Positions 1-64,000 of a DNA stretch of 64,000 nt are shown piece by piece. Positions within the stretch are counted from its first letter, which is position 1. Each line of letters begins with the position of its first letter. Both the position numbers and the translations under genes were made by a program. The notes beneath the pieces are model-generated. The model did not search any database. It saw only the letters and a program-made list of their open reading frames with translations, and was not told the DNA's origin. This stretch comes from a bacterium (GTDB lineage: Bacteria; Vulcanimicrobiota; Vulcanimicrobiia; Vulcanimicrobiales; Vulcanimicrobiaceae), in NCBI GenBank assembly GCA_021832345.1, contig JAKBKY010000002.1:62001-126000 (forward strand), read 5' to 3'.

Positions 1-1008
1 CGCGAGCATGCCGACCGAGTCTGCATGGCCTACACTCATCTGCAGCCCGCCGAGCCGACGACCCTGGGCTATCGTCTGGCGGTCTATGCGCAGGATCTGA
101 CGATTGACGAGGCCGCGTTGCGCTTTGCCTTTGAGAACGTGACGGCCAAGGGCTTGCGCGGTGCCGTCGGAACCGCCGCCTCCTACGAACACCTCGTGCA
201 CCACAGCGGTCGCTCCGCCGAGCTTGAGGCCTACGTGCTGGAGCGGTTCGGCTTGCGCGCGCGAGAGATCGCCACGCAGACCTATCCGCGCAAACTCGAC
301 TACCTCGTCCTTTCGGCACTAGCGGGCCTGGGCGCATCGCTCTCAAAGTTCGCAGCCGATGTGCGCATCCTCAGTTCGCCCGGCTTTGGCGAAGTGGCGG
401 AACCCTTCGGTCGCGCGCAGGTCGGCAGCTCGGCGATGCCGTTCAAACGTAATCCGATCCTGAGCGAACGCATCGATTCGCTCGCCCGGCTCCTGCCGGG
501 ATACGCCGATGTCGCCTGGCAGAATGCGGCCACGAACTACCTGGAGCGCACGCTCGACGACAGTGCAAATCGCCGCGCGATTCTTCCCGAGGCGTTCCTT
601 TGCGCCGATGAACTGCTGAGCCTGACGCACAAGATCGTTCGCGGCTTGCAGATCGACGAGCGCCGCATCGAGCAGAATCTCCACACCTACGGCGTCTTCT
701 CCGGTACCGAAGCGATCCTCATGGAAGCGGTGCGTGCCGGCGGGGATCGGCAGAGCCTTCATGAAGTGTTGCGCGACGTGGCGATGGAGGCATGGGACGC
801 GTTGCGGCGCGGTGAGGAGAACCCGCTCGCCGATCTGCTCGTGCGGCGCCCCGAGCTCACGGCGCTGCTCGACGGCGCGACGATCGTCGCGCTGCTCGAC
901 CCGAGCAAACACATCGGCACCGCACGGGAACGCGCGCGTGCCTTGGCCGAGCGCATCGATGCGCTCGAACCATTCCCTACACAACCGGAGGTCAGCATCA
1001 CATCGTGA
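1..1008 (+). CDS. purB: Adenylosuccinate lyase (5' end outside window)
   Basis: PurB releases fumarate from SAICAR and from adenylosuccinate, acting twice in purine synthesis. The reading frame is open from base 1, so the N-terminus lies outside the window. An internal ATG at position 25 is not the real start because the family motif around THLQPAEPTT begins just after it. The signature loop SSAMPFKRNP of the fumarase/aspartase superfamily is present near residue 145 of the visible part, and the C-terminal helical domain looks complete. The stop codon overlaps the GTG start of the following purC by the bases GTGA, so the two are translationally coupled at the head of the visible purine operon. 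Confidence 0.95.
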   Translation, partial: REHADRVCMAYTHLQPAEPTTLGYRLAVYAQDLTIDEAALRFAFENVTAKGLRGAVGTAASYEHLVHHSGRSAELEAYVLERFGLRAREIATQTYPRKLDYLVLSALAGLGASLSKFAADVRILSSPGFGEVAEPFGRAQVGSSAMPFKRNPILSERIDSLARLLPGYADVAWQNAATNYLERTLDDSANRRAILPEAFLCADELLSLTHKIVRGLQIDERRIEQNLHTYGVFSGTEAILMEAVRAGGDRQSLHEVLRDVAMEAWDALRRGEENPLADLLVRRPELTALLDGATIVALLDPSKHIGTARERARALAERIDALEPFPTQPEVSITS

Positions 1009-2195
1009 ATAAAGGCATTGAAATTGCGCGGGGCAAGACGAAGGTTCTTTATGAATCGCTCGGTCAGCCCGACCAGCTCGTCGTTATGCAGACCGACGCG
1101 ATCTCCGCCGGCGACGGCGCGCGCCGCCATCAGATCGCGGGCAAAGGGCGCCTCGCCGCGCAGACCACCGCACGCGTCTTCCGCTTGCTCAACCTCTGCG
1201 GCCTGCCGACTCATTATTTGAGCGGCGGCGAAGATGACGACCAGAACGAGATGCTGGTGCGCCGTTGTAATATGATTCCGCTTGAAGTCGTCGTGCGCGG
1301 GGCTGCAGCCGGCTCGTTCGCCAAGCGTCATCCTGGAATCGCGCAAGGCTCGATGCTGATGCCGCGGGTGATCGAGTTCTTCTTTAAGGACGACGCCGCC
1401 CACGATCCGCTTATCACGAACGATCAGATCGTCGAACGCGGCCTAGCCTCCCCGGTGGAGGTAGGTGCTATGACCGAGATCGCGCGCTTGGCCTTTGAGA
1501 TGTTGGCACACGCGTGGCGGCGACGCGATACGCTGCTCGTGGATCTCAAAGTGGAGTTTGGAAGGCTTGCCGGTGGTGAGAACCAAGGCCAGTTGGTGCT
1601 CGCCGACGTCGTCGACAACGATGCATGGCGCATCTGGCCGCAGGGGCGCCAAGAGTTGATGCTCGATAAGCAACTCTATCGGAATCTGCCCGAGGTGGAT
1701 GATGCGGCGCTGGCACGCGTCAAGGAAGCCTATGAAGAGGTCGCCGACATCGTAGGATCGTTTCCGCAGATGCGTCCGGGGATGGTGGCGATGTTCGCCG
1801 ACGATCAGGGCTACGAGGACCGCTTTGCCGAGGTGGCGGCGGCCCTTGGCCAGTTCGGCATTCCCTCGATGCGTCGCGTCGCAAGTGCGGTCGTTACGCC
1901 TGGGTACGCGTTGCAGATCGTGGGCCAGTTCGAGGCTGCCTTCGCCCGTCTGCTCTACGTTGCGTTGGGCGATCCGATGCTCTATGCACTGCTCGATCAT
2001 GCGACGACCGCGCCGGTCGTCGACGGGAACGACGATCCGCCGCTGGTCGCGTTGCGCTGCGCCAAACTCCTGGGGCTCGACGATACGGTCCTCTTCGGGC
2101 GCACGTTGCTGGCTCAAGCCAACCGGCGCTCGATGGTGCTGGCCGCCGATGCGGCCTTACAGGTCCCGGCTCCACCGGGTGCTGCGTTTGCGTAG
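1005..2195 (+). CDS. purC: SAICAR synthetase with fused, degenerate PurE-like domain
   Basis: Residues 1 to about 240 are a full SAICAR synthetase, which ligates aspartate to CAIR using ATP. Visible motifs are ARGKTKVLYE, the SAG(D/N)GAR stretch, VVRGAAAGSF and LVDLKVEFG, with VLADVVDNDAWR after it. The protein resembles animal PAICS more than a short bacterial PurC. Residues from about 255 to 395 align to PAICS/PurE by eye (GQFGIP, then RVASAVVTP). However, the PurE active-site motifs are gone: GS(S/T)SD is replaced by ADDQGYED, SAH(R/K) by SAVV, and the glycine-rich carboxylase loop by ALGDPML. The domain is therefore probably structural or regulatory and not an AIR carboxylase. The GTG start is preceded by CGGAGG and overlaps the purB stop. 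Confidence 0.92.
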   Translation: MNKGIEIARGKTKVLYESLGQPDQLVVMQTDAISAGDGARRHQIAGKGRLAAQTTARVFRLLNLCGLPTHYLSGGEDDDQNEMLVRRCNMIPLEVVVRGAAAGSFAKRHPGIAQGSMLMPRVIEFFFKDDAAHDPLITNDQIVERGLASPVEVGAMTEIARLAFEMLAHAWRRRDTLLVDLKVEFGRLAGGENQGQLVLADVVDNDAWRIWPQGRQELMLDKQLYRNLPEVDDAALARVKEAYEEVADIVGSFPQMRPGMVAMFADDQGYEDRFAEVAAALGQFGIPSMRRVASAVVTPGYALQIVGQFEAAFARLLYVALGDPMLYALLDHATTAPVVDGNDDPPLVALRCAKLLGLDDTVLFGRTLLAQANRRSMVLAADAALQVPAPPGAAFA

Positions 2196-4395
2196 TGTCA
2201 CGGATGGGCTTGCGCGCCTCGCGCTGCGCCCCGATGAACGCGAGCGCATCGCGCAACAGTTGGGGCGCGAACCGACCCTCGTCGAGTGGTACGCATTCGA
2301 TGCGCAGTGGAGCGAGCATTGCTCCTATAAGTCGAGTCGTCGCCATCTAGCGAAGCTTCCAACGAGCGGCCCCGGCGTCATCCTGGGGCCGGGCGAAGAT
2401 TCAGGCGTTCTGCGTCTGGGCCGCCGGCAAGGAGAAGAGTACGCCATCGTCATTGCGCACGAGTCGCACAACCATCCGTCGCAGGTGGTGCCCTTTGAAG
2501 GGGCCGCCACGGGCATCGGCGGCATCGTGCGCGACGTGCTCTGCATGGGCGCCGAGGTGATTGCGCTCGCCGATCCGCTGCGCTTCGGTCGCGCCGGCGA
2601 TCCAAACTCGCACGCGTGCTCCGTCGCGCGCGGCGCCGTCGACGGCATCTCGGCCTATGGCAACGCGATCGGCGTTCCCAACCTCGCGGGAGACGTCTAC
2701 TTTCACGAGGGCTTCGATGAGAACTGCCTCGTGAACGTGGTAGCACTGGGGTTGGTCAAAGAACCTGAGATCGTGCATTCGTTCGTGCCGAAGGGCGCCG
2801 CCGGATGGGCGATCGTTCTCGTCGGCAAAGCCACCGACGCCAGCGGCTTCGGCGGAGCGTCGTTCTCGTCGGGAACGCTCGATGTTGCCGACGACGATTC
2901 GAATAAGGGGGCCGTCCAGGTTCCCGATCCGTTCCTGGCGAGCGTGCTCATGCGCGCCTCCTACCGCGTCTTCGCGATGCTGCGCGAACGCGGTCTGGTC
3001 GTCGGATACAAGGACCTTGGGGCCGGCGGCATCATGGGCTGCAGCGCGGAGCTGTGCAGTTCCGGCGGCTTCGGTGCGCGTATCGAGCTGGATGCCGTCA
3101 ATGCGGCGCTCCCGGGCCTGGCGCCGGAGGTGCTGGCCGTCGGCGAAACGCAGGAGCGTCTCTGTTGGGCCTTGCCTCAAGAGATCGTCGCGGACGTGCT
3201 GCGCATCTATAACGACGAGTTCTCGCTGCCGCAGATCGCCCGCAATGCGTGCGCGGTCGTCATCGGTGAGGTCACCGCCGAGCCGCGCTACGTGCTCTAC
3301 CATCGCGGCGAGATCGTGATGGACGTGGATATCGACCTGCTGACTGGTTCGATTCGGGACGATCTCCCCGTGCAGCCATGCGTCGCTCGGCCGAGCGTCG
3401 ATCCTGCGATCGCCGATCGTAGACTGGCCGCAGTCCAGTCGCAGGCGGATCTCGCAGCCTCGTTGCTCGCGCATCGCGACGTGGCTTCGCGCGAGCCGCT
3501 CTATCGTCGCTACGATCGCGTCGTTCGCGGCGCGACGGTGATCCCTCGCGGCGTCGCGGATGCGGGCGTTCTGGCGCCGATCCCCGGCTCACCCCTGGGC
3601 GTGGCGCTGGCGGTAGCCGGCAATCCTCGTTACGGTGCGCTCGATGCGCAGCGCGCAGCGGAGTTGGCCGTCGTCGAGGCGGTTCGTAGGGTCGTTGCCG
3701 TCGGCGCGCGCCCGATCGGTCTAACGGACTGCTTGAACTTCGGCAATCCGCGCCAGCCCGAGCAGTACGCGCAGTTCCTTGCGGCGATCGACGGCTTATC
3801 GGCGGGTGCGCGCGCGCTGGAGCTGGCGTTCGTCTCCGGGAACGTCAGTTTCTATAATGAATCCGCCTTGGGCCGGGCGGTCCCGGCATCGGCGATCGTC
3901 GCTTGTGTCGGCGCGTGTGACGACCTTTCGACCCTGCGTCTTCCGAACGTAGGCGATAGCGGCGACCGGCTGGTGCTGGTGGGCGCGCATGCGGGTGCGC
4001 TCGGCGGATCGGTTGCGGCTGCGCTCCTGGGCATCGACGAAGGGTTGCCCGAGGTGGATCTTGGCGCCGAGTGCGCATTGCATGCGCAGGTGCAGGGCAT
4101 CGGTTCGTGCGCACGCGTCGTCGGTGACGGCGGAGCGCTTGCAACCATCGCGCAGATGCTCTTCGGCGCAGATGAGCGGTTGGGCGTGCGCTTCACGCCG
4201 GGGCTTGCGCTGCGTACGCTGCTGGCAGAGAGCAACGGATTCGTCGTGGTTCAACCGAGCGCAGAGCCGCCCGCCGGCATCGTCCTGGGCACCGTGACCG
4301 GCGACGCGGTGATGCAGTTTCCCGACGAAAGCGTGGTGGCCGTTGCCGATCTGAAGGCGCTCTGGTCGGCGAGCCTTGAGGATATCTACCCGTGA
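2179..4395 (+). CDS. purL: Phosphoribosylformylglycinamidine synthase, small-type PurL
   Basis: This is the synthetase subunit of FGAM synthase, converting FGAR to FGAM with ATP and ammonia delivered by PurQ. Near the N-terminus it has WSEHCSYKSS and ESHNHPSQVVPFEGAATG (the active-site histidine region), followed by the two AIRS-type domains expected of a roughly 740-residue PurL that works with separate PurQ and PurS. The open frame extends far upstream into purC, but homology begins only around position 2180. GTG at 2179 or TTG at 2188 are the plausible starts; I used GTG 2179, which overlaps the end of purC by 17 bases. The C-terminus overlaps purQ through GTGA. Confidence 0.95.
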   Translation: MLRLRSVTDGLARLALRPDERERIAQQLGREPTLVEWYAFDAQWSEHCSYKSSRRHLAKLPTSGPGVILGPGEDSGVLRLGRRQGEEYAIVIAHESHNHPSQVVPFEGAATGIGGIVRDVLCMGAEVIALADPLRFGRAGDPNSHACSVARGAVDGISAYGNAIGVPNLAGDVYFHEGFDENCLVNVVALGLVKEPEIVHSFVPKGAAGWAIVLVGKATDASGFGGASFSSGTLDVADDDSNKGAVQVPDPFLASVLMRASYRVFAMLRERGLVVGYKDLGAGGIMGCSAELCSSGGFGARIELDAVNAALPGLAPEVLAVGETQERLCWALPQEIVADVLRIYNDEFSLPQIARNACAVVIGEVTAEPRYVLYHRGEIVMDVDIDLLTGSIRDDLPVQPCVARPSVDPAIADRRLAAVQSQADLAASLLAHRDVASREPLYRRYDRVVRGATVIPRGVADAGVLAPIPGSPLGVALAVAGNPRYGALDAQRAAELAVVEAVRRVVAVGARPIGLTDCLNFGNPRQPEQYAQFLAAIDGLSAGARALELAFVSGNVSFYNESALGRAVPASAIVACVGACDDLSTLRLPNVGDSGDRLVLVGAHAGALGGSVAAALLGIDEGLPEVDLGAECALHAQVQGIGSCARVVGDGGALATIAQMLFGADERLGVRFTPGLALRTLLAESNGFVVVQPSAEPPAGIVLGTVTGDAVMQFPDESVVAVADLKALWSASLEDIYP

Positions 4396-5162
4396 ACCGT
4401 CGCATCGCGGTGCTGGTCTTTCCCGGGACAAACTCGGAAGGCGAGACCCTGCGTTTGTTGCGCGACCTCGGTGCGGATGCGCAGTTAGTCCATTGGAGCC
4501 GGCCGCAGGAGCTGGCTGCGTATGGCGCCTACGTTCTGCCGGGCGGCTTTGCCTACGAGGATCGGATTCGAGCCGGCGCGATCGCCGCACACGACCACCT
4601 GATGGACGCCGTCATCGACGGCTGTGCGAAGGGCAAGCTCGTCTTGGGCATCTGCAACGGCGCGCAGATTCTGCTGGAAGCCGGGCTCGTTCCGGGGACC
4701 GCTGCCGCGCGCAGGCCCACGGCGGCCTTTACGCACAATGCGCCGCAGCCACACTTTATCTGCCGGCACGTCTACGTCAAGCTTGCGAGCGCACCGATGC
4801 GCTCGGCGATCACTGCATCGCTGGATGAAGGTGCGTTGATCCCCGCATGGGCCGCGCACGCGCAGGGGCGATTGGCGGCAGGCCCCGAGCACCTGGCCGA
4901 GTTAGTGGAGGGCGCGCATGTCGCATTCGTCTATGCCCACCCCGATGGTCGTGTTGACGAGCAGGCCGTCCCCAACGGTTCGGCGTTGGGATGCGCGGGT
5001 TTGGTGAACCGGGAGGGCAACGTCTTGGCGCTCATGCCGCACCCCGAACGCGACGCGTGGAACGTCAATCATCTGCAACGCCGTGTCGGCGAGGCGCTCT
5101 TTGCGCCCTCCGGCGGCGCCGTGCTCTTCGAGAGCTTCGTGCGGGCGGTGCAGCGCGCATGA
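4392..5162 (+). CDS. purQ: FGAM synthase glutaminase subunit PurQ
   Basis: A class I glutamine amidotransferase that supplies ammonia to PurL. It begins with AVLVFPGTNSE, carries the nucleophilic cysteine in GICNGAQIL and the catalytic histidine in MPHPER. The length of 256 residues is slightly above the usual 225-235 of stand-alone PurQ. GTG start and TGA stop overlap both neighbours by four bases, giving an unbroken purB-purC-purL-purQ-purS translational chain. Confidence 0.95.
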   Translation: MNRRIAVLVFPGTNSEGETLRLLRDLGADAQLVHWSRPQELAAYGAYVLPGGFAYEDRIRAGAIAAHDHLMDAVIDGCAKGKLVLGICNGAQILLEAGLVPGTAAARRPTAAFTHNAPQPHFICRHVYVKLASAPMRSAITASLDEGALIPAWAAHAQGRLAAGPEHLAELVEGAHVAFVYAHPDGRVDEQAVPNGSALGCAGLVNREGNVLALMPHPERDAWNVNHLQRRVGEALFAPSGGAVLFESFVRAVQRA

Positions 5163-5566
5163 AGACTCGCTACGTGGCGGTTCGCTTGAAGATCCCCGAT
5201 AACCAGGCCTACACGGCGCTGGTGGTGCTGCAGCGGCTTGGGATAGCGCTCGGGCAGGTAGAGCGCAGTGAGATCTACGAGCGAGAAGAAGAGGCCGGCG
5301 GTGCCGCGGAGCTGGCGCGACGGACCATGCGCGATGAGTCGGTCTTCAATCCCAATAAGCATACGCTCGCCGTACTCGAGCAGAACGTGCCGCGCACCGG
5401 CGAAGTGTGGATCGAAGAGTGCGACACGCCGCGTGCGCCGAACCGGCCACGCTACATCGGGTGGCGCCTGTTCCTCACCGATGGAACCCCGGCCGATCGG
5501 GCGACCATCGAAGCAGCCACCACGCGGTTACTCTGTAATCCCGCTATCGAAAGGGCGATCATGTAA
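5159..5566 (+). CDS. PurS-like subunit of FGAM synthase, enlarged
   Basis: The 135-residue product sits exactly where purS is expected, between purQ and purP, and starts at ATG 5159 (ATGA overlap with purQ). The N-terminus, TRYVAVRLKIPDNQAYTALV, has the beta-strand then helix pattern of PurS, and the C-terminus TTRLLCNPAIERAIM resembles the PurS end (leu-leu-x-asn-x-hydrophobic-glu). Normal PurS is about 80 residues. Here about 50 extra residues, including a charged REEEAGG linker and a second strand-rich block, lie between the halves. It could be an expanded or duplicated PurS scaffold. The assignment rests on position and weak similarity, so I leave the symbol blank. Confidence 0.5.
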   Translation: MKTRYVAVRLKIPDNQAYTALVVLQRLGIALGQVERSEIYEREEEAGGAAELARRTMRDESVFNPNKHTLAVLEQNVPRTGEVWIEECDTPRAPNRPRYIGWRLFLTDGTPADRATIEAATTRLLCNPAIERAIM

Positions 5567-6589
5567 ATGGACGGCCAGTACACCATCGCCACGCTGGGCT
5601 CGCATTCAGCGCTTCAGATTCTCAAAGGTGCTCGCGACGAGGGCTTCGGAACGCTTGCGATCGCAAGCCGAGAGACCGAACGGCTCTACCGTTCGTTCAA
5701 GTTCGTCGACGAAGTCATGACGCTCGATCGCTACCAAGACTTTCCGAAGATCGTCGCGGACCTTCAGCGGCGCAAGGCGATCATCGTGCCGCATGGTTCC
5801 TTTGTAGCCTATCTTTCGCTCGAAGAGCAGAAGCAGATGACCGTTCCCTACTTTGGGAACAAAGCAGTGCTTGATTGGGAGGCAAGCCGAGAACTACAAC
5901 GTGAGTGGCTCACGCGTGCCGGTTTGCAGCTTCCGCGGCAGTTCCGCAGCGGTGCGGAGATCGACCGCCCGGTGATCGTCAAACTCTACGGCGCAGCCGG
6001 CGGAAAGGGGTATATGTTCATCCGTGATGCGGCGGACTTCGAAACGCGGGCGGCCAAGCTGCAAGAGGCCTATACCATCCAGGAGTACATCATCGGCGTT
6101 CCGCTCTACATTCACTACTTCTACTCGCCGCTCGACGATACGCTAGAGATCATGAGCATGGACCGCCGTTACGAAACGAACGTCGACTCGCTCGGTCGTA
6201 TCCCTGCCGCGGCCCAAGAAGGCATGGATGTGAGCCCGTCCTATGTGGTCGTCGGCAACTCGCCGGTCAGCCTGCGGGAGTCAATGCTGGTCGAGGCGTT
6301 GCGCATGGGCGAAGACGTTGTGCGCGTCAGTAAGGAGATCTGTCCGCCGAAAGGGCTCTTCGGGGCCTTCTGCATCGAGACCATCATTACGCCGGACATT
6401 CAGTTCTACGTGATGGAGATCTCGGCGAGAATCGTCGCGGGGACGAACCTCTTCATCGACGGTTCTCCCTATTCGTATCTCAACTACTCCGAGTCGATGT
6501 CCACGGGGCGCCGGATCGCCCGTGAGATCAAGAACGCACTGTTAACAAATAACTTGGGACGGGTATTGGATGATTCGAGCGTACTCTAG
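5567..6589 (+). CDS. purP: Formate-dependent AICAR formyltransferase PurP (archaeal type)
   Basis: PurP is an ATP-grasp enzyme that makes FAICAR from AICAR, formate and ATP, replacing the folate-dependent transformylase half of PurH. The N-terminus IATLGSHSALQILKGA is the hallmark of the archaeal family, and the C-terminal EISARIVAGTNLF followed by GSPYSYLNYSE is also diagnostic. Other conserved segments include VKLYGAAGGKGY (nucleotide binding) and QEYIIGVPLYIHYFYSP. Length (340) matches archaeal PurP at roughly 350-360. It begins one base after the stop of the purS-like gene and so belongs to the purine operon. No purH is visible in the window. Archaeal-type PurP is well known in archaea and uncommon in bacteria. 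Confidence 0.93.
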   Translation: MDGQYTIATLGSHSALQILKGARDEGFGTLAIASRETERLYRSFKFVDEVMTLDRYQDFPKIVADLQRRKAIIVPHGSFVAYLSLEEQKQMTVPYFGNKAVLDWEASRELQREWLTRAGLQLPRQFRSGAEIDRPVIVKLYGAAGGKGYMFIRDAADFETRAAKLQEAYTIQEYIIGVPLYIHYFYSPLDDTLEIMSMDRRYETNVDSLGRIPAAAQEGMDVSPSYVVVGNSPVSLRESMLVEALRMGEDVVRVSKEICPPKGLFGAFCIETIITPDIQFYVMEISARIVAGTNLFIDGSPYSYLNYSESMSTGRRIAREIKNALLTNNLGRVLDDSSVL

Positions 6590-7700
6590 ATCGGCCAAGC
6601 TCGCCGTCGCGGTGGGTGCGATCGCGTTGATGCTGAGAACCACATCGGCGAACGCGGCACTGCTGGCGGACCCGTCCCGGCTCTATGCCGCTATGCAGCG
6701 TGCCTACGCGCGCGGGCAGACGCAAGGCTGGTCGTTCTACAACCAGGAGTATTACCTGGCGACCATCTTCAACGCCGGTCGGGCCTATGCGCTGCAGCGC
6801 CCAAACGACCCGGTCTTTGCGCAGTTGGCGATACTCACCGTGCAGATCGGCGCGGGGCTGCACTACGATCCGTTGACCAACCACGATGCCTCGGTCTGGT
6901 ACGTGCGCCAAGCCGCTAACTGGGTGCTGCTCCACTCCACCGACCCAGCGCTCCGGCGCGACGCGACCCGCTTGCTGCGGCGTGCCAACGCGGTCGCGCA
7001 CCCGCGGCGCTTAGCGGTCTATGCCAACGAAGATGCGGCCGCCAACCTTAAAGAGTATCCTCGCGACACCGGGGCGCTCGTGCAGCAGCTTGAGGCCGCC
7101 TGGCGCGCTTGGACGATCACGAAGAATCCAACGTGGCGCTCCCTGGCTTTTTCGCGCGCCGCCAATCCCGACTTTCCGGTTGCGCATCTGCCGACCAGCT
7201 TCGGCCTGGACTTCATCACCGCCGCGCGCTCGGCTACGGCGGGCGTTGCCGGATATACTTCGCTCGATGCCATCGATGCGGAGATCTTTCTCCGGCGTCT
7301 GGCCGGGGTGAGCCCCTTGCGCGTCATCGCTCGGGAAAAGTCGCTGCCGGCTTCGAAGATTCTGACGACGTTGGCACCGGCCGATGAGTATTTCGGGCCG
7401 TTAAAGATGTCGATTCTCGGCATCAAGAACGAGATCAAACGCATCAATCTGCTGCTCGACTACAAGTACGGCAATCGCGAAAGCTCCGCCGCCGTGGAGG
7501 TGAGTAAGTCGATCGATGCCATGCATCGCGCCTATCCGCTCGATCGGGCCCTGCCGCGCTTGCTCTACGAAGCCTACTTCATGCTCGGGCGGCTGACGAC
7601 GCATCAAGCCCGTAGCGAGCGAGCGCGCATGCGCTCGATCCTGACCATCGAGTATCCGGATACGCCGCAGGCCGAGCAGTTGCTTGGGATAACGACGTGA
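6570..7700 (+). CDS. Exported protein of unknown function between two purP genes
   Basis: I do not recognise a family. The product of 376 residues starts with a positively charged segment and a hydrophobic stretch (KLAVAVGAIALML) ending near SANAALL, which reads as a Sec signal peptide. The mature part is predominantly helical, with aromatic-rich segments such as GWSFYNQEYYLATIF and a C-terminal Arg/Glu-rich helix. It overlaps the end of purP by 20 bases and the start of the second purP-like gene by four (GTGA), so it is co-transcribed with two cytoplasmic purine enzymes. That placement is odd for an exported protein. Confidence 0.75.
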   Translation: MIRAYSRSAKLAVAVGAIALMLRTTSANAALLADPSRLYAAMQRAYARGQTQGWSFYNQEYYLATIFNAGRAYALQRPNDPVFAQLAILTVQIGAGLHYDPLTNHDASVWYVRQAANWVLLHSTDPALRRDATRLLRRANAVAHPRRLAVYANEDAAANLKEYPRDTGALVQQLEAAWRAWTITKNPTWRSLAFSRAANPDFPVAHLPTSFGLDFITAARSATAGVAGYTSLDAIDAEIFLRRLAGVSPLRVIAREKSLPASKILTTLAPADEYFGPLKMSILGIKNEIKRINLLLDYKYGNRESSAAVEVSKSIDAMHRAYPLDRALPRLLYEAYFMLGRLTTHQARSERARMRSILTIEYPDTPQAEQLLGITT

Positions 7701-8851
7701 AGCCCGCGTCTAGAGCACACTACGACGTCGCTGCGGTCTTGGCGCGCTACGATCTCGATCGCCTGACGCTCTGCTCGGTCGGTAGCCACTCGGCGCTCGA
7801 CGTCGCCGCCGGCGCTCGGGCTGCCGGGTTACGCAACCTGATCGTCACGGCACGCGGCCGCGAGCAGACCTACGTTCGGCATTTCGCGCGGCGCGAGCAA
7901 CCCATTGCGCGCGGATGCGTGGACGAGACCTTGGAGCTGGGCTCGTTCCCGGAGATTCTCAACGACGACGTGCAGCAACGGCTGCTGGCTGCCAATGCCG
8001 TCTTCGTCCCGAACCGCTCCTTTGAAGTCTATCTGCATCAGCGCTACTCCTACGATGAGATTGAATCCGGGATGCGCATCCCATTCTTCGGCAATCGCTA
8101 CCTGTTGCGCGCGGAAGAGCGCGATGAGGCCGGCAATCAGTACTCCCTCTTACGCAGCGCGCGCATCCGCCATCCGCGGCAGTTCTCCTCGCCGCAGGAG
8201 ATCGATCGGCTGGTCATGGTGAAGGCGCCGCATGCCAAGGTGAGCTTCGAGCGAGCCTTCTTTCTCTGCTCGACGCCTGCGCAGTATCAGCAGATCTCCG
8301 AACGCCTCCTGGCGGAGGGGACGCTCACACAGGAGGGCTTAGCGGGCGCGCTCATCGAGGAGTACCTGCTGGGCCCATCGATTAACCTGAACTTCTTTTT
8401 CTCGCCGTTTTTGGGCGAACTCGAACTGCTCGGAACGGATACGCGCCGTCAGACCAACCTTGAAGGCTTTCGCAACGTGCCGCCGTCGGCACTCGCCGCC
8501 GTCCACGACATCCCGATGCGCTTAGAAGAAGCCGGGCATATCGCTGCAACGCTGACCGAGTCGATGCTGGAAGAGGCGTTTGCCATGGGCGAGCGCTTCG
8601 TGACGGCGGCGCTCACGCAACTGCCGCCGGGCGTCATCGGGCCCTTTGCACTGCAATGCGTGATTCTGGCCGGCCCTCCGAAGGAGTTCGTCTGTTACGA
8701 TGTCTCGTTGCGCATTCCGGGCTCGCCCGGGACGCGCTACACGCCGTACTCCGCCTATCGGTGGGGGCGCGACGTCTCCGTCGGCGAGCGCATCGCCATG
8801 GAGCTGCTCTTTGCTCGCGACGCAGGTACGCTGCAGACCGTCTTAACCTGA
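7697..8851 (+). CDS. Second PurP-family ATP-grasp protein
   Basis: This 384-residue protein is a diverged paralog of the PurP encoded 1.1 kb upstream. It keeps the N-terminal CSVGSHSALDVAAGA motif, the FFGNRYLLRAEE block, IEEYLLGPSINLNFFFSP and a C-terminal YDVSLRIPGSPG where PurP has EISARIVAGTN. The glycine-rich ATP-grasp loop is altered (VKAPHAKVSFERAF where PurP has VKLYGAAGGKGYMF). Archaea often carry two PurP-like genes whose second member is not fully assigned. Here it may be a partner subunit, a backup transformylase, or an enzyme with another substrate. It ends convergently over the methyltransferase gene by nine bases. Confidence 0.85.
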   Translation: MKPASRAHYDVAAVLARYDLDRLTLCSVGSHSALDVAAGARAAGLRNLIVTARGREQTYVRHFARREQPIARGCVDETLELGSFPEILNDDVQQRLLAANAVFVPNRSFEVYLHQRYSYDEIESGMRIPFFGNRYLLRAEERDEAGNQYSLLRSARIRHPRQFSSPQEIDRLVMVKAPHAKVSFERAFFLCSTPAQYQQISERLLAEGTLTQEGLAGALIEEYLLGPSINLNFFFSPFLGELELLGTDTRRQTNLEGFRNVPPSALAAVHDIPMRLEEAGHIAATLTESMLEEAFAMGERFVTAALTQLPPGVIGPFALQCVILAGPPKEFVCYDVSLRIPGSPGTRYTPYSAYRWGRDVSVGERIAMELLFARDAGTLQTVLT

Positions 8852-9442
8852 CGCGCGCAAGACAAAGTGGTAGGGGAACTGCGGCACGTCGAGTGCGTCG
8901 ATGCGTGTAAAACCGGCGTGGCGCAGGCGTTGCCCGGCTTCCTCCGGAGTGTGGACGTGGTCGGGTGGCGGGCCGACAGGGCGCTCTCGTGTGCCGTCCC
9001 AGTCCACGATCAGTGCCCAGCCGCCGGGTGCGGCGCGCGCGCGCAGTTCCGCCAGATCGGCGTCGCCGATCTCGTGGAGCACGTTCACCGCCAGGACTCG
9101 ATCGTAGGCATGCGCAGGAAGTTCGCCCGCGTTGCCGGTCTGCGTCACGACGTTGGCAAGGCCACGCTGCGCTACACGTTCCTCGACGATGGCGATCATC
9201 TCGGGTTGCACGTCGAAGGCGCAGACCCGGGTGCGCGGATGTGCGGCCGCCAGCGCCAACGCGTAGCGACCGGTGCCCGTTCCGAAGTCCAAGGCATACG
9301 CATCGGCGCGAAGGTCGAGCAGCGCGACGAGGCGCTCGGTGGGCAACCAGGCTTCGCGCGCGGGATCGTCCAGGCGCTCGGCCCGGTCGGCAGAGAAGAT
9401 CTCGGGTTGTTTGGCGCCGTGGCGCGGATCGACATGCGACAT
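8843..9442 (-). CDS. Class I SAM-dependent methyltransferase
   Basis: A 199-residue Rossmann methyltransferase with motif I DFGTGTGRYALALA, an acidic end of strand 2 (AFDVQPEMI) and a motif IV-like VLAVNVLHEIGD. The fold resembles UbiE/ArsM-like small-molecule methyltransferases, and the substrate cannot be told from sequence. It is transcribed against the purine operon and lies head-to-head with guaA, sharing a 92-base intergenic region. The ATG start at 9442 has no strong Shine-Dalgarno sequence. Confidence 0.8.
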   Translation of the reverse strand: MSHVDPRHGAKQPEIFSADRAERLDDPAREAWLPTERLVALLDLRADAYALDFGTGTGRYALALAAAHPRTRVCAFDVQPEMIAIVEERVAQRGLANVVTQTGNAGELPAHAYDRVLAVNVLHEIGDADLAELRARAAPGGWALIVDWDGTRERPVGPPPDHVHTPEEAGQRLRHAGFTRIDALDVPQFPYHFVLRASG

Positions 9443-9534
9443 GGGTCGGAGCGCTTCGCGCTGCGAGCGCAGGAGCCTCCGCGCCGGGATGAATGGAGCA
9501 GGTTGGCTGCGAAACGGGCAAGCCCGGAGGAAGC

Positions 9535-11079
9535 GTGAGTCTCGAAACCGTCATCGTGCTCGATTTCGGAGCGCAGTATAGCCAACTTATCGCCAGACGC
9601 GTTCGAGAGCTTGGCGTCTACTGCGAGATTCTTCCCTACGACACGCCGTGGAGCCGGCTGGTGGAGTTGGCGCCGTCGGCGCTCATTCTCTCCGGTGGTC
9701 CGGAGAGTACGCTTGACCCGTCGTCACCGGATCTCGATCCGCAGATCCTGCAGAGCGGCCTGCCGATCCTCGGCATCTGTTACGGCATGCAGTTGGTTGC
9801 GCGCCATCTTGGAGCGCAGCTCGTCAAACTCGAGCATCGTGAGTACGGTCCGGCGATGCTGGCGCTGGTCGGCGGCGCTTCGCCGTTCTTGGCCGGCGTG
9901 CCGGATGACTCTCGCGTATGGATGTCGCACGGTGATTCGGTCATCCGGCTCCCCGCAGGTTTCACGACGTTGGCATCCACGCCTCGCTGTCAGGTCGCGG
10001 CGATGGGCGATGCGGCGCGGCGGATCTTCGGTGTGCAGTTTCATCCCGAGGTGGCTCACACGACGTTTGGCCGGCAAATCTTGCGCAACTTTCTGCGTGA
10101 GATCGCCGGGTTGCAGGCGCAGTGGAAGATGGAGTCGTTCGTCGAGCGTGCCGTCGCGCAGATTCGCGAGCAGGTAGGCGGCGCAGGAGTCATCTGTGCG
10201 CTCTCGGGCGGGGTCGATTCGGCCGTCGCGGCGACACTGGTGGCGCGCGCCATCGGCGAACAACTCACCTGCATCTTTGTGGACCACGGGTTGCTGCGAG
10301 CGGGCGAGGCGCAAGGCGTTGTGGAGGCGTTCCGCGACCAACTGCATCTCAATCTGGTCGTGGTTGACGCACAAGCGCGTTTTCTAAGCAAACTCGCCGG
10401 CATCGATGATCCGGAACGCAAGCGCATCGTCATCGGCCACGAGTTCATCGCGGTCTTTGAAGAAGAGGCCGCCAAGATCGCCGGCGTCGGCTACCTGGTG
10501 CAAGGGACGCTCTACCCCGACGTGATCGAATCCAAGACTCCGCAGAGCAAGGCCGGGCATAAGATCAAGTCGCACCATAATGTCGGTGGCCTGCCGGAGC
10601 AGATGGAGTTTGCATTGATCGAGCCGCTACGGCTGCTCTTCAAAGATGAAGTGCGAGTGTTGGGGCGGGTGCTCGGCCTGCCGGACCACATCGTCGAGCG
10701 CCAGCCCTTCCCGGGCCCGGGTCTTGCGGTGCGGATCATCGGCGACATCACGCAGGAGCGCATCGAGGTGGTGCGGGCCGCCGATGCGATCGTACGGCAA
10801 GAGATCGAGCGCGCGCGCCTCGACCCTAAGCCGTGGCAGTACTTTGCGGTGCTCACGCCGGTGCGTAGCGTCGGGGTTATGGGCGATGGCCGCACCTACG
10901 GCAACCTCGTCGCGGTGCGAGCGATTACAAGCGAGGACGGAATGACCGCCGACTGGGCACGCTTGCCGCACGAGCTGCTCGAAACGATCAGCACACGGAT
11001 CGTCAACGAAGTCCCGGGCGTCAATCGCGTCGCCTACGACATCACCTCGAAGCCCCCATCGACGGTCGAATGGGAATGA
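9535..11079 (+). CDS. guaA: GMP synthase (glutamine-hydrolysing)
   Basis: GuaA aminates XMP to GMP. The N-terminal class I amidotransferase domain starts TVIVLDFGAQYSQLIARR with nucleophile GICYGMQL and catalytic His-Glu in FHPEVAHT. The ATP-pyrophosphatase domain follows with the SGGVDS P-loop around residue 220, then the dimerisation domain ending PPSTVEWE. An earlier ATG at 9493 is in frame, but homology starts at the GTG at 9535, preceded by GGAGGA, giving 514 residues, close to the usual 510-525. It heads a guaA-purD pair. Confidence 0.95.
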   Translation: MSLETVIVLDFGAQYSQLIARRVRELGVYCEILPYDTPWSRLVELAPSALILSGGPESTLDPSSPDLDPQILQSGLPILGICYGMQLVARHLGAQLVKLEHREYGPAMLALVGGASPFLAGVPDDSRVWMSHGDSVIRLPAGFTTLASTPRCQVAAMGDAARRIFGVQFHPEVAHTTFGRQILRNFLREIAGLQAQWKMESFVERAVAQIREQVGGAGVICALSGGVDSAVAATLVARAIGEQLTCIFVDHGLLRAGEAQGVVEAFRDQLHLNLVVVDAQARFLSKLAGIDDPERKRIVIGHEFIAVFEEEAAKIAGVGYLVQGTLYPDVIESKTPQSKAGHKIKSHHNVGGLPEQMEFALIEPLRLLFKDEVRVLGRVLGLPDHIVERQPFPGPGLAVRIIGDITQERIEVVRAADAIVRQEIERARLDPKPWQYFAVLTPVRSVGVMGDGRTYGNLVAVRAITSEDGMTADWARLPHELLETISTRIVNEVPGVNRVAYDITSKPPSTVEWE

Positions 11080-11107
11080 ACTACTCCACTTGTGGTAGGT
11101 GTGTAAG

Positions 11108-12394
11108 ATGCGAATCCTGATCGTTGGAGCCGGCGCACGCGAAGATGCGCTCTCGTGGCGGCTCGCGCAGTCGCCGTCGTGCGAAGCGGTCTTTGCCGCT
11201 CCCGGCAACGCCGGCACCGCATCGCGCGGGCAGAACTGGCCGATCGCCGCGACCGACGGCGTGGCGCTGGTGAAACGCTGCCAGGAGCAGCGCATCGATC
11301 TGGTCGTCCTGGGGCCGGAGTCGGCGATCGCCGCCGGCGTCGGCGATCGGCTGCGCGATGCGGGCCTCGCCGTCTTTGGGCCAAACCGCTCCGGCGGGCG
11401 TTTGGAGTCGAGCAAAGTTTTTGCGAAACGCTTCATGGAGCGCCATGGTGTGCCCACGGCGCGCGCACGGATCGTTCATTCGCTTGAAGCGGCGCAGCGG
11501 GAGCTCGATGCCTGGTCAAGCGGCGGGGTTGTGGTGAAAGCCGATGGTTTAGCCGCAGGCAAAGGCGTGGTCGTTGCGCCGGATGTCGAGGCGGCGCGCG
11601 GCGTAGTGGAGTCGTGGTACCGCTCCCATAGCGTGCCGGGCGGCGGCACCGATGTGTTGCTCGAAGAACTCCTGGTGGGGCGTGAAGTGAGTGTCTTTGC
11701 ACTCTGCGATGGGCGGGCGACCGTTCCATTTGCGGCCGCCTGCGACTATAAGCGCGCGGGGGACGGCGATACCGGGCCAAATACCGGCGGCATGGGGGCC
11801 TACGCTCCACCGCAGGGCTTGCCTGCCGATCTCTTCGATCGGGTCCGCGAGCGGATTCTCTCTCCGGTCCTGCGCGGGCTGCTGGCCGAGGGTGAAACCT
11901 ACATCGGCGTGCTTTACTGCGGCTTGATGTGGACCGGCGACGGTCTTAAGGTTATCGAGTTTAACGCTCGGTTCGGCGATCCCGAGACCCAGGTCCTGAT
12001 GCCGCTCGTCACCGGTGACTTTGCCGCGCTGCTGAAGTCCGTCGCCGACGGCGCGATGGATGTGAGCCTCGCTGCGGTCTGCGGCAAGAGCTGCGTCGGC
12101 GTCGTTCTGGCCGGTACCGAGTATCCTCGGCGTTCGGTGCCGGTGCAGGGGCTGCGCGCCGAGCTGCCGCTCGATTCCGGGACCCAGGTGTTCTGGGGCG
12201 GCTCGACGCTGGTGGACGGCCGTGTCGATGCAAGCGGAGGCCGGGTGCTCACGGTGACGGCGGTTGGCGAGGACATCGCCGATGCTCGAACCCGGGCGTA
12301 CGAGGCCGTAGCGCGGGTAGCCTCTACGTTGGGAACCCGCGAACTCAGCTATCGACGTGACATCGGCGATTTCGCACAACGCGACCGGCAGTAA
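11108..12394 (+). CDS. purD: Phosphoribosylamine-glycine ligase
   Basis: PurD is the ATP-grasp enzyme for step 2 of purine synthesis (PRA plus glycine to GAR). Seen: the N-terminal MRILIVGAGAREDALSW, the segment VVVKADGLAAGKGVVVA, YKRAGDGDTGPNTGGMG, and metal-binding EFNARFGDPETQ. The 428-residue length is normal. ATG 11108 was chosen over the in-frame GTG 11099 because homology starts at MRIL. It follows guaA after 28 bases. Confidence 0.96.
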   Translation: MRILIVGAGAREDALSWRLAQSPSCEAVFAAPGNAGTASRGQNWPIAATDGVALVKRCQEQRIDLVVLGPESAIAAGVGDRLRDAGLAVFGPNRSGGRLESSKVFAKRFMERHGVPTARARIVHSLEAAQRELDAWSSGGVVVKADGLAAGKGVVVAPDVEAARGVVESWYRSHSVPGGGTDVLLEELLVGREVSVFALCDGRATVPFAAACDYKRAGDGDTGPNTGGMGAYAPPQGLPADLFDRVRERILSPVLRGLLAEGETYIGVLYCGLMWTGDGLKVIEFNARFGDPETQVLMPLVTGDFAALLKSVADGAMDVSLAAVCGKSCVGVVLAGTEYPRRSVPVQGLRAELPLDSGTQVFWGGSTLVDGRVDASGGRVLTVTAVGEDIADARTRAYEAVARVASTLGTRELSYRRDIGDFAQRDRQ

Positions 12395-12498
12395 CGGCGC
12401 GCTCGCTTGGCTTACCGGCGCAAGCCAGGGGGGAGTAGCGCGCTGGTGTAACTTGGAGCCTGAACGAGGGTTCATACTTGGAAGAGGAGAGCAGTTCA

Positions 12499-13167
12499 AT
12501 GGCGTACCGTTTTCAGCCGCAACCGGGCGGATCGCCGGCCACGACGATTGGGACGCAGTCGCTTCTCGCGCAGGTCCTGTCGATTACCGCACTGGGCCTC
12601 TGCGTGACGGCGCTGGCTGCCTATTTTTTCCAGAACTCCGTTAGCTCGCTTGTCGGCCTGATCGCGATGCTGGTCGGCTTCGGGCTGCTCTTTGCCATCA
12701 ACGCCGCTCGCGCCAACGAGCCGCTTGCGCTCTTGCTCTTCTACGCCTTTACGTTTCTTGAAGGTGTCGGCATCGCTCCGGTGATCGGCTCCTACGTGCG
12801 CACGATCGGACCGGATGTGGTCTACAACGCGGCGATTACGACGGGCTTGGGGATGTTTGCCCTGGCCGCGATCGTCTATGCGACGGGCTTGGATCTGCGT
12901 CGCTTCGCCGGCTATGTGTATCTGGCGTTGCTCGGCTTGGTACTCGTCGGCATCGTGTCGATGTTCGTCCACTTCATCCATCCACAGACCTACGCATGGA
13001 TAACGCTCGCGATCTTCACGTTTCTCGTGCTGATCGATTTTGCTCGGATCCGCGCAGGCGGCGATGGCTTGAGCCCGGTGCAACTCTCCGTTTCCATCTA
13101 TCTTGACGCGATCAACATCTTCCTCGCACTCTTGGAGATCTTCGGCGCGCGCTCGTCGCGCGATTAG
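12499..13167 (+). CDS. Bax inhibitor-1 family membrane protein
   Basis: A 222-residue integral membrane protein with about seven hydrophobic segments and the family ending YLDAINIFLALLEIFGARSS, typical of the YccA/YbhL (BI-1, TMBIM) group. Some members are pH-sensitive calcium leak channels; a role in this organism is not known. The start is ATG 12499 behind an AGAGGAGAG ribosome-binding site, not the TTG further upstream. It lies between purD and purF and ends nine bases before purF, so it may share transcripts with purine genes. Confidence 0.88.
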   Translation: MAYRFQPQPGGSPATTIGTQSLLAQVLSITALGLCVTALAAYFFQNSVSSLVGLIAMLVGFGLLFAINAARANEPLALLLFYAFTFLEGVGIAPVIGSYVRTIGPDVVYNAAITTGLGMFALAAIVYATGLDLRRFAGYVYLALLGLVLVGIVSMFVHFIHPQTYAWITLAIFTFLVLIDFARIRAGGDGLSPVQLSVSIYLDAINIFLALLEIFGARSSRD

Positions 13168-13176
13168 CCGGTCGCT

Positions 13177-14547
13177 ATGTGCGGCATCGCTGGAGTCTAC
13201 GCCCCGGGTCGTGATGCGGCTCGGTTAACGTACTTTGCGCTCTATGCGTTGCAACACCGCGGCCAGGAGTCGGCCGGCATCGCGGCCTCAGACGGCGGAA
13301 CGATTCGCTCGCACAAAGAGATGGGGTTGCTTGGCGCGATCTTCAACGAGGAGATTCTCGCCATGTTGGCGGGGTTTCTCGCGGTCGGCCACACGCGCTA
13401 CTCGACCAGCGGCTCCTCGATCGTCGTCAACGCGCAACCGTTGCTCGAGCGCAGCGAGCTCGGGGACTTTGCCTTTGCGCATAACGGCAATCTTACCAAC
13501 ACCGACGAACTGCGGGAGGCTCTCTCGCCCAGCACCATCCTGCAGGCCGGCTCCGACTCCGAGGTGCTTGCCAAAGCGTTGGTCGAGGCGTCAGGGTCGA
13601 TGGTCGAACGCATCCGCGCGGTCATCGCGCGCGCGCGCGGCGCGTACTCGGTCGTCCTCTCCACCGAAACGGAACTCTACGCCTTTCGCGATCCATGGGG
13701 CGTGCGCCCGCTCTGCTTAGGCTCGCTGCCGGAGAACGGCTGGGCCGTTGCCTCCGAATCGTGTGCGCTCGGGACCATCGGCGCAACCTACGTGCGTGAG
13801 ATCGAGGCCGGCGAGATTCTGCGCATCGGCGCGCACGGAATCGAGTCGGTGACGGTGGATGTTCCGGACGCGTTTCCGGCGCTCTGCATGTTTGAATACA
13901 TCTACTTCGCTCGCCCCGATTCCAAGCTTGCCGGCCGGAGCATCTATATGGCACGTTATGAGATGGGCCGGGCGCTTGCGCGCGAGCACCCGGTGGATGC
14001 CGACGTTGTCATGGCCGTTCCGGATTCGGCGGTGCCGGGTGGGATAGGCTACGCAACCGAAAGCGGCTTGCCGTATGTTGAGGGTCTTATCAAGAATCGT
14101 TACATCGGGCGCACCTTCATTAGTCCCGATCAATCGATGCGCAATCTCGGCGTGCATCTGAAGTTTAACCCGGTTCTTGAGAATTTGCGCGATCAGCGCG
14201 TGGTTGTCGTCGACGACTCCATCGTTCGCGGCACGACGACTCCGAGGATCGTCTCGCTCCTGCGCGATGCCGGCGCCAAAGAGGTGCATCTTCGCATCAC
14301 CTCGCCGCCGATCAAACACCCGTGCTATCTCGGCGTCGATATGGCCACCTACGATGAACTGATCGCCGCCAACTACACCGTCGAAGAGATTCGCGCTCGC
14401 ACGGGGGCTGATTCGTTAGGCTATCTTGGCCTCGATGAACTGATCGCCGCTACCGGGCGTAAGCGCGAAGAGATGTGCCTAGGCTGCCTGATCGGCACCT
14501 ATCCCAACGTTCCGTCAACCCACCGCACGCGCGTCCTCGCGCAATGA
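13177..14547 (+). CDS. purF: Amidophosphoribosyltransferase, Fe-S type
   Basis: PurF commits PRPP to purine synthesis. The N-terminal nucleophile cysteine is in MCGIAGVYAPG, and the PRPP-binding loop is VVVVDDSIVRGTT. The four cysteines of the Bacillus-type 4Fe-4S cluster are present: one in LCMFEYIYFARPDS, one in KHPCYLGVDMAT and two in CLGCLIGTYP, so this is the oxygen-sensitive Fe-S class (456 residues). The N-terminal propeptide seen in some members is absent. The stop overlaps the ClC gene by ATGA. Confidence 0.96.
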   Translation: MCGIAGVYAPGRDAARLTYFALYALQHRGQESAGIAASDGGTIRSHKEMGLLGAIFNEEILAMLAGFLAVGHTRYSTSGSSIVVNAQPLLERSELGDFAFAHNGNLTNTDELREALSPSTILQAGSDSEVLAKALVEASGSMVERIRAVIARARGAYSVVLSTETELYAFRDPWGVRPLCLGSLPENGWAVASESCALGTIGATYVREIEAGEILRIGAHGIESVTVDVPDAFPALCMFEYIYFARPDSKLAGRSIYMARYEMGRALAREHPVDADVVMAVPDSAVPGGIGYATESGLPYVEGLIKNRYIGRTFISPDQSMRNLGVHLKFNPVLENLRDQRVVVVDDSIVRGTTTPRIVSLLRDAGAKEVHLRITSPPIKHPCYLGVDMATYDELIAANYTVEEIRARTGADSLGYLGLDELIAATGRKREEMCLGCLIGTYPNVPSTHRTRVLAQ

Positions 14548-16265
14548 TCGAGTTCTTCCTCAAAGACGGCCGATACGCTGTGCGTCTCGGGCGCATCACG
14601 ATGTCGCAATCAGCATTCGTAATGATCTCCGCGATCGCGGTCGGGGTCGGCGGCGGCTACGGTGCGGTCCTTTTTCGAGCGTTGATCCGAGTAGAAACCT
14701 GGGTGGCCTTCGTCGGCGTAGGAACATTTTTGCGCGCGCATTTGGGAGCATTCGGCTTGGTGGTGCAATTGGCTATCGGCGGTGCAATCGCAGCCTTCAT
14801 CGCTGCACGCTTTGCGCCGGAGGCCAAGGGGCACGGCGTTCCGGAAGTGATGGAAGCGGTTGCACTGCGGGGCGGCAAAATGCGTCCGCGAGTGATCGCG
14901 ATCAAGGCACTCGCTTCTGCGACGACTATCGGATTCGGCGGCAGTTGCGGTCGCGAGGGCCCGATTGTTCAGATCGGCTCGACCATCGGCTCGGTGATTG
15001 GGCAAATCTTCAAAGCACCGGCGCCAATCGTACGAACGTTGGTGGCTTGCGGTGCAGCCGCCGGCATCTCGGCAACCTTTAATGCGCCCATCGGGGGCGT
15101 TTTTTTTGCTTCCGAGATCATCCTCGGGGAGTTTGCGCCGCGATCGTTTGCAGCGATCGTCGTTTCATCGGTGATGGCCGCCGTGATCGGCCGAGCCTAC
15201 TTAGGTAATCACCCATCGTTTAACGCGTCCGGTTTCCACCTGGTCTCCCCCTATGAGCTGGTGCTCTATGCGATTCTCGGGGTTTTGGCTGCCGTGTGGG
15301 CGTGGGGATTCGTGCGCTTCCTCTACCTGGTTGAAGATCGTTTCGACCTGAAGACGTGGCCGGCGTACGTGAAGGGCATTCTTGGCTTTGCGGTCGTTGG
15401 TGTCATCGCCATCTGGTTTCCGCAGATTATGGGCGTTGGTTACGTGAGCATTCAGCAGGTTTTCTACCAACATGTGCCTGCGCCGCACGGCTTCATCCTC
15501 GCTGCGCTCAAACCGATTGCAACGTCCTTTACGCTCGGTGGCGGCGGCAGTGGCGGCGTTTTCGCTCCGTCGCTCTTTACCGGTGCGTTCCTGGGTGACG
15601 GCTTCGGTCGTTTCGTGCACGCGCTCTTCCCATCGTGGACCGCTCATGCAGCAGCGTATGGACTGGTCGGTATGGCAGCAGTCTTTGCCGCAGCGGCTGA
15701 AGCGCCGATCACGGCGATCACCATCATTTTCGAGATGTCGAACGACTATACCATCATCTTGCCGCTGATGATCGCCGTCGTGATTGCGACGCTCATCGGC
15801 AAACGGCTGCTCAACTCCACCGTCTATGAGATGAAGCTCATCCGTCGCGGCATCGATTGGCAGCGGGTGCGTCGCCCACGATTCTTCGGTGGTATCTATG
15901 TCGCGAGCGTCGAGCGAAAGCCACCGGTGGTGGCCGATATCAACGATTCGATCGCCGAGGTCGTTCGGCACGATGCGATCTTTGGCGAACTGGCAGTCCC
16001 TGTCGTCAGTGGCGAGCACTTCATCGGAATCGTGACCTCCGCGGATTTGGCGCAGGCGCTGCTCGATGGGCGAGCCGATGAGCCCGTCAGTAGCATCGTG
16101 ACGCCGATGAACGATCGTTTGCGTAACGACGACACATTGGAACGCGCCGCCACGCTGATGGCCGATGCGACCGTTCCGCTGTTGGCGGTCGTGGACGCGC
16201 ACGGAGATCGATTGGTCGGTATCGTGACGCGGCGCGACGTGCTTGAGGCGTACCGCAGCGCATAG
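14544..16265 (+). CDS. ClC-family chloride channel or Cl-/H+ exchanger with CBS pair
   Basis: The ~430-residue ClC membrane domain contains KGHGVPEVMEA (counterpart of the GSGIP selectivity motif), GSCGREGPIVQIGS with the gating glutamate, and GGGGSGGVFAPSLFTGAFLG. A soluble C-terminal part carries two CBS motifs (HFIGIVTSADLAQALLDG and DRLVGIVTRRDVLEAY), which commonly bind adenosine nucleotides. The ATG at 14544 overlaps the purF stop. The physical link between PurF and a nucleotide-sensing CBS transporter may be coincidental. Channel versus exchanger cannot be decided by eye. Confidence 0.9.
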   Translation: MIEFFLKDGRYAVRLGRITMSQSAFVMISAIAVGVGGGYGAVLFRALIRVETWVAFVGVGTFLRAHLGAFGLVVQLAIGGAIAAFIAARFAPEAKGHGVPEVMEAVALRGGKMRPRVIAIKALASATTIGFGGSCGREGPIVQIGSTIGSVIGQIFKAPAPIVRTLVACGAAAGISATFNAPIGGVFFASEIILGEFAPRSFAAIVVSSVMAAVIGRAYLGNHPSFNASGFHLVSPYELVLYAILGVLAAVWAWGFVRFLYLVEDRFDLKTWPAYVKGILGFAVVGVIAIWFPQIMGVGYVSIQQVFYQHVPAPHGFILAALKPIATSFTLGGGGSGGVFAPSLFTGAFLGDGFGRFVHALFPSWTAHAAAYGLVGMAAVFAAAAEAPITAITIIFEMSNDYTIILPLMIAVVIATLIGKRLLNSTVYEMKLIRRGIDWQRVRRPRFFGGIYVASVERKPPVVADINDSIAEVVRHDAIFGELAVPVVSGEHFIGIVTSADLAQALLDGRADEPVSSIVTPMNDRLRNDDTLERAATLMADATVPLLAVVDAHGDRLVGIVTRRDVLEAYRSA

Positions 16266-16337
16266 CGGCTTTAGCGACGGTGCAAGAGGCAAGCTCGCTC
16301 GCCGGGTGATTCCCAATTTAACTGTAGCGAGTCCATA

Positions 16338-17207
16338 TCAGTGGAATGTCGGGTTGTCGTACGAAAAATGAACCACATAGTGTTTCAGCCCGAATCCAAG
16401 AAAACGCGCTTCGATGTCAATGACTCCGTTACGAACCATCCAATATCCACCAGCGTTGCCGTAGTTCAGCCGCACACTGCCCGTGTATCCGATGGATCCG
16501 GACGCGCCGCGTAGCGCGAAGGACATGGCACAGAAACGCATCGACGTTGGATCGATGACAACGCCGGTGAGAGGATGCGCGGCAGGATCGCGCCGCGCGC
16601 TTAGGCGCAGAGCGTGCCCCATTGCCCCATCGGCGCACCGCCGGGGGCCGGCGTCAGCGACGGTGTAATAGGCGTTTCCTATGCTGTACACGACGGCGAT
16701 AGTCTTTGGATTTTTCTGAACGGGTCCGGGAGAAGCCGCGTCCGGTTCGGGAGAAGCCATGCGCGCTGCCACCCGGGCGCTGTTAGCCATGCCGCGCTCG
16801 AGCCAAGCATGTGAACCAAGCCACGTCGGGTCGAACAAGGCTGAATCCGACGGGGCATCGCCGCTTGTAAGCGTTACCGTGGCCGTCCGAGTACGCGCAT
16901 CGAAGAACACCGGATAGGCCTTGCTCGCTGTACCGCTTCCGGAGGAGATAGCGATCTGCGCCCGTCCTTTCGCGTCCTTGATCACGTCGGCATCGAGTCC
17001 GCTTCCGAAGAGGGAGAGCGTGAAGCGGGCGTTCGTAGGCTCAGGGAGCTGTTGCATCGCGGCGATCGCGCTCGAGTAGTAGGCTTCAGCAGATGGGGGA
17101 GCTATGGCTCCAGCGGCCCGGGCAGGTTGCTCGCCCGCATGCGAGAGTTGCAGGACGGCGAAGCAAATGGCGACGACAGTGATCCGTATCGATGGTGAAA
17201 GCGACAC
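16338..17207 (-). CDS. Exported protein of unknown function
   Basis: A 289-residue product with an N-terminal hydrophobic segment (ITVVAICFAVLQLS) and a likely cleavage site near HAGEQPARAAG. The mature region is rich in beta-type segments with three cysteines and ends HYVVHFSYDNPTFH. No family is recognised. It starts with GTG eight bases after the panB stop, so it is probably the last gene of a pepA-panB transcript. It faces the ClC gene with 72 unremarkable bases between them. Confidence 0.7.
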   Translation of the reverse strand: MSLSPSIRITVVAICFAVLQLSHAGEQPARAAGAIAPPSAEAYYSSAIAAMQQLPEPTNARFTLSLFGSGLDADVIKDAKGRAQIAISSGSGTASKAYPVFFDARTRTATVTLTSGDAPSDSALFDPTWLGSHAWLERGMANSARVAARMASPEPDAASPGPVQKNPKTIAVVYSIGNAYYTVADAGPRRCADGAMGHALRLSARRDPAAHPLTGVVIDPTSMRFCAMSFALRGASGSIGYTGSVRLNYGNAGGYWMVRNGVIDIEARFLGFGLKHYVVHFSYDNPTFH

Positions 17208-17215
17208 GGCGCGGC

Positions 17216-18019
17216 TTAACTCGGCTGCGGGAATCGACCGGAGCGGACGTCGTCGGCGTAGGTTCGTAGAGCATCGGTCGCAGCACGACCTAACTCCGCA
17301 TAACGTCGGGCAAAGGGTGGGCTGTGCGGATAAAGGCCGAGCAGGTCGTGCAGGACCAGCACCTGTGCGTCGCAGGCTGCGCCCGCGCCGATGCCGATCG
17401 TCGGGATCGTCAGCTCTTGCGTGATCTCTGCCGCGATCGTTGCGTCGACGACCTCAAGCACGATCGCGTAGGCTCCCGCTTCGGCGACGGCCCGGGCATC
17501 GGTGAAGAGGTGGGCGCGATTGGAACGCAGCTTATAGCCGGGCCCCAAGCCCGCCGTCTGCGGCATCACGCCGATATGCCCCACCACCGGAATGCCGGCT
17601 GCGGTGATCGCCGCGATGCGCGCCGCTTCGTGCACGCCGCCTTCGAGCTTCACCGACGTTGCGCCGGCCTCTTTGATAAAGCGGATGGCGTTACGCAGCG
17701 CCTCTTCGTCGCTGACCTGGTACGAGCCGAAGGGCATATCGGCGATGACGTGCGCGCGGGTCGTACCGCGCACGACCGCTCGGCTGTGGTGGAGCATCTG
17801 CTCCATCGTCACGGGCGTCGTCTCGTCGTAACCAAGGACGACGTTCCCCAGACTATCGCCGACCAAGATGACGTCGATGCCGGCCTCCTCGGCGTAGGCG
17901 GCAAAGGGCGCGTCGTAGGCCGTGATCAGCGGGAATGGCGTCTTGCCCTTGCGGCGCTTGATTGCGCCTGCCGTAACCCGGCGCACGGCGATCCCGTGCG
18001 CCGGTTCATACGGACGCAT
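17216..18019 (-). CDS. panB: 3-methyl-2-oxobutanoate hydroxymethyltransferase
   Basis: PanB makes ketopantoate from 2-oxoisovalerate using methylene-tetrahydrofolate, the first step of pantothenate synthesis. Seen: LITAYDAPFAAYAEEAGID, VILVGDSLGNVVLGY, the Mg-binding GDS and VKLEGGVHEAARI, and GIGAGAACDAQVLVLHD. The length of 267 residues matches the family. The ATG at 18019 was chosen by homology; an open frame continues upstream into unrelated sequence. panE lies 30 kb away and coaD at 54.6 kb. Confidence 0.95.
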   Translation of the reverse strand: MRPYEPAHGIAVRRVTAGAIKRRKGKTPFPLITAYDAPFAAYAEEAGIDVILVGDSLGNVVLGYDETTPVTMEQMLHHSRAVVRGTTRAHVIADMPFGSYQVSDEEALRNAIRFIKEAGATSVKLEGGVHEAARIAAITAAGIPVVGHIGVMPQTAGLGPGYKLRSNRAHLFTDARAVAEAGAYAIVLEVVDATIAAEITQELTIPTIGIGAGAACDAQVLVLHDLLGLYPHSPPFARRYAELGRAATDALRTYADDVRSGRFPQPS

Positions 18020-18045
18020 CTGCGTGGGCTGATCGGCGGAGGGCA

Positions 18046-19578
18046 CTACACGCTCGCGCGTGCGGTCGCGGCACCGTTGGCGTGGATCATCGGTGTTCCG
18101 GCGAGCGTCTCCACCAGCGCGACGAAGGCGCGAACGGGGGTCCCGGTGGGGCCCTTCGCCTGCCATGCCGTCTCGTTGTCGACGTAGGCGGTGCCGGCGA
18201 TGTCCAGATGTACCCACGGCGTTTTGTCCACGAAGGCCTTGAGGAACGCGGCTGCCGTGAGAGTCCCGGCCGGTCGTCCGCCGGTGTTCTTCAGATCGGC
18301 GATGTCGCTCTTCATCTGTTTGGTGTAGTCGTCGTAGAGCGGCATCTGCCAGTAGCGCTCGCCGGTAGGTTTTGCGATCCCTAGGAACTGCGTGATGAAG
18401 GCGTCGTCGTTGGAGACCGCGGCGCCGGCGGCGTGACCGAGCGCGATCACGCAAGCGCCGGTCAGCGTGGCGGCATCGACGATCTTGGTTGCGCCGAGTT
18501 TGTTGGCATAGCAGAGCGCGTCGGCCAAGACCAGACGCCCTTCGGCATCGGTGTTAATCACTTCGATCGTCATTCCGTTGCTGGCCCGAACGATGTCGCC
18601 GGGTTTGGTGGCCGCCTCACCGGGCATATTCTCGGTGGCCGGGACGATGCCGACGACATTGAGCTTGGGTTTGAGCGTCCCGATCGCTTGCATGGCGGCG
18701 ATGACGCCCGCACCGCCGCACATATCGTACTTCATCTCTTCCATGCGCTCGGGTGGTTTGAGCGAGATGCCGCCGGTGTCGAAGGTGATGCCTTTGCCCA
18801 CCAGCGCCAGCAGCTCTTTGCTCGACGGATCGCCGCGATAGGTCATGACGATGAAGGCCGGCGGCTGCGCGCTGCCTTGAGCAACGGAGAGAAACGACCC
18901 CATGCCTTGGCTCTTCGCCCACGCGGCGTCGTGAATCTCAACGCTGATGCCGGTGGCTTTGCCCACCGCTTGCGCCTGCTGCGCCATGTGCGCCGGCGTC
19001 ATGTCGTTGCCCGGCGTGAGTGCCAGGCGTCGCGCGAGGTTGACGGCTTCGCCGATCGCGATGCCGCGCTCTACGCCCCGCGTGAGCGCCTCCGCGTCGA
19101 ATCCCTCGGCGAGCAGCGTCACCACGGTTGCGACATTCGGCTTCTCCGGTTTCTCTTGGTAGATCGTCGTATCCAGGTGCGCCGTGATCGCTCCCTCCGC
19201 GGCAAACGATGCACAGGCAGCGGCGTGCGCACGCGCTTCGAGGGGCAGCGCAACGGCAATCTCCCCGACGTTGCGATGCCCTAGGGAGCGCACCGCCGCG
19301 CCGGCGTAGCGCGCCATCACGAGCGGCTCGAAGGCCGCACGATCCCCCAGCCCAACGAGCAGCACCCGCCGGAAGGGATGCTCCTTGGCATGGATGAGGC
19401 TCATCTCGGCGAGCTTGCCGGAGATTTCCTTGGAGGCGAGCACATCGGTGAGGACGCCGCCCAGGGCGGCATCGAGCGCCGCAGCGACTCCTTCGAGCTT
19501 CCCGTCGGAGAAGACCGGAACCACGAGGGCCCCGGCGCGCACCTCAAGCGGCGCATCGGCAGCGATACGGACTTGCAT
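18046..19578 (-). CDS. pepA: Leucyl aminopeptidase (M17 family)
   Basis: A cytosolic two-metal aminopeptidase removing N-terminal residues from peptides. The C-terminal catalytic domain shows VGKGITFDTGGISLKP (metal lysine and aspartate), the M17 signature NTDAEGRLVLADAL and the AATLTGACVIALGH region. An N-terminal macro-like domain precedes it. The ATG at 19578, preceded by AAAGGTTGACC, gives 510 residues. The gene heads the pepA-panB-exported-protein transcript and is divergent from purM with 33 bases between starts. Confidence 0.93.
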   Translation of the reverse strand: MQVRIAADAPLEVRAGALVVPVFSDGKLEGVAAALDAALGGVLTDVLASKEISGKLAEMSLIHAKEHPFRRVLLVGLGDRAAFEPLVMARYAGAAVRSLGHRNVGEIAVALPLEARAHAAACASFAAEGAITAHLDTTIYQEKPEKPNVATVVTLLAEGFDAEALTRGVERGIAIGEAVNLARRLALTPGNDMTPAHMAQQAQAVGKATGISVEIHDAAWAKSQGMGSFLSVAQGSAQPPAFIVMTYRGDPSSKELLALVGKGITFDTGGISLKPPERMEEMKYDMCGGAGVIAAMQAIGTLKPKLNVVGIVPATENMPGEAATKPGDIVRASNGMTIEVINTDAEGRLVLADALCYANKLGATKIVDAATLTGACVIALGHAAGAAVSNDDAFITQFLGIAKPTGERYWQMPLYDDYTKQMKSDIADLKNTGGRPAGTLTAAAFLKAFVDKTPWVHLDIAGTAYVDNETAWQAKGPTGTPVRAFVALVETLAGTPMIHANGAATARASV

Positions 19579-19611
19579 GGTCAACCTTTCACTAGGGTGA
19601 ATGAGGGGGCG

Positions 19612-20679
19612 GTGAGCCCCGATAACTCTCCCCCTTTTCGCCCGGAGAACGCGCCGGGACCTCTCGACGCCTATGCGCGCTCGGGCGTGGACATTGCGGC
19701 AGGCAACGCGGCGGTCGCCGCTTACCGGAGCGTGCTTGGCTCCTGGCGTCACCCCGATCAGCTCGATGCGATCGGGGGCTTCGGCGGCCTCTTCCGGCTG
19801 CCCGGCAGCGACGACCGGGCGCTGGTGGCCTCGACCGACGGCGTCGGAACGAAGATTCTGATCGCCGCCGAGCTGCACCGTTACGACGGTGTCGGCTGGG
19901 ACCTGGTCAACCATTGCGTCAACGACATCCTGGTGGTGGGGGCCGACCCGCTCTTCTTTCTCGACTATCTCGCCGTCGGCAAACTCGACCCCGGCGTTGC
20001 CGCGGCGCTTGTGGAAGGGTGCGCGCGGGCCGCTCGGGCGCACAACTGCGCGCTGCTCGGCGGTGAGACCGCCGAGATGCCCGGAGTCTATGCGCCCGAA
20101 CACTTCGATCTCGCCGGTACGATCGTCGGCATCGTCGACCTGGACCGTGTGCCGAAGCACACCGATGTTGCACCAACCGACGCGATCATCGGGTTGCCCG
20201 CGGTCGGGCTGCATACCAACGGTTACTCGCTTGCGCGCGCGCTCATCTCCCACGATGAGTGGAACGCATCCTTCGCCGGTGCTACCTACGCCGATGCGCT
20301 GCTGGCCGAACACCCATCGTACTTTACGCGGGTGCGAGCGATCCAGCGCGTCGCGCGCGTGAAGGCGATGGCGCATATCACCGGAGGCGGACTCCTCGAG
20401 AACGTCGGTCGTACCTTGCCAAGCGGCGTGAAAGCGATCTTCGAACAAGCGCGCTGGAGCGTGCCGCCGATTCACCAAGAGTTGGTGGATCGCGGGAAGC
20501 TTTCGGTTGAAGAGCGGTACCGCACGTTGAACATGGGCGTGGGCTATACGCTCGTCGTGCCCTGCGCCGATGCGCCCGCTGCGCTCGCGGCCGTGCCCGG
20601 GGCGTTTGTGGCCGGCTGGATCGAAGCGCGTGAGGGCGAGCAGCCGCAGGTCGTGGTGCATCCCGCGCGCCAAGCGTGA
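19612..20679 (+). CDS. purM: AIR synthetase (phosphoribosylformylglycinamidine cyclo-ligase)
   Basis: PurM closes FGAM to AIR with ATP. Seen: LVASTDGVGTKILIA, VNDILVVGADPLFFLDY, LLGGETAEMPGVY and GGGLLENVGRTLP. The open frame reaches far upstream across the divergent pepA promoter region. GTG 19612, sitting three bases after a GAGGGGG ribosome-binding site, gives 355 residues, close to the usual 345. Its stop overlaps the following purN fusion by four bases. Confidence 0.95.
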   Translation: MSPDNSPPFRPENAPGPLDAYARSGVDIAAGNAAVAAYRSVLGSWRHPDQLDAIGGFGGLFRLPGSDDRALVASTDGVGTKILIAAELHRYDGVGWDLVNHCVNDILVVGADPLFFLDYLAVGKLDPGVAAALVEGCARAARAHNCALLGGETAEMPGVYAPEHFDLAGTIVGIVDLDRVPKHTDVAPTDAIIGLPAVGLHTNGYSLARALISHDEWNASFAGATYADALLAEHPSYFTRVRAIQRVARVKAMAHITGGGLLENVGRTLPSGVKAIFEQARWSVPPIHQELVDRGKLSVEERYRTLNMGVGYTLVVPCADAPAALAAVPGAFVAGWIEAREGEQPQVVVHPARQA

Positions 20680-21812
20680 GCGATCGCGTCCATCTCATCG
20701 TCGATCTGGCCGGCGAGCGGTTCACCGCGCAGGCGTCGGCACGGTCATTGCGCAGCATCGAGGCGCTCGGGTTGCGCCATCGCGTCGTCATCGGTGACGA
20801 CGATCAGGCCGTCCTAGCCTGGATCGACGCAACCTTCAGGGGAAGCTGGAGCAGCGACGCGTTTGCCGCGCGCTGCATGGTCGTCGAGAACGGCCAAATG
20901 CCGGTCGGCGTGGCGACGATCGACGCGCAACATCGTCGCTCTTGCCGGTTGCCGGATAGAGCCCGTCAACCCGATGCCGGTCTCCTCGACTTCGTCGGTG
21001 TGGAACAGGCATGGCGTCACCGTGGTGTGGGTGCAGCGCTGCTCACGCTCGCGCTCGGGGCTCTCGCCCAACAAGGCTATCGGTACGCGTTGATTCCTTG
21101 CGTCGGTTCGTCTTCGGTCGGCTGGTATGAACGACACGCCGGTGCGCGAGTGGTCGAGACCGTCGCGCACGCCGGGCAGCGCGTCACGCCGGTGCGCGCG
21201 AGCATCCTGGTCTCCGGTGACGGCAGTAACCTGCAGGCCGTACTCGATCGCGTGCAGGACGGCAGGTTGGCGCTCCAGATCGGCAGTGTGATCTCGAACA
21301 ACGAGCGTGCCTATGCCGTCGAACGCGCGCGACACGCCGGGGTTGCGGATGTTCGCGTACTGCCGTGGCGGCGTGCCGAACAGTCGCGTAGCGCCTACGA
21401 TGCGCAGTTGCTGGCGATGGTGCGCGCCGGCGAACCCGAGCTGATCTTGCTGCTCGGGTGGATGCACCTGCTCGACGCTGCCTTCGTGAGCAGCTTCCCG
21501 CAGACGTTGAACCTCCATCCGGCCTTCTTGCCGCTCGACCCTGCGCACGATTGCGTCGTGTTCCCAGATGGTAGGCAACAAAGAGCGTTCCGCGGTGCGC
21601 ACGCCGTTGCCGATGCGCTGGCGGCCGGCTCGCGCTGGATCGGAGCGACCGTGCATCGTCTGCAGGCGGAGATGGATCGCGGCGCCGTGATGGCGCGTGA
21701 GCCGCTGGCCTTACCCGAGGGTGCCGATGAGGCCATGGCCATGCAGGCATTGCGACCGGTGGAGCATCGCGTCGTCGAAACCGCAGTGCGGCGTTGGCTG
21801 GACGAGCGCTAG
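20676..21812 (+). CDS. purN: GNAT acetyltransferase-GAR transformylase (PurN) fusion
   Basis: The C-terminal ~205 residues are GAR transformylase, using 10-formyltetrahydrofolate to formylate GAR. It begins ASILVSGDGSNLQAVLD and keeps the catalytic Asn and His in NLHPAFLP and the catalytic Asp in the EMDRGAVMA segment. The expected loop between them is altered, with an insert (DPAHDCVVFPDGRQQ). Residues 1 to about 165 form a GNAT-like domain with the acetyl-CoA motif VEQAWRHRGVGAALL and a typical final SVGWYERHAGAR strand-helix. Normal PurN is about 190-215 residues and has no such domain. The frame is continuous with no sign of a joining error, and the gene is coupled to purM. Confidence 0.85.
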   Translation: MSDRVHLIVDLAGERFTAQASARSLRSIEALGLRHRVVIGDDDQAVLAWIDATFRGSWSSDAFAARCMVVENGQMPVGVATIDAQHRRSCRLPDRARQPDAGLLDFVGVEQAWRHRGVGAALLTLALGALAQQGYRYALIPCVGSSSVGWYERHAGARVVETVAHAGQRVTPVRASILVSGDGSNLQAVLDRVQDGRLALQIGSVISNNERAYAVERARHAGVADVRVLPWRRAEQSRSAYDAQLLAMVRAGEPELILLLGWMHLLDAAFVSSFPQTLNLHPAFLPLDPAHDCVVFPDGRQQRAFRGAHAVADALAAGSRWIGATVHRLQAEMDRGAVMAREPLALPEGADEAMAMQALRPVEHRVVETAVRRWLDER

Positions 21813-21829
21813 CCCGAAGCTCCCTCCGG

Positions 21830-22864
21830 TTATCGATTGCGTTCGACGAGCTCGTTTGCCAGGCGTTCGAACGGCAGGTTTGGGTCTGCACCCAGCGTGA
21901 GGGGATCGACGCGCGTCGCTTGGCCTTGGTGCGCCGCGGCCGCCGCGATCATCGCCGCATTGTCGGTACAGTAGCGCGGCGGCGGCATCCACACGGCGAC
22001 TGCCGTTCGCTCGCTCCAGGCCGCCATGCGCGCCTGCAGCGCGCTGTTGGCCGCCACGCCGCCTGAGAGGACGAGCGCCGCGTAGCGTCGCCGCGCGAAC
22101 GCCGTGTCGATGCGCTGCACGAGTACGTCGATGACCGCCGCTTGGAACGATGCGGCCACATCCTCCGGGCGTGCATCTTTGCCCGGCGCGCTCTCCAAGA
22201 AGTAGCGCACCGCGGTCTTCAAGCCGGAGAACGACATATCCAACGATCCGGGATCGGGGCGATGGCGTGGGAAGGCATAGGCGGTCGGGTTGCCCCGTGC
22301 GGCGAGCCGGTCGAGCTGCGGTCCGCCGGGAAAGCCGAGGCCGAGCAGACGCGCAGTCTTGTCGTAGGCTTCACCGGCGGCATCGTCACGCGTGCGGCCG
22401 ATGACGCGCATCGCAGCGGCGTCTTCGACTTCTACCAGTTGCGAGTGGCCGCCCGAGACGAGCAACGCGAGGAACGGATAGGGCACCGGATCGTCGCGAT
22501 CGAGAAAGGCGGCGAAGATATGGCCGTGGAGATGGTTGATGGCGTAGAGCGGAAGATTGGCCGCAAACGCGAGCGCCTTTGCGGCAGCCACGCCGACCAC
22601 CAGGCTGCCGATGAGCCCGGGGCCGTAGGTGACCGCGATGCCGTCGAGGTCGCCAAGCGCGAGGCCGGCGCGTTCGAGGGCCTGTTCGATTGTCGCCGAG
22701 AGGAGCGCCAGATGTCGGCGACCGGCGATCTCCGGAACGATGCCGCCATAGCGTTCGTGAAAGGCGTCTTGATTGGTGGAGATGTCGGCGAGTACGCTGC
22801 GGCCATCGCGCACGATCGCCGTGGCGGTGTCGTCGCAGGAGGTTTCGATCCCCAAGAGCAGCAC
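21830..22864 (-). CDS. tsaD: tRNA N6-threonylcarbamoyladenosine transferase
   Basis: TsaD (Kae1/YgjD) transfers threonylcarbamoyl to A37 of tRNAs reading ANN codons. Seen: LLLGIETSCDDTATAIV, the metal-binding histidines in NHLHGH, the nucleotide loop LVSGGHSQLVEV, GEAYDKTARLLGLGFPGGP and LSGGVAANSALQ. The 344-residue length is standard. It is convergent with purN, 17 bases apart. A degenerate insertion-sequence region begins just upstream of its start, leaving about 80 bases for its promoter. Confidence 0.95.
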   Translation of the reverse strand: MLLLGIETSCDDTATAIVRDGRSVLADISTNQDAFHERYGGIVPEIAGRRHLALLSATIEQALERAGLALGDLDGIAVTYGPGLIGSLVVGVAAAKALAFAANLPLYAINHLHGHIFAAFLDRDDPVPYPFLALLVSGGHSQLVEVEDAAAMRVIGRTRDDAAGEAYDKTARLLGLGFPGGPQLDRLAARGNPTAYAFPRHRPDPGSLDMSFSGLKTAVRYFLESAPGKDARPEDVAASFQAAVIDVLVQRIDTAFARRRYAALVLSGGVAANSALQARMAAWSERTAVAVWMPPPRYCTDNAAMIAAAAAHQGQATRVDPLTLGADPNLPFERLANELVERNR

Positions 22865-22943
22865 GCAGACGAGGTTCCAGGTACCCGGCGACCTCCCCCG
22901 CTTCGATCGGCGCCGACGGTGCGCGCCGAGGGCTCACCGGCTT

Positions 22944-23575
22944 ATGCAATGCAACGGCAGTCTTAGAACGCATCTGCCGACGCTCAAGACGTTGGACACC
23001 TTCGACTTCACGCTGCAGCCGAACGTTCCGAAGATGAAGATACTCGAACTTGCCGATGGTGCATTCATTCGCGAGCGGCGTAATCTTGTTTTGTACGGAT
23101 CGCCCGGCACGGGGGAAACGCATTGCCTCATTGCCATTGGCTTAGCGGCATGCACACTCGGCTATCGCACGCTCTTCACAACCGCCGCCGGATTACTGAC
23201 GAATCTGCTCGATGCGAAACGCGATGGAACGCTGACGCGTAAGCTGCAGGCGATCGGTCGATTCTCGCTGATGCTGATCGATTTATGCTGAGCTCAACAT
23301 AAATCGATGATCTGGGCATGCGCAAGCTGCCGGCCAGCGCCGCTGAAGATCTGCTTGAGATCGTCATGCGTCGGTACGAGCGCGCGTCAACCATCCTCAC
23401 CTCCAACCGGCCGATCGAGGACGGGCCTACCATGTTCGGGGACACGCCCGCCGTTGCGGCCTTCCTCGATCGCCTCATGCACCACGCCCACCTCGTCGAG
23501 ATTCGCGGTAAGAGCTACCGCCTCCACGAACACAGCCTCGCCGCACGAACCCGGAAGGCGAAGGCGTCCGCGTAG
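22944..23575 (+). pseudogene. Broken IS21-family istB transposition helper ATPase
   Basis: The two halves of an IstB-like AAA+ protein are visible. The first half runs from PTLKTLDTFDF to FSLMLIDLC and stops at TGA 23289. The second, starting at GMRKLPASAAEDL, is in another frame and ends after VEIRGKSYRLHEHS. Deleting a 26-bp insert (see the repeat entry) restores ...LMLIDDLGMRKLP... exactly. Walker A reads GSPGTGETH, where IstB normally has GTGKTH, so the lysine is lost. The first residues of IstB and all of istA are absent. This is a dead IS remnant. Confidence 0.85.
23277..23308. repeat. 32-bp near-perfect palindrome inserted in istB, with 6-bp duplication
   Basis: ATCGAT at 23277-23282 and again at 23303-23308 flank the 20-bp core TTATGCTGAGCTCAACATAA. 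The core is an inverted repeat with one mismatch pair and centre GAGCTC. The flanking ATCGAT occurs once in the reconstructed uninterrupted istB, so the extra copy reads as a target-site duplication. The insertion brings a stop codon and a frameshift. It could be a minimal transposon relic (two ends joined) or an excision footprint. Confidence 0.75.
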
Positions 23576-23609
23576 CCAAACCTACGACAATAATAACAAT
23601 GCTCGGGCT

Positions 23610-23655
23610 GGTACATTTTGAGGTGGCCGCGCCCGGTACAATTTGAAGTGGCCGC
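23610..23655 (+). repeat. Two 21-bp direct repeats at the right end of the IS21 remnant
   Basis: The 21-mers at 23610-23630 and 23635-23655 both have the form GGTACAWTTTGARGTGGCCG plus C and differ at two positions, with a 25-bp period. Short repeats of this type are typical of IS21 ends, where the transposase binds. Their position 35 bases after the istB remnant marks the likely right boundary of the element, close to 23660. Confidence 0.6.
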
Positions 23656-23667
23656 CGGGGCGGTGGC

Positions 23668-24117
23668 TTATTCCATTTTCGTTGAGGTCCGTGGCACCAG
23701 CAGCAGCATTGTTACGCAGACTGTTACCACCACTAGTTCGCGCACAAGTAGGAGTCGAAGCTCGTATTGTGCTCGTTCGTGACTTGCCCGGATCGCGGCG
23801 TTCTTGATGTATCCTTCGTATCGAAAGAATTCTTTCGCCCTAGCTTTTGAGTTGACGACAGTAGCACTTCGCATTTGAGGACGGCCGGGGTGGTCGGTTA
23901 TAAATGTGAAATTCTGCAAGTCAACCTGATACTTCAGTCCATTTGCTACCGTAGCACCAACCAAAAGCACAAGACAGGCCGTTAGATTTCGAATTACTCC
24001 ACTATTCAATGAACTGAACCTTGCCTTTCCCGGATCCGTCCGATGCAAATTCACTACGGGCTGCACTTCACCTGTCGGGGTCGTCACTTTTGGTGTCACA
24101 TCATCAGCGCAAATCAC
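23668..24117 (-). CDS. Small membrane protein of unknown function
   Basis: A 149-residue protein with two hydrophobic segments, around residues 45-62 (LTACLVLLVGATVANGL) and 125-142 (LVVVTVCVTMLLLVP), separated by a charged region containing a KARAKEFFRYEGYIKNAAIR stretch. The family is not recognised. The base composition is clearly more AT-rich than the neighbours. It sits between an IS remnant and an efflux operon, suggesting acquired DNA. The GTG start at 24117 coincides with the position where transcription from an extended -10 element would begin. Confidence 0.6.
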   Translation of the reverse strand: MICADDVTPKVTTPTGEVQPVVNLHRTDPGKARFSSLNSGVIRNLTACLVLLVGATVANGLKYQVDLQNFTFITDHPGRPQMRSATVVNSKARAKEFFRYEGYIKNAAIRASHERAQYELRLLLVRELVVVTVCVTMLLLVPRTSTKME

Positions 24118-24123
24118 TTGCTC

Positions 24124-24132
24124 ATTATAGCA
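24124..24132 (-). promoter_or_regulatory. Extended -10 promoter element of the small membrane protein gene
   Basis: On the minus strand the sequence reads TGCTATAAT, a perfect TGnTATAAT extended -10. No TTGACA-like -35 is seen at 16-18 bases. Transcription would start about 6-7 bases downstream, at or next to the GTG start codon at 24117, predicting a leaderless mRNA. Confidence 0.5.
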
Positions 24133-24184
24133 AATTCGTTACAACGGCGCATCGATTTCGCGGTGTCATCCGGTGAATGCGGGC

Positions 24185-25474
24185 TTAGTACGATGTTGGT
24201 GCATAGTCACCGACGGAACGATGGAGTGCCGCGAGCGAGTCGTCGTAGCGGGCGGTCGCGCGGAGAACGTTTTCGCGTGCGTTTGCCAACGTCGCGAGCG
24301 CGTCTAAGACGTCCAATTCGATACCCTTGCCGGCGCGCGCGCGCAGCTCGGTGATGCGTACGTCTACCGTGGCATTGCGTAGTTCGGAGTTTGCCGTTGC
24401 AACATTGCGCTGCGCGGCCTGCACATCGCGAACCGCATCGAGGACATCCGCTTGCGCTTGAAGTCTTGTTCGGCTCAATTCGATTCGCGTGCGATCGTAA
24501 TCAAGCTGCGCTCGCCGTACGTCGGCCGACCGCGATCCACCATCGAACAGAGGAAGTGATGCCGAGATACCGACTTGCGACCCCGCGCTTCCTAACGGTG
24601 GATTCGACGTGCCGTTATAGGTCTGTGCGGTGGCGGAGATGGTCGGGAGATATCCGTCGCGAGCGCTCGTGATGCGCTGCCGAGCCGCCAGCAACGACCG
24701 CTCGGCGGCAACGACATCGGGGCGCTGTGCGTATGCTCGTCGTTCGAGCTCTGCGACGTTCGGAACAAACGTCAACGAGGGGGGGAGGAGCGTGATAACC
24801 GGGTTGGACGCGGTGTCGAAGTCAAGCAGCACTTCGAGTGCATGCGCGGCGCGCACCGCGCCGGCGCGCGCGTCTTCTTCAGATTGTTGCGCCTGCGCGA
24901 GCGCCGCCTCGTCGCGCGCGATCAGATAACGCGGTGCCGCACCTGCGCGCACCCGTTCCTCGGTGAACGCAAGGTGTGAGCGCTGATCCCGGACATCGAT
25001 CGCGCGCTGCTGTACAACGGCGCGGGCGAGCGCCGCCGCATTGTAAACCTGCACGGCATCGCTTACGGCTTGATTTATAACCATCGCTGTGGTTGCGCGG
25101 GCCGCCCAGGCTTGCGAGCCGGCAGCGCGAGCTGCGGCCCACGCCTGCGGTGCGAAGAGCGGAACGCTCGCATTCAGCGATCCATATGTCTGGCGCGCCG
25201 CCGGCATACCGAGTTGCATGAGCGTCGAGGTCATCGTGGTTTCGCTGAAGGAGACTTGCGGCAAGGCTTGAGCGCGCATGGAACGTGCGCGCGCAGCGGC
25301 AACCTCGGCCTTCAATGCCGCCAACCGCGCAACGAATGACTCTCGCGCTCGCGCAACAACTTGTGCCTGCGTGAGCGGACCGTTCCAGCGCAGCGGTCCG
25401 GCCAAACCGGGCACCGTTGATACGAGTGCGTCTGCCACCAAGAAGGCGAGCGCCGTTCTAACCCTGCTATGCAT
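24185..25474 (-). CDS. TolC-like outer membrane efflux protein
   Basis: A 429-residue outer-membrane factor with two repeated alpha-helical halves rich in Ala, Arg and Gln (for example RAQALPQVSFSETTM in the first half and RDGYLPTISATAQTYNG in the second), the internal duplication of the TolC family. An N-terminal hydrophobic stretch (ALAFLVADALVSTVPGLAG) is the signal peptide. ATG 25474 was chosen: it overlaps the RND gene by eight bases, while the open frame begins nine codons earlier. It is the last gene of the efflux operon. Confidence 0.85.
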   Translation of the reverse strand: MHSRVRTALAFLVADALVSTVPGLAGPLRWNGPLTQAQVVARARESFVARLAALKAEVAAARARSMRAQALPQVSFSETTMTSTLMQLGMPAARQTYGSLNASVPLFAPQAWAAARAAGSQAWAARATTAMVINQAVSDAVQVYNAAALARAVVQQRAIDVRDQRSHLAFTEERVRAGAAPRYLIARDEAALAQAQQSEEDARAGAVRAAHALEVLLDFDTASNPVITLLPPSLTFVPNVAELERRAYAQRPDVVAAERSLLAARQRITSARDGYLPTISATAQTYNGTSNPPLGSAGSQVGISASLPLFDGGSRSADVRRAQLDYDRTRIELSRTRLQAQADVLDAVRDVQAAQRNVATANSELRNATVDVRITELRARAGKGIELDVLDALATLANARENVLRATARYDDSLAALHRSVGDYAPTSY

Positions 25475-28400
25475 CTGCAGATTCCAAAGTTGAATCCCCA
25501 CCGCGGGGGCGGCGTAACACCGTGTGCCTCCACCATTCCGGGAGATCGTCGAATAGGTCGTGCAGCACCGGTACGACGATGAGCGTGAGCACGGTCGAGA
25601 TCGAGAGACCGCCGATGATCACGCTGGCGAGTGATGAGTAGGCGTCGATGCCGGTCTTCGGGAAGTACGCGACGGGCACAAGCACGATAAGGCTGACGAT
25701 CGTCGTCATGAGGATCGGCCGTAAACGTACCGGCCCGGCATAGAGAATCGCGTCGCGTCGGGCCATGCCTTCCTTCCGTTTGCGAATGATGAGATCGAGC
25801 AAGAGAATAGCGTTGCTCACCGCCATCCCGTTGGCCACCACGATGCCGAGAATCGAAACCGTGGAGAAGCTCTGATGCGCCAACAGCAGCGCGGTAAACA
25901 TTCCGAGTAACTGCAGTGGAATGGCGAAAAGCATAACCAGGGGTTGAATGACCGAACGGAACTGCGCGACGAGCAGCAGAAAGATGAAGAGGATGGCGAC
26001 TTCCATAGCGCCGAGCAAGCGCTTGAAGCTCACCGTCATTTCGGTCATGTCACCGCGCGACTTCATTCCGTACCCTTGCGGAAACGCTACGGCTGCCATG
26101 CCGCGTGTCAGGATGCTCATATCCAGTGCCATCTCACCGGGACCACCGCGCTGATAATAGCCGAGCACCGAAACGCTGTTTCGCAACCCGTCCTGCTCGA
26201 TGAGCGACGGGCCGACGCTGCGTTCGACATGCGCGATTGCACTCAGCGGCACAACCTGGCCGTCTTTGCCGACGACCTGCACTGCGGATATGTCGTTCGT
26301 GCGATTGCGCTGCTCTTTCGCATAGCGCACGAGGATCGTATCGTGACGCACATTCGGCAGATTGAAATACCCTGTCGTCAGGCCGCCGTGGAGCGCGTAA
26401 TACGCCTGCTGTTGCACGTCGGCCGGGGTGAGTCCGAGCTCCGATGCACGCGTCCGGTCGACGATAAGGTTCTGCTGCGGCTGCGTGTACGACGAACTCG
26501 TGGAGACTTCGTAGAGACCCGGAATCTGTTTTGCCTGGTTCGCGACCACGTCTGCCAGATGGTAGAGTTCCTTGCGATTCGGACCGTAGAGCAGCATCGA
26601 GACCGGTGCGCTGTTGCTCGCCATCACGTCTGCGCCCATCGCATTTAGCTCTAAGCGGCGGATGCCTGGAATCGTGGTCATCGCTCGTGCATAGAGGGCA
26701 TCCATGATCTGCCAGATCGAGCGCCGTCGCTGCCCCTTGGTATTGAACGTAATCGTGTACGAGGCGTCGTTCACCTCGTTCATCGGGCCACCCATAAAGT
26801 AGTTTCCACCGTTGTCCTCACCGATCGATGCCGAGACTCGCTCGACGTCCCGGTTCTTCAAGAGCAGCCTTTCGAAACGCCGGCTTGCCAGATTCGTGGC
26901 GGCGAACGACGTGCCGGGGTCCATCTCCAAGAACCCGTAGGCTTGACCGGTATCCGCGAGCGGCATCATCTCCTGACCGATGAACGGCAGCAGCGAAATG
27001 CCCACGTAGGTGAGGAGCGCCGCTCCGGCTAGGACCATTCCACGATTATCCAAGCTCCATGCAAGCCCACGCCGATATGCTGCATCGACTTTCCTCAAAC
27101 CGACGCGCGCCGGGCGCAATACCCGCGCTACCGCCCCATCCAGTCGCGTGCGAAACGGCGAGCGCAGTTCTTTCTGCTGGAACAAGTATGCCGCCAGCAA
27201 TGGGGTGAGCGTTACCGAGACGAGCAGTGAGGCGAGCAGCGCGAAGACAATCGGCCAGACGAGACCGACAAACATGATTTGCGTGATGCCGCCGCTCATG
27301 AGCAGCGGAACGACCGCAAACGCCATCACGCCGGTGGCCGCGGCAATCGGCACGATCACCTCCATCGTGCCGTCGATCGCGGCACGAACGGGGGATGCGC
27401 CTTCGTCAAGTTTTCGGTGGACCGAGTGAATGACGACGATGGAATCGTCCACGAGTCTTCCGATGGCCAGTAAGAGACCGATGAGCGTGGAGCTGTTAAT
27501 CGATAAGTCCATCGGCACGAAGAGCGCGACCGCAAGCGAGAGACATGTCGGGATCGTCGTCAGTACGATCAACGTCGCGCTCACATCTTCCAAGAAGACG
27601 AGCAGCACGATACCGGCCAAGAGTACGCTGACGATCAACTCTTCGAGCATATTGCGCGTCAAATCGTAAACGAAGCGCGAGTTGTCGTAGGCGCGCGCGA
27701 AATGCAGCCCCGGATGATCGGCTTCAATCTTCTTGATGCGCTGCATGACCGCAGCGATGACCCGAGGTGAACTCGCGTTGGGGTCCTGGACGATGGAGAG
27801 TTCGACCGCGCTCTTGCCGTTAAACCGGTATGCGGCGCGCACCTCGGCTGGGCCATCGCTCACGGTCGCGACATCGCGGATATAGATCGTTCGCCCGTCC
27901 GCCGTGGTGATCGGATAATCGAGCACGCTCTGCGCGGAGGTCGCGAGTTGGTCGCCTCGCACCGGCGTTTCATAAGCCCCACCGGTGATCGTTCCGGCGG
28001 AGCGACTCACATTTTGAGCGTCGATTGCATCGCCGACGGCGAGAATCGAGAGGTGGTCCGCCGCAAGTGCATTGCGGTTAACGTTAACGCGAATCTGTCG
28101 CTGCAATCCGCCGAAGGGGAAGGCGACCTGGATGCCCGGCACGCCTTTGAGATCGGCGACGACGTTGTTCGCTACGAACTGCCGCAACGCCACCGGGTCC
28201 CAGCCGGCGCCGGTCACCGCGAGTTGGAGCACCGGCGGATTGAGCGGATCGACGGGCACGACGTAGCTGGGTTTGAGGTTCGCGCGGTCATACGGGAGCT
28301 CGCCCTCGGCTTGCTTTGCGAGCTGCTGGACGTTCACGAGCGCTTGCTGCATGTTCGCGCCGTAATGGAACTGCAGCGTGACCGTTGAGATGCCCTGTTG

Positions 28401-28682
28401 CGAGTACGAACGGATATATCGCACACCTCGCAGATCGGTCATGCGTTCTTCGATCGGCTTGGTGAAATACGTTTCGACTTCTTGCGGTGTATAGCCCGGC
28501 GTCATCGTGATAACCGAGATCAGCGGGCTCTGCACGTACGGCATCATGCGCGAGGGGAGCAAGAAGAGCACTGCTGCGATTGCGCCGACGACGATCGCTA
28601 AAAATGCGGCGAAGATCGCATAGGGGTTGCGCAGCGCCCACGCAGCGACGCTGCCTTCCGCTTCCCGCATCTGCTCGATCAC
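25467..28682 (-). CDS. RND-family efflux pump inner-membrane component
   Basis: The 1071-residue transporter has the RND layout: one N-terminal transmembrane helix, a periplasmic loop, a block of helices with the proton-relay aspartates in GRLVDDSIVVIH, then a second equivalent half (VVANGMAVSNAILLLDLI). It looks closer to the HAE1/AcrB group than to CusA, but a metal substrate is not excluded. The GTG start overlaps the stop of the upstream fusion-protein gene. With the adaptor and TolC-like proteins it would form a tripartite pump. Confidence 0.93.
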   Translation of the reverse strand: MIEQMREAEGSVAAWALRNPYAIFAAFLAIVVGAIAAVLFLLPSRMMPYVQSPLISVITMTPGYTPQEVETYFTKPIEERMTDLRGVRYIRSYSQQGISTVTLQFHYGANMQQALVNVQQLAKQAEGELPYDRANLKPSYVVPVDPLNPPVLQLAVTGAGWDPVALRQFVANNVVADLKGVPGIQVAFPFGGLQRQIRVNVNRNALAADHLSILAVGDAIDAQNVSRSAGTITGGAYETPVRGDQLATSAQSVLDYPITTADGRTIYIRDVATVSDGPAEVRAAYRFNGKSAVELSIVQDPNASSPRVIAAVMQRIKKIEADHPGLHFARAYDNSRFVYDLTRNMLEELIVSVLLAGIVLLVFLEDVSATLIVLTTIPTCLSLAVALFVPMDLSINSSTLIGLLLAIGRLVDDSIVVIHSVHRKLDEGASPVRAAIDGTMEVIVPIAAATGVMAFAVVPLLMSGGITQIMFVGLVWPIVFALLASLLVSVTLTPLLAAYLFQQKELRSPFRTRLDGAVARVLRPARVGLRKVDAAYRRGLAWSLDNRGMVLAGAALLTYVGISLLPFIGQEMMPLADTGQAYGFLEMDPGTSFAATNLASRRFERLLLKNRDVERVSASIGEDNGGNYFMGGPMNEVNDASYTITFNTKGQRRRSIWQIMDALYARAMTTIPGIRRLELNAMGADVMASNSAPVSMLLYGPNRKELYHLADVVANQAKQIPGLYEVSTSSSYTQPQQNLIVDRTRASELGLTPADVQQQAYYALHGGLTTGYFNLPNVRHDTILVRYAKEQRNRTNDISAVQVVGKDGQVVPLSAIAHVERSVGPSLIEQDGLRNSVSVLGYYQRGGPGEMALDMSILTRGMAAVAFPQGYGMKSRGDMTEMTVSFKRLLGAMEVAILFIFLLLVAQFRSVIQPLVMLFAIPLQLLGMFTALLLAHQSFSTVSILGIVVANGMAVSNAILLLDLIIRKRKEGMARRDAILYAGPVRLRPILMTTIVSLIVLVPVAYFPKTGIDAYSSLASVIIGGLSISTVLTLIVVPVLHDLFDDLPEWWRHTVLRRPRGGDSTLESADA

Positions 28683-30463
28683 GGCGTACTCTGAGCGATG
28701 GGTTGACCTTCTTCTAAGTTCGATGCTCCGGTAACGACGATGCGATCACCCGCGCGTAGATTGCCGGTGACTTGCGCGGTCGTACCGTCGTTGGAGATAA
28801 CCGTCACCGGTACGCGGTGGGCCATGCCGCGCACATCGGTCCAGACGGAGGTACTTGCTCCGCCGACGAGCGAGCCGGATGGGACCGAGAAGGCGTTGCG
28901 GTGCACGGGGCCCGCCGTATGGAGTATGGCGTGCGCGAAGCTGCCCGGTTGATACCGGTCGCCGGGATTCGGCACGATCGCTTCAGCGATCGCGGTACGG
29001 GTGCGCGAACCGACGACCGGGGAGACCGAGGAGATGTGGCTGTGCAGCACCGTCCCGTCGTTGAAGATGACATCGATAGGGGTGCCGATTGTGACCTCTG
29101 CGAGATTCTGCTGCGCCACCTGCGCCTGTACGCGCAGCCGATCGATGACCGCAACCTGCAAGACCGCAGTACCGGGCTCCACATAGACACCCGGATCGAC
29201 CAGGCGTTTCATCACAATCGAGTTGTTAGGCGCGACGACATCGGTGTAACCGGCCAAAATGTTTTGGGATTGCGCGCGTGCCGAAGCCTGGTCGACCTGC
29301 GCTTGCGCCGCGCTGACCGATGCGTTCGCGGCCGCTACCTTAGCGAGCGCCGATGTGTAGGCTGAATGCGCCGCAACTGCTTGGGCACGTTCGTCCTGGT
29401 AGGCTTGAACCGAAACCGCGCCCGCACGCAGGAGCGACCGTTCGCGCCTGATCTCGGCGTTCCAATAGCGCAGTTTTTCGCGTGCCGCGGAGACGTCCGC
29501 GCGCATAGAGGAGGCGTTCTCTTGCGCGAAGGTGCGCTGATCCTGTGCCGCCCGTGCAGCCGCTTGCGCCGCCTGCGCGTTACTCTGCAACTCCGGTTCG
29601 CTTAAACGTGCGACGATCTCACCAGCCGTTAAGCGATCTCCGGTGTACGCATGAAAGTTCGACAGAACACCGGGGGCGCGTGCAACGATGTTTTGGACCA
29701 GATAGGGCTGGAGGTTCGCCGGAGCTGAGATCGTGATTCCGCTGCGCTCGCGCCCAACCGTAGCGAGCGTGACCGGGATCGGCGCGGAGCCGCGAGCTCC
29801 TTGCATCGATGCCATGTCCGTGGTGCTTGAGCCGTTCTGCGATTGCGCGAACGCCATACCAAGGACCACCAGTCCCGCGATGACGATCAGAGCAATCGTC
29901 CACGGGCGGCGGTCGCGCCGAAGCACGAGAACGCCGATCAGGATGACCGCGATCAGCGCGAAGGTCGCGGTACGCCACGCGCTCGCGTCTGGGCCGCCGC
30001 CGCTGACCGCCATTGCTGCCATTGAGTTCGACGCGGCTGCGCTCTTCGTGGCCGCGACGCGGCGTCTCGGTTGACCGACCGCCAGGTTTGCGTTGACGAC
30101 GCCGCGCAGTGCCCCGCTCAGTTCCACTCGCAGCGTCCATGCAGCCGCCGTCTCGAAATCGGCATGAAAGCGCCACTCGTTTGCAGACCCGCGAACCCGT
30201 GAGGCAACACCGCTTGGTCCTTGCATATTCATGGACGGCATCAGCGTTGCATATCGCACGACAGTGCCCTTGAGCATGGATGCCGGGGCGCCGGATACTT
30301 CGACGGTGACGGTATTAGAGCCGACAACCGGCGGATCGGGAGAGACCACGATGGTGACGGTTGCGTTGCCCAGATGCGTAACGACCGGAGACGCCGATGC
30401 GGAAGCCGCCGTGAGTGCCAAGGCCATTGGCAGGAAGAGCCATAAAAAAACACTCTTGTACAT
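28679..30463 (-). CDS. YtkA-like domain fused to HlyD-family periplasmic adaptor
   Basis: The N-terminus has a signal segment (LFLPMALALTAASASA) followed by an immunoglobulin-like domain of the YtkA/FixH sort at about residues 30-130, including PSMNMQGPSG and WRFHADFETAAAWTLRVEL. Two hydrophobic helices then follow at about 165-205. A standard membrane-fusion protein occupies the rest: barrel-sandwich halves around IVARAPGVLSNFHAYTGDRL and DVVAPNNSIVMKRLVDPG, with a long coiled coil between. Ordinary adaptors are 350-450 residues; this one has 594. A methionine-rich YtkA-type domain hints at a copper or other metal link. ATG 30463 overlaps the M56 stop; a TTG one codon earlier is possible. 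Confidence 0.85.
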   Translation of the reverse strand: MYKSVFLWLFLPMALALTAASASASPVVTHLGNATVTIVVSPDPPVVGSNTVTVEVSGAPASMLKGTVVRYATLMPSMNMQGPSGVASRVRGSANEWRFHADFETAAAWTLRVELSGALRGVVNANLAVGQPRRRVAATKSAAASNSMAAMAVSGGGPDASAWRTATFALIAVILIGVLVLRRDRRPWTIALIVIAGLVVLGMAFAQSQNGSSTTDMASMQGARGSAPIPVTLATVGRERSGITISAPANLQPYLVQNIVARAPGVLSNFHAYTGDRLTAGEIVARLSEPELQSNAQAAQAAARAAQDQRTFAQENASSMRADVSAAREKLRYWNAEIRRERSLLRAGAVSVQAYQDERAQAVAAHSAYTSALAKVAAANASVSAAQAQVDQASARAQSQNILAGYTDVVAPNNSIVMKRLVDPGVYVEPGTAVLQVAVIDRLRVQAQVAQQNLAEVTIGTPIDVIFNDGTVLHSHISSVSPVVGSRTRTAIAEAIVPNPGDRYQPGSFAHAILHTAGPVHRNAFSVPSGSLVGGASTSVWTDVRGMAHRVPVTVISNDGTTAQVTGNLRAGDRIVVTGASNLEEGQPIAQSTP

Positions 30464-31428
30464 CAAGCAACAAGCCTCAGTACGTTGCAGTGAAGAACGA
30501 ATGTCGCAATCAGCGGTATCCCGAGACCAACGGCGGTCAGTGCGCAGAGCGCAGCGACGACGAAAGTCCGGCGTCGAACATCTGGTTGCTGCTCAGGTTC
30601 CGTCTGAAGCAAAACTGCTAGGCGCCCACATATTGCATCGCGTTCGGCAAACGCAGCGCTCGTCACGAATGAGATCGATGAGCTTCGAGCCACGAGGAGA
30701 AGCGCGGACGCCAGGTCAGCCCGTTTCACATGCGCCACGGCGCAGCGGTCCGCGCAGAACTCTCGCGAGCAGCGGTAGGTGTCAACGAGACTGTCGACTG
30801 GGAGAGGCAGCAACTCAGTAATGAAATATAACCATGGTGCGATGCGGTGATCGCCGCGATCTAGGTGGGCGCGTTCATGAAAGAGCGCCGCGCGCAGTTC
30901 GGCGTCATCGAAGTGGGACAGAGCGCCCGTCGAGATGTATACTCCCGGGTAGGGAGTTGCGGCAGCAACAATGAGCGTTTCACCGTCATCTACCTCGAAA
31001 AGCGGCACTCCCACTTCGGCGGCGATCTCCGCCGCTCGGCCGGTTACCCTTGTGGAAGTTCCCAATAGCCGGTACAGTTGCCGTTCACGTCTGTAGGCGC
31101 GAATCAAAGATCGGACGATCGCGCCGACGATGAGGAGCGCCAGCAATCCATAGAGCACCTTGCCCGCGAGCAACTGCAAACATGGCGAACTCGCGCCGCT
31201 GACGATCCCTAAAACGACCAGCGCCAAGAAAAGCGATCCCGGGAGGATCGCCGCACATGTTGCCAGTGCCGCCTGCCAATGACGGTCATCGGTCATGGCC
31301 CGTATTGCTGGAGCAAGGGCGCGAACCCCGAACCACGCGAGCGGCGGCACGACGACTGCGGCGCACAGCGAACTGAAGATCGCTCCGGATACTAGGCACT
31401 CGGTGATAACGGTCAGCAGTTGGTTCAC
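30463..31428 (-). CDS. M56 (BlaR1-type) membrane metallopeptidase
   Basis: Four or so hydrophobic segments surround a zinc peptidase motif HERAHLDRGDH (HExxH) near residue 185, followed by FCADRCAVAHV. This matches the M56 family, where BlaR1/MecR1 senses a ligand and destroys the partner BlaI repressor. No C-terminal penicillin-binding sensor domain is present, so the signal is unlikely to be a beta-lactam. The gene overlaps the BlaI-like repressor by four bases (GTGA). Confidence 0.85.
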   Translation of the reverse strand: MNQLLTVITECLVSGAIFSSLCAAVVVPPLAWFGVRALAPAIRAMTDDRHWQAALATCAAILPGSLFLALVVLGIVSGASSPCLQLLAGKVLYGLLALLIVGAIVRSLIRAYRRERQLYRLLGTSTRVTGRAAEIAAEVGVPLFEVDDGETLIVAAATPYPGVYISTGALSHFDDAELRAALFHERAHLDRGDHRIAPWLYFITELLPLPVDSLVDTYRCSREFCADRCAVAHVKRADLASALLLVARSSSISFVTSAAFAERDAICGRLAVLLQTEPEQQPDVRRRTFVVAALCALTAVGLGIPLIATFVLHCNVLRLVA

Positions 31429-31850
31429 GAGGCCTCTTTTGCAGCCCGCTGCTGGGCTATCAGTCGTTCGAACTCATCAAGAGAAGCCGGGTCGCCCGCC
31501 AGCGTCTCGGCTAAACTGGCCATGAGCGGATTACGATGGTTGCGCATCAATCCGGTCAGGACTCCCCCGACGACTCGTCGCTCAAACTCTTCTCGAGAGA
31601 GGGCGGCTGCAAACGCATTCGCCTTCCCAATGGAGCGCTTGGTTAGATAGCCTTTTCCCGTCAGGGTATTGAGAGTGGTCTTCGCCGACGAGTAGTGGGT
31701 ATGTTGGCCGGCTCGCTCCAAATGCTCGGTGACTTCGCCAACCGTTGCGGGCGCATCGATCTCCCATACGGCGTTCATCACCGCGCTCTCAAGCGAACCT
31801 AATACCGCGGCAGATCCCTGCGAACCCGGTCGAAAGATCTTGGATTCCAT
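31425..31850 (-). CDS. BlaI/MecI/CopY-family repressor
   Basis: A 141-residue winged-helix repressor (LGSLESAVMNAVWE, then HTHYSSAKTTLNTLTGKGYLTKR). Family members repress resistance or copper-efflux operons and are cleaved by M56 partners. Its position as the first gene of a five-gene overlapping operon suggests it controls the downstream pump. I see no clear TACA-n-TGTA operator, so operator assignment is left open. Confidence 0.9.
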   Translation of the reverse strand: MESKIFRPGSQGSAAVLGSLESAVMNAVWEIDAPATVGEVTEHLERAGQHTHYSSAKTTLNTLTGKGYLTKRSIGKANAFAAALSREEFERRVVGGVLTGLMRNHRNPLMASLAETLAGDPASLDEFERLIAQQRAAKEAS

Positions 31851-31859
31851 GTGCCAGAG

Positions 31860-31888
31860 AGGTTAGCAGGTTCGCTTTCGGCTGTCAA
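31860..31888 (-). promoter_or_regulatory. Sigma-70-type promoter of the repressor-efflux operon
   Basis: On the minus strand TTGACA (31888-31883) is followed by a 17-bp spacer and TAACCT (31865-31860). This is a consensus -35 with a moderate -10. The predicted start is around 31853, only about three bases before the ATG at 31850, so the transcript would be almost leaderless. Confidence 0.6.
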
Positions 31889-31922
31889 TTGAGCCTAGCG
31901 CGCCCTTCGCGTAACGCAGTTG

Positions 31923-31944
31923 CGGAGGCGGTATTGCGCCTCCG
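31923..31944. other. GC hairpin in the divergent intergenic region
   Basis: CGGAGGCG and CGCCTCCG form an 8-bp stem with the loop GTATTG between the efflux operon and the beta-propeller gene. No T-tract follows on either side, so it is not a clear terminator. The rest of 31851-32012 holds only the efflux promoter. Confidence 0.35.
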
Positions 31945-32012
31945 GGGAGCGACCCTAGGAGCCGCGTGCCGGCAAGGCGGAGTTCCCGGGGGCACCGTGA
32001 AACTCTCGATCC

Positions 32013-32666
32013 GTGCACAATATAGAAGAACTTTTGCGCCTGCCGTCACCCGCGCCGCGGCCGCAGTCGCTGGCCTTTGACGGTAGCCTGCTCTGGATGG
32101 GGTCGCTGCAGACAGAACGCCTCTATGCGATCGATCCGGTGCATTGGACGGTCGTCGAAGAGGCCGACGTTCCGGGCAGGCCCTTCGGCTTGACGGTGGT
32201 CGGTGACGACCTGCGCGTACTCTGCGGCGAAGGCGAGCAGGATCATCGCGTGATTCGCCGTTTCATCCCCGGGCACGGCATCAAGAGTGCCTGGCAGATC
32301 GCCTGCCCCGACGATACCGGTTCGCAGCTCGGCTACGACGGCGAACGGCTCTATGTCAGTCAGTGGCACAACCAGCGGATCCTCTCCATCGACGAGAACG
32401 GCACCGTCGGCAGCACGATTTCCGTGCCGCACGGCATCTGCGGTCAAGTGGTCGTGGATGGCCGCTTCTACCTGGTGACGACCGACGACGAAGCGAGCAC
32501 CGATTACTTTCTGACTCGGGTCGATGCGCGCAACGGCGTACCGCTCAGCGAGGATCTCGCGCGCATCCCGTTCCAAGCTCGAGCGCTCGCCTTCGACGGC
32601 GTGAAGTTCTGGACCAACCACCGCGAGAGCGCGCAGATCGTCGCGTTCGCCCGCCCCGACGCTTAG
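32013..32666 (+). CDS. Beta-propeller-like protein, paralog of the gene at 41.0 kb
   Basis: A 217-residue protein made of repeated short strands with recurring LAFDG and LY(A/V) motifs (SLAFDGSLLWMGS, YDGERLYVSQWHNQ, LAFDGVKFWTNH), resembling SMP-30/glutamine-cyclotransferase-type propellers. No signal peptide is seen. Function is unknown. Its closest visible relative is encoded at 41004-41651 and begins with the same ELLRLPSPAP peptide. The GTG start is chosen because the paralog begins at the equivalent point. It converges on the MFS gene with a four-base overlap. Confidence 0.7.
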   Translation: MHNIEELLRLPSPAPRPQSLAFDGSLLWMGSLQTERLYAIDPVHWTVVEEADVPGRPFGLTVVGDDLRVLCGEGEQDHRVIRRFIPGHGIKSAWQIACPDDTGSQLGYDGERLYVSQWHNQRILSIDENGTVGSTISVPHGICGQVVVDGRFYLVTTDDEASTDYFLTRVDARNGVPLSEDLARIPFQARALAFDGVKFWTNHRESAQIVAFARPDA

Positions 32667-33916
32667 GCGAACGTCGCGTCGCGTCGTTCGTCGGTGACCA
32701 GGTAGCCGACCGCGGTGAGAACGATCACCGAAAGCAAGACGACGAGCGCGATGATTGCCATTGCGGCGGCGTAGTTCGCGCCGCCGTTTGGGAGCGCGAA
32801 GTGCGTCGTTGCAAAGGCCGCTTCGATTTGGAACGCTCCCGCCGAGATGAGGTTGCCGATCTGGTAGGTGAAGCCGGGAAAGGTTCCACGCGCATCCGGC
32901 GGGGAGATCTCGTTGAGATGCGCCGGCACGACGCCCCATGCGCCTTGCGCGAAGAACTGCATGAGGAACGCGCCCACCGCTAAGAGTGCGATGTTGCTCC
33001 CAAACATCCACAGCGGAATGACCACAATCGCGAGGCTTGCACAGACCAGGATGGCGCTGCGCCTGCCAAAGCGTTGCGAGAGGCCGCCGAAGATGATGCC
33101 GCCGAGGATCGCGCCGATCGCCGCAATGATTGAGAGCGAGGCCGTGGCCCCAGCCGAATAGCCGTGCTGCTTCTGGAGGAAGGTTGCGTAGAGATCTTGC
33201 GTACCGTGTGCCATGAAGTTGAACGCCGCCATGAAGAGGATGGCATAGAGCACCAGCGGCAGATGTTTCACCCCAGCGCGGAGCACCGTCATCGGAGCGG
33301 CGCGTTCTTGCCGGCGCGTCTGCCAGATCGGCGACTCGACCACGTGGCTGCGAATGTAGAAGACGAGCAGCGCCGGCAGGGCGCCGATCACGAAGAGCCC
33401 GCGCCAGCCCCATGGCGTAAACGTGAAGACGAGAAAGTAGGCCAGCGCTGCGAGCAGGTAGCCTACCATGTAGCCTTCTTGCAGAATCCCGGAGAAGAGT
33501 CCGCGACGTTGCGGCGGCAGTGACTCCATCGCGAGCGCCGCACCGAGCCCCCATTCGCCGCCCATGGCAATGCCGTAGAGCACGCGCAGCACGATGAAGA
33601 CCAGCAGATTCGGTGAAAATGCGGTCAGCAGCTCCAGCGCTGAGAAGAGCAGAATGTCGACCATCAGCGGAGTGCGCCGCCCGTAGCGGTCACCGATCCA
33701 CCCGAAGATCAACGCACCGAGCGGCCGGAACATGAGCGTCAGCGTAATCGCGCCGCCCACCGCGACGATGCTCGTACGAAAGTCGCCGGCGATGTGCACG
33801 GCGACGAACGTTACCAGAAAGAAATCGAATGCATCGAGCGTCCAGCCCATGAAACTGGCGAGAAACGCCGCTCGTGCGGAGCGATCCAGACTCGCATAGG
33901 CGGCGCGCAGCTTCAT
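32663..33916 (-). CDS. MFS transporter, metabolite:H+ symporter type
   Basis: A 417-residue twelve-helix MFS permease with the signature loops GWIGDRYGRRTPL (motif A) and GEWGLGAALAMESLPPQRRG after helix 4. The N-terminus MGWTLDAFDFFLVTFV resembles the JenP/NanT/ShiA branch, which transports carboxylates, sialic acid or shikimate. The substrate cannot be fixed by sequence. A lipoprotein gene ends 19 bases upstream on the same strand. Confidence 0.88.
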   Translation of the reverse strand: MKLRAAYASLDRSARAAFLASFMGWTLDAFDFFLVTFVAVHIAGDFRTSIVAVGGAITLTLMFRPLGALIFGWIGDRYGRRTPLMVDILLFSALELLTAFSPNLLVFIVLRVLYGIAMGGEWGLGAALAMESLPPQRRGLFSGILQEGYMVGYLLAALAYFLVFTFTPWGWRGLFVIGALPALLVFYIRSHVVESPIWQTRRQERAAPMTVLRAGVKHLPLVLYAILFMAAFNFMAHGTQDLYATFLQKQHGYSAGATASLSIIAAIGAILGGIIFGGLSQRFGRRSAILVCASLAIVVIPLWMFGSNIALLAVGAFLMQFFAQGAWGVVPAHLNEISPPDARGTFPGFTYQIGNLISAGAFQIEAAFATTHFALPNGGANYAAAMAIIALVVLLSVIVLTAVGYLVTDERRDATFA

Positions 33917-33935
33917 GCGTGGGTTGCCGGCGCGG

Positions 33936-34871
33936 TTAGGTTGGAGAAGCGGCCGGGCTCGGCTCGGCGCTCGCGCTCGGCGAAGCTCCCGCGGCGCTGG
34001 GCGCTGCAGACGGAGATGCGGTGCCGGTCGGACGGTCGTTGCCGTAGAGGACGAGCAGCCAGGTCTCGCCTTTCTTCACTTCGAGCTTTGGGGTATCCAG
34101 CGTAAAGCGCAGCGTCGTGCCGTGCATCGATGACTTGGCGTAGGATCCCATGAAGCGATCGACGGTCACGGGCTTGTGCAACGGCTTCTTCACGATCGAT
34201 TCGTAGAAGAGCTGGAGCGCGAAGGAGCGCCCGCCGAGCTGTGCCTTCGGGAGGATGAAATCCGCCACGGCGCGGCCGTTCAGGATGACGTCCGCGCTGC
34301 TGACCAAGCTGATCGAGAGCAGCGGCGTCGTTGCCACGGCGTGCGGATTGGGATTGACCATCTTCGGCACTCCGCCCGGCAGCGCCGCGAGCTTGATCGA
34401 GAGCATCGGGCCGGAGGGTGAGCTTGACGGGGTAGGCCCGGCTGCCGGTGAACCGCTTGCCGAGGGCACGGGCGATGGGGTCACTGACGGCGTCGGCGAT
34501 GGGCTCGCAGAGGTCGTTGCGTTTGGAGCTGCCCCTGAGCCTGTCGGCGCGGGGCTTGGCTTCGGCACGTTGAAGCGCAGGAGGCAACTAAAGCCCTTGA
34601 CCTGTGGACAGTGCAGTCCTTTGGGCGCGTCGGCGAACGGATAGGTTGCGCTATCCCCCGGCGGCGGGCTTGCCGCGCCTACGAGCTTTCCTTTTCCCGG
34701 GACGGGTGAGGCGCCAAGGGTCCCGGGCGTGGCCGCATTTCCGGGTTGGTTGCTCATGGGCGGGGTGACGCCGCTCGGGTAACTGCCGCCACCGCCGAAG
34801 CCGCCACCTTGGCAGGCCGCCAGTGTGAGCGCTGCGGCCGCGACCCCGAGGGTAGCCAGAAGGCGATTCAT
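33936..34871 (-). CDS. Proline/serine-rich lipoprotein
   Basis: The signal sequence ends in the lipobox LTLAAC, so the 311-residue protein is a predicted lipoprotein. Low-complexity linkers of P, S, A and T (SPSPTPSVTPSPVPSASGSP and a C-terminal ASPSASAEPSPAASP tail) enclose a ~150-residue globular part with two cysteines (LHCPQVKGFSCLL). Its ATG overlaps the thrS stop by one base (TAATG), so it is probably co-transcribed with thrS. No family is recognised. Confidence 0.75.
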   Translation of the reverse strand: MNRLLATLGVAAAALTLAACQGGGFGGGGSYPSGVTPPMSNQPGNAATPGTLGASPVPGKGKLVGAASPPPGDSATYPFADAPKGLHCPQVKGFSCLLRFNVPKPSPAPTGSGAAPNATTSASPSPTPSVTPSPVPSASGSPAAGPTPSSSPSGPMLSIKLAALPGGVPKMVNPNPHAVATTPLLSISLVSSADVILNGRAVADFILPKAQLGGRSFALQLFYESIVKKPLHKPVTVDRFMGSYAKSSMHGTTLRFTLDTPKLEVKKGETWLLVLYGNDRPTGTASPSAAPSAAGASPSASAEPSPAASPT

Positions 34872-36601
34872 TACAGACGTTGCTCCACGGCGGCGCTCAG
34901 TTCGTCGAAAAACTGCTCGATGGGCACGGTGCGTTTGGTTTCGACGCCGCGTTGGTTGACGTTGACCGTCCCGTCGGAGGCCTCCTGTTTGCCCACGACC
35001 AGCACGTAGGGCACTCTCTGCTGCTTCCAGTGACGAATCTTATAGCCGAGCTTCTCGTTGGTTTCGTCGATCTCGATGCGCATGGCGTTGCGCCCCAGCC
35101 GTTGCGCGACCTCGCGTGCGTACTCAAGTTGATGCTCGGAGATCGGCACGACTACCGCTTGGACCGGCGCTAACCACGCCGGGAAGGCGCCGCCGAAGTG
35201 CTCGATGAGGATGCCGAAGAAGCGCTCCATGGAGCCCGCCAGCGCTCGATGGATCATCACAGGCCGATGATCGGCGCCGTCGCTGCCGCGATACTTCAAG
35301 CCGAACCGTTCGGGCAGCACGAAGTCCACTTGCACCGTCCCCAACTGCCAGCGCCGCCCGATCGCATCGCGGACGTTGATGTCGAGCTTCGGGCCGTAGA
35401 AGGCGCCGCCGCCTTCATCGACGACATAGGCCAGGCCGTGGCTTTCGAGCGCGCGTCGGATCGCGGCCTCGGCGGTTGGATCGGTCTGCGTGCGCTCATC
35501 CGCCTTGCGAGTCGAGAGCGCATACTCGAAGCCGGTAAACGCGAACGCCTGCATCAAGCGCAACGCTTCATCGAGCGTCTGCTCGAACTCGCCTTGGAGT
35601 TGCTCGGGCGTGCAGAAGAGATGCGCATCGTCTTGCGTGAAGCCGCGCACGCGGGTGAGCCCGTGCAGAACGCCGCTGCGTTCGAAGCGATAGACGGTCC
35701 CGAACTCCGAGAAGCGGATCGGCAACTCGCGATAACTGCGCGGGCGGCCGGCGTAGATGAGAATATGACCGGGGCAGTTCATCGGTTTGAGCCGGAAGCG
35801 TTGCTCCTCCACCTCGAGCGGCCCGAACATCGAGTCGGCGTAGTTCTCGAGATGCCCGGAGGTCGCGTAGAGCTTCTCGCTCATCAGGTGAGGCGTGACC
35901 ACCGGCTGGTAGCCGCGCTCGCGTAAGCCTTCCCGAATGAACCGCTCGACGATCTCGCGCACGATCGCGCCCTTGGGGTGCCAGAAGATCAAGCCGCCGC
36001 CGGCCTCCTCTTCGAGCGAAAAGAGATCGAGTTCGGCTCCCAGCTTGCGATGGTCGCGTTTGGCGGCCTCTTCGAGGTGCGCGAGGTAGGCGTCAAGTTC
36101 GGCTTGCGTATGCCAGGCCGTGCCGTAGATGCGCTGGAGCATCGGGTTGCGCTCGTCGCCGCGCCAGTAAGCTCCCGCGACGCTGGTCAGCTTGACCGCG
36201 CCGAGCGCGCCGGTCGAGTCGGCGTGTCCGCCGCGGCAGAGATCGGTGAACGCGCCGATGGAGTAGAGCGTGATCGGCTCGCCCTGCGGGATCTCGCTCG
36301 CGATCTCAACCTTGTAGGGATTATCGGCGAAGAACGCCAGTGCTTCGTCACGGCTCACCTGCCGGCCGAGCATCGGATGATCGGCTGCGACGATCTCGCG
36401 CATGCGGGCTTCGAGTCGTTCCAGATCCTCGGGCGTAAACGGCTGCGCGCGGTCGAAATCGTAGTAGAAGCCGTTCTCGATCGCCGGGCCGATGGTCGGT
36501 TTGGCGTCGGGGAAGAGTTCTTGTACGGCGTAGGCCAGCACGTGCGCGGCGGTATGGCGCAGCTCGGGAAGCGAGGGCGTTGGATGGGTGACGGCGGACA
36601 T
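34871..36601 (-). CDS. thrS: Threonyl-tRNA synthetase lacking the TGS domain
   Basis: The 576-residue enzyme begins directly in the N2 editing domain, with HTAAH (zinc-like His pair) near residue 15 and DLCRGGH for the editing cysteine and histidine. The class II catalytic core follows: MNCPGHILIY with the zinc cysteine, motif 2 FRFERSGVLHGLTRVRGF-like region, and motif 3 VMIHRALAGSMERFFGI, then the anticodon-binding domain. Typical ThrS (about 640) has a ~60-residue TGS domain first. Upstream the frame stays open for only 28 codons without ATG, GTG or TTG, so TGS is truly absent here. GGGAG abuts the ATG, so initiation may be unusual. Confidence 0.93.
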   Translation of the reverse strand: MSAVTHPTPSLPELRHTAAHVLAYAVQELFPDAKPTIGPAIENGFYYDFDRAQPFTPEDLERLEARMREIVAADHPMLGRQVSRDEALAFFADNPYKVEIASEIPQGEPITLYSIGAFTDLCRGGHADSTGALGAVKLTSVAGAYWRGDERNPMLQRIYGTAWHTQAELDAYLAHLEEAAKRDHRKLGAELDLFSLEEEAGGGLIFWHPKGAIVREIVERFIREGLRERGYQPVVTPHLMSEKLYATSGHLENYADSMFGPLEVEEQRFRLKPMNCPGHILIYAGRPRSYRELPIRFSEFGTVYRFERSGVLHGLTRVRGFTQDDAHLFCTPEQLQGEFEQTLDEALRLMQAFAFTGFEYALSTRKADERTQTDPTAEAAIRRALESHGLAYVVDEGGGAFYGPKLDINVRDAIGRRWQLGTVQVDFVLPERFGLKYRGSDGADHRPVMIHRALAGSMERFFGILIEHFGGAFPAWLAPVQAVVVPISEHQLEYAREVAQRLGRNAMRIEIDETNEKLGYKIRHWKQQRVPYVLVVGKQEASDGTVNVNQRGVETKRTVPIEQFFDELSAAVEQRL

Positions 36602-36606
36602 CTCCC

Positions 36607-36625
36607 GGTGCGCTTTCGGCGCACC
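36607..36625 (-). other. Hairpin in the thrS 5' leader
   Basis: GGTGCGC and GCGCACC pair over seven bases with a TTTCG-type loop, five bases from the thrS start codon. The position would cover the ribosome-binding region, compatible with translational control as known for thrS in enterobacteria, though no similarity to that operator is claimed. Confidence 0.4.
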
Positions 36626-36672
36626 CGAGCGCGGGCCTCTCGCAGGCAGAAGGTTAAGGACTCGCCGCTGCG

Positions 36673-36691
36673 CCTTAATCTTTCCTTAGTC
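36673..36691 (+). promoter_or_regulatory. Pho-box-like direct repeat upstream of pstS
   Basis: CCTTAATC at 36673-36680 and CCTTAGTC at 36684-36691 repeat with an 11-bp period, the spacing of PhoB/PhoP half sites. They lie about 90 bases before pstS, in the divergent thrS-pstS region. The consensus match is only approximate, so this is inferred from spacing plus the downstream genes. Confidence 0.4.
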
Positions 36692-36779
36692 ACGGCTTCA
36701 TGCCTACCGGGTATCGTGATGGCGTCGGCGGACGCCGCCGCCGTGCCTTTCTTCGCTCCTCGTCATCTATGGAGTTTTC

Positions 36780-37832
36780 ATGCGCAAGAGTCTGATTACA
36801 GCAGTGGCCATGGGCCTCGTATTGGCAACCGCGTCGACCGCGTTTGCCGCTACCCGCATGCTCGAGACCGGATCCACGCTTCTCTATCCGCTGGTGAACC
36901 TCTGGGTTGCCACCTATCAGAAGGAACACCGTAATGTTCAGATCACCACGCAGGGCACCGGCAGCGGCACCGGCATCTCCGAAGCCATCGCCGGCGTCGC
37001 GCAGATCGGCGCTTCGGACGCGTACATGTCCAACGGTCAGATGAAGCAGCACCGGATGCTAAACATTCCGCTGGCGATTAGCGCGCAGCAGATCAACTAC
37101 AACATCCCGGGACTCAACAACGTTCACCTCAATCTCTCGGGGCCGGTGCTCGCCGGCATCTACTCCGGCCGGATCACCTACTGGAACGACAACGCCATCA
37201 AGGCGCTCAACCGCGCCTACGCTTCGCGCTTGCCTCATAAGGTGATCATCCCGATCCACCGTTCGGACGGCTCGGGCGACACGTTCATCTTCTCGCAGTA
37301 CCTCTCGTTCTCGACTCCGTCATGGAAGAACGGACCCGCCTACGGCACGACCATTAGCTGGCCGACCGTGCAGACCGCCGTCGGTGCCAACGGTAACCCC
37401 GGCATGCTGCAGACCTGTAAAGCCACGCCCTACTCGATTGCTTACATCGGCGTGAGTTTCCTCAACGAGACCAACAAGGCCGGACTGGGCTATGCGCGGC
37501 TGAAGAACCGCGCCGGACGCTTCGTCCTTCCGACGACCCAGACGGTCAACGCGGCCGCTGCGACGCTGGTCAGCCGGACGCCGCGCGATGAGCGCATCTC
37601 CCTCGTCTTCGCGCCGGGTGCCAACTCCTACCCGATCATCAACTACGAATACGCGATCGTGAACCCGAAGCAGGCGAACCCGGCCACCGCCAAAGAACTC
37701 AGGGAGTTCCTAAACTGGGCCATCGACGGCAACGGTGGGCAGAAGCCGTACTACCTCGACCAGGTACACTTCCGGCCGCTCCCCGCTTCCATCGTGAAAC
37801 TCAGCCGGAGTCAGATCGCCAGCATCTCCTAG
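36780..37832 (+). CDS. pstS: Phosphate ABC transporter substrate-binding protein
   Basis: A 350-residue periplasmic phosphate-binding protein. A Sec signal (ITAVAMGLVLATASTAFAA) precedes TGSTLLYPLVNLW, and the phosphate-contact segments TGSGTGISEAIAG and HRSDGSGDTFIF are present. There is no lipobox, so it is probably soluble in the periplasm of a diderm. A GGAG ribosome-binding site precedes ATG 36780. It opens the pstS-pstC-pstA operon. Confidence 0.95.
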   Translation: MRKSLITAVAMGLVLATASTAFAATRMLETGSTLLYPLVNLWVATYQKEHRNVQITTQGTGSGTGISEAIAGVAQIGASDAYMSNGQMKQHRMLNIPLAISAQQINYNIPGLNNVHLNLSGPVLAGIYSGRITYWNDNAIKALNRAYASRLPHKVIIPIHRSDGSGDTFIFSQYLSFSTPSWKNGPAYGTTISWPTVQTAVGANGNPGMLQTCKATPYSIAYIGVSFLNETNKAGLGYARLKNRAGRFVLPTTQTVNAAAATLVSRTPRDERISLVFAPGANSYPIINYEYAIVNPKQANPATAKELREFLNWAIDGNGGQKPYYLDQVHFRPLPASIVKLSRSQIASIS

Positions 37833-37856
37833 CCGAGAACGGGAGCGCAACGTCGG

Positions 37857-38921
37857 ATGACGTCGATCGAACGGGGGAGGCGCAGCGGTGTCTCCCCCGA
37901 GGATCCCTTGGTGAAGGGCTTAGCGCGCGCTTGGGGCTTGCAACGACCCTGGGCGCAGCTCATCTTTAAGCTTGGAACCGGGACGACCGCGGTGCTTAGC
38001 GCACTCGTGGTCGTTCTCATCTGCGTCTTTCTTACGGTCTTTGCGTGGCCGGCCATCCGCTTCAACGGTTGGAACATCCTCACCGGCACCATCTGGAACA
38101 TCGGCAACCAGTATGGGAGCGGAAGCATCACGCACAACGGGTACTCGGCCGAACCCGGCGCGCAGTTCGGTGGACTGGTCTTCATCTTTGGAACGCTGGC
38201 GACGGCGACCGTCGCGATGATTGCCGCGGTGCCGCTGGCGTTTCTGGTCTCGGTCGCGCTCGTCTACCGCGTGCCTGCCCGCATCCGGCCGTTGGCCAAC
38301 GCTCTGGTCGAGTTGATGGCCGGTGTTCCCTCGGTGGTCTACGGGCTTTGGGGCATGGTCGTGCTCGTTCCGTGGATCGGCACGAAGCTGGCGCCCGCGG
38401 CGACGGCGCACCTTGGGTTTCTGCCGATCTTTCACGGCGATGCCGGCAGCGGCAACGGCTTGCTGGCCGCAAGCACCATCATCGCGTTGATGGTGATCCC
38501 CATCATGGTTGCGACGATTCGCGACGTTATCAACGCGCAGGCCACATCCGTCTACGAGGCGAGCATGGCGCTGGGGAGTACCTCTTGGCAGGCCGTCACG
38601 CGAGCGGTGTTGCCGTCGGTACGCAACGGCATGATCGCCGCGATCATGGTGGCGTTCGGCCGAGCGCTGGGTGAAACCATGGCCGTCTTGATGGTCTGCG
38701 GCGCCGCGATCAACACCTACCCGCAGAATATCTTTCAATCCGTCAACACGTTGGCGGCGGTGATCGTCTCGCAGTTGGAGTCGGCGTTGACCGATTCCAG
38801 CGGCATGGCGCAACGCTCGCTTGCGGAGCTGGCGGTGGTGCTCTTTGCGATTACGGTCGTACTCAATATGCTGGCGCGCGGCATTCTGCGCGGTGCCGAC
38901 CGATCGCAGGAGGCGCAATGA
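37857..38921 (+). CDS. pstC: Phosphate ABC transporter permease PstC
   Basis: A 354-residue permease with about six transmembrane helices and an EAA-type loop (YEASMALGSTSWQAVTRAVLPS). The LMAGVPSVVYGLWG segment is typical of PstC. It follows pstS by 24 bases and overlaps pstA by four (ATGA). Confidence 0.95.
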   Translation: MTSIERGRRSGVSPEDPLVKGLARAWGLQRPWAQLIFKLGTGTTAVLSALVVVLICVFLTVFAWPAIRFNGWNILTGTIWNIGNQYGSGSITHNGYSAEPGAQFGGLVFIFGTLATATVAMIAAVPLAFLVSVALVYRVPARIRPLANALVELMAGVPSVVYGLWGMVVLVPWIGTKLAPAATAHLGFLPIFHGDAGSGNGLLAASTIIALMVIPIMVATIRDVINAQATSVYEASMALGSTSWQAVTRAVLPSVRNGMIAAIMVAFGRALGETMAVLMVCGAAINTYPQNIFQSVNTLAAVIVSQLESALTDSSGMAQRSLAELAVVLFAITVVLNMLARGILRGADRSQEAQ

Positions 38922-39775
38922 TCCTGCGCCGTCGTCGTAGAGCGGCCATCGCGTCAAAGCTCTGGTGGGGCGCGAGCCTCCTTGCGCTCTTCGCCGTCAT
39001 TGCCGTGTTGCTCTCGATCTTCTGGTTTGTCGCGGCGCGTGGGTTTCCGGCCCTGCGCCCGGCGATCCTGACGACCGTCACGGCCGGTACGTCCGGAGGG
39101 CTGCTCAATGCGATCGCCGGGACCTTCCTGTTGGTGATCTCGGGGATGGTCATGGTCGCGATCGTCGGCTTGGGGACGGCGGTCTGGATGGTGGAGTTTG
39201 CGTCGTCGCGGCCGCGCGCGCTGGTGCGTTTTGCCATCGATGTGCTCTTCGGGGTGCCCTCGATCGTGGTCGGCTACTCGCTCTACGTCGCGCTGGTCGA
39301 AGGGCTCGGCTGGGGATTCTCACTCGTCGCCGGTGCGCTGGCGCTGGCGATCATCATGTTGCCCTACGTCGTGCGCAACGCCGATTTAGCGCTCTCGGCG
39401 GTGCCAAGAGATCTGCGCGAAGCGGCGATTGCGCTGGGTGCGCGCCAGGCCACTGCGGCGGTTTCGGTCGCGCTGCCGTGGGCGGTGCCCGGTATCCTGA
39501 CGGGGTTTCTCATCGCGACCGGCATCGCGGTGGGCGAGACGGCGCCGCTCATCTACACGGCGGGCTGGTCGAACTTCTTGCCGAGCTTCGCGCCGACGCA
39601 CTCGCCCGTGGGCTATCTGACGTACGTCGTCTGGACCTTCATCAGCCTGCCGTTTACGGCCTCGCACGAACTGGCCTACGCAGCGGCAGTCTTGCTCATG
39701 TTGATCATCTTCGTGACGAATCTGGCGTCACGGACCTTCGTCGAGTACTACGCGCAGAAGACCCATCGCCGATGA
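38918..39775 (+). CDS. pstA: Phosphate ABC transporter permease PstA
   Basis: A 285-residue partner permease with the motif VLFGVPSIVVGYSLY and an EAA loop (REAAIALGARQATAAVSVALP). The final segment FVTNLASRTFVEYYAQ is like other PstA proteins. The ATPase gene pstB, normally next, is absent: the operon ends here and an unrelated gene on the other strand follows. Confidence 0.94.
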   Translation: MILRRRRRAAIASKLWWGASLLALFAVIAVLLSIFWFVAARGFPALRPAILTTVTAGTSGGLLNAIAGTFLLVISGMVMVAIVGLGTAVWMVEFASSRPRALVRFAIDVLFGVPSIVVGYSLYVALVEGLGWGFSLVAGALALAIIMLPYVVRNADLALSAVPRDLREAAIALGARQATAAVSVALPWAVPGILTGFLIATGIAVGETAPLIYTAGWSNFLPSFAPTHSPVGYLTYVVWTFISLPFTASHELAYAAAVLLMLIIFVTNLASRTFVEYYAQKTHRR

Positions 39776-39865
39776 CGAGCTGCGCCCGCGTCATCATCGC
39801 CGGAGCAATCGTCACCGGTACGAACCGTGCGCGAAACCGATAAAACTCAGAATGGTGTAAGCACC

Positions 39866-40294
39866 TTAGAAGCAATGGGTGAACCAAACGACAAATATCC
39901 CAAGGGCCATAGCGAGGCACAGCGGGGAAAACACGGTGCCATCGAGTCGCGCGAAGCGTGTGCCGGTAACTTTTTTGAAAAATCCGACGAAGCGGAAATC
40001 ACCCACGGCGCGAGCAAGAAACACGAATGCCAACGCAAATATGAGCCAGCAAAGAACACGATGAGGCAGTGGTGTACGCACAATTCCGGAGGCGGCAGCC
40101 ACCAGCAACGCGCAGGCGAGTAGGGCTAAAGCGACGCTAAGCGTTCCGAGACGCGACGGGACAAAGGCCGGTCGGCCTTCCACTTCAGGAACTGCCGCAA
40201 TTTTTGCGCCCTGACCCCCGAGAGCCCAATAGACATGGACGAGCGCGAGAAATACGAATACGCCGATCAAAATTCCCGGCAGAAAACTAGCCAT
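39866..40294 (-). CDS. DUF3995-type membrane protein
   Basis: A 142-residue protein with four hydrophobic segments and the conserved early motif VHVYWALGGQGA followed by VPEVEGRPAF, which is the DUF3995 pattern. No function is established. It faces the pst operon and may mark the point where pstB was lost or moved. Confidence 0.7.
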   Translation of the reverse strand: MASFLPGILIGVFVFLALVHVYWALGGQGAKIAAVPEVEGRPAFVPSRLGTLSVALALLACALLVAAASGIVRTPLPHRVLCWLIFALAFVFLARAVGDFRFVGFFKKVTGTRFARLDGTVFSPLCLAMALGIFVVWFTHCF

Positions 40295-40535
40295 CGTTCA
40301 CCATCCCCGCGATAATTGAATCCAAATGCTACCGGAGACGTGCGGAATCCTCGGTGGAGAACAGCGGCGGTGGCTTCGCCATAACCTGTGGCGGCAGCAG
40401 CGCGTGGCCGCGTCCTTGACCCAGCGCTCGATATGGCGCGGCTCGCCGTCGTATTGTTTTCACATTACCGGTTGCGCCGGGCAGCGCAGACGGGCTTGAC
40501 CTGTTGCGGCATTGACACCAAGATTAGGCCACGCC

Positions 40536-40682
40536 ATGTCCGATTTTCGGAGTTACAGCGACCGTTTTTTGGAACCGCGCGTCCGGGCCGCCATCCTGGA
40601 TACCCGGGTTATTGCTCTAGCGGGCGCTCGCCAGGTTGGGGGAAGCACCGTGCGTTCGGCGGCACCTGCGAGAAATCGCTGA
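40536..40682 (+). pseudogene. Fragment of a DUF4143-type AAA ATPase
   Basis: The 48-residue frame reads FRSYSDRFLEPRVRAAILD then VIALAGARQVGGST, matching the N-terminus and Walker A region of the widespread AAA+DUF4143 proteins (normally GxRQVGKST). The lysine is replaced by glycine and the frame stops soon after, with no recognisable continuation. This looks like the stub of a degraded gene. The surrounding 40295-40787 holds nothing else I can support. Confidence 0.55.
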
Positions 40683-40787
40683 CGAAGATTGCGGAAGTTC
40701 GGACGGCCTTGTAGGAAGGGCATATGACGAAGGATTTAGTCCGAAAACGGTTGTTTCCCGGACATGTTGCTGGCCGAACTGTTTTAA

Positions 40788-40862
40788 TGGTGGGCGGTAG
40801 AAGGATTGAACTTCTGACCTCTTCCGTGTCAAGGAAGCGCTCTCCCACTGAGCTAACCGCCC
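40788..40862 (-). tRNA. tRNA-Val (GAC)
   Basis: The minus strand folds into a cloverleaf: acceptor GGGCGGT pairs with ACCGCCC, the D-arm is TAGCTCAGTGGGAGAGC, the anticodon stem CTTCC/GGAAG holds loop TTGACAC (anticodon GAC), and the T-loop is TTCAATC. A CCA end is encoded (40788-40790). Confidence 0.95.
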
Positions 40863-41003
40863 ACGCCGCGCCCCGCGCGAACCGTGCGAGTATAGCAGAG
40901 CCCGAAGGGCGCCCGCAACCTCACCGCGGCGCGCGGCGTGAAAATACCGAGCGTTCGCTTCGGCGGCGGGCGCCGCGAAAGCGGCGTCGAAGAGTCGCCC
41001 CAT

Positions 41004-41651
41004 ATGGAACAAGCGATGACCGCACCAGAACTCCTGCGCTTGCCGTCTCCCGCTCCCGCCCCCCAAGCGCTCGCCTTTGACGGCGAGCATCTTTGGCTAG
41101 GTTCATGGGAGACGCAGCGCCTCTATGGCATCGATCCCCACCATTTTACCGTCTTCGAAGAAGCCAACGCCCCGGGTAAGCCCGTGGGGGCCGTCTGCGT
41201 CGGCGACGAGTTGCGGCTGGTCTGCAGTGAAGGCTCGGAGGGCGACCGGTTTATTCGACGCTTCATTCCCGGCCACGGATTTAAGGAGCACGATCGCATT
41301 AGCTGTCCGGAGCACACCGGTTCCTTCCTGGCCTTCGACGGTACCCATCTTTGGTTGAGTCAGCGCTACAACAAACGAGTGTTCAAGCTCGATGCCGAGT
41401 ATCGCGTCACGGCGGCCGTTGAGATCGGCGCCGAGGTGCTGGGCGTGGCCTGGGTGGAGGGCGCGCTCTACGCCTCCACATGGCACGGCAAAGAGGGCGG
41501 CTGCGCGATCGTGCGCGTTGCAGACATCGATACAGGCCTGATCGACACCGTAGCGAGCATGCCCTTCGCCGCGATCTCGCTGACCCACGACGGAAGCCGC
41601 TTCTGGACCAATGACCCGCGCACCACGTCGCTTGTGGCCTTTAACCTGTAA
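41004..41651 (+). CDS. Beta-propeller-like protein, paralog of the gene at 32.0 kb
   Basis: The 215-residue product shares with its paralog the start ELLRLPSPAP, then LAFDGEHLWLGS, RFIRRFIPGHG and LWLSQRYNKRVF. A SMP-30/propeller-like repeat is again visible, without a signal peptide. ATG 41004 was chosen because the encoded protein then lines up with the paralog; an upstream GTG adds 22 Arg/Gly-rich residues unlike it. It ends over the kinase gene by 11 bases. Confidence 0.7.
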   Translation: MEQAMTAPELLRLPSPAPAPQALAFDGEHLWLGSWETQRLYGIDPHHFTVFEEANAPGKPVGAVCVGDELRLVCSEGSEGDRFIRRFIPGHGFKEHDRISCPEHTGSFLAFDGTHLWLSQRYNKRVFKLDAEYRVTAAVEIGAEVLGVAWVEGALYASTWHGKEGGCAIVRVADIDTGLIDTVASMPFAAISLTHDGSRFWTNDPRTTSLVAFNL

Positions 41652-42270
41652 CTGATCGCGCCGCTTGAACGGCCTCTACGGCAATGCGGATGGCGGCGTC
41701 GATGCCGACGCGTTGCGTGTTAAGGACGAGGTCGTAGGTACGCGCGTCGTACATGTCGGTTGCAAAGAAGTGCGCGAGATAGCGCTTGCGAAGATCATCG
41801 GTATGCCGCACGCGTTCTTCGGCGGCGGTGCGATCGATGCTAAAGCGGCGCATCACCTGTTCGATGCGCCACTGTCTGCCCGCCAACAGCATCATCGAGA
41901 AGATATGCCCGCGAGTGACGCGCTCCGCGAGCAACTTGCTGCCGCCATGCCCGATTACCACCACATCGCCTTTGGCTGCGTGATCCATGACGAGGTTGCG
42001 CAACTCATCGAGCACCGTCGCCTCCGTCGAGCGCCACTCCGTCGCAGCCACTAATACGCCTGCTTGCGCGATATCGCTCAAGAAGGTACTCGCCAGTGTC
42101 GGCGGCTTTTCGTCGATGCGTTGCAGGTACTCTGCCGAGAAGCCGCCGCGGCTTGCCAGCTCGGCGATGATCGTGCGCTCGTCGAGCAGTTCGGCACCGA
42201 TCGCCGCGGCGAGCGCCTCCCCGACCGAGAGCCCGCCTGCACCGAACTGCCGCGAGATCATGATAATCAT
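41641..42270 (-). CDS. Cytidylate-kinase-like P-loop protein
   Basis: A 209-residue protein starting MIIMISRQFGAGGLSVGEAL, which is the modified P-loop of the cytidylate kinase-like family (Pfam type Cytidylate_kin2). KGDVVVIGHGGSKLLAER and DYDLVLNT-type segments (TYDLVLNTQRVG) follow. Its real substrate is unknown, and it is not the canonical Cmk. The stop and start overlap its neighbours, and it is coupled to the thioesterase upstream. Confidence 0.75.
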   Translation of the reverse strand: MIIMISRQFGAGGLSVGEALAAAIGAELLDERTIIAELASRGGFSAEYLQRIDEKPPTLASTFLSDIAQAGVLVAATEWRSTEATVLDELRNLVMDHAAKGDVVVIGHGGSKLLAERVTRGHIFSMMLLAGRQWRIEQVMRRFSIDRTAAEERVRHTDDLRKRYLAHFFATDMYDARTYDLVLNTQRVGIDAAIRIAVEAVQAARSVTG

Positions 42271-42698
42271 GAGAAGCGCTGCACCGGCCCTTGTTCGAAG
42301 GTCGCGATCGCGTCGCGCCAGCCCTCTGGAATCGGGATCGTGCGCTCGGCCACGAAATCGTAGGCGACCATCGATGTGGTGCCGTGTGCGGCCCGCTCCC
42401 GGCGGTCCACGCACCAGACTTCATAGGTGAAATCCCAGGATCGCGTCCCGATGCGAGGGATGCGGCAGCCGACGATGATCCGGTCGCGGTAGCGCAGCGG
42501 TCGTTCGTAGGAGAAGGCGATCGACGCTTGGATCATGCCACGCTCGCCGTGGACGGTTTCATGCATAACGCGTGCGAAATACTCGGCGCGCAGCGTTTCA
42601 GCCCAGCGCAGATAGGCGACGTTGTTGACATGTTGCAGCATATCGATGTCCGCGAAGGGGACGCTGAACTCCCAAACGATCGGATAGCCTTCGAGCAT
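42267..42698 (-). CDS. Hotdog-fold acyl-CoA thioesterase
   Basis: A 143-residue 4HBT/YbgC-type protein with the active-site strand-helix FADIDMLQHVNNVAYLRWAE (Asp general base) and the usual FSYERPLRYRD segment. The ATG at 42698 is chosen by homology; the frame remains open upstream. It overlaps the kinase gene by four bases. Confidence 0.85.
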   Translation of the reverse strand: MLEGYPIVWEFSVPFADIDMLQHVNNVAYLRWAETLRAEYFARVMHETVHGERGMIQASIAFSYERPLRYRDRIIVGCRIPRIGTRSWDFTYEVWCVDRRERAAHGTTSMVAYDFVAERTIPIPEGWRDAIATFEQGPVQRFS

Positions 42699-42815
42699 GG
42701 GCTCGTTCTTCGACGTTCTTGCCTCCGGTACTGTCGGGCAGTCGGCGAAACACGCTGGACAAGCGGTAAGCCGGTAGGATATCATTCGCTCTTGTCCAAG
42801 GTGGACGGCCGGCGC

Positions 42816-42890
42816 GGGCGCGTAGCTCAGTGGGAGAGCATCCGCTTCACACGCGGGGGGTCGTTGGTTCAATCCCAACCGTGCCCACCA
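42816..42890 (+). tRNA. tRNA-Val (CAC)
   Basis: Acceptor GGGCGCG pairs with CGTGCCC, the anticodon stem CCGC/GCGG holds loop TTCACAC (anticodon CAC), the T-loop is TTCAATC, and CCA is encoded. It is the first of three tRNA genes in a row. Confidence 0.95.
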
Positions 42891-42894
42891 CCAT

Positions 42895-42971
42895 GGCGCT
42901 GTAGCTCAGTTGGTTAGAGCGCCGCCCTGTCACGGCGGAGGTCGAGGGTTCGAGCCCCTTCAGCGTCGCCA
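42895..42971 (+). tRNA. tRNA-Asp (GTC)
   Basis: Acceptor GGCGCTG pairs with CAGCGTC, the anticodon stem CCGCC/GGCGG holds loop CTGTCAC (anticodon GTC), the T-loop is TTCGAGC, and CCA is encoded. Only four bases separate it from the preceding tRNA. Confidence 0.95.
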
Positions 42972-43020
42972 TGTTCAACGAGCGCATCGCCTCGCGGTGC
43001 GCTCATCCTCAAGGAGACGA

Positions 43021-43096
43021 GCCAAGGTAGCTCAGTCGGTAGAGCACGCGCCTGAAAAGTGCGGTGTCGCCGGTTCGATTCCGGCCCTTGGCACCA
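43021..43096 (+). tRNA. tRNA-Phe (GAA)
   Basis: Acceptor GCCAAGG pairs with CCTTGGC, the anticodon stem CGCGC/GTGCG holds loop CTGAAAA (anticodon GAA), the T-loop is TTCGATT, and CCA is encoded. It is last in the Val-Asp-Phe run. Confidence 0.95.
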
Positions 43097-43108
43097 CGTT
43101 GACGACCA

Positions 43109-43137
43109 GACGCCCGCCGGTGTAGCCTGCGGGCGTC
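43109..43137. terminator. Possible bidirectional terminator hairpin
   Basis: GACGCCCGC and GCGGGCGTC form a perfect 9-bp stem with an 11-base loop between the tRNA run (plus strand) and selD (minus strand), where both transcripts should end. No T-tract follows, so it is only a probable terminator. Confidence 0.5.
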
Positions 43138-43167
43138 CGGCATGCCCGCGCGGGTTTCAGGACCGCG

Positions 43168-44229
43168 CTAGGCGACGATGCGCAGTCCCAACCGGGCGTC
43201 GATCTCGCCGATGCGCGCACAGGTCGCCCCAGTGGCGTGGAGCGCGCGCTCGTAGGCCGCTGCTTCATGCGGCGCTAAGGCCACCAGCAGACCGCCGGAG
43301 GTCTGTGCATCGCAGAGCAGGAGGCGCAGACTTGGGTCGATCTCTTCGGCGAAGGTGACGCCCTTCTCCAGGGCCGCCTGAAGGTTGGCTCTGGAGCCGC
43401 CCGGTGCCCATTCCGCGGCAAGATCGAGGGCCAGCGGCAGTGACGGAACGCCGGGCGCATGTAGCGTCGCTCCGACGCCGGCGCCACCCAGCATCTCGCA
43501 CAGATGCCCGAGCAGGCCGAACCCGGTGACGTCCGTGACGGCGTGTGGCTGGAACCCCTCCAGGGCCTGCGCCGCAGCCTTGTTGAGCGTCGCCATGGAG
43601 TCGATGGCCGGTTGCAGGGACTGGGCATCGATCGCGTCGCTGCGTCGTGCGGTCGTGAGGATGCCGGTTCCGATCGGCTTGGTGAGGAGCAGCAGGTCGC
43701 CCGGGCGGGCGGTGGAGTTGCGCCAGATGCGATCGGGGTGGACGATGCCGGTGACCGAGAGCCCGTACTTGGGCTCGGTATCCTTCACGGTATGGCCGCC
43801 GAGGATCGCGATTCCGGCCTCCGCCGCTTTGTCGATGCCGCCGCGCAGGATGGAGGTGATCACCGTGGTGCCGAGATCGACCGGGAAGGCGGCGATCGCC
43901 AGGGCGCAGAGCGGCCGCGCGCCCATCGCGTAGATGTCCGAGAGGGCGTTGGCCGCCGCGATCGCACCGTACTGGTACGGATCATCCACGATCGGCGTAA
44001 AAAAATCGACCGTCTGGACGAGCGCAAGCTCATCGGAGAGCCGGTAGACGCCCGCGTCATCGGCGGTGGCGGTGCCGACCAGGACGTTTGGGTCAACGAT
44101 CGGGGGAAGGCCGCGCAAGACTTGCGCGAGGATGGGTGCGTCCATCTTGGAGGCTCAACCGGCGCAGGCTGCCAGATGCGTCAGTCGCAGCAGATCGCTC
44201 TTGCTGTGGGTGGTTGAGTCAAACTGCAC
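43168..44229 (-). CDS. selD: Selenophosphate synthase, itself a selenocysteine protein (UGA recoded)
   Basis: SelD makes selenophosphate from selenide and ATP. An apparent ATG start at 44145 leaves out the family's N-terminal catalytic segment. Reading the same frame upstream gives LLRLTHLAACAG-U-ASK, then MDAPILAQVLRGLP, with TGA (44157-44155) exactly where SelD has its catalytic Cys or Sec, three residues before the catalytic Lys. A GTG at 44229 opens the frame, making Sec25 and Lys28 in a 353-residue protein (E. coli has Cys17/Lys20 in 347). Later motifs include VQTVDFFTPIVDDPYQYG and ILGGHTVKDTEPKYGLSVTG. It overlaps the EgtB-like gene by 11 bases, so the two form an operon. Confidence 0.9.
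44112..44128 (-). promoter_or_regulatory. Candidate bacterial SECIS hairpin of selD
   Basis: On the minus strand CGCGCAA-GTC-TTGCGCG forms a perfect 7-bp stem with a 3-base loop starting with GU. The loop lies about 33 bases after the UGA, inside the 16-37 base range known for bacterial SECIS elements, which need a G in the apical loop. It overlaps coding sequence, as expected for bacterial SECIS. Confidence 0.65.
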
Positions 44230-45490
44230 AGGTACGCAAACCCGCTATGATGTCCCGCCGTTGCGGCCGGTAGAAGTTCCGCCACCGTGTGGTGACCAGG
44301 CGCGCGCGTGTGCTCCATGCTCCGCCACGCAGCACGTAGTGTGTTCCAAACCAGGGCTCGGAGTACTCCTTGTAGGGCCCCGGCGCAAACCCCGGGTAGG
44401 GTCCAAACGGCGTCGCGGTCCATTCCCAGGCATTGCCGATCATCTGCCGGCATCCGAAGGGGCTCTCTCCCCGCGCAAAGGCCGCTACGTCGACGACGTT
44501 CCCGTACCAGCCATCGAGGTTGGCAAGCGAGGGTCTCGCAGGAGCCTCACCCCAGGGGAAGCGTCGCCGCTCGCCGGTCGCAGCCACCTCCCACTCCGCC
44601 TCGCTTGGAAGCCGGCGCCCCGCCCACGTGCAGAAGGCGTTGGCCTCGAACCAGTTGACGTGGAGGACCGGTTCGCCCGGCACCAGCGGCAGCGTGCGCT
44701 CGAAGTGCCGCCGGTGCCATCCGTCGGCGGCCGGCCTCCAGTGGAGCGGATGCTCGGCCTGCGCGGCGCACCGCCACTCCCAGCCGGCGCGGCTCCAGAG
44801 GCGCTCGTCGCGGTAGCCGCCCGCCTCGACGAAGGCGAGGTACTCGGCGTTGCATACCGCGGTGCGGGCGATCGCAAAGGGCGCGATCTCCACCTCATGC
44901 GCCCACTGCTCGTTGTCGAAGACGAAACCGTCCTCGGGCTGGGCGCCGATCAGATAGCTCCCGCCGGGAATCTGCGCATCGCCGAGCCGGCGGGCCTCAC
45001 TGGGCGGCTTGGCGGCCTTGGAGCCCAGCGCCGGCAGCGGATACCCGACCGTTTGGCGGGTCATGAGCAGCGCTTCGCCGTGCATATCTTCGTGGTAGAG
45101 CGCCAGGCGATAGAAGTACTCGCTGCGTGCGTCCGCGGGGGCATCGCCGATGCGGCGGAGCAGAGCGTCGAGCTGGCGCTGCATGAAGGTCAGCGTGTCG
45201 CGGCGCGACGGCAGGGGCAAGGCCCAGCGATCGTCGTGCGCAATCCGGGCGGAGTCGTAGAGCGCATCGGCATTGGCGATGAGCGGTGGGCGCCCATCGA
45301 GGTGGCGGGCGGTCCAAAACTCGGCGAAATAGGCGATATGCCCCAGCTCCCAACGCAGCGGATTGACGATGTCGAGCAGCGGCATCTCCAGTTGCTCGTC
45401 GGTCAGGTCGGCGACGTAGGAGAGGCTCCGTTCTCGCGCGTCGGCCAGAGCGTGGGCTACGCCATCGGCAAGAGTTCTCGTCGGTTCCAT
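44219..45490 (-). CDS. EgtB-family non-heme iron sulfoxide (or selenoxide) synthase
   Basis: Residues 1-150 are the DinB-like iron-binding domain with H51 in ELGHIAYFAEFW and H133/H137 in YHEDMHGE, at almost the same positions as in characterised EgtB. The C-terminal FGE/sulfatase-modifying-factor domain ends with GNAWEWTATPFGPYPGF, YVLRGGAWSTRARL and RNFYRPQRRDIIAGLRTCAV. EgtB joins a sulfur donor to hercynine in ergothioneine synthesis; the homolog SenA uses a selenosugar to make selenoneine. The direct overlap with selD favours the selenium version, but senB and egtD-type genes are not in the window, so I do not assign a symbol. ATG 45490 was chosen on the position of H51. Confidence 0.88.
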   Translation of the reverse strand: MEPTRTLADGVAHALADARERSLSYVADLTDEQLEMPLLDIVNPLRWELGHIAYFAEFWTARHLDGRPPLIANADALYDSARIAHDDRWALPLPSRRDTLTFMQRQLDALLRRIGDAPADARSEYFYRLALYHEDMHGEALLMTRQTVGYPLPALGSKAAKPPSEARRLGDAQIPGGSYLIGAQPEDGFVFDNEQWAHEVEIAPFAIARTAVCNAEYLAFVEAGGYRDERLWSRAGWEWRCAAQAEHPLHWRPAADGWHRRHFERTLPLVPGEPVLHVNWFEANAFCTWAGRRLPSEAEWEVAATGERRRFPWGEAPARPSLANLDGWYGNVVDVAAFARGESPFGCRQMIGNAWEWTATPFGPYPGFAPGPYKEYSEPWFGTHYVLRGGAWSTRARLVTTRWRNFYRPQRRDIIAGLRTCAV

Positions 45491-45575
45491 GCGGGAAAAA
45501 GTTCGGCGTCGCGTGGATGGAATCCGGGGCAACGGCAGCGAACCGACGCTCGATCGACCCGTGAGGAGAACCCCT

Positions 45576-46403
45576 GTGCGCCGAATCTTCGCCGCCGTGC
45601 TTGTCGCCGTGGTTTCGTGTCTTGCTTCGCCCGCCGCCCGGGCCGCCGGAAATCACGCGCTGCGCGTCGGTTCCGATATCTCCTACGCTCCGCTCGAGTT
45701 CTACGCACAGGGCAGCCGGCATGCGCGCGGATTCGATCTCGACCTGATACGAGCGGTAGCCGGGAAGATGGGGCGCCCGGTGACGATCGTCAATCACGAT
45801 TTCTCAACGCTGCTCTCTGCCGTGCAACAAGGCCGTTTGGACCTGGGGATCTCGGCGATCACCGATACGCGAGCACGCGAGCGGCAGGTGAACTTCGTCG
45901 ACTATCTGTTGGTCGGTACCGGTATGCTCGTGCCGCGCGGCAACCCGCACCATGTCTTCAATCTCGGCGGCCTCTGCGGTTTGACGGTGGATCTGCAGGC
46001 CGGCACGTCGCAGCAAGCTGCGGTCCGCGCGCAGTCGAAGGAGTGTCGTTCGGTGGGCTTGGGTCCGGTCCATATCCTGGCGTTCCCGACCGATGTCGCG
46101 GCCTTTAAAGCCTTTGCGGCAGGCAGGTCCGACGTGCATCTCTCCGATTATCCGGTGGTGGCCTATCTTGCGCTCACGGTGGGTCACGGGAAGCGCTACG
46201 AGGTCGTCGGTCGGCAGTTCTCCGTTGCGCCCTACGGCATTGCGGTGGCAAAGAACCGTCCGGCACTCCTCGCGGCGGTGCGCCGTGCGCTGCAGGGTGT
46301 GATCGCCGACGGCACCTACGACCGCCTGCTCAAAAAGTGGGGGCTGGTCCAAGCGGCGCTGCGCTCGGTTCCCATCAACGCGGGCCCGCTCTTCGAGCGC
46401 TAG
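45576..46403 (+). CDS. Periplasmic amino-acid ABC-type substrate-binding protein
   Basis: A 275-residue type 3 solute-binding protein. The signal peptide (IFAAVLVAVVSCLASPAARAAG) is followed by LRVGSDISYAPLEFYAQGS, RGFDLDLIRAVAGKMG, and DLGISAITDTRARERQVNFVDY, the polar amino-acid (GlnH/HisJ) pattern. GTG 45576, behind GAGGAGAA, was preferred to the upstream frame. Two cysteines in the middle (GLCGLTV and KECRSVG) may pair. It is divergent from the EgtB-like gene (85 bases). No permease or ATPase gene is adjacent, so it is an orphan binding protein. Confidence 0.85.
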   Translation: MRRIFAAVLVAVVSCLASPAARAAGNHALRVGSDISYAPLEFYAQGSRHARGFDLDLIRAVAGKMGRPVTIVNHDFSTLLSAVQQGRLDLGISAITDTRARERQVNFVDYLLVGTGMLVPRGNPHHVFNLGGLCGLTVDLQAGTSQQAAVRAQSKECRSVGLGPVHILAFPTDVAAFKAFAAGRSDVHLSDYPVVAYLALTVGHGKRYEVVGRQFSVAPYGIAVAKNRPALLAAVRRALQGVIADGTYDRLLKKWGLVQAALRSVPINAGPLFER

Positions 46404-46536
46404 GCCGTCACGCTTAGGGCGAGAGCGTTCGCCGGAAGAAGTCCACCTCTGGTTTGACGGTCGCGAACGAGACCTCGTGACCGGGCGATACCGTGCCATA
46501 GGATGCTCTAAACGGCTCGACTGCGAAGCAGCCCGG

Positions 46537-47205
46537 ATGGTCAAGCCGCCGGAACCTCGTTGGCACGCGTCGATCGTGGTGCTGCTGACGATCCTCCTCT
46601 ACGTTACGCTTCCCTCAAAGCTGACGCTGGGCCCCGTCTGGGCCTTTCCCCTGGTGGTCTTAGTGCTGCTGGTTCCGCTCTCGATCTTCGCTCCATACCG
46701 GCGCGTTGAGAGCCCGTTGCAGCGTGGCACCTCGATCGTCTTGATCGCGATCGTCAACCTGTTCAATGTTGCCTCGGTGATCGAGCTGATCTTCGATCTC
46801 GTCTTTCGCGGCGGCAAGGGCGCGCTCAGTGGGCAGCATCTGTTGTTGGCCGGCGGCCAGATTTGGCTCACGAATATCCTCGTGTTCTCGCTGTGGTATT
46901 GGGAACTCGACGGCGGGGGACCGCAGGTGCGGGACGGCGCACGCAGCGAGAACGAGCTGGCGAAGGCCGACTTTCTCTTTACCGCGATGCTGGCGGATTA
47001 TCGCAAGAGCGCCCTCATCGATCCGGCGTGGAAGCCGATGCTGCTGGACTACCTCTACTTGGCGTTTACCAACGCGCTGGCGTTTAGTCCAACCGACACG
47101 TTTCCCATGACCGGCATGGCGAAGGTGCTCATGATGGCCGAAGCGGTGATCTCGTTTGTCACGATGGCCGTCGTCGTCTCGCGCGCCGTCAATATTATTT
47201 CATGA
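46537..47205 (+). CDS. DUF1345-like integral membrane protein
   Basis: A 222-residue protein with about six hydrophobic segments (SIVVLLTILLYVTLPSKLTL first). The C-terminal DYLYLAFTNALAFSPTDTFP then MMAEAVISFVTMAVVVSRAVNII resembles the DUF1345/small ion-channel-like pattern. No function is known. ATG 46537 was preferred to GTG 46477 because the extra 20 residues are not hydrophobic and have no family similarity. Confidence 0.6.
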   Translation: MVKPPEPRWHASIVVLLTILLYVTLPSKLTLGPVWAFPLVVLVLLVPLSIFAPYRRVESPLQRGTSIVLIAIVNLFNVASVIELIFDLVFRGGKGALSGQHLLLAGGQIWLTNILVFSLWYWELDGGGPQVRDGARSENELAKADFLFTAMLADYRKSALIDPAWKPMLLDYLYLAFTNALAFSPTDTFPMTGMAKVLMMAEAVISFVTMAVVVSRAVNIIS

Positions 47206-47289
47206 GCGCCGCCTGGGCTGCAACGCCCGGCCGGCGAACGCGGTTGTAGGGCGCAAGCGTGAGGACGCCGAACCGACCGCCGAGAGCCG

Positions 47290-47363
47290 GCGGGTATGAT
47301 GTAATGGCAGCCTGCGACCTTCCCAAGGTTGACGCGTGGGTTCGATTCCCACTACCCGCTCCA
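47290..47363 (+). tRNA. tRNA-Gly (CCC)
   Basis: Acceptor GCGGGTA pairs with TACCCGC, anticodon stem CGACC/GGTTG holds loop TTCCCAA (anticodon CCC), the T-loop is TTCGATT, and CCA is encoded. Confidence 0.95.
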
Positions 47364-47370
47364 TCTCTCC

Positions 47371-47445
47371 GGCGACGTAGCCAAGTGGTAAGGCAGGGCT
47401 CTGCAAAAGCCCCATTCGGCAGTTCAAATCTGCCCGTCGCCTCCA
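47371..47445 (+). tRNA. tRNA-Cys (GCA)
   Basis: Acceptor GGCGACG pairs with CGTCGCC, anticodon stem GGGCT/AGCCC holds loop CTGCAAA (anticodon GCA), the T-loop is TTCAAAT, and CCA is encoded. It follows tRNA-Gly by seven bases and precedes panE by 22. Confidence 0.95.
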
Positions 47446-47467
47446 AACCTTTCGCAGGAGCGGGCTC

Positions 47468-48454
47468 GTGCGCATAGCCATCGTCGGCGCCGGCGGCATC
47501 GGCGGCTTTCTCGCCGCCGCGTTGGCCCGGTCAGGGTTCAACGTGGGTGTCGTTGCGCGTGGCGCGCATCTCGATGCGATTCAGGCGCGCGGCCTGCGCG
47601 TCGAGAGTACGCTCGGCGCATTCGTCGTTCACGTGAAGGCAAGCGATCGGCTCTCCGAGCTTGGAGCGCGCGATCTATTGCTCTTGACGTTCAAGGCCCA
47701 CCAGTGGCCGGCGCTTCTGCCGCAGATCGCGCAGGCTGCGCGCGCGGGCGCCATCCTGGTGACGTTGCAGAACGGCGTTCCATTCTGGTTTACCGGCGGG
47801 CCGGCGCTTGAGTCGGTCGATCCGGGCGGACGGATCGGCGACGCCCTGGCCGGAGCACGGATACTCGGGGGCGTCGTGCATCTCTCCGGCCGGCTTCGCT
47901 CCCCCGGCGTCGTGGAGCAGAGCGGCGGCCTGCGCTACGTTCTGGGCGATCCGGACGGCACGCGCGGCGGCGATGCGCAGGCGGTCGTCGAACTCTTTCG
48001 TTCGGCGGGGCTGGAGCCGGAGCTCGATGCGAACATTCGTCGCCCGGTCTGGGGCAAGCTGGTCAACAACGTCGGCTTGAATCCAACCAGCGCTCTGACG
48101 CGAGCGACGATTGCACCGATGCTGGCCGATTCGAGCGTGCGCGAGATCGTCGCCGGATTGATGGGCGAAGCGCTGGCCGTCGGCCGCGCACTCGGCGTGG
48201 CTTCGCTCGACGATGACGTTCAAACGCGCATGGGGTATGCGGCTCGCCTCAATGACGTGCGCACCTCCATGCTGCAAGATATCGAAGCCGGGAGGAAGAC
48301 GGAGCTCGATCCGATCCTCGGAGCCGTCTTGGAGTTAGCGACGCGTTGCCGCATTGACACGCCGCTGATCCGGACGATCTATGCGCTGACGCGGCAACTG
48401 GAGCAGTCGGTGCTCGGGATGCAGGCCGGGCAAGCGGATCGGCCCGCGCGTTGA
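47468..48454 (+). CDS. panE: Ketopantoate reductase
   Basis: PanE reduces ketopantoate to pantoate with NADPH, the step after PanB. The N-terminal Rossmann motif IVGAGGIGGFLAAALA, the catalytic lysine segment WGKLVNNVGLNPTSALT and the C-terminal SMLQDIEAGRKTELDPILG are all present. Length is 328 residues with a GTG start. Its stop overlaps recG by TTGA. Confidence 0.93.
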   Translation: MRIAIVGAGGIGGFLAAALARSGFNVGVVARGAHLDAIQARGLRVESTLGAFVVHVKASDRLSELGARDLLLLTFKAHQWPALLPQIAQAARAGAILVTLQNGVPFWFTGGPALESVDPGGRIGDALAGARILGGVVHLSGRLRSPGVVEQSGGLRYVLGDPDGTRGGDAQAVVELFRSAGLEPELDANIRRPVWGKLVNNVGLNPTSALTRATIAPMLADSSVREIVAGLMGEALAVGRALGVASLDDDVQTRMGYAARLNDVRTSMLQDIEAGRKTELDPILGAVLELATRCRIDTPLIRTIYALTRQLEQSVLGMQAGQADRPAR

Positions 48455-50502
48455 CCTTGGTTCGCGATCTGGCGGGAGTTGGGGCTAAGACGGCGGCGCT
48501 CTTCGAAGAGCTGGGAGTGGTTAGCGCGGCCGATCTGCTCGAACACTTTCCATTCCGCTACGACGATCTGCGTGAGCCGACGCCGGCTGCACGGCTCGGT
48601 CTGGTGTTGGGCGGAGAAGAGAATGCGGTTGGGACGATCGTTGCGCTGCGTGAGCGGCGCGCGCGTGGGCTTGAGATCGTCGAGGCGACGTTGCGCGATG
48701 AGAGCGGCACGTTCCAAGCCAAGTGGATCGGGCGCAATCGGTATGTCGTTGGACGCTTCTCGCGAGGGCTGCGGCTCTTCGTGCGCGGTCGTACCGAACG
48801 CACGATGGCCGGCGCAACCATGAACGTCACCGCACACGCGATCTTGCCCGAGGGCGAAGCCTACCACGGCGCGTTGGTGCCGATCTATCCGGCCGGCAAG
48901 GAGTTGCCCTCACGTAAGATCGCGCAGGTCGTCAAGAAGAATCTCCCGGCGCTGCTCTCCTCTTTACCCGACGACCCGTTGCCGGTTCGCCTCGCGCAGG
49001 AGTTGCACTTCCCTGCTTTGGAGCAGGCCTATCGTAACGTCCATGCGCCGCAAACCCCGCAGGAGGCCGATGCCGCGCGCCGGCGTTTCATCTTTGCGGA
49101 GTTCCTGGTCCTGGCAAGCGGAGCGCAGTTGGCGCGCAGCCGCCGCGAACAAGAGGCCGGTGCGCGGCCGCTCATCGCCTCTGACGGCATGCTCGAAAAC
49201 TTTCAAGGTGCGCTGGCCTTTAGGCTCACTTCGGCGCAAGCGCGAGTCATCGGCGAGATTTGGAGCGACATGGCGCGCGAGATTCCGATGAATCGCTTGT
49301 TGCAAGGCGATGTCGGCAGCGGCAAGACGCTGGTGGCGGCGGCAGCGATTCTGCTCGCTGCGCGCAACGACGCGCAGGCCGCGCTGATGGCACCGACCGA
49401 GATCCTGGCCATGCAGCACGCCGCCAAGCTTGCGCCCTTGCTGCTGCCCTTCGGCATTACCGTCGAAGTAGTCTTGGGCGCGCAGAGCGCGGGCTCACGC
49501 TCGAGTGCAGTCGATCGCCTGGCTTCGGGAGCGGCGTCCTTAGCGATCGGAACGCACGCTCTGCTGACGCAAGGCGTGGAGTTTGCACGGTTGGGTCTGG
49601 TGGTGATCGACGAACAGCACCGATTCGGCGTTGAACAGCGCGCGACGTTGCGCGCCAAGGGTGGAACTCCGCACACGCTGCACATGACCGCCACGCCGAT
49701 TCCCAGAACGCTCGCGCAGTCGATCTACGCCGATCTCGACATCTCGACCATCGACGAACTCCCGCCGGGGCGTACGCCGATCCAGACCTACGCGCTACGC
49801 CGCAGTCGCCTGGATCGCGTCTACGCGCTGATGCGCAAGCAGGTTGAGGCCGGCCACCAAGTCTATGTGGTGGCACCGGCCATCGAAGAGTCCGAGTCGG
49901 AGTTGACGAGCGCTTTGGTCGAAGCGGAGCGGTTTCAGCGGGAGATCTTTGCGGATCTGCGCGTCGAGGTGCTGCACGGCCGGCTGCCGGCCCGCGAGAA
50001 GGAGGCGGTGATGAAGCGCTTCGTGCGCGGCGAGGTCGATGTCTTGGTCGCGACCACGGTGGTCGAGGTGGGGGTGGATGTCGCCAACGCCACGACCATG
50101 GTGATTCTCGATGCACATCGCTATGGACTCGCCCAGTTGCACCAGTTGCGCGGGCGCGTGGGCCGCGGCGCGGTCGCCTCGTACTGTATCCTCGTGACGC
50201 CCGATGATGCGGCCGACGCGCAACGCTTGGCGATCCTGACGCAATCGAGCGACGGCTTTGCCATCGCCGAAGAAGACCTGCGCCTGCGCGGGCCGGGGCA
50301 GTTCTCGGGCACCGTTCAGGCCGGCAAAGACACCTTGCGCCACGCCGACTTTGCGCGCGATGTGCTCCTGTACCGGCAGGCGAGAGCGGTCGCGCAGCGC
50401 ATTCTCACCGAAGACCCGGAGCTCACGACGCCCGAGTACCGAGGCCTGCGCCGGGCGCTTGAGGCAGCCCCGAGCCTGCGTGCGCTGCTGCTCTCTTCAT
50501 AA
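48451..50502 (+). CDS. recG: ATP-dependent DNA helicase RecG
   Basis: RecG remodels stalled replication forks and recombination intermediates. The wedge domain is recognisable at VRDLAGVGAKTAALFEELGV and LLEHFPFRYDD. Helicase motifs are all there: GDVGSGKTLVAAAA (Walker A), VIDEQHRFGVEQR (motif II), HMTATPIPRTLA (III), and VATTVVEVGVDV and QLHQLRGRVGRG (V, VI). The start is TTG overlapping the panE stop, and 683 residues is normal. Confidence 0.96.
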   Translation: MTLVRDLAGVGAKTAALFEELGVVSAADLLEHFPFRYDDLREPTPAARLGLVLGGEENAVGTIVALRERRARGLEIVEATLRDESGTFQAKWIGRNRYVVGRFSRGLRLFVRGRTERTMAGATMNVTAHAILPEGEAYHGALVPIYPAGKELPSRKIAQVVKKNLPALLSSLPDDPLPVRLAQELHFPALEQAYRNVHAPQTPQEADAARRRFIFAEFLVLASGAQLARSRREQEAGARPLIASDGMLENFQGALAFRLTSAQARVIGEIWSDMAREIPMNRLLQGDVGSGKTLVAAAAILLAARNDAQAALMAPTEILAMQHAAKLAPLLLPFGITVEVVLGAQSAGSRSSAVDRLASGAASLAIGTHALLTQGVEFARLGLVVIDEQHRFGVEQRATLRAKGGTPHTLHMTATPIPRTLAQSIYADLDISTIDELPPGRTPIQTYALRRSRLDRVYALMRKQVEAGHQVYVVAPAIEESESELTSALVEAERFQREIFADLRVEVLHGRLPAREKEAVMKRFVRGEVDVLVATTVVEVGVDVANATTMVILDAHRYGLAQLHQLRGRVGRGAVASYCILVTPDDAADAQRLAILTQSSDGFAIAEEDLRLRGPGQFSGTVQAGKDTLRHADFARDVLLYRQARAVAQRILTEDPELTTPEYRGLRRALEAAPSLRALLLSS

Positions 50503-50629
50503 GCTCTAGATGGGACTTAGGCTCCTACCGGCAGGCCGGCCGCCGAGGACGAGGCCAAGCGCGAAACCTTGGCGTAGACCCCGCAGTACAGTCGTTAACG
50601 CTTCCGTTGCTGCCCATAGAAAGGCTTCC

Positions 50630-53299
50630 ATGCTCGGTAGACTTCGCCCCATCGGCACCCTCATCGCGGTCTGCATGACGGCGGCCCTGCTTGCAACCGC
50701 TTCGGCGCGTGCCGCCTCGGGACTCACCGTCACGCGCGCGACGCTGGCCAACGGCTTGCGCATAGTGGTCGTACACGATCCGATCGCGCCGGTCGTAACC
50801 ACCATCCTCAACTACAAAGTCGGCTCCGACGAGCAGTCCCTACCGGGAGAAGCCCACGCGCTCGAACACATGATGTTCCGAGGGAGCAAGACCCTCTCGT
50901 CGGCGCAGTTGATGGATACCATCAGCATTACCGGCGGTGACTTCGACGCCGATACGCAGAATCAACTCACGCAGTACTTTTTCACGATGCCCTCGCAGTA
51001 TCTTGGCATCGCGCTTCGTTTAGAGCGCTCGCGCGCAACCGGGCTGCTCCTTTCGCAGAGGCTCTGGAATCGCGAGCGCCTGGCCATCACCCAAGAGGTC
51101 AAGCAAGATAACAGCAACGCCATTTCACGTCTGCTCCGCAAGATGACGGTGAGGCTGCTGGGCGGAACGCCCTACGCCAAGAACACGCTCGGCACCGTGA
51201 AGGACTTCGCGACGAAGGTGAACTCGCCGCAGCTCAAGGCGTTCTACGGCGCCTGGTACCATCCCAATAATGCCGTCTACATCATTGTCGGCGATGTCAA
51301 CGGCGCGCGCACCATCGCCCGGGTCAAACGTCTCTTTGGGGGCATTCCCGCAGCGAAACTGCCGGCTCGTCCGGCCGTGGTCCTGCGCCCGGTCGTTCCG
51401 AAGGTGTATCGCGATGTCTCCGACCAACCCTATACCATCGTAGCGCGCGGCTATCGCGCACCGGGGTACGATAGTTCGCAGTACGCGGCGCTCCAAATCT
51501 TGGCCGACGTGCTCAACAACCAGCGGTCGGCGCTCTATGGGTTGGTTGCGCACGGCAAAGCATTCTTCGCGGCTGCATTCCCCGAGTCGTATTCGAAGGT
51601 TTCGATGGTGCTGATCGGCACCGCGGTGCCGATTACGACGAAACCCTCGGCGGCCGACGCGATGTTGCGCGGCGTGCTGGCGAGCTATCGCAAGAGCGGC
51701 GTTCCCGCCGATCTGGTAGCTGCAGCGAAGCGCCGTGAGATTGCGCAACTGGCGTTTGCCGGAAACTCCATTCAGGGCCTTGCTTTTCAATGGAGTCAGG
51801 CGGTGGCGGTCCAAGGACTGCGTTCGCCCGATGCCATGACCGCGCAGTACGAGAGAGTGACGACGACCGACGTCAATCGTGTCCTGCGCCGTTACTTGCT
51901 GACCTCGAAGTCGGTAGCTGTCTACGCGGTGCCCAAGAACCTCGGCCACGTGAGTATGGGCGCCGGCATGGCCAAGGAGAACAACTCCATCCCCCCCAGT
52001 CACCATGCGCCGTTGCCGTCGTGGGCCAAACACGTGCTCGCCAACCTGCGCGTGCCGGAACAGACGATTCACCCGACGAAGATGCTCTTGCCCAACGGCA
52101 TCACCCTGATCGTCCAACCGGAGACGGCGACCAAGACCGTGATCGTGCGCGGTCACATCCTCAACGATCCCGACGTGCAAGAGCCCAAAGGAGAAGAAGG
52201 CATCGCGTCTTTGACCAACGCCTTGTTCCCGTATGGGACGACCCGCTACGATCGGCTCGCCTTTGCGGCGGCGCAAGATGCGATCGCTGCGAACGTGTCG
52301 GCGGGAACGAACTTTGGCCTCGATGTCCTCTCCGGCAAGTTTGCCCGCGGGATGCGGCTGCTGGCCGACGACGAACTGCATCCGGCCTTCGCACCGCAAG
52401 CGTTTCAAACCGTCAAAATGCAGCAGGTGGGAGCGCTCGCGGGCGAGGTGACATCGCCCGGTTTCTTGACGCGGCAAGCACTGGTGGACGCGCTCTATCC
52501 GGTCGGTGACCCGATGCGTCGAGTCCCCACCGTTAAGGGCGTCGAGGGACTCACCCTGGCCGGTGTACGCGCGTGGTACGCGTCGGCATATCGACCGGAT
52601 CTGACGACGATCGTCGTGGTGGGTGACGTTACCCCCGCGCAGGCCAAGGCCGTGGTCGAGAAGGATTTCGGCGGATGGAAGGCCGTCGGTCCCAAACCGA
52701 TCGTCTCCGCACCGGCGGTGCCGCAGAATAAACCGGAAGCGGTGAACGTTCCGGCGACGGGGCGCGTGCAATCGTCCGTGCAGCTTGTGGAGACGATCGG
52801 CCTGCGGCGCAAGGATCCCAGTTGGGCGGCGATGCAGATCGCCAATGCGGCGCTCTCCGGCGGCTTCTACTCCTCGTTGCTCTACCACGATCTGCGCGAA
52901 GTGCACGGGTATGCCTACTATGTCGCCTCGCAACTGCAGATCGGCAAGCACCGCTCTACGTTTGCAGTGCGCTACGGTTCCAACCCCGGCAACGTGCTGC
53001 CGGCGCAGAACCAGGTTGTGGCGATTCTCACCAAGTTGCAGCGCCAACCGCTTGCGGCGCGTCGCTTGGTGCGAGCCAAGGCCTTGCTGCTCGGTCAGGT
53101 TCCGCTACGGCAGGCCAGCTACAAGGGTCTGGCAGGGCTCTTGCTCGGCTACTCGGCAGAGAATCTGCCGCTCGATCAGAACCTGATCGATGCTAGAGCC
53201 GAACTCTCGGTGACCGACGCGCAGGTGCAGGCGGCGATGCGCCGATGGGTGCGTCCGCAAGGGTTCGTGCGGATCGTGACCGGCCCGCCGCCGAAGTAG
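50630..53299 (+). CDS. Secreted or periplasmic M16 zinc protease, two-domain
   Basis: An 889-residue pitrilysin-family protein with a signal peptide (IAVCMTAALLATASARAA). The N-terminal M16 half has the inverted zinc motif HALEH and a downstream acidic ligand region (ITQEVKQDN). The C-terminal half has the same fold, with DLREVHGYAYYVASQ, but no HxxEH and is probably inactive, as in PqqL/YhjJ-like pairs. ATG 50630, after AGAAAGG, replaces a further upstream open frame. It begins 127 bases after recG. Confidence 0.9.
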   Translation: MLGRLRPIGTLIAVCMTAALLATASARAASGLTVTRATLANGLRIVVVHDPIAPVVTTILNYKVGSDEQSLPGEAHALEHMMFRGSKTLSSAQLMDTISITGGDFDADTQNQLTQYFFTMPSQYLGIALRLERSRATGLLLSQRLWNRERLAITQEVKQDNSNAISRLLRKMTVRLLGGTPYAKNTLGTVKDFATKVNSPQLKAFYGAWYHPNNAVYIIVGDVNGARTIARVKRLFGGIPAAKLPARPAVVLRPVVPKVYRDVSDQPYTIVARGYRAPGYDSSQYAALQILADVLNNQRSALYGLVAHGKAFFAAAFPESYSKVSMVLIGTAVPITTKPSAADAMLRGVLASYRKSGVPADLVAAAKRREIAQLAFAGNSIQGLAFQWSQAVAVQGLRSPDAMTAQYERVTTTDVNRVLRRYLLTSKSVAVYAVPKNLGHVSMGAGMAKENNSIPPSHHAPLPSWAKHVLANLRVPEQTIHPTKMLLPNGITLIVQPETATKTVIVRGHILNDPDVQEPKGEEGIASLTNALFPYGTTRYDRLAFAAAQDAIAANVSAGTNFGLDVLSGKFARGMRLLADDELHPAFAPQAFQTVKMQQVGALAGEVTSPGFLTRQALVDALYPVGDPMRRVPTVKGVEGLTLAGVRAWYASAYRPDLTTIVVVGDVTPAQAKAVVEKDFGGWKAVGPKPIVSAPAVPQNKPEAVNVPATGRVQSSVQLVETIGLRRKDPSWAAMQIANAALSGGFYSSLLYHDLREVHGYAYYVASQLQIGKHRSTFAVRYGSNPGNVLPAQNQVVAILTKLQRQPLAARRLVRAKALLLGQVPLRQASYKGLAGLLLGYSAENLPLDQNLIDARAELSVTDAQVQAAMRRWVRPQGFVRIVTGPPPK

Positions 53300-53302
53300 C
53301 GG

Positions 53303-54034
53303 GTGCCTGCAACGAACCTCCAACTCCCGCCGGATCCTCCCGCGGGAGTTGGGTTCGACCTCGATCATACGCTGCTCGTTGACAACAAACTCGAACGCGT
53401 TGCGATGCTCCACGTGCTTGAGGCCATCGGGGAGGCCGGTGGCCCGGCAGAACGCTCGCTCGATGCGCAATCGGCCGCGATCGACGCGCTGCTGGCGCGC
53501 GGCCGCGCCGCCGGGACGCCGATCGACGACGTAGTGCGCGAGTTTGCTCGCGGGCATGGCGTCCGTGATGCCGAGGCATTGGTGGGTCTGTATCGGCGGC
53601 GGTGCCTCGAGCTGGTCGATGCTCTGGTCATCCCGGAGGCGCGGGTGGCGGAGATCGTGGCTGCCTTGAGCGACCGTGGAGTCTCCGTGGCGGTGCTTAG
53701 CAACGGTTGGGAGCCGCTGCAGAGCGCGAAGGCTCGTCGTGCGGGGTTCGCCGGTGGGCCGATTCTGACGAGCGGCACGCTTGGGGTCGGCAAGCCCGAA
53801 CCTGCAGCCTTTGGGGCGCTGCTGACGGCGCTTGGGACTGCGGCGGATCGCACCTGGTACGTCGGCGACGATCCTTCGGGAGACATCGCGGGCGCTCAGG
53901 CCGCAGGTCTATGGGCGATCTGGGCGCGGGCAGGAGCGGATTCCTACCCGGCTGCGCTGCCACAGCCCGATGCCGTCCTCGATGCGTTCGGCGATCTGCT
54001 CGAACTGCTTCCAGGGGCGTCGGGCGCGTCGTAG
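53303..54034 (+). CDS. HAD-superfamily hydrolase
   Basis: A 243-residue haloacid-dehalogenase-like phosphatase. Motif I is FDLDHTLLVDN, motif II VLSNGWE, motif III lysine in GKPEPAAFG, and motif IV GDDPSGDIAGAQ. A helical cap lies between I and II. The substrate is unknown. The GTG start is three bases after the M16 gene stop. Confidence 0.88.
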   Translation: MPATNLQLPPDPPAGVGFDLDHTLLVDNKLERVAMLHVLEAIGEAGGPAERSLDAQSAAIDALLARGRAAGTPIDDVVREFARGHGVRDAEALVGLYRRRCLELVDALVIPEARVAEIVAALSDRGVSVAVLSNGWEPLQSAKARRAGFAGGPILTSGTLGVGKPEPAAFGALLTALGTAADRTWYVGDDPSGDIAGAQAAGLWAIWARAGADSYPAALPQPDAVLDAFGDLLELLPGASGAS

Positions 54035-54047
54035 AACCTCCGGCGCC

Positions 54048-54602
54048 ATGCCGCGGATAAGTGGAGGAGAGCTGGGCAGTCGCAGAGTGCGCTCGCCCAA
54101 GGGGCCAAACGTGCGTCCGACTGCCGGACGCGTGAAGGAGTCGCTCTTTTCGATTCTGTTACCTCGCATCGAGGGTGCCGCGTTCTTGGATCTCTACTCC
54201 GGCACGGGGGCGATCGGCGTCGAAGCGGCCTCGCGCGGTGCGGCGCGCGTCGTCTGCGTCGAGGCGCAGCGCGAAACCGCGCATGCCATCGAAGCGATGG
54301 TGCGAGACTTTGGGATCGCGAAGGTGGTCAGCGTGGTGGCTTCGCCGGTCGATCGCGCGCTCTACCGTCTCGAAGGGCCCTTCGACCTGGTCTACGCCGA
54401 TCCGCCCTACGCCGACGCGGTGCCGCTGACGCTCTTTCGCTTGTTGCTCGAACGGCGCTTATTGGCCGACGATGCTTTGGTGATCTACGAACATGCGGCC
54501 AAGCGGATTCTTCCGGAGATACCGGGGTATCGCACGGTCCGTGAAGAAGTTTATGGCGATGTTGCTCTGGCGTTCTTCGCAACGAGTTCCGCCCCGGCGT
54601 GA
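54048..54602 (+). CDS. rsmD: 16S rRNA (guanine-966-N2)-methyltransferase
   Basis: RsmD methylates G966 of 16S rRNA. Seen: RVRSPKGPNVRPTAGRVKES at the N-terminus, the SAM motif FLDLYSGTGAIGVEAASRG and the catalytic YADPPYAD. ATG 54048 was chosen over an open frame that runs back into the HAD gene. It is followed by coaD, a pairing seen in many bacteria. Confidence 0.93.
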   Translation: MPRISGGELGSRRVRSPKGPNVRPTAGRVKESLFSILLPRIEGAAFLDLYSGTGAIGVEAASRGAARVVCVEAQRETAHAIEAMVRDFGIAKVVSVVASPVDRALYRLEGPFDLVYADPPYADAVPLTLFRLLLERRLLADDALVIYEHAAKRILPEIPGYRTVREEVYGDVALAFFATSSAPA

Positions 54603-54608
54603 TTAGGC

Positions 54609-55118
54609 GTGATTGAAGGGCGAGCCGCTCGTGCCGTCTATCCGGGATCGTTCGATCCGCCGACGAACGGCCACCTCGATGTCATCGAGCGCTCCGCGCG
54701 CTGCTTCGGCGAAGTTGTTGTCGCGGTGGTCGTCAACCCGCAGAAGCACAGCCCGATGTTCACGCTCGAAGAGCGAAATGCGATGCTCCTGGAGTGTGTC
54801 AAGCACCTGTCCAACGTTCGGGTCGAACATTTTCGCGGTCTGCTCGCAGATTACGTCAAGAAGATCGAGGCGAACGTGATCGTGAAGGGCCTGCGCGTCG
54901 TCTCCGATTTTGAGAGCGAGATGTCGACCGCCTTGATGAATCGAGCGCTCTCGGATGTCGACACGCTCTTTCTCATGGCGGACCAAAAGTACTCGTTCGT
55001 CAGCTCGTCGATGGTCAAAGAGGTCTTCTTCCTAGGCGGCGATGTGGCCGCGTTGGTCCCAGCTCCGGTCTTGCGCGTGATGTCGGCCAAACGGACCGTT
55101 TCACGAAGTTCATCTTAA
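54609..55118 (+). CDS. coaD: Phosphopantetheine adenylyltransferase
   Basis: CoaD adenylates 4'-phosphopantetheine, the penultimate step of CoA synthesis. It has the nucleotidyltransferase motif YPGSFDPPTNGHLDVIERS and the later YSFVSSSMVKE. Length is 169 residues, with a GTG start. panB and panE from the same pathway are elsewhere in the window. Confidence 0.95.
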   Translation: MIEGRAARAVYPGSFDPPTNGHLDVIERSARCFGEVVVAVVVNPQKHSPMFTLEERNAMLLECVKHLSNVRVEHFRGLLADYVKKIEANVIVKGLRVVSDFESEMSTALMNRALSDVDTLFLMADQKYSFVSSSMVKEVFFLGGDVAALVPAPVLRVMSAKRTVSRSSS

Positions 55119-55129
55119 GGGAGGTTACT

Positions 55130-55690
55130 ATGTCGGTCGAACGCGTTTTAGACAAACTCGAAGCCTATGTGCGTGAAGGAACCTGGCTGCCGGCGGGCTA
55201 TCGCATCCTCTCCGAAGAGCGTCTGGTAGAACTGCTGGAGAAGGTGCGCTCCTGCCTTCCCGAAGAGGTGAGTCGCGCGCGCGTGATCGCCAAGGATCAG
55301 GATCGCGTCATTCGCGTGGCCCAGGAGAAGGCGGATGCGATCATCACGGAGGCTTCGTCCAAGCACGAAGAGCTACTCGACGATCACGAGATCGTCAAGC
55401 GCGCGCGCGCGACCGCAGAGGCCGTCTTGCGTGACGCCGAGGAGCGAGCCAAGCGCGTACGCGAGGGAGCCGATACCTATGCGGGCCAGGTGTTGACGGA
55501 GCTGGAAGGTCGTCTTGGCGCGGCGCTCGGTTCGATCCGCAAAGGACGCGAGGCCCTTGAACGCTCACGTAGCTCGTCGGTAGCACCGGCGGCCCAGCCG
55601 CTGGCCGATGCGGCGGCGCGTAGCAAGCGCGCGGCGTTCGATCACCGCGCAGCCGACGAGGCGCCCGCCCTCAAGTCGGTCGAGGTCTAG
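55130..55690 (+). CDS. Coiled-coil protein downstream of coaD (DivIVA or F-type b-subunit-like)
   Basis: A 186-residue protein with no signal peptide and a long helix at roughly residues 50-150 (VIRVAQEKADAIITEASSK, ATAEAVLRDAEERAKRVREG), with heptad-like spacing. The tail is basic and alanine-rich. A good AAGGGAGGT ribosome-binding site precedes the ATG. Similar short coiled-coil genes follow rsmD-coaD in some Firmicutes, but no function is firmly known. Confidence 0.6.
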   Translation: MSVERVLDKLEAYVREGTWLPAGYRILSEERLVELLEKVRSCLPEEVSRARVIAKDQDRVIRVAQEKADAIITEASSKHEELLDDHEIVKRARATAEAVLRDAEERAKRVREGADTYAGQVLTELEGRLGAALGSIRKGREALERSRSSSVAPAAQPLADAAARSKRAAFDHRAADEAPALKSVEV

Positions 55691-55698
55691 GCGGCGGC

Positions 55699-56646
55699 TT
55701 AAACCGGCGGCGCCTGCACGTTGAGCGCGTAGACCTCGAGCCTGGCGCGGTCGATCGCTTTGACGCGTCCGCGATCCAACTCGACGGCGCCTGCATTCTT
55801 GAGCCGTAACAGGGCTCTGGCCGCCATGTCGCGCACCGTTCCTGCGGCTGCGGCGATCTGCGCCTGTGAGAGATGCTCGACTCCCGGCAGCCCACGTGTC
55901 ATGCCCGACGATTGGCGCGCGTAACCGAGTAAGAACTTTGCGACGCGTTGCAGGACGTGGGCAAAGGCAAGGTCGGCGATCGTGTCGATCGAGCGTCGTC
56001 GCGCCTGCGAGGCCGCGATCAGAAATCCAAGTGCGAGTTCCGCATCGTTGCGACAGGCATGGAGTACCGCCTCGCTCGGCAGAGTGACGACGACGGCATC
56101 GGTGAGGGCTTCAGCGCGCGTCGTCGCGCCGCCGCCATCGAAGGTCCCGCTCTCGTTGAGCGTATCGTGGGTGAGGCGTTCGCCGATCGTATGAGTCTTG
56201 CCGTCCGGTGAGAGGATGGTGTAGATCACCTTCCCGCTCTTGACGATGCCCAGGTACGGCCACATCTCGCCTTCATCGAAGATCGTCTCTCCGGCCTTGA
56301 AGCTGCGCTCGCTCATCTGGCTGCCCAGCTCTTTGGTGGTCGTCGCCTTGGCCGAGGAGAAGGCCGGAACGTGCAGGAGGAACGCTTCGCCCTCAGCGCG
56401 TTCGTCGATGCGCTCCAGGCGTATCGTCCAGCGGTTCCCGCCGCGATTGCGGGCATCCCAGGAGAACTTGCCTGGGCGCAGTTGCGCCAGCTCGTTGCGC
56501 AGTGCCCGTGGTTCGGAGTCCTCGGTGATCTCCAAGATCGCACCGAGCGAGAGTCTATCGAACGCATCGAGAATCGTGTCGGTCTTGCTGGAGGCCGGGA
56601 GCGACCGTGAGTCGAGCGTCAAGGCGGCGGGTCGGGTTGGAGGCAT
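55699..56646 (-). CDS. Crp/Fnr-type regulator with N-terminal DUF2249 domain
   Basis: Residues 1-82 match DUF2249: TLDSRSLPASSKTDTILDAFDRLSLGAILEITED, shown here in pieces (TLDSRSLPASSKTDTILDAF and LRPGKFSWDARNRGGNRWTI). Residues 110-225 are a cyclic-nucleotide-type sensor (SERSFKAGETIFDEGE, IYTILSPDGKTHTIGE). The C-terminal winged helix includes HLSQAQIAAAAGTVRDMAAR. No Fnr-style cysteine cluster is present. DUF2249 proteins are often linked to nitrogen-oxide or anaerobic metabolism. ATG 56646 is chosen because the DUF2249 starts right after it. Confidence 0.8.
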   Translation of the reverse strand: MPPTRPAALTLDSRSLPASSKTDTILDAFDRLSLGAILEITEDSEPRALRNELAQLRPGKFSWDARNRGGNRWTIRLERIDERAEGEAFLLHVPAFSSAKATTTKELGSQMSERSFKAGETIFDEGEMWPYLGIVKSGKVIYTILSPDGKTHTIGERLTHDTLNESGTFDGGGATTRAEALTDAVVVTLPSEAVLHACRNDAELALGFLIAASQARRRSIDTIADLAFAHVLQRVAKFLLGYARQSSGMTRGLPGVEHLSQAQIAAAAGTVRDMAARALLRLKNAGAVELDRGRVKAIDRARLEVYALNVQAPPV

Positions 56647-56721
56647 AGCGGCCCTGATTAGTCTTCGGCGCTTGCGCCGCCTGCCGGACCCGTGCCCTTC
56701 AGTGGAGAATCCAATGCAGTC

Positions 56722-57945
56722 ATGAGCCATACCATCAACGATACCGACGTCGTCATCCTAGGCGGCGCCCGAACTCCTTTCGGCAACTTCGGCGGCACGC
56801 TTGCCGGCGTCACGGCAACGGATCTCGGAGTTGTGGCCGCGCAAGCGGCACTCGCCCGCAGCCGCATCGCGGCAGAACGCATCGACGAGGTCATCTTCGG
56901 CAACGTCATACAGACCAGCGCCGATGCGATCTATCTGGCCCGCCATGTCTGCTTGCGTGCCGGCGTTCCGGTCGCGACCCCGGCACTCACCCTCAACCGT
57001 CTCTGCGGGTCGGGCTTGCAGGCGATCCTCTCGGCGGCCCAGTCGCTGATGCTCGGGACGGCAACCTACGCGCTGGCGGGCGGCGCCGAGAATATGAGCC
57101 AAGCGCCGCATGTCGTGCGTGGGGCGCGCAGTGGTTTTCGTCTCGGCCAACCGGTGGCGTTCGAAGATTCGCTTTGGGAGGCGCTGACCGATTCGTATAA
57201 CGGCCTGCCGATGGCGATCACCGCGGAGAATCTCGCCGAGAAGTACGGCATCTCGCGCGCAGCCTGCGACGCGTTTGCGTTGGCCTCGCAAGAGCAGGCG
57301 CTCGCTGCCGTCGCCGACGGATACTATGCCGATGAGATCGCACCGGTGAGCGTCCCCGGTCCCAAGGGCACGCAGCACATCGTGGAAAACGACGAAGGTC
57401 CGCGTGCAGGGCTCAGTCGAGAGAAGCTCGGCAAGCTCCCTGCACGATTCAAAAAGGGCGGTGTGGTGACGCCGGGCAACGCCAGCGGTATCACCGACGG
57501 GGCTGCGGCGGTCGTTCTGACGACCGTCGCGCAGGCGCGAGCCGACGGCCTCTCCTGGATCGGACGGCTGGTGAGCTTCAGTGTCGTCGGCGTGGATCCG
57601 GATCTGATGGGCATCGGACCGGCGGTCTCGATTCCACGAGCGTTGCAGCGCGCAGGTTTAGATGAGAAGCAGCTTGCGGTGATGGAGATCAACGAAGCGT
57701 TTGCGCCGCAAGTGTTGGCGTGTCTGAGCGAGATGGGCAGCGTCGCGAGCAATGGTGCCGACGGCGGCGTGCGGCTTAACCCACACGGTGGAGCCATCGC
57801 GCTTGGCCATCCATTGGGAGCGTCGGGCGCACGGCTGGCGTTGACGGTCTTGCACGACCTCGGTCTGCGTGGCGGAGGATACGGCATTGCGTCGGCGTGC
57901 ATCGGCGGCGGTCAGGGGATTGCCGCACTCTTTGCCGTTGATTGA
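56722..57945 (+). CDS. Thiolase (acetyl-CoA C-acetyltransferase)
   Basis: A 407-residue thiolase II. The nucleophile cysteine is in TLNRLCGSGLQAI near residue 95, the second histidine in GGAIALGHPLGASGAR, and the final cysteine in ASACIGGGQGIA. It condenses or cleaves acetoacetyl-CoA. ATG 56722 is chosen over an in-frame start at 56692. Its functional partners (hydratase and dehydrogenase) are encoded just downstream on the other strand. The 75 bases to the divergent regulator hold their promoters. Confidence 0.92.
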   Translation: MSHTINDTDVVILGGARTPFGNFGGTLAGVTATDLGVVAAQAALARSRIAAERIDEVIFGNVIQTSADAIYLARHVCLRAGVPVATPALTLNRLCGSGLQAILSAAQSLMLGTATYALAGGAENMSQAPHVVRGARSGFRLGQPVAFEDSLWEALTDSYNGLPMAITAENLAEKYGISRAACDAFALASQEQALAAVADGYYADEIAPVSVPGPKGTQHIVENDEGPRAGLSREKLGKLPARFKKGGVVTPGNASGITDGAAAVVLTTVAQARADGLSWIGRLVSFSVVGVDPDLMGIGPAVSIPRALQRAGLDEKQLAVMEINEAFAPQVLACLSEMGSVASNGADGGVRLNPHGGAIALGHPLGASGARLALTVLHDLGLRGGGYGIASACIGGGQGIAALFAVD

Positions 57946-58486
57946 GACGCCGGCCGGCGGGGGCGCGCGTGGCTTCCGGCATTGGGGGCGAGTCCTCGAC
58001 GCGCTCGCCCTTGTGGTGCTGTGCTTCGTCGCGTGGAAGTGGTTCGTGGCGCCTCGTACGCTGGCAACGAAGCCGGTGCGCCCCGCCCCGCACGTCGTCT
58101 ATCCCCTGATGCGCGGCGGCGAGTTTGCGCTTGCGAAAGCCCGCGGGCACGTGGTCTTTCTGGATTTTTGGGCGTCTTGGTGCTATCCGTGCAAAGTGGA
58201 GCTGCCGCTCGTCGAACACTTTGCACGGAACCATCCGCCCGGCGTTTCGGTCGTTGAAGTGGATGTCGGTGAACCGGCGTCGGTCGCCGCAGCCTACGCG
58301 TCGGCGCACGGACTCACCCACGTTGCATTCGATCCTGCGACCATCTCGCAAGGATACTTTCAACTCTCAGGCTTTCCGACCATGGTGGTGATTGGGCCCC
58401 GCGGAAACATTCGAGCGACGTGGCGGGGCCTCAATCCGGCCATCGATCTTGCGATGGCGCACGCGGTCCGGAAACTGAGCCGCTAG
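57932..58486 (+). CDS. Membrane-anchored TlpA-like thioredoxin
   Basis: A 184-residue protein with one N-terminal transmembrane helix (VLDALALVVLCFVAWKWFV) and a thioredoxin fold facing out, with the redox motif WASWCYPCKVE and the cis-proline segment SGFPTMVVIGP. The start is uncertain: TTG at 57932 or 57938 overlap the thiolase end, and the open frame begins at 57869. It overlaps the hydratase gene convergently by four bases. Confidence 0.8.
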   Translation: MPLIETPAGGGARGFRHWGRVLDALALVVLCFVAWKWFVAPRTLATKPVRPAPHVVYPLMRGGEFALAKARGHVVFLDFWASWCYPCKVELPLVEHFARNHPPGVSVVEVDVGEPASVAAAYASAHGLTHVAFDPATISQGYFQLSGFPTMVVIGPRGNIRATWRGLNPAIDLAMAHAVRKLSR

Positions 58487-59286
58487 CGGCGGGCCTTCCA
58501 GCGCGGTGTGCGCTTTTCGAGAAAGGCGCGCGTCCCTTCTTTGAAGTCGTCGGTGCCGACGAGCGTTCCAAACTCGAGTGCCTCGACCTCAAGCGCGTCG
58601 GAGATGGAGAGATGCGCACCGCCGTTGATCGCATGCTTGCATGCGGCGACGGCCAGTGGCGCCTTGGTGGCGATGGCGTTGCCGATGCGCTTGGCCTCGG
58701 CAAGCAACTCGGGCAGCGGCACGACCTTCTGCACGAGTCCGATTCGCAGGGCCTCCTTGGCGCCGATCATCTCTGCGGTGAGGCAGAGATACATCGCCAT
58801 CCCCCTGCCGATCAGGCGCGTCGTGCGCTGCGTCCCGCCGTAGCCGGGAATCAACCCGAGATTGACCTCCGGTTGGCCGAACTTCGCATTCTCCGACGCG
58901 ATCCGAATGTCTCCGGCCATCGCAAGCTCGCAACCGCCGCCTAGCGCAAAGCCGTTCACCGCGACGATGACGGGGAGGCGCAAGCGTTCGATCTGTAAGG
59001 TGACGGCTTGCCCGAGACGAGCCGTGCCGGCACCTTCACCGGCGTCGGTGATGGCGGACAGCTCGCCGATATCGGCGCCTGCTGCAAAGGCTTTCTCGCC
59101 CGCTCCCGTCAGAATGATCGCCCGAATGTCGGGGTGACGGTCGAGCTCCAGCAGCGCAAGGGAGAGCTCTGCCAAGACCTTGGCATTGAGCGCGTTGAGA
59201 ACGCTTGGGCGATTGAGGGTGACGACGGCGAGCGGACCGTCATGCTCCACCAGCAGATGCTCGAACGTCCCCTCAGGCATAGTCAT
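58483..59286 (-). CDS. Enoyl-CoA hydratase/crotonase
   Basis: The 267-residue enzyme has the crotonase oxyanion-hole segment AFAAGADIGELS and the two catalytic glutamates in GGGCELAMAGD and GQPEVNLGLIPGYGGTQR. It hydrates crotonyl-CoA-like substrates. Two ATGs (59286 and 59280) share the GGAAGGGG ribosome-binding site; I used 59286. It overlaps the end of the dehydrogenase gene by 14 bases, forming a coupled pair. Confidence 0.92.
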   Translation of the reverse strand: MTMPEGTFEHLLVEHDGPLAVVTLNRPSVLNALNAKVLAELSLALLELDRHPDIRAIILTGAGEKAFAAGADIGELSAITDAGEGAGTARLGQAVTLQIERLRLPVIVAVNGFALGGGCELAMAGDIRIASENAKFGQPEVNLGLIPGYGGTQRTTRLIGRGMAMYLCLTAEMIGAKEALRIGLVQKVVPLPELLAEAKRIGNAIATKAPLAVAACKHAINGGAHLSISDALEVEALEFGTLVGTDDFKEGTRAFLEKRTPRWKARR

Positions 59287-60127
59287 AAAACCCCTTCCCG
59301 CTCTTGCGGCCGTAACGGCCGGCAAGGACCATGCGCTTGAGCAGGGGCGGTGCCGCCATCATCGGGTCTTTGAACTCGTCGAACATGATCTGTGCGATAT
59401 AATAGGTCGTGTCCAAGCCGACGAAATCGAGCAGTTCAAAGGGGCCCATCGGGTAGCCGCAGCCGAGTTTCATCCCTTTGTCGATATCCTCTTTGCTGGC
59501 CAACCCCGACTCGTAGAGTCGAATCGCATAGAGCAGATAGGGTACCAGCAGGCGGTTGACGATGAATCCCGGCGTGTCCTGTGCGAGAATCGGCTCCTTG
59601 CCGAGCTTGCGACCGAAGGCAAAGAGTTCGTCGATGGTATCTTGGGTCGTTGCGATGGTTTTGACCACCTCGACGAGCTTCATGATCGGCACCGGGTTGA
59701 AGAAGTGCAGGCCCGCCACGCGATGCGGGCGCTGCGTTGCCGCCGCGAGTTCGATCACGCAGAGGCTCGACGTGTTTGTGCAGAGGATAGCGTGTGGGGC
59801 AAGCAGCTCGTCAAGTTGCTTGAAGAGCGCGATCTTGGTCGGCGCGTTTTCGACGATGGCCTCGATCACGAGGTCACAATCCTTAAGCTTCTTAACCTCG
59901 GTTGTCGGCGTGATACGAGCGAAGATCGCGTCTGCGTCGCTGCGCGAGAGCTTGGATTTCGCGACAAAAGTATCGAGGGACTTCGCAATGGAGCCCATGC
60001 CGCGCTCAAGCGGCGTCTGTGCGACCTCCATGAGGACGACCGGCAAGCCGGCGGTAGCGCAGGTCTGCGCGATGCCGTTGCCCATGAGCCCGGCGCCGCA
60101 GACGCCGACGGTGCGAATCTCAGCCAC
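59273..60127 (-). CDS. 3-hydroxyacyl(butyryl)-CoA dehydrogenase
   Basis: A 284-residue NAD-dependent dehydrogenase with the Rossmann motif GVCGAGLMGNGIAQ, the catalytic histidine region LHFFNPVPIMKLVEVV and the C-terminal MGPFELLDFVGLD. Together with thiolase and crotonase it can interconvert acetyl-CoA and crotonyl-CoA (PHB, butyrate-type or fatty acid metabolism). Direction cannot be told from sequence. Confidence 0.93.
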   Translation of the reverse strand: MAEIRTVGVCGAGLMGNGIAQTCATAGLPVVLMEVAQTPLERGMGSIAKSLDTFVAKSKLSRSDADAIFARITPTTEVKKLKDCDLVIEAIVENAPTKIALFKQLDELLAPHAILCTNTSSLCVIELAAATQRPHRVAGLHFFNPVPIMKLVEVVKTIATTQDTIDELFAFGRKLGKEPILAQDTPGFIVNRLLVPYLLYAIRLYESGLASKEDIDKGMKLGCGYPMGPFELLDFVGLDTTYYIAQIMFDEFKDPMMAAPPLLKRMVLAGRYGRKSGKGFYDYA

Positions 60128-60195
60128 GTGGGGTTCCTTCCTTCCAGTTCACAACGAAAAAGATGATCGAAGAGGCGCTGCTGGGTTCGGTTGTG

Positions 60196-60225
60196 TTGCG
60201 GGGAACTCTTGCTTGCGGCTATACT
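60196..60225 (+). promoter_or_regulatory. Promoter of phoU
   Basis: TTGCGG (60196-60201) and TATACT (60220-60225) are spaced 18 bp apart. A start near 60232 leaves a 37-base leader with AGGAGG at 60253-60258 before the GTG of phoU, in contrast to the leaderless arrangement of two other promoters here. Confidence 0.5.
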
Positions 60226-60268
60226 GTGGCTGTTTTGTCGCCCGATCTAAGTAGGAGGCTCGCCGCAC

Positions 60269-60904
60269 GTGCGCACTGCGTATCATCAAGCCCTTGAGGC
60301 CGCCCGCCTCGATGTCGTGCGCTTAGGCGCGCTCGCCGCGGATGCGGTTCGCACCTCGGTCGAGGCCTTAGATCGGCGGGACCAGTCGGCGGGAGCCCAC
60401 GTTGTCGCCGGTGACGACGCCATCGATGAACTGCGTCGCCGGATCGAGGGAGCATGCATCGAGCTGATCTGGCGCCAGCAGCCGGTCGCGGGCGAACTGC
60501 GCGATGTCGCAGCGATGCTCCAGATTGTCACCGATCTGGAACGGATCGGCGATTATGCGGTCGATATTGCCAAAAACGGCATCAAGCTCTCCGATATGCC
60601 GTTGCGACCGCAGAAGGTCGAAGTGGATCGGATCGCCGGCGCCGCGCACGGCATGCTGGTCGATGCGATGCGTGCGTATACCGAACGCGACGAGGAGTTG
60701 GCAAGCCAGGTGATCGAGCGAGATGACGAAGTCGACCGCCTCTACAAGCGCAGCTTGAAGCTCCTGCAAGAGGAGATGGCGGCCGATCCGCAGCTCGTCA
60801 AAGCCGGGACGCGCTATCTCCTGGTGCTGGCGTCACTTGAGCGCGTCGGAGATCGCGCGGTGAACATCGCCTGGCATACCAAGGACATGATCGGCGCGGC
60901 GTGA
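60269..60904 (+). CDS. phoU: Phosphate signalling protein PhoU
   Basis: A 211-residue two-repeat helical protein. Both metal-binding-type motifs are seen (TDLERIGDYAVDIAKN in the first half and ASLERVGDRAVNIAWH in the second). PhoU restrains phosphate uptake and the Pho sensor kinase with PstSCAB. It is 20 kb away from pstSCA and pstB is not in the window. The stop overlaps the following aminotransferase gene by four bases. Confidence 0.95.
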   Translation: MRTAYHQALEAARLDVVRLGALAADAVRTSVEALDRRDQSAGAHVVAGDDAIDELRRRIEGACIELIWRQQPVAGELRDVAAMLQIVTDLERIGDYAVDIAKNGIKLSDMPLRPQKVEVDRIAGAAHGMLVDAMRAYTERDEELASQVIERDDEVDRLYKRSLKLLQEEMAADPQLVKAGTRYLLVLASLERVGDRAVNIAWHTKDMIGAA

Positions 60905-62058
60905 GTACCCCACTGCCGCGCGCCGAGTTTGCGGTAACCGGCCATTGCGCCTACCTCAACCACGCGGCGGTCGGCGTTCTGCCCCGCTCGACGCGCGAAG
61001 CGATCGACGGCTTCGTCGACGCGCATGCGCAGGGCGGCGTCCTCGGCGTGCTCCCCTACGAGCAGCGTCTGCCGGAGTTTCGTGCGCGTATCGGCGCGGC
61101 CATCAATGCCGCCGGGTCTCAGATTGCGATTCTGCGCAATACGGGCGACGGGGCGACGATTCTGGCGCAGGGGCTCGACTGGCGTGAGGGCGACGAGGTG
61201 TTGCTCTGCGACGATGAGTTTCCATCGAATGTCTATCCGTGGCTGGCGCTGCGTCGTCGCGGCGTCGTGGTTCGCTTCGTCGAGACGGCGCGCGGCCGGT
61301 TGGAGCCGGATGTTCTGCGGCGGAGCCTATCGTCGCGGACGCGCGTGGTTGCGCTCTCCTGGGTCAGCTTCTCCGATGGCTATCGTCACGATCTTGCCGC
61401 GCTTGCGCAGGTGGCGCACAAAGATGGAGCGTTGCTGGTCGTCGACGCGATTCAGGGCTTAGGGGCGTTCCCGCTCGACGTTGCTGCGATGGAGATCGAC
61501 GCGCTCTACGCCGGCGGCGCGAAGTGGTTGCTCGCGCTACAAGGCGTCAGCTTCCTCTACTTGCGTGCCGATCTGCTCGATCGCGTCGGCCTTGCCTTAC
61601 CCGGATGGCGGTCCGCAGAGCAGATGTGGGACTTTCTGGACTACGAGCAGCCGATGCGCAGCGATGCCTCGCGCTACGAGGGCGGGACGCCCAACCTCGT
61701 CGGTGCGCTTTCGCTTGCGAGCTCGCTTGATCTGCTCGAGCGCAGCGGTATCGAGGCGATCGCACGCCACATTCTGTCGCTCGGCGACCGGCTCTGCGAG
61801 GGGTTGCAGCGAGCCGGCGCTCGCCTCTCAACCATACGGGGGCCGCGTTGCTCCTCCGGGATCGTGACCTTCTCGATCCCGGGTTTCGATTCGGTGGAGT
61901 TGGGCAGAATGCTTGCGCAGGCGGGGGTCGTGACGACCTGGCGCCCGAACGGGATCCGAGTCTCGCCGCACGGTTACTCGAACGCGGCCGAGATCGATCT
62001 GCTCCTGGATGCGCTGGCCGATGCCGGAGAAGGAATTCGATGCTTCACCTCGCCATGA
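60901..62058 (+). CDS. Class V aminotransferase (cysteine desulfurase/selenocysteine lyase-like)
   Basis: A 385-residue PLP enzyme of the IscS/isopenicillin-N-epimerase type. The PLP lysine is in YAGGAKWLLALQG; ALSWVSFSDGYRHDL and LVVDAIQGLGAFPLD hold the cofactor aspartate and glutamine. I do not see the IscS/SufS cysteine-bearing loop clearly, so substrate is open. It is coupled to phoU by a GTGA overlap and overlaps the next gene by 19 bases. Confidence 0.85.
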   Translation: MSTPLPRAEFAVTGHCAYLNHAAVGVLPRSTREAIDGFVDAHAQGGVLGVLPYEQRLPEFRARIGAAINAAGSQIAILRNTGDGATILAQGLDWREGDEVLLCDDEFPSNVYPWLALRRRGVVVRFVETARGRLEPDVLRRSLSSRTRVVALSWVSFSDGYRHDLAALAQVAHKDGALLVVDAIQGLGAFPLDVAAMEIDALYAGGAKWLLALQGVSFLYLRADLLDRVGLALPGWRSAEQMWDFLDYEQPMRSDASRYEGGTPNLVGALSLASSLDLLERSGIEAIARHILSLGDRLCEGLQRAGARLSTIRGPRCSSGIVTFSIPGFDSVELGRMLAQAGVVTTWRPNGIRVSPHGYSNAAEIDLLLDALADAGEGIRCFTSP

Positions 62059-62750
62059 TGATCGCTCTACAGGGGGCGCCCGCCGCGCACAGCGCAGCGG
62101 CATCTGCCGCGCCGACATCGGCGGTGCAGACTGCCCGCTTGTTTCCGGCGAGCGGTACGTACGTCTACCGCGCCAGCTCCGATGGGCAGGCTGCCGGGAA
62201 CGCGCGGATCGTGGTGGCGCGTAGCGGGGCGAGCATATCGCTCTCCGAGACGTCGAGCGGAACCGTCGCAGGGCAGCCTTCGTCGGCACAGACGGCGATG
62301 ATCCTCGCGCCGAATCTCGCGCCGCTCTCCTACGCCGGGCGTTACGACGCGATGGGCAAGGCGACTTCCAGTACCGTGAGTTTCTCGGGAGGCAGTGCGA
62401 CGGCGACTGGGATGAGCGGCACGTCGACCTTGAGCCTGGTAGCCGACGCGAAGCACTTCGTGATCTTAGATGGAGCGCTCGTTTCAGGGTTCTTTGCGCT
62501 GCCCGCGCAGATGAAAGCCTGGGGCGATACCCCGGCCATCGCGGTGATCGCGGTCTACGGTGTCGGTGTGCCGATCGCCGTCGCACCTACGGCGAGGGCG
62601 ACCCCTCCGGCCGGAGTGCCGGCAACGGACGTTCATCTCTCGTTTGACGGGACGGTGCCGTTTTCGGAGTGGTACAACCCGGCGACGCTGATCGTCGATC
62701 AGATCGACGTGCCCTCGCAAGGGATTATCGTCACGCGCCGGCCGGCGTAG
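62040..62750 (+). CDS. Exported protein of unknown function
   Basis: A 236-residue product with a short N-terminal hydrophobic leader (MLHLAMMIALQGAPAAHSAA) and an Ala/Ser/Thr-rich mature part made of beta-prone segments (FVILDGALVSGFFALP, TPAIAVIAVYGVG). No family is recognised. ATG 62040, after GGAGAAGGAATTCG, was chosen over the longer open frame. It is the last gene of the phoU-aminotransferase transcript. Confidence 0.65.
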   Translation: MLHLAMMIALQGAPAAHSAAASAAPTSAVQTARLFPASGTYVYRASSDGQAAGNARIVVARSGASISLSETSSGTVAGQPSSAQTAMILAPNLAPLSYAGRYDAMGKATSSTVSFSGGSATATGMSGTSTLSLVADAKHFVILDGALVSGFFALPAQMKAWGDTPAIAVIAVYGVGVPIAVAPTARATPPAGVPATDVHLSFDGTVPFSEWYNPATLIVDQIDVPSQGIIVTRRPA

Positions 62751-62758
62751 AACGGCGC

Positions 62759-64000
62759 CTAGGAGCCGTCGTCTTTGAGGAAGCAGGACGTCATGACGGC
62801 GTCCGTCATGCCGTGGATCAAACGCTTGTCGGCCGGCGCGACCGTCGCGAGAATCCCACCGAGTCGCGCTTCGTCTGCCACCACGAAGAAGTAGGGGCAC
62901 AGGCGCACACGGCCGTCAAAGTGGCGGACATCGTCGTGTTCGTGGTCGAAATACGGCATACGAATGCGTTTGGCTTTATGAAAACGCTGGAGAATCCGCG
63001 GCGTGCGGTCGAACTCCGCTAAGGCTTGATCGAGCGTCGCGATCCACTCCTCTTTGGTGAGGTCGTTTGCCACCCGAACGCCGCGCGATCCCCACGCAAG
63101 CTCGGAGAATCCAGAGGGCTTGACGACATAATCGCGTTCGCTCTTGCCGAGATCGATGAGTGCATGCCAGTCGCTCACCGGTCTGCCCCCTGCGGTCAAG
63201 CCGTAGATGATCGCCTGCGGCGGAACCGGACGCGGATCGAGCACCCACGTCTGGGGAAAGAGCGTTGCCAATCGCGCGAACGCCGGCGCCCCCAGTTCGT
63301 CGCGCCAGAGCTTCTCCAGGGCCGGATGGTGAAAGAGCGCAAAGGCGAGCTTCTCTTCGAGGTGTGCTTTGGGCGGCGGCGTCATGATGACGCGTTGGTG
63401 TCGCGCCGCGTAGAGCATAAGTTCGCTCTTGGGCACGTTGAGCAGATCGAAGAGTTCGAAGTTCCGATAGATGATATCCAGCTTCTCTTCGCGCCCGTCT
63501 TCTAAGCGCGCAAAGAGCGCCTCTTCGGTGAAGATGACATCGCTTGGCGCCAGCACGTGTGCATCGGCCAGCTTGCGCGCGCGAAGGACTTGCGCGAGCC
63601 ACTGGAGTTCGGCGCGGTAGTCGTCGGATTCTTCCGAGACGACGATGCCGACCACCGGATACTCGCGCTGCGCAAGTCCGGAGAGCATGGCGGCAAAACC
63701 GTCGGCGATGCCCTGCCCGCCGCCGATGCTCTCGATCCCAAGCTTACAGTACGTCTCGGACATCGCACCCAGAAACCCCATGCCGCCTGGAACGCTATCG
63801 AGTTCGGAGGCGATGAATCCATCGTCGGTGAGGATCAGATCCGGGCGGATGACGCTCGGGATATCCTGTTTGAAGCGATTCTGTCGCGCAAGCCGTACGA
63901 TGTGCTCGGGTTTGCCGAGATCGAGATACTCGGCGATGAAGGCCGGTGCCGTGCCTCGCGCGCTCCGGAGATAGAGTCGGTTCAGCGTGTGGTAGAAAGC
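62759..64000 (-). CDS. Uncharacterised enzyme, possibly ATP-grasp-like (5' end outside window)
   Basis: The frame is open continuously from the window end, so the gene is partial at its N-terminus; ATG 63781 is internal. At least 413 residues are encoded. The visible N-terminal part reads IPSVIRPDLILTDDGFIASE followed by LDSVPGGMGF, a pattern found in glutathionylspermidine-synthase-like ATP-grasp enzymes, and later come YRNFELFDLLNVPK, SDWHALIDLGKSERDYVVKP and FDHEHDDVRHFDGRVRLCPY. I cannot name the reaction. It converges on the exported-protein gene. Confidence 0.6.
   Translation of the reverse strand, partial: AFYHTLNRLYLRSARGTAPAFIAEYLDLGKPEHIVRLARQNRFKQDIPSVIRPDLILTDDGFIASELDSVPGGMGFLGAMSETYCKLGIESIGGGQGIADGFAAMLSGLAQREYPVVGIVVSEESDDYRAELQWLAQVLRARKLADAHVLAPSDVIFTEEALFARLEDGREEKLDIIYRNFELFDLLNVPKSELMLYAARHQRVIMTPPPKAHLEEKLAFALFHHPALEKLWRDELGAPAFARLATLFPQTWVLDPRPVPPQAIIYGLTAGGRPVSDWHALIDLGKSERDYVVKPSGFSELAWGSRGVRVANDLTKEEWIATLDQALAEFDRTPRILQRFHKAKRIRMPYFDHEHDDVRHFDGRVRLCPYFFVVADEARLGGILATVAPADKRLIHGMTDAVMTSCFLKDDGS

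Follow-up and report, generated by a model that had tools for sequence, protein, structure and literature searches.

Why does the purine operon of a bacterium carry a gene for PurP, a protein that has been called exclusively archaeal (PMC4177761)? The gene in question, PurP1 (5567-6589, forward strand, 340 aa), lies in the 64,000-nucleotide stretch of DNA that was analysed here (the window), and a sequence-only reading had described it as a PurP of archaeal type within a bacterium's purine operon. Its family matches, its nesting in archaeal trees and its operon position all bear this description out.

PurP1 was said to follow directly on purL-purQ-purS, and it does: the TAA of purS ends at position 5566 and the ATG of PurP1 begins at the next base. 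The gene order, on the forward strand for every gene given with coordinates, is purB (1-1008, beginning upstream of the window, with its 5' part in locus L075), purC (1005-2195), purL (2206-4395, start codon approximate), purQ (4392-5162), purS (5159-5566), PurP1, a gene that we call X (6570-7700), a second PurP gene (PurP2), a methyltransferase gene on the opposite strand, guaA (9493-11079), purD (11099-12394), BI1 and purF (13177-14547), with purM and a GNAT-purN fusion (20676-21812) farther on. PurL (TIGR01736, 602 bits) and PurQ (TIGR01737) score above the cut-offs of their models, and the expected domains are found in GuaA (GATase and GMP_synt_C), PurD (GARS_N/A/C) and PurF (glutamine amidotransferase and phosphoribosyltransferase). 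The gene for the FGAM synthase small subunit, purS, overlaps purQ in an ATGA and lies between purQ and PurP1; its product matches the PurS profile weakly (0.021, below the Pfam cut-off). Gene X encodes 376 aa with an N-terminal signal-like stretch and gave no Pfam or NCBIfam match. It is found in only one family of the class (f1) and is missing from the other two (f2 and f3), where PurP1 and PurP2 adjoin directly.

The PurP hallmark motifs noted earlier are both in place in PurP1, GSHSALQI at residue 11 and EISARIVAGTN at residue 284. In domain searches DUF1246 (1.8e-41) and DUF1297 (1.2e-66) span its whole length, and among PurP chains in the PDB its best match is 2r84 from Pyrococcus furiosus (8e-100), followed by 2r7k from Methanocaldococcus jannaschii (1e-87). 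Formate--AICAR ligase models of NCBIfam also match, down to 7e-114. PurP1 misses their equivalog cut-off, with a best score of 380.5 bits against 580-590, however these models appear to be narrowly calibrated, and the miss therefore speaks against automatic naming of the protein, not against its membership of the PurP family. On these sequence grounds the open reading frame encodes a genuine PurP, a member of the formate- and ATP-dependent FAICAR synthetase family.

Archaeal PurP proteins have been divided into cluster I, with Asn258 and the P-loop (K/R)GG(K/R)G, and cluster II, with His258 and a loop that is two residues longer and has lost its glycines; His27 and Arg314 are common to both (Brown et al. 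2011, PMC3261824). In M. jannaschii numbering, H27, Ser/Thr94 (here S94), N258 and R314 are invariant in our alignment of PurP1 orthologues from the class. The P-loop reads GG(K/R)G in 53 of the 54 orthologues and GGMG in the remaining one; the residue preceding it, which is K or R in the published definition of the cluster, is variable, and the window's PurP1 has AGGKG. PurP1 shares the DUF1246 plus DUF1297 ATP-grasp architecture of the cluster Ia protein MJ0136 of M. jannaschii (2r7k/2r7l/2r7m), its GGKG loop resembles the GGRG of that protein, and the four residues named above are kept. It differs in being only 42-44% identical to MJ0136, in falling outside the Ia clade and in having a bacterial host with a complete PurH. 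The protein is closer to PF1517 of P. furiosus (2r84-2r87), a cluster Ib member with about 50% identity, whose host is an archaeon without PurO or PurH2, whereas the host of PurP1 has a full PurH.

The sequence-only reading overlooked a second, divergent PurP in the window. PurP2 (7697-8851, forward strand, 384 aa) starts with a GTG, and this start overlaps the stop of gene X by 4 bp. It matches DUF1246 (1e-32), DUF1297 (1e-48) and PDB 2r7k (E=2e-58), and its AF2 model best matches M. jannaschii PurP (2r7k/2r7m, E=1e-29); the model is of only moderate quality (mean pLDDT 68.6) and served for fold assignment alone. PurP2 retains H27 and R314 and is changed at the P-loop, N258 and N320. Position 258 is His in all 55 aligned sequences of the class, and the ATP loop is two residues longer than in cluster I, with the P-loop glycines gone (AKVSFERAF in the window, aligned to ARGG--RGY). 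In its His258, its longer loop without the glycines and its retained H27 and R314, PurP2 resembles cluster II proteins such as PF0421 and AF0256. It differs after R314, where GGGTN is replaced by GSPGT in the bacterial PurP2 as well as in the archaeal group that is its sister. Thus N258 with GG(K/R)G in PurP1, and H258 with the longer loop in PurP2, assign the first protein to cluster I and the second to cluster II. Its rebuilt ATP loop, together with a change at a residue on the AICAR side, suggests that PurP2 is not a second independent ligase.

Every one of the 55 class genomes sampled, which cover three families, has PurP, and none of five genomes from other families of the phylum does. 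Both copies are present in 54 of the 55; the single exception, a genome that is 70% complete, has PurP2 only. In a phylum-wide count about 112 of 117 class genomes have PurP, and the pair does not occur in the rest of the phylum. Three of the five genomes without it also lack a detectable purL and the other two carry purL on partial contigs, so that no clean loss is seen and true loss of PurP in these five is unsupported. The locus is also stable in its arrangement, with purL/Q/S directly upstream of PurP1 in 51 of 53 loci. In most of f1, gene X, sometimes with further genes, lies between PurP1 and PurP2. Of nine proteins compared between f1 and f3, PurP1 shows the highest conservation (73% identity, with 67% for GuaA, 63% for PurP2, 54% for PurL and 53% for PurH), which indicates that it is under strong constraint.

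The earlier claim that PurP is rare in bacteria agrees with its description in PMC4177761 and with its absence from ten bacterial control genomes, and those controls make up our sample beyond the phylum, so the claim stands to that extent. The best 80 loci listed by a scan of contigs for PurP were all archaeal, a result with no bearing on other bacteria, and a search for plasmid-borne bacterial PurP gave no match.

We then asked where the pair came from. In the trees, which left out Thermoproteota and most Thermococci, bacterial PurP1 and bacterial PurP2 each form one clade (100/100) nested among archaeal PurP, PurP1 within cluster Ib and PurP2 within cluster II, itself supported at 100/100. 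The sister of PurP2, with support of 99/96, is an archaeal group that we call group X (X2; L243-L253), whose members were sampled from the phylum of Methanothrix and Syntrophoarchaeum. PurP2 and group X share the ERAFF loop and the GSPGT motif, and in group X the two PurP genes are also adjacent, in the order II-I. For PurP1 the closest archaeal sequence by identity, at up to 55%, likewise belongs to group X. In the careful tree, PurP1 instead groups with PF1517 (97/94) and an AU test spoke against PurP1 with X1 (p=0.045); in a larger quick tree the grouping of PurP1 with X1 was not rejected (AU p=0.51). An archaeal source of the pair before the ancestor of the class is thus well supported, and a single donor for both proteins is plausible. 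The sequence-only reading had left a choice between transfer and an ancient pathway variant; the nesting of PurP1 in archaeal trees, together with its fixation in the whole class, points to a transfer that is itself ancient.

Group X is informative also for function, since the AICAR-transformylase half of PurH is missing from 10 of its 11 genomes and in seven the cyclohydrolase half is all that is present, which leaves the PurP pair as the only known candidate for AICAR formylation there. This pattern agrees with that reported for ANME-1 (PMC9012536), and group X may be ANME-1. In one group X genome (L285, G242:C81) a separate PurH2 is accompanied by a bacterial-like purH of full length (43% identical), which could be contamination or a recent gain.

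That no purH lies in the window is correct, as the only AICARFT match of this genome is on contig C3. There, however, purH is complete (520 aa, bifunctional, with MGS and AICARFT domains; NF002049 582 bits against a cut-off of 402). The residues that Brown et al. name for the two activities of PurH were found in the motifs checked in 21 class members, and a full-length purH is present in 52 of the 55 sampled genomes. The implied replacement of PurH by PurP is therefore ruled out. A complete purH elsewhere is one half of what would count against the sequence-only reading, the other being a PurP without activity. PurO, proposed alongside purH as something to look for, is absent: IMP_cyclohyd (PF07826) matched in 0 of 60 genomes, which removes PurO as a downstream partner of PurP and means that PurH is still needed as IMP cyclohydrolase. 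Formate-THF ligase (Fhs) was found in just 3 of the 55 class genomes and is missing from the window's own genome. PurT, considered as a second formate enzyme, exceeded its cut-off in no genome, and GAR formylation is served by PurN. With a folate-dependent PurN, no PurT over the cut-off and Fhs mostly missing, a formate-using PurP would be the only recognised entry of free formate into purines.

The explanation that we favour, and consider fairly probable, is that the two proteins are an anciently acquired, working archaeal cluster I/II pair that gives a formate route to FAICAR besides PurH. The pair would have come from archaea, before the class diversified from its last common ancestor, and would have become part of the core purine operon. 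PurP1 would convert AICAR, ATP and free formate to FAICAR by formyl-phosphate chemistry in its ATP-grasp active site, and PurP2, with its rebuilt P-loop, would work with PurP1 instead of acting as an independent second ligase. PurH would close the ring from FAICAR to IMP and could also formylate AICAR from 10-formyl-THF. PurH takes the step from AICAR to FAICAR that is also predicted for PurP; it has an unrelated fold and uses 10-formyl-THF instead of formate and ATP. Such a cell would have two routes to FAICAR, one from folate and one from formate, and formate would enter purines in a class most of whose members have no formate-THF ligase; the missing Fhs suggests a reason for keeping the formate route. 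There are counterpoints. The complete and apparently intact PurH makes PurP dispensable for purine synthesis on paper, PF1517, the nearest assayed relative of PurP1, is reported to lack AICAR formyltransferase activity (PMC3261824), and PurP1 misses the NCBIfam equivalog cut-offs. The same apparent redundancy is seen in Methanosarcinales, which likewise have a complete PurH together with cluster Ib and cluster II PurP (PMC3261824). Unlike them, the present hosts are a class of bacteria that lack PurO and in which the pair is a fixed part of the core pur operon.

Both protein families were already known; what is new is the bacterial setting and the fixed pair, a highly conserved cluster I/II pair that an entire class of bacteria has in its purine operon, set against the description of PurP as exclusively archaeal. 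The roles of the cluster Ib and cluster II proteins were left open in the 2011 survey (PMC3261824). The class probably includes a cultivated mesophilic isolate, and a pair encoded in one operon of mesophilic bacteria is a practical system for asking whether both proteins act as one enzyme. It would also offer a formate route into purines that does without formate-THF ligase.

A stronger version of this proposal, which we hold only tentatively, is that PurP1 and PurP2 are an obligate heteromeric formate-dependent FAICAR synthetase, in which the cluster I protein would supply the ATP site and the cluster II protein would contribute an indispensable subunit that lacks the usual ATP loop. The heteromer would then be the main AICAR formylator of the class, with PurH acting mainly as IMP cyclohydrolase. 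Neither PF1517 nor PF0421 had detectable AICAR formyltransferase activity (PMC3261824), and an obligate heteromer would account for the inactivity of cluster Ib and cluster II proteins assayed singly. Archaea with a cluster Ib protein carry exactly one cluster II protein (PMC3261824), and in the class PurP2 shows the same one-to-one co-occurrence with its Ib-like cluster I partner. Under the two-subunit hypothesis, near-perfect co-retention of the two genes and inactive single Pyrococcus proteins are what would be expected.

The inactive Pyrococcus proteins would also fit a pair that has been repurposed for some other ligation of the ATP-grasp kind, with AICAR or a similar ribotide as substrate, in salvage, in signalling or in the handling of a ZTP-like alarmone, while PurH carries out both last steps of the pathway. 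The presence of PurH with its catalytic residues in nearly all the genomes would allow this, and the altered P-loop, N258 and N320 positions of PurP2 are in keeping with it. However, PurP1, which lies in the core pur operon, retains the residues named for binding of AICAR, formyl and ATP, and the archaea that are sister to PurP2 seem to have no AICAR-formylating enzyme other than the pair. We consider repurposing unlikely. In searches of the window and the purH loci, neither ZTP (pfl) nor any other riboswitch was found, the only Rfam matches being tRNAs.

Less likely again is simple redundancy, in which an ordinary FAICAR synthetase (PurP1) would be accompanied by a paralogue (PurP2) that is regulatory or vestigial and acts independently, without any partnership between the two. 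PurP2 is indeed less conserved than PurP1, its ATP loop is broken up, and in some f1 genomes it lies several kb away from PurP1 or on another contig. PurP2 is, however, kept in essentially all genomes and better conserved than PurH, and the strict pairing of cluster Ib with a single cluster II protein in archaea argues against it too.

We regard it as highly improbable that the cluster II protein is the missing IMP cyclohydrolase. This idea follows a speculation based on the co-occurrence of a duplicate PurP with missing cyclohydrolases in Crenarchaeota (PMC3261824), but PurP2 is accompanied by the cyclohydrolase domain of PurH both in this class and in the majority of the archaeal sister group, so that retention of PurP2 does not require such a role.

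Contamination or an assembly chimera that put an archaeal gene on a bacterial contig can be dismissed for the class, with a probability close to nil, as the same operon is found in essentially all of the 55 genomes, including one assembled as one contig (G008), and its PurP proteins form a monophyletic clade on a long stem. The picture does fit the lone PurP found outside the class but within the phylum (G146), which is 96% identical to that of Methanothrix harundinacea. Its contig (L057, G146:C110) aligns to Methanothrix DNA at about 83% identity over several kb, and this PurP is most likely archaeal contamination, a Methanothrix-like contig binned into a bacterial genome.

Three further features of the operon were noted. 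The gene between PurP2 and guaA on the opposite strand (8843-9442) encodes a class I SAM methyltransferase, and the same arrangement is found in a few f1 relatives. In PurC, SAICAR_synt covers residues 7-228 and is followed by a C-terminal domain of about 165 aa that is weakly class II PurE-like, in the manner of PAICS: it has no Pfam match, its resemblance to animal PAICS/ADE2 has an E of 0.1-0.16 (0.16 for 2h31, Multifunctional protein ADE2), and the usual class II PurE catalytic motifs are not evident. The protein looks like a PAICS-type fusion with a decayed PurE half. Finally, the predicted 10-formyl-THF-dependent GAR transformylase, PurN, carries a GNAT acetyltransferase domain fused to its N-terminus (Acetyltransf_1 at 62-155, Formyl_trans_N at 175-370). 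Its PurN fold appears to hold an insertion, and since the Formyl_trans_N match falls into two pieces in many relatives, this insertion may be a class-wide trait of PurN.

Follow-up and report, generated by a model that had tools for sequence, protein, structure and literature searches.

A bacterial cluster I/cluster II PurP gene pair that probably acts as a single unit at the end of purine synthesis

Archaeal PurP-like proteins split into the clusters Ia, Ib and II, as laid out in the parts of Brown et al. 2011 (PMC3261824) on which we draw here. Cluster II proteins carry His in place of Asn258, have a loop that is two residues longer and devoid of the P-loop glycines, and keep His27 and Arg314. 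Positions follow MJ0136, the only PurP of Methanocaldococcus jannaschii, for which the same authors assign H27 and R314 to contacts with the formyl group, N258 to the carboxamide, and S94 and S266 to the phosphate. The parts used also place PF1517 in cluster Ib and report both PF1517 and PF0421, i.e., one protein per cluster, to be without AICAR formyltransferase activity. Furthermore, they list no known cyclohydrolase for the Crenarchaeota and some Thermococcales. PurP itself is described as exclusively archaeal in the part used of a 2014 paper (PMC4177761).

Here, we analyse two purP genes of a bacterium. They are located in a window of 64,000 nucleotides, i.e., the whole stretch of DNA that was studied. 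The first gene, purP1 (5567..6589, forward strand), encodes a 340 aa homologue of cluster I (Ib-like) with the P-loop GAAGGKG, N258 and EISARIVAGTN; its nearest PDB match is PF1517 (337 bits). The second gene, purP2 (7697..8851, forward strand; 384 aa, GTG start), encodes a cluster II homologue with about 31% identity to PurP1. Its ORF has no internal stop codon, and in the domain search the protein is covered end to end by DUF1246 (1.2e-32) and DUF1297 (1e-48), with no match to the PF07826 (PurO) or MGS (PurH2) domains. Both copies miss the curated cut-off for NCBIfam FAICAR synthetase (233.6 vs. 556 for PurP2, 380.5 vs. 590 for PurP1).

The initial annotation had described purP2 as a second PurP that keeps GSHSALD while its glycine-rich loop and EISARIVAGTN are changed, which is confirmed by both domains and alignment. 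The two proteins share GSHSAL, and the full GSHSALD is retained in PurP2. Where cluster I and PurP1 have GAAGGKG, PurP2 has HAKVSFER. The cluster I P-loop is replaced by APHAKVSFERA (residues 177-187 counted from the start codon; 8225..8257, forward strand) in a loop that is two residues longer and without glycines, and the FAICAR synthetase P-loop (K/R)GG(K/R)G is absent from the aligned PurP2. The position of Asn258 of MJ0136 is taken by His281 (by residue count; codon 8537..8539, forward strand). Finally, YDVSLRIPGSPG replaces the FEISARIVAGTN-type motif at residues 334-345 (8696..8731, forward strand), where it aligns with EISARIVAGTN of PurP1 and where R339 corresponds to R314 of MJ0136. 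Judged from the alignment, the lost P-loop argues against PurP2 being interchangeable with PurP1.

Structure prediction of both copies, a check proposed along with the initial annotation, resulted in mean pLDDT values of 89.2 for PurP2 and 86.3 for PurP1. The PurP2 model matches the M. jannaschii PurP 2r7k with Z 39.0 (rmsd 2.4 over 334 residues) and the P. furiosus PurP 2r84 with Z 30.7. The similarity of the model to 2r7k together with the invariant H258 of PurP2-type proteins implies that the resemblance to PurP is not due to chance.

With regard to the residue marks, position 258 is Asn in 126/126 PurP1-type rows and His in 77/77 PurP2-type rows of our alignments, where some genes are counted twice because loci overlap. 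R314 is missing in one and H27 in three of all these rows, each exception being a gap. In the PurP2-type rows, neither the AGTN motif nor the glycines of the P-loop are left, and nearly all of these rows retain H27, R314, S266 and H258; in addition, PurP2 shows D310 in place of E. All PurP2 rows form a single clade in the tree (SH-aLRT 100), archaeal cluster II proteins included; the latter were identified from sequence similarity together with the residue marks and not via published locus tags. Given the residue marks and this clade support, we classify PurP2 by sequence as a cluster II protein and PurP1 as a cluster I protein: PurP2 combines DUF1246 and DUF1297, H258, the longer glycine-free loop, H27/R314 and membership in the clade, while its own genome (2.34 Mb) holds two PurP copies, one of each cluster type. 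The suspected parallel to unassigned archaeal paralogs is supported by this.

PurP2 is under purifying selection and no pseudogene. We obtained dN/dS values of 0.09-0.15 for PurP2 and 0.02-0.10 for PurP1 (Nei-Gojobori, four pairs), with some synonymous distances near saturation and frames that may extend upstream of the true starts. The PurP2 values exclude a recent pseudogene, which had been named as one of the outcomes that would speak against a distinct role. The faster change of PurP2 within these pairs would fit a redundant PurP1 isoenzyme in slow decay, but this reading is already largely refuted and we regard it as highly improbable given the purifying selection, the residues fixed across phyla and the lack of stop codons within any listed match.

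The pair is embedded in genes of purine synthesis. On the forward strand, the window starts with the 3' part of purB (25..1008; Lyase_1, ADSL_C), purC (1005..2195; SAICAR_synt), purL (2092..4395 for the part scanned; the listed ORF starts at 1825) and purQ (4392..5162; GATase_5), followed by a small PurS-like ORF (5159..5566; 135 aa from its ATG), purP1, an ORF X and purP2. A methyltransferase gene on the reverse strand (8843..9442) shares 9 bases with the 3' end of purP2 and precedes guaA (9493..11079), purD (11099..12394), one further ORF and purF (13177..14547; GATase_6/7, Pribosyltran), with guaA, purD and purF again on the forward strand. The same strand carries a purM-like gene (19378..20679), whose AIRS domains follow a long N-terminal extension of about 140 residues, and a purN-like formyltransferase gene (20676..21812) with an extension of about 170 aa. 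The PurS-like ORF itself matches PurS weakly (E 0.021) and its end resembles PurS; it is probably a diverged PurS, since its orthologue in a genome of family f3 (L047) yields a PurS match of 1.3e-7. Related arrangements are found elsewhere, namely PurL-PurQ-PurE-PurC-PurB-P1-P2-GuaA in several Woesearchaeota loci and PurH-UppP-P1-P2 in Peregrinibacteria loci, where the labels come from sequence clusters named by eye rather than from profiles.

ORF X (6570..7700, forward strand; 376 aa) possibly encodes an exported protein of unknown family: its N-terminus resembles a signal peptide as judged by eye, and no Pfam match was found up to E 10. It overlaps purP1 by 20 bases and shares GTGA with purP2, so all three genes may be translated together. 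ORF X is confined to the window's family f1, where most of its length aligns at 36-55% identity, and it is less conserved than the flanking purP genes. Among the genomes read from f2 and f3, the purP genes are adjacent with no ORF X in between, and it is likewise missing from this place in one f1 genome (G077). The gene between purP1 and purP2 is thus family-specific and probably an incidental feature. The initial annotation had taken the two copies on either side of an exported protein as a hint at a subfunction for PurP2. The significance given to the exported protein falls with its restriction to f1, while the idea of a partner subunit agrees with the gene order and strict co-occurrence of both purP genes.

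Next, we consider the distribution of the pair. The window's class, which we take to be that of Vulcanimicrobium alpinum (Eremiobacterota), accounts for nearly all DUF1246 matches of the phylum (113/149 genomes): 112/117 genomes within the class (families f1, f2 and f3) have a match compared to 1/32 outside of it. Two matches are found in 101 of the 117 class genomes, one in 7, three or four in 4 and none in 5. For a wider scan, a cluster I query (first row PF1517) was used and the best 80 of 537 relatives were taken, which is not a census and includes no locus of the window's class. Among these 80, PurP1 is present in Thermococcales, in other archaea (Woesearchaeota, Aenigmarchaeota, Nanohalarchaeota, Bathyarchaeota, Brockarchaeota and Heimdallarchaeota), in CPR bacteria (Peregrinibacteria, Gracilibacteria, Kaiserbacteria and Curtissbacteria) and in two records labelled Nitrospirota, with taxon labels of metagenome-assembled genomes (MAGs) as recorded. 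This spread over bacteria contradicts the view of PurP as exclusively archaeal. In a literature search over titles and abstract openings, which left most subscription journals outside, we encountered no report of bacterial PurP pairs. Cluster II itself was already known; its bacterial host range is unexpected.

The pairing is strict. For the 63 non-Thermococcus loci within the best 80 of 537 relatives, PurP2 is encoded downstream on the same strand in 57 and in another arrangement in 1, while 5 show no PurP2 within the locus. At least two PurP copies were nevertheless found in all 51 non-Thermococcus genomes from this set that were searched again (CPR, Nitrospirota, archaea), including the five without PurP2 at the locus; in two of the latter (G312, G314) the second copy is hit in two pieces. 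In these two genomes, the two DUF1246 pieces of one PurP copy lie within one open frame, as with an insertion of about 300 bases. In the tree, PurP1 and PurP2 of the class have the same two genomes (L122 and L136) as sisters (support 100 for PurP1 and 92, with L096 included, for PurP2), and the pair has therefore probably travelled together. The correlation of PurP1 and PurP2 distances is not above the correlations of PurP1 with neighbouring genes.

Together with the directly shown points on cluster membership, residues, fold, operon setting and strict pairing, we consider how both proteins might act. PurP1 and PurP2 probably cooperate as a single unit at the end of purine synthesis. More specifically, as our preferred reading but with clear reservation, we propose a formate- and ATP-dependent AICAR-to-IMP unit in which PurP2 would be the cyclising subunit. 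Here, PurP1 with its intact ATP-grasp loop would activate formate with ATP and formylate AICAR to FAICAR. PurP2 would bind to PurP1 as an obligate partner, probably as second subunit. Lacking the P-loop but equipped with the formyl contacts H27 and R314 and the phosphate contact S266, it would bind FAICAR and probably close the ring to IMP, driven by the His at the Asn258 position together with H27. The kept H27/R314, the His at position 258 and the lost ATP loop are the reasons for this assignment; the role of His258 in cyclisation is our own inference and not taken from Brown et al. A counterpoint to such a unit is the phosphate contact S94, which aligns with Tyr in 48/77 PurP2-type rows; the remaining rows, including PurP2 of the window, have Ser.

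The phyletic patterns speak both for and against a complete AICAR-to-IMP unit. We studied 50 pair-bearing genomes, hand-picked across groups from the best 80 of 537 relatives and mostly MAGs that may be incomplete. The PurH transformylase domain is found in 37 of them, many of which are only 0.7-1.5 Mb in size, and PurO in 5. In 9/50 there is neither of the two, nor MGS in a PurH-type frame; MGS in these genomes is restricted to CarB-sized frames or to a single frame of 598 aa, stays below cut-off, or is absent. Within the Thermococcus phylum (115 genomes, for which copies were counted without thereby proving one copy per cluster, and whose relatedness makes a Fisher p-value an unfair test of the counts below), exactly two PurP copies are present in 45 genomes and PurO is absent in 42 of these. 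With at least three PurP copies, PurO is present in 46/49 genomes, i.e., the third copy goes with PurO. Twelve of the 42 two-copy genomes without PurO have MGS outside of CarB-sized frames (9 of PurH size), while 30 have none and therefore no known cyclohydrolase. In ten genomes of this phylum (G203-G212), MGS is located in a PurH-size frame (537-544 aa) near purP on the opposite strand.

These counts also bear on a different role of PurP2, namely that of a non-catalytic or regulatory partner. The pair would then be only a formate-dependent AICAR formyltransferase, with cyclisation left to PurH, PurO or another enzyme. We consider this a possible but doubtful explanation. It agrees with the strict pairing, with the fact that the pair is kept even if cyclisation is provided by PurO or PurH, and with PurP2 having neither P-loop glycines nor AGTN. 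However, the conservation of H27, R314, S266 and H258 in nearly all PurP2-type rows goes beyond what a scaffold needs, and cyclisation is left unexplained for the genomes that have neither PurO nor PurH. For the AICAR-to-IMP unit, in turn, it follows from the apparent retention of PurP2 alongside PurO (the 46/49 genomes above) that the role of PurP2 is probably broader than cyclisation, or not cyclisation. Strict pairing despite PurO or PurH is better explained by an obligate partner than by an enzyme acting merely at the next step of the pathway.

The class itself keeps full-length PurH, with the transformylase domain found in 109/117 genomes. The markers checked by motif, i.e., RY and KH of the transformylase and K, Y and D of the cyclohydrolase, are intact in 21/21 class members, for which reason we reject PurP as a substitute for a decayed PurH. 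As side observations, PurH of the class (L039, 1953..3578; L139-L158) has Val or Ile instead of Asn in KHxNPCG in 21/21 genomes, and this Asn is present in E. coli and in three further genomes from the phylum. The PurH transformylase domain is in two pieces in four genomes that belong to the phylum but not to the class (G134, G136, G137 and G138). We also rejected PurP as a substitute for missing PurN or PurT: PurT shows no match over cut-off in the 149 genomes of the phylum, but PurN-like matches are found in 146/149, of which 13 are above the curated cut-off.

Given full PurH in the class and the PurH domain in 37/50 pair-bearing genomes, the pair looks redundant. This redundancy would vanish if the pair, or PurP2 alone, used another substrate, a reading that gains from the coexistence with the PurH transformylase domain in both genome sets and from Korarchaeum cryptofilum, which according to the parts used of PMC3261824 has both genes and no de novo purine pathway. 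We nevertheless hold it to be rather unlikely, since the pair is placed among pur genes in the window and in Woesearchaeota loci, and the other formylation step of the pathway is covered by the PurN-like matches, few as are above the curated cut-off.

Extending the proposed AICAR-to-IMP unit beyond this locus is speculative. Cluster II PurP may constitute a third, so far unrecognised family of IMP cyclohydrolases that originated from an ATP-grasp formyltransferase, lost its ATP loop and gained a catalytic His in place of the Asn that binds the carboxamide. Together with cluster I, it would form one AICAR-to-IMP synthase complex in bacteria and archaea and supply the cyclohydrolase that has been missing in Crenarchaeota and Pyrococcus. 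We think that this is possible, if on balance doubtful. What clusters Ib and II do and which IMP cyclohydrolase serves the many archaea that lack a known one are questions that have been standing since at least 2011, as raised in PMC3261824. Nearly all genomes of a bacterial class with a cultured aerobic mesophile carry the two-gene form of PurP, which is also common in CPR bacteria. Mesophilic bacterial pairs should be easier to express and complement in E. coli than proteins of hyperthermophiles, such that both questions become directly testable.

Finally, we compare PurP2 with the known systems. To the IMP cyclohydrolases PurO and PurH2 it relates by the proposed reaction only, being without PF07826 and MGS. 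With MJ0136 (2r7k), the FAICAR synthetase of M. jannaschii, it shares fold, domain architecture and formyl-contact residues, but it differs by the missing GG(K/R)G loop and by having H258 and D310 at positions where MJ0136 has N and E. Closest are archaeal cluster II proteins such as PF0421 and AF0256, as described in PMC3261824: like these, PurP2 has H258, the longer glycine-free loop and H27/R314, and is present as a single copy in a genome that also holds one cluster I protein. AF0256 lies in a gene cluster with guaA1, which parallels purP2 and guaA of the window. In contrast to archaeal cluster II, PurP2 has a bacterial host and a place in a long pur operon. It is also set apart by the full-length PurH of its genome, a combination that the same source gives for the Methanosarcinales.
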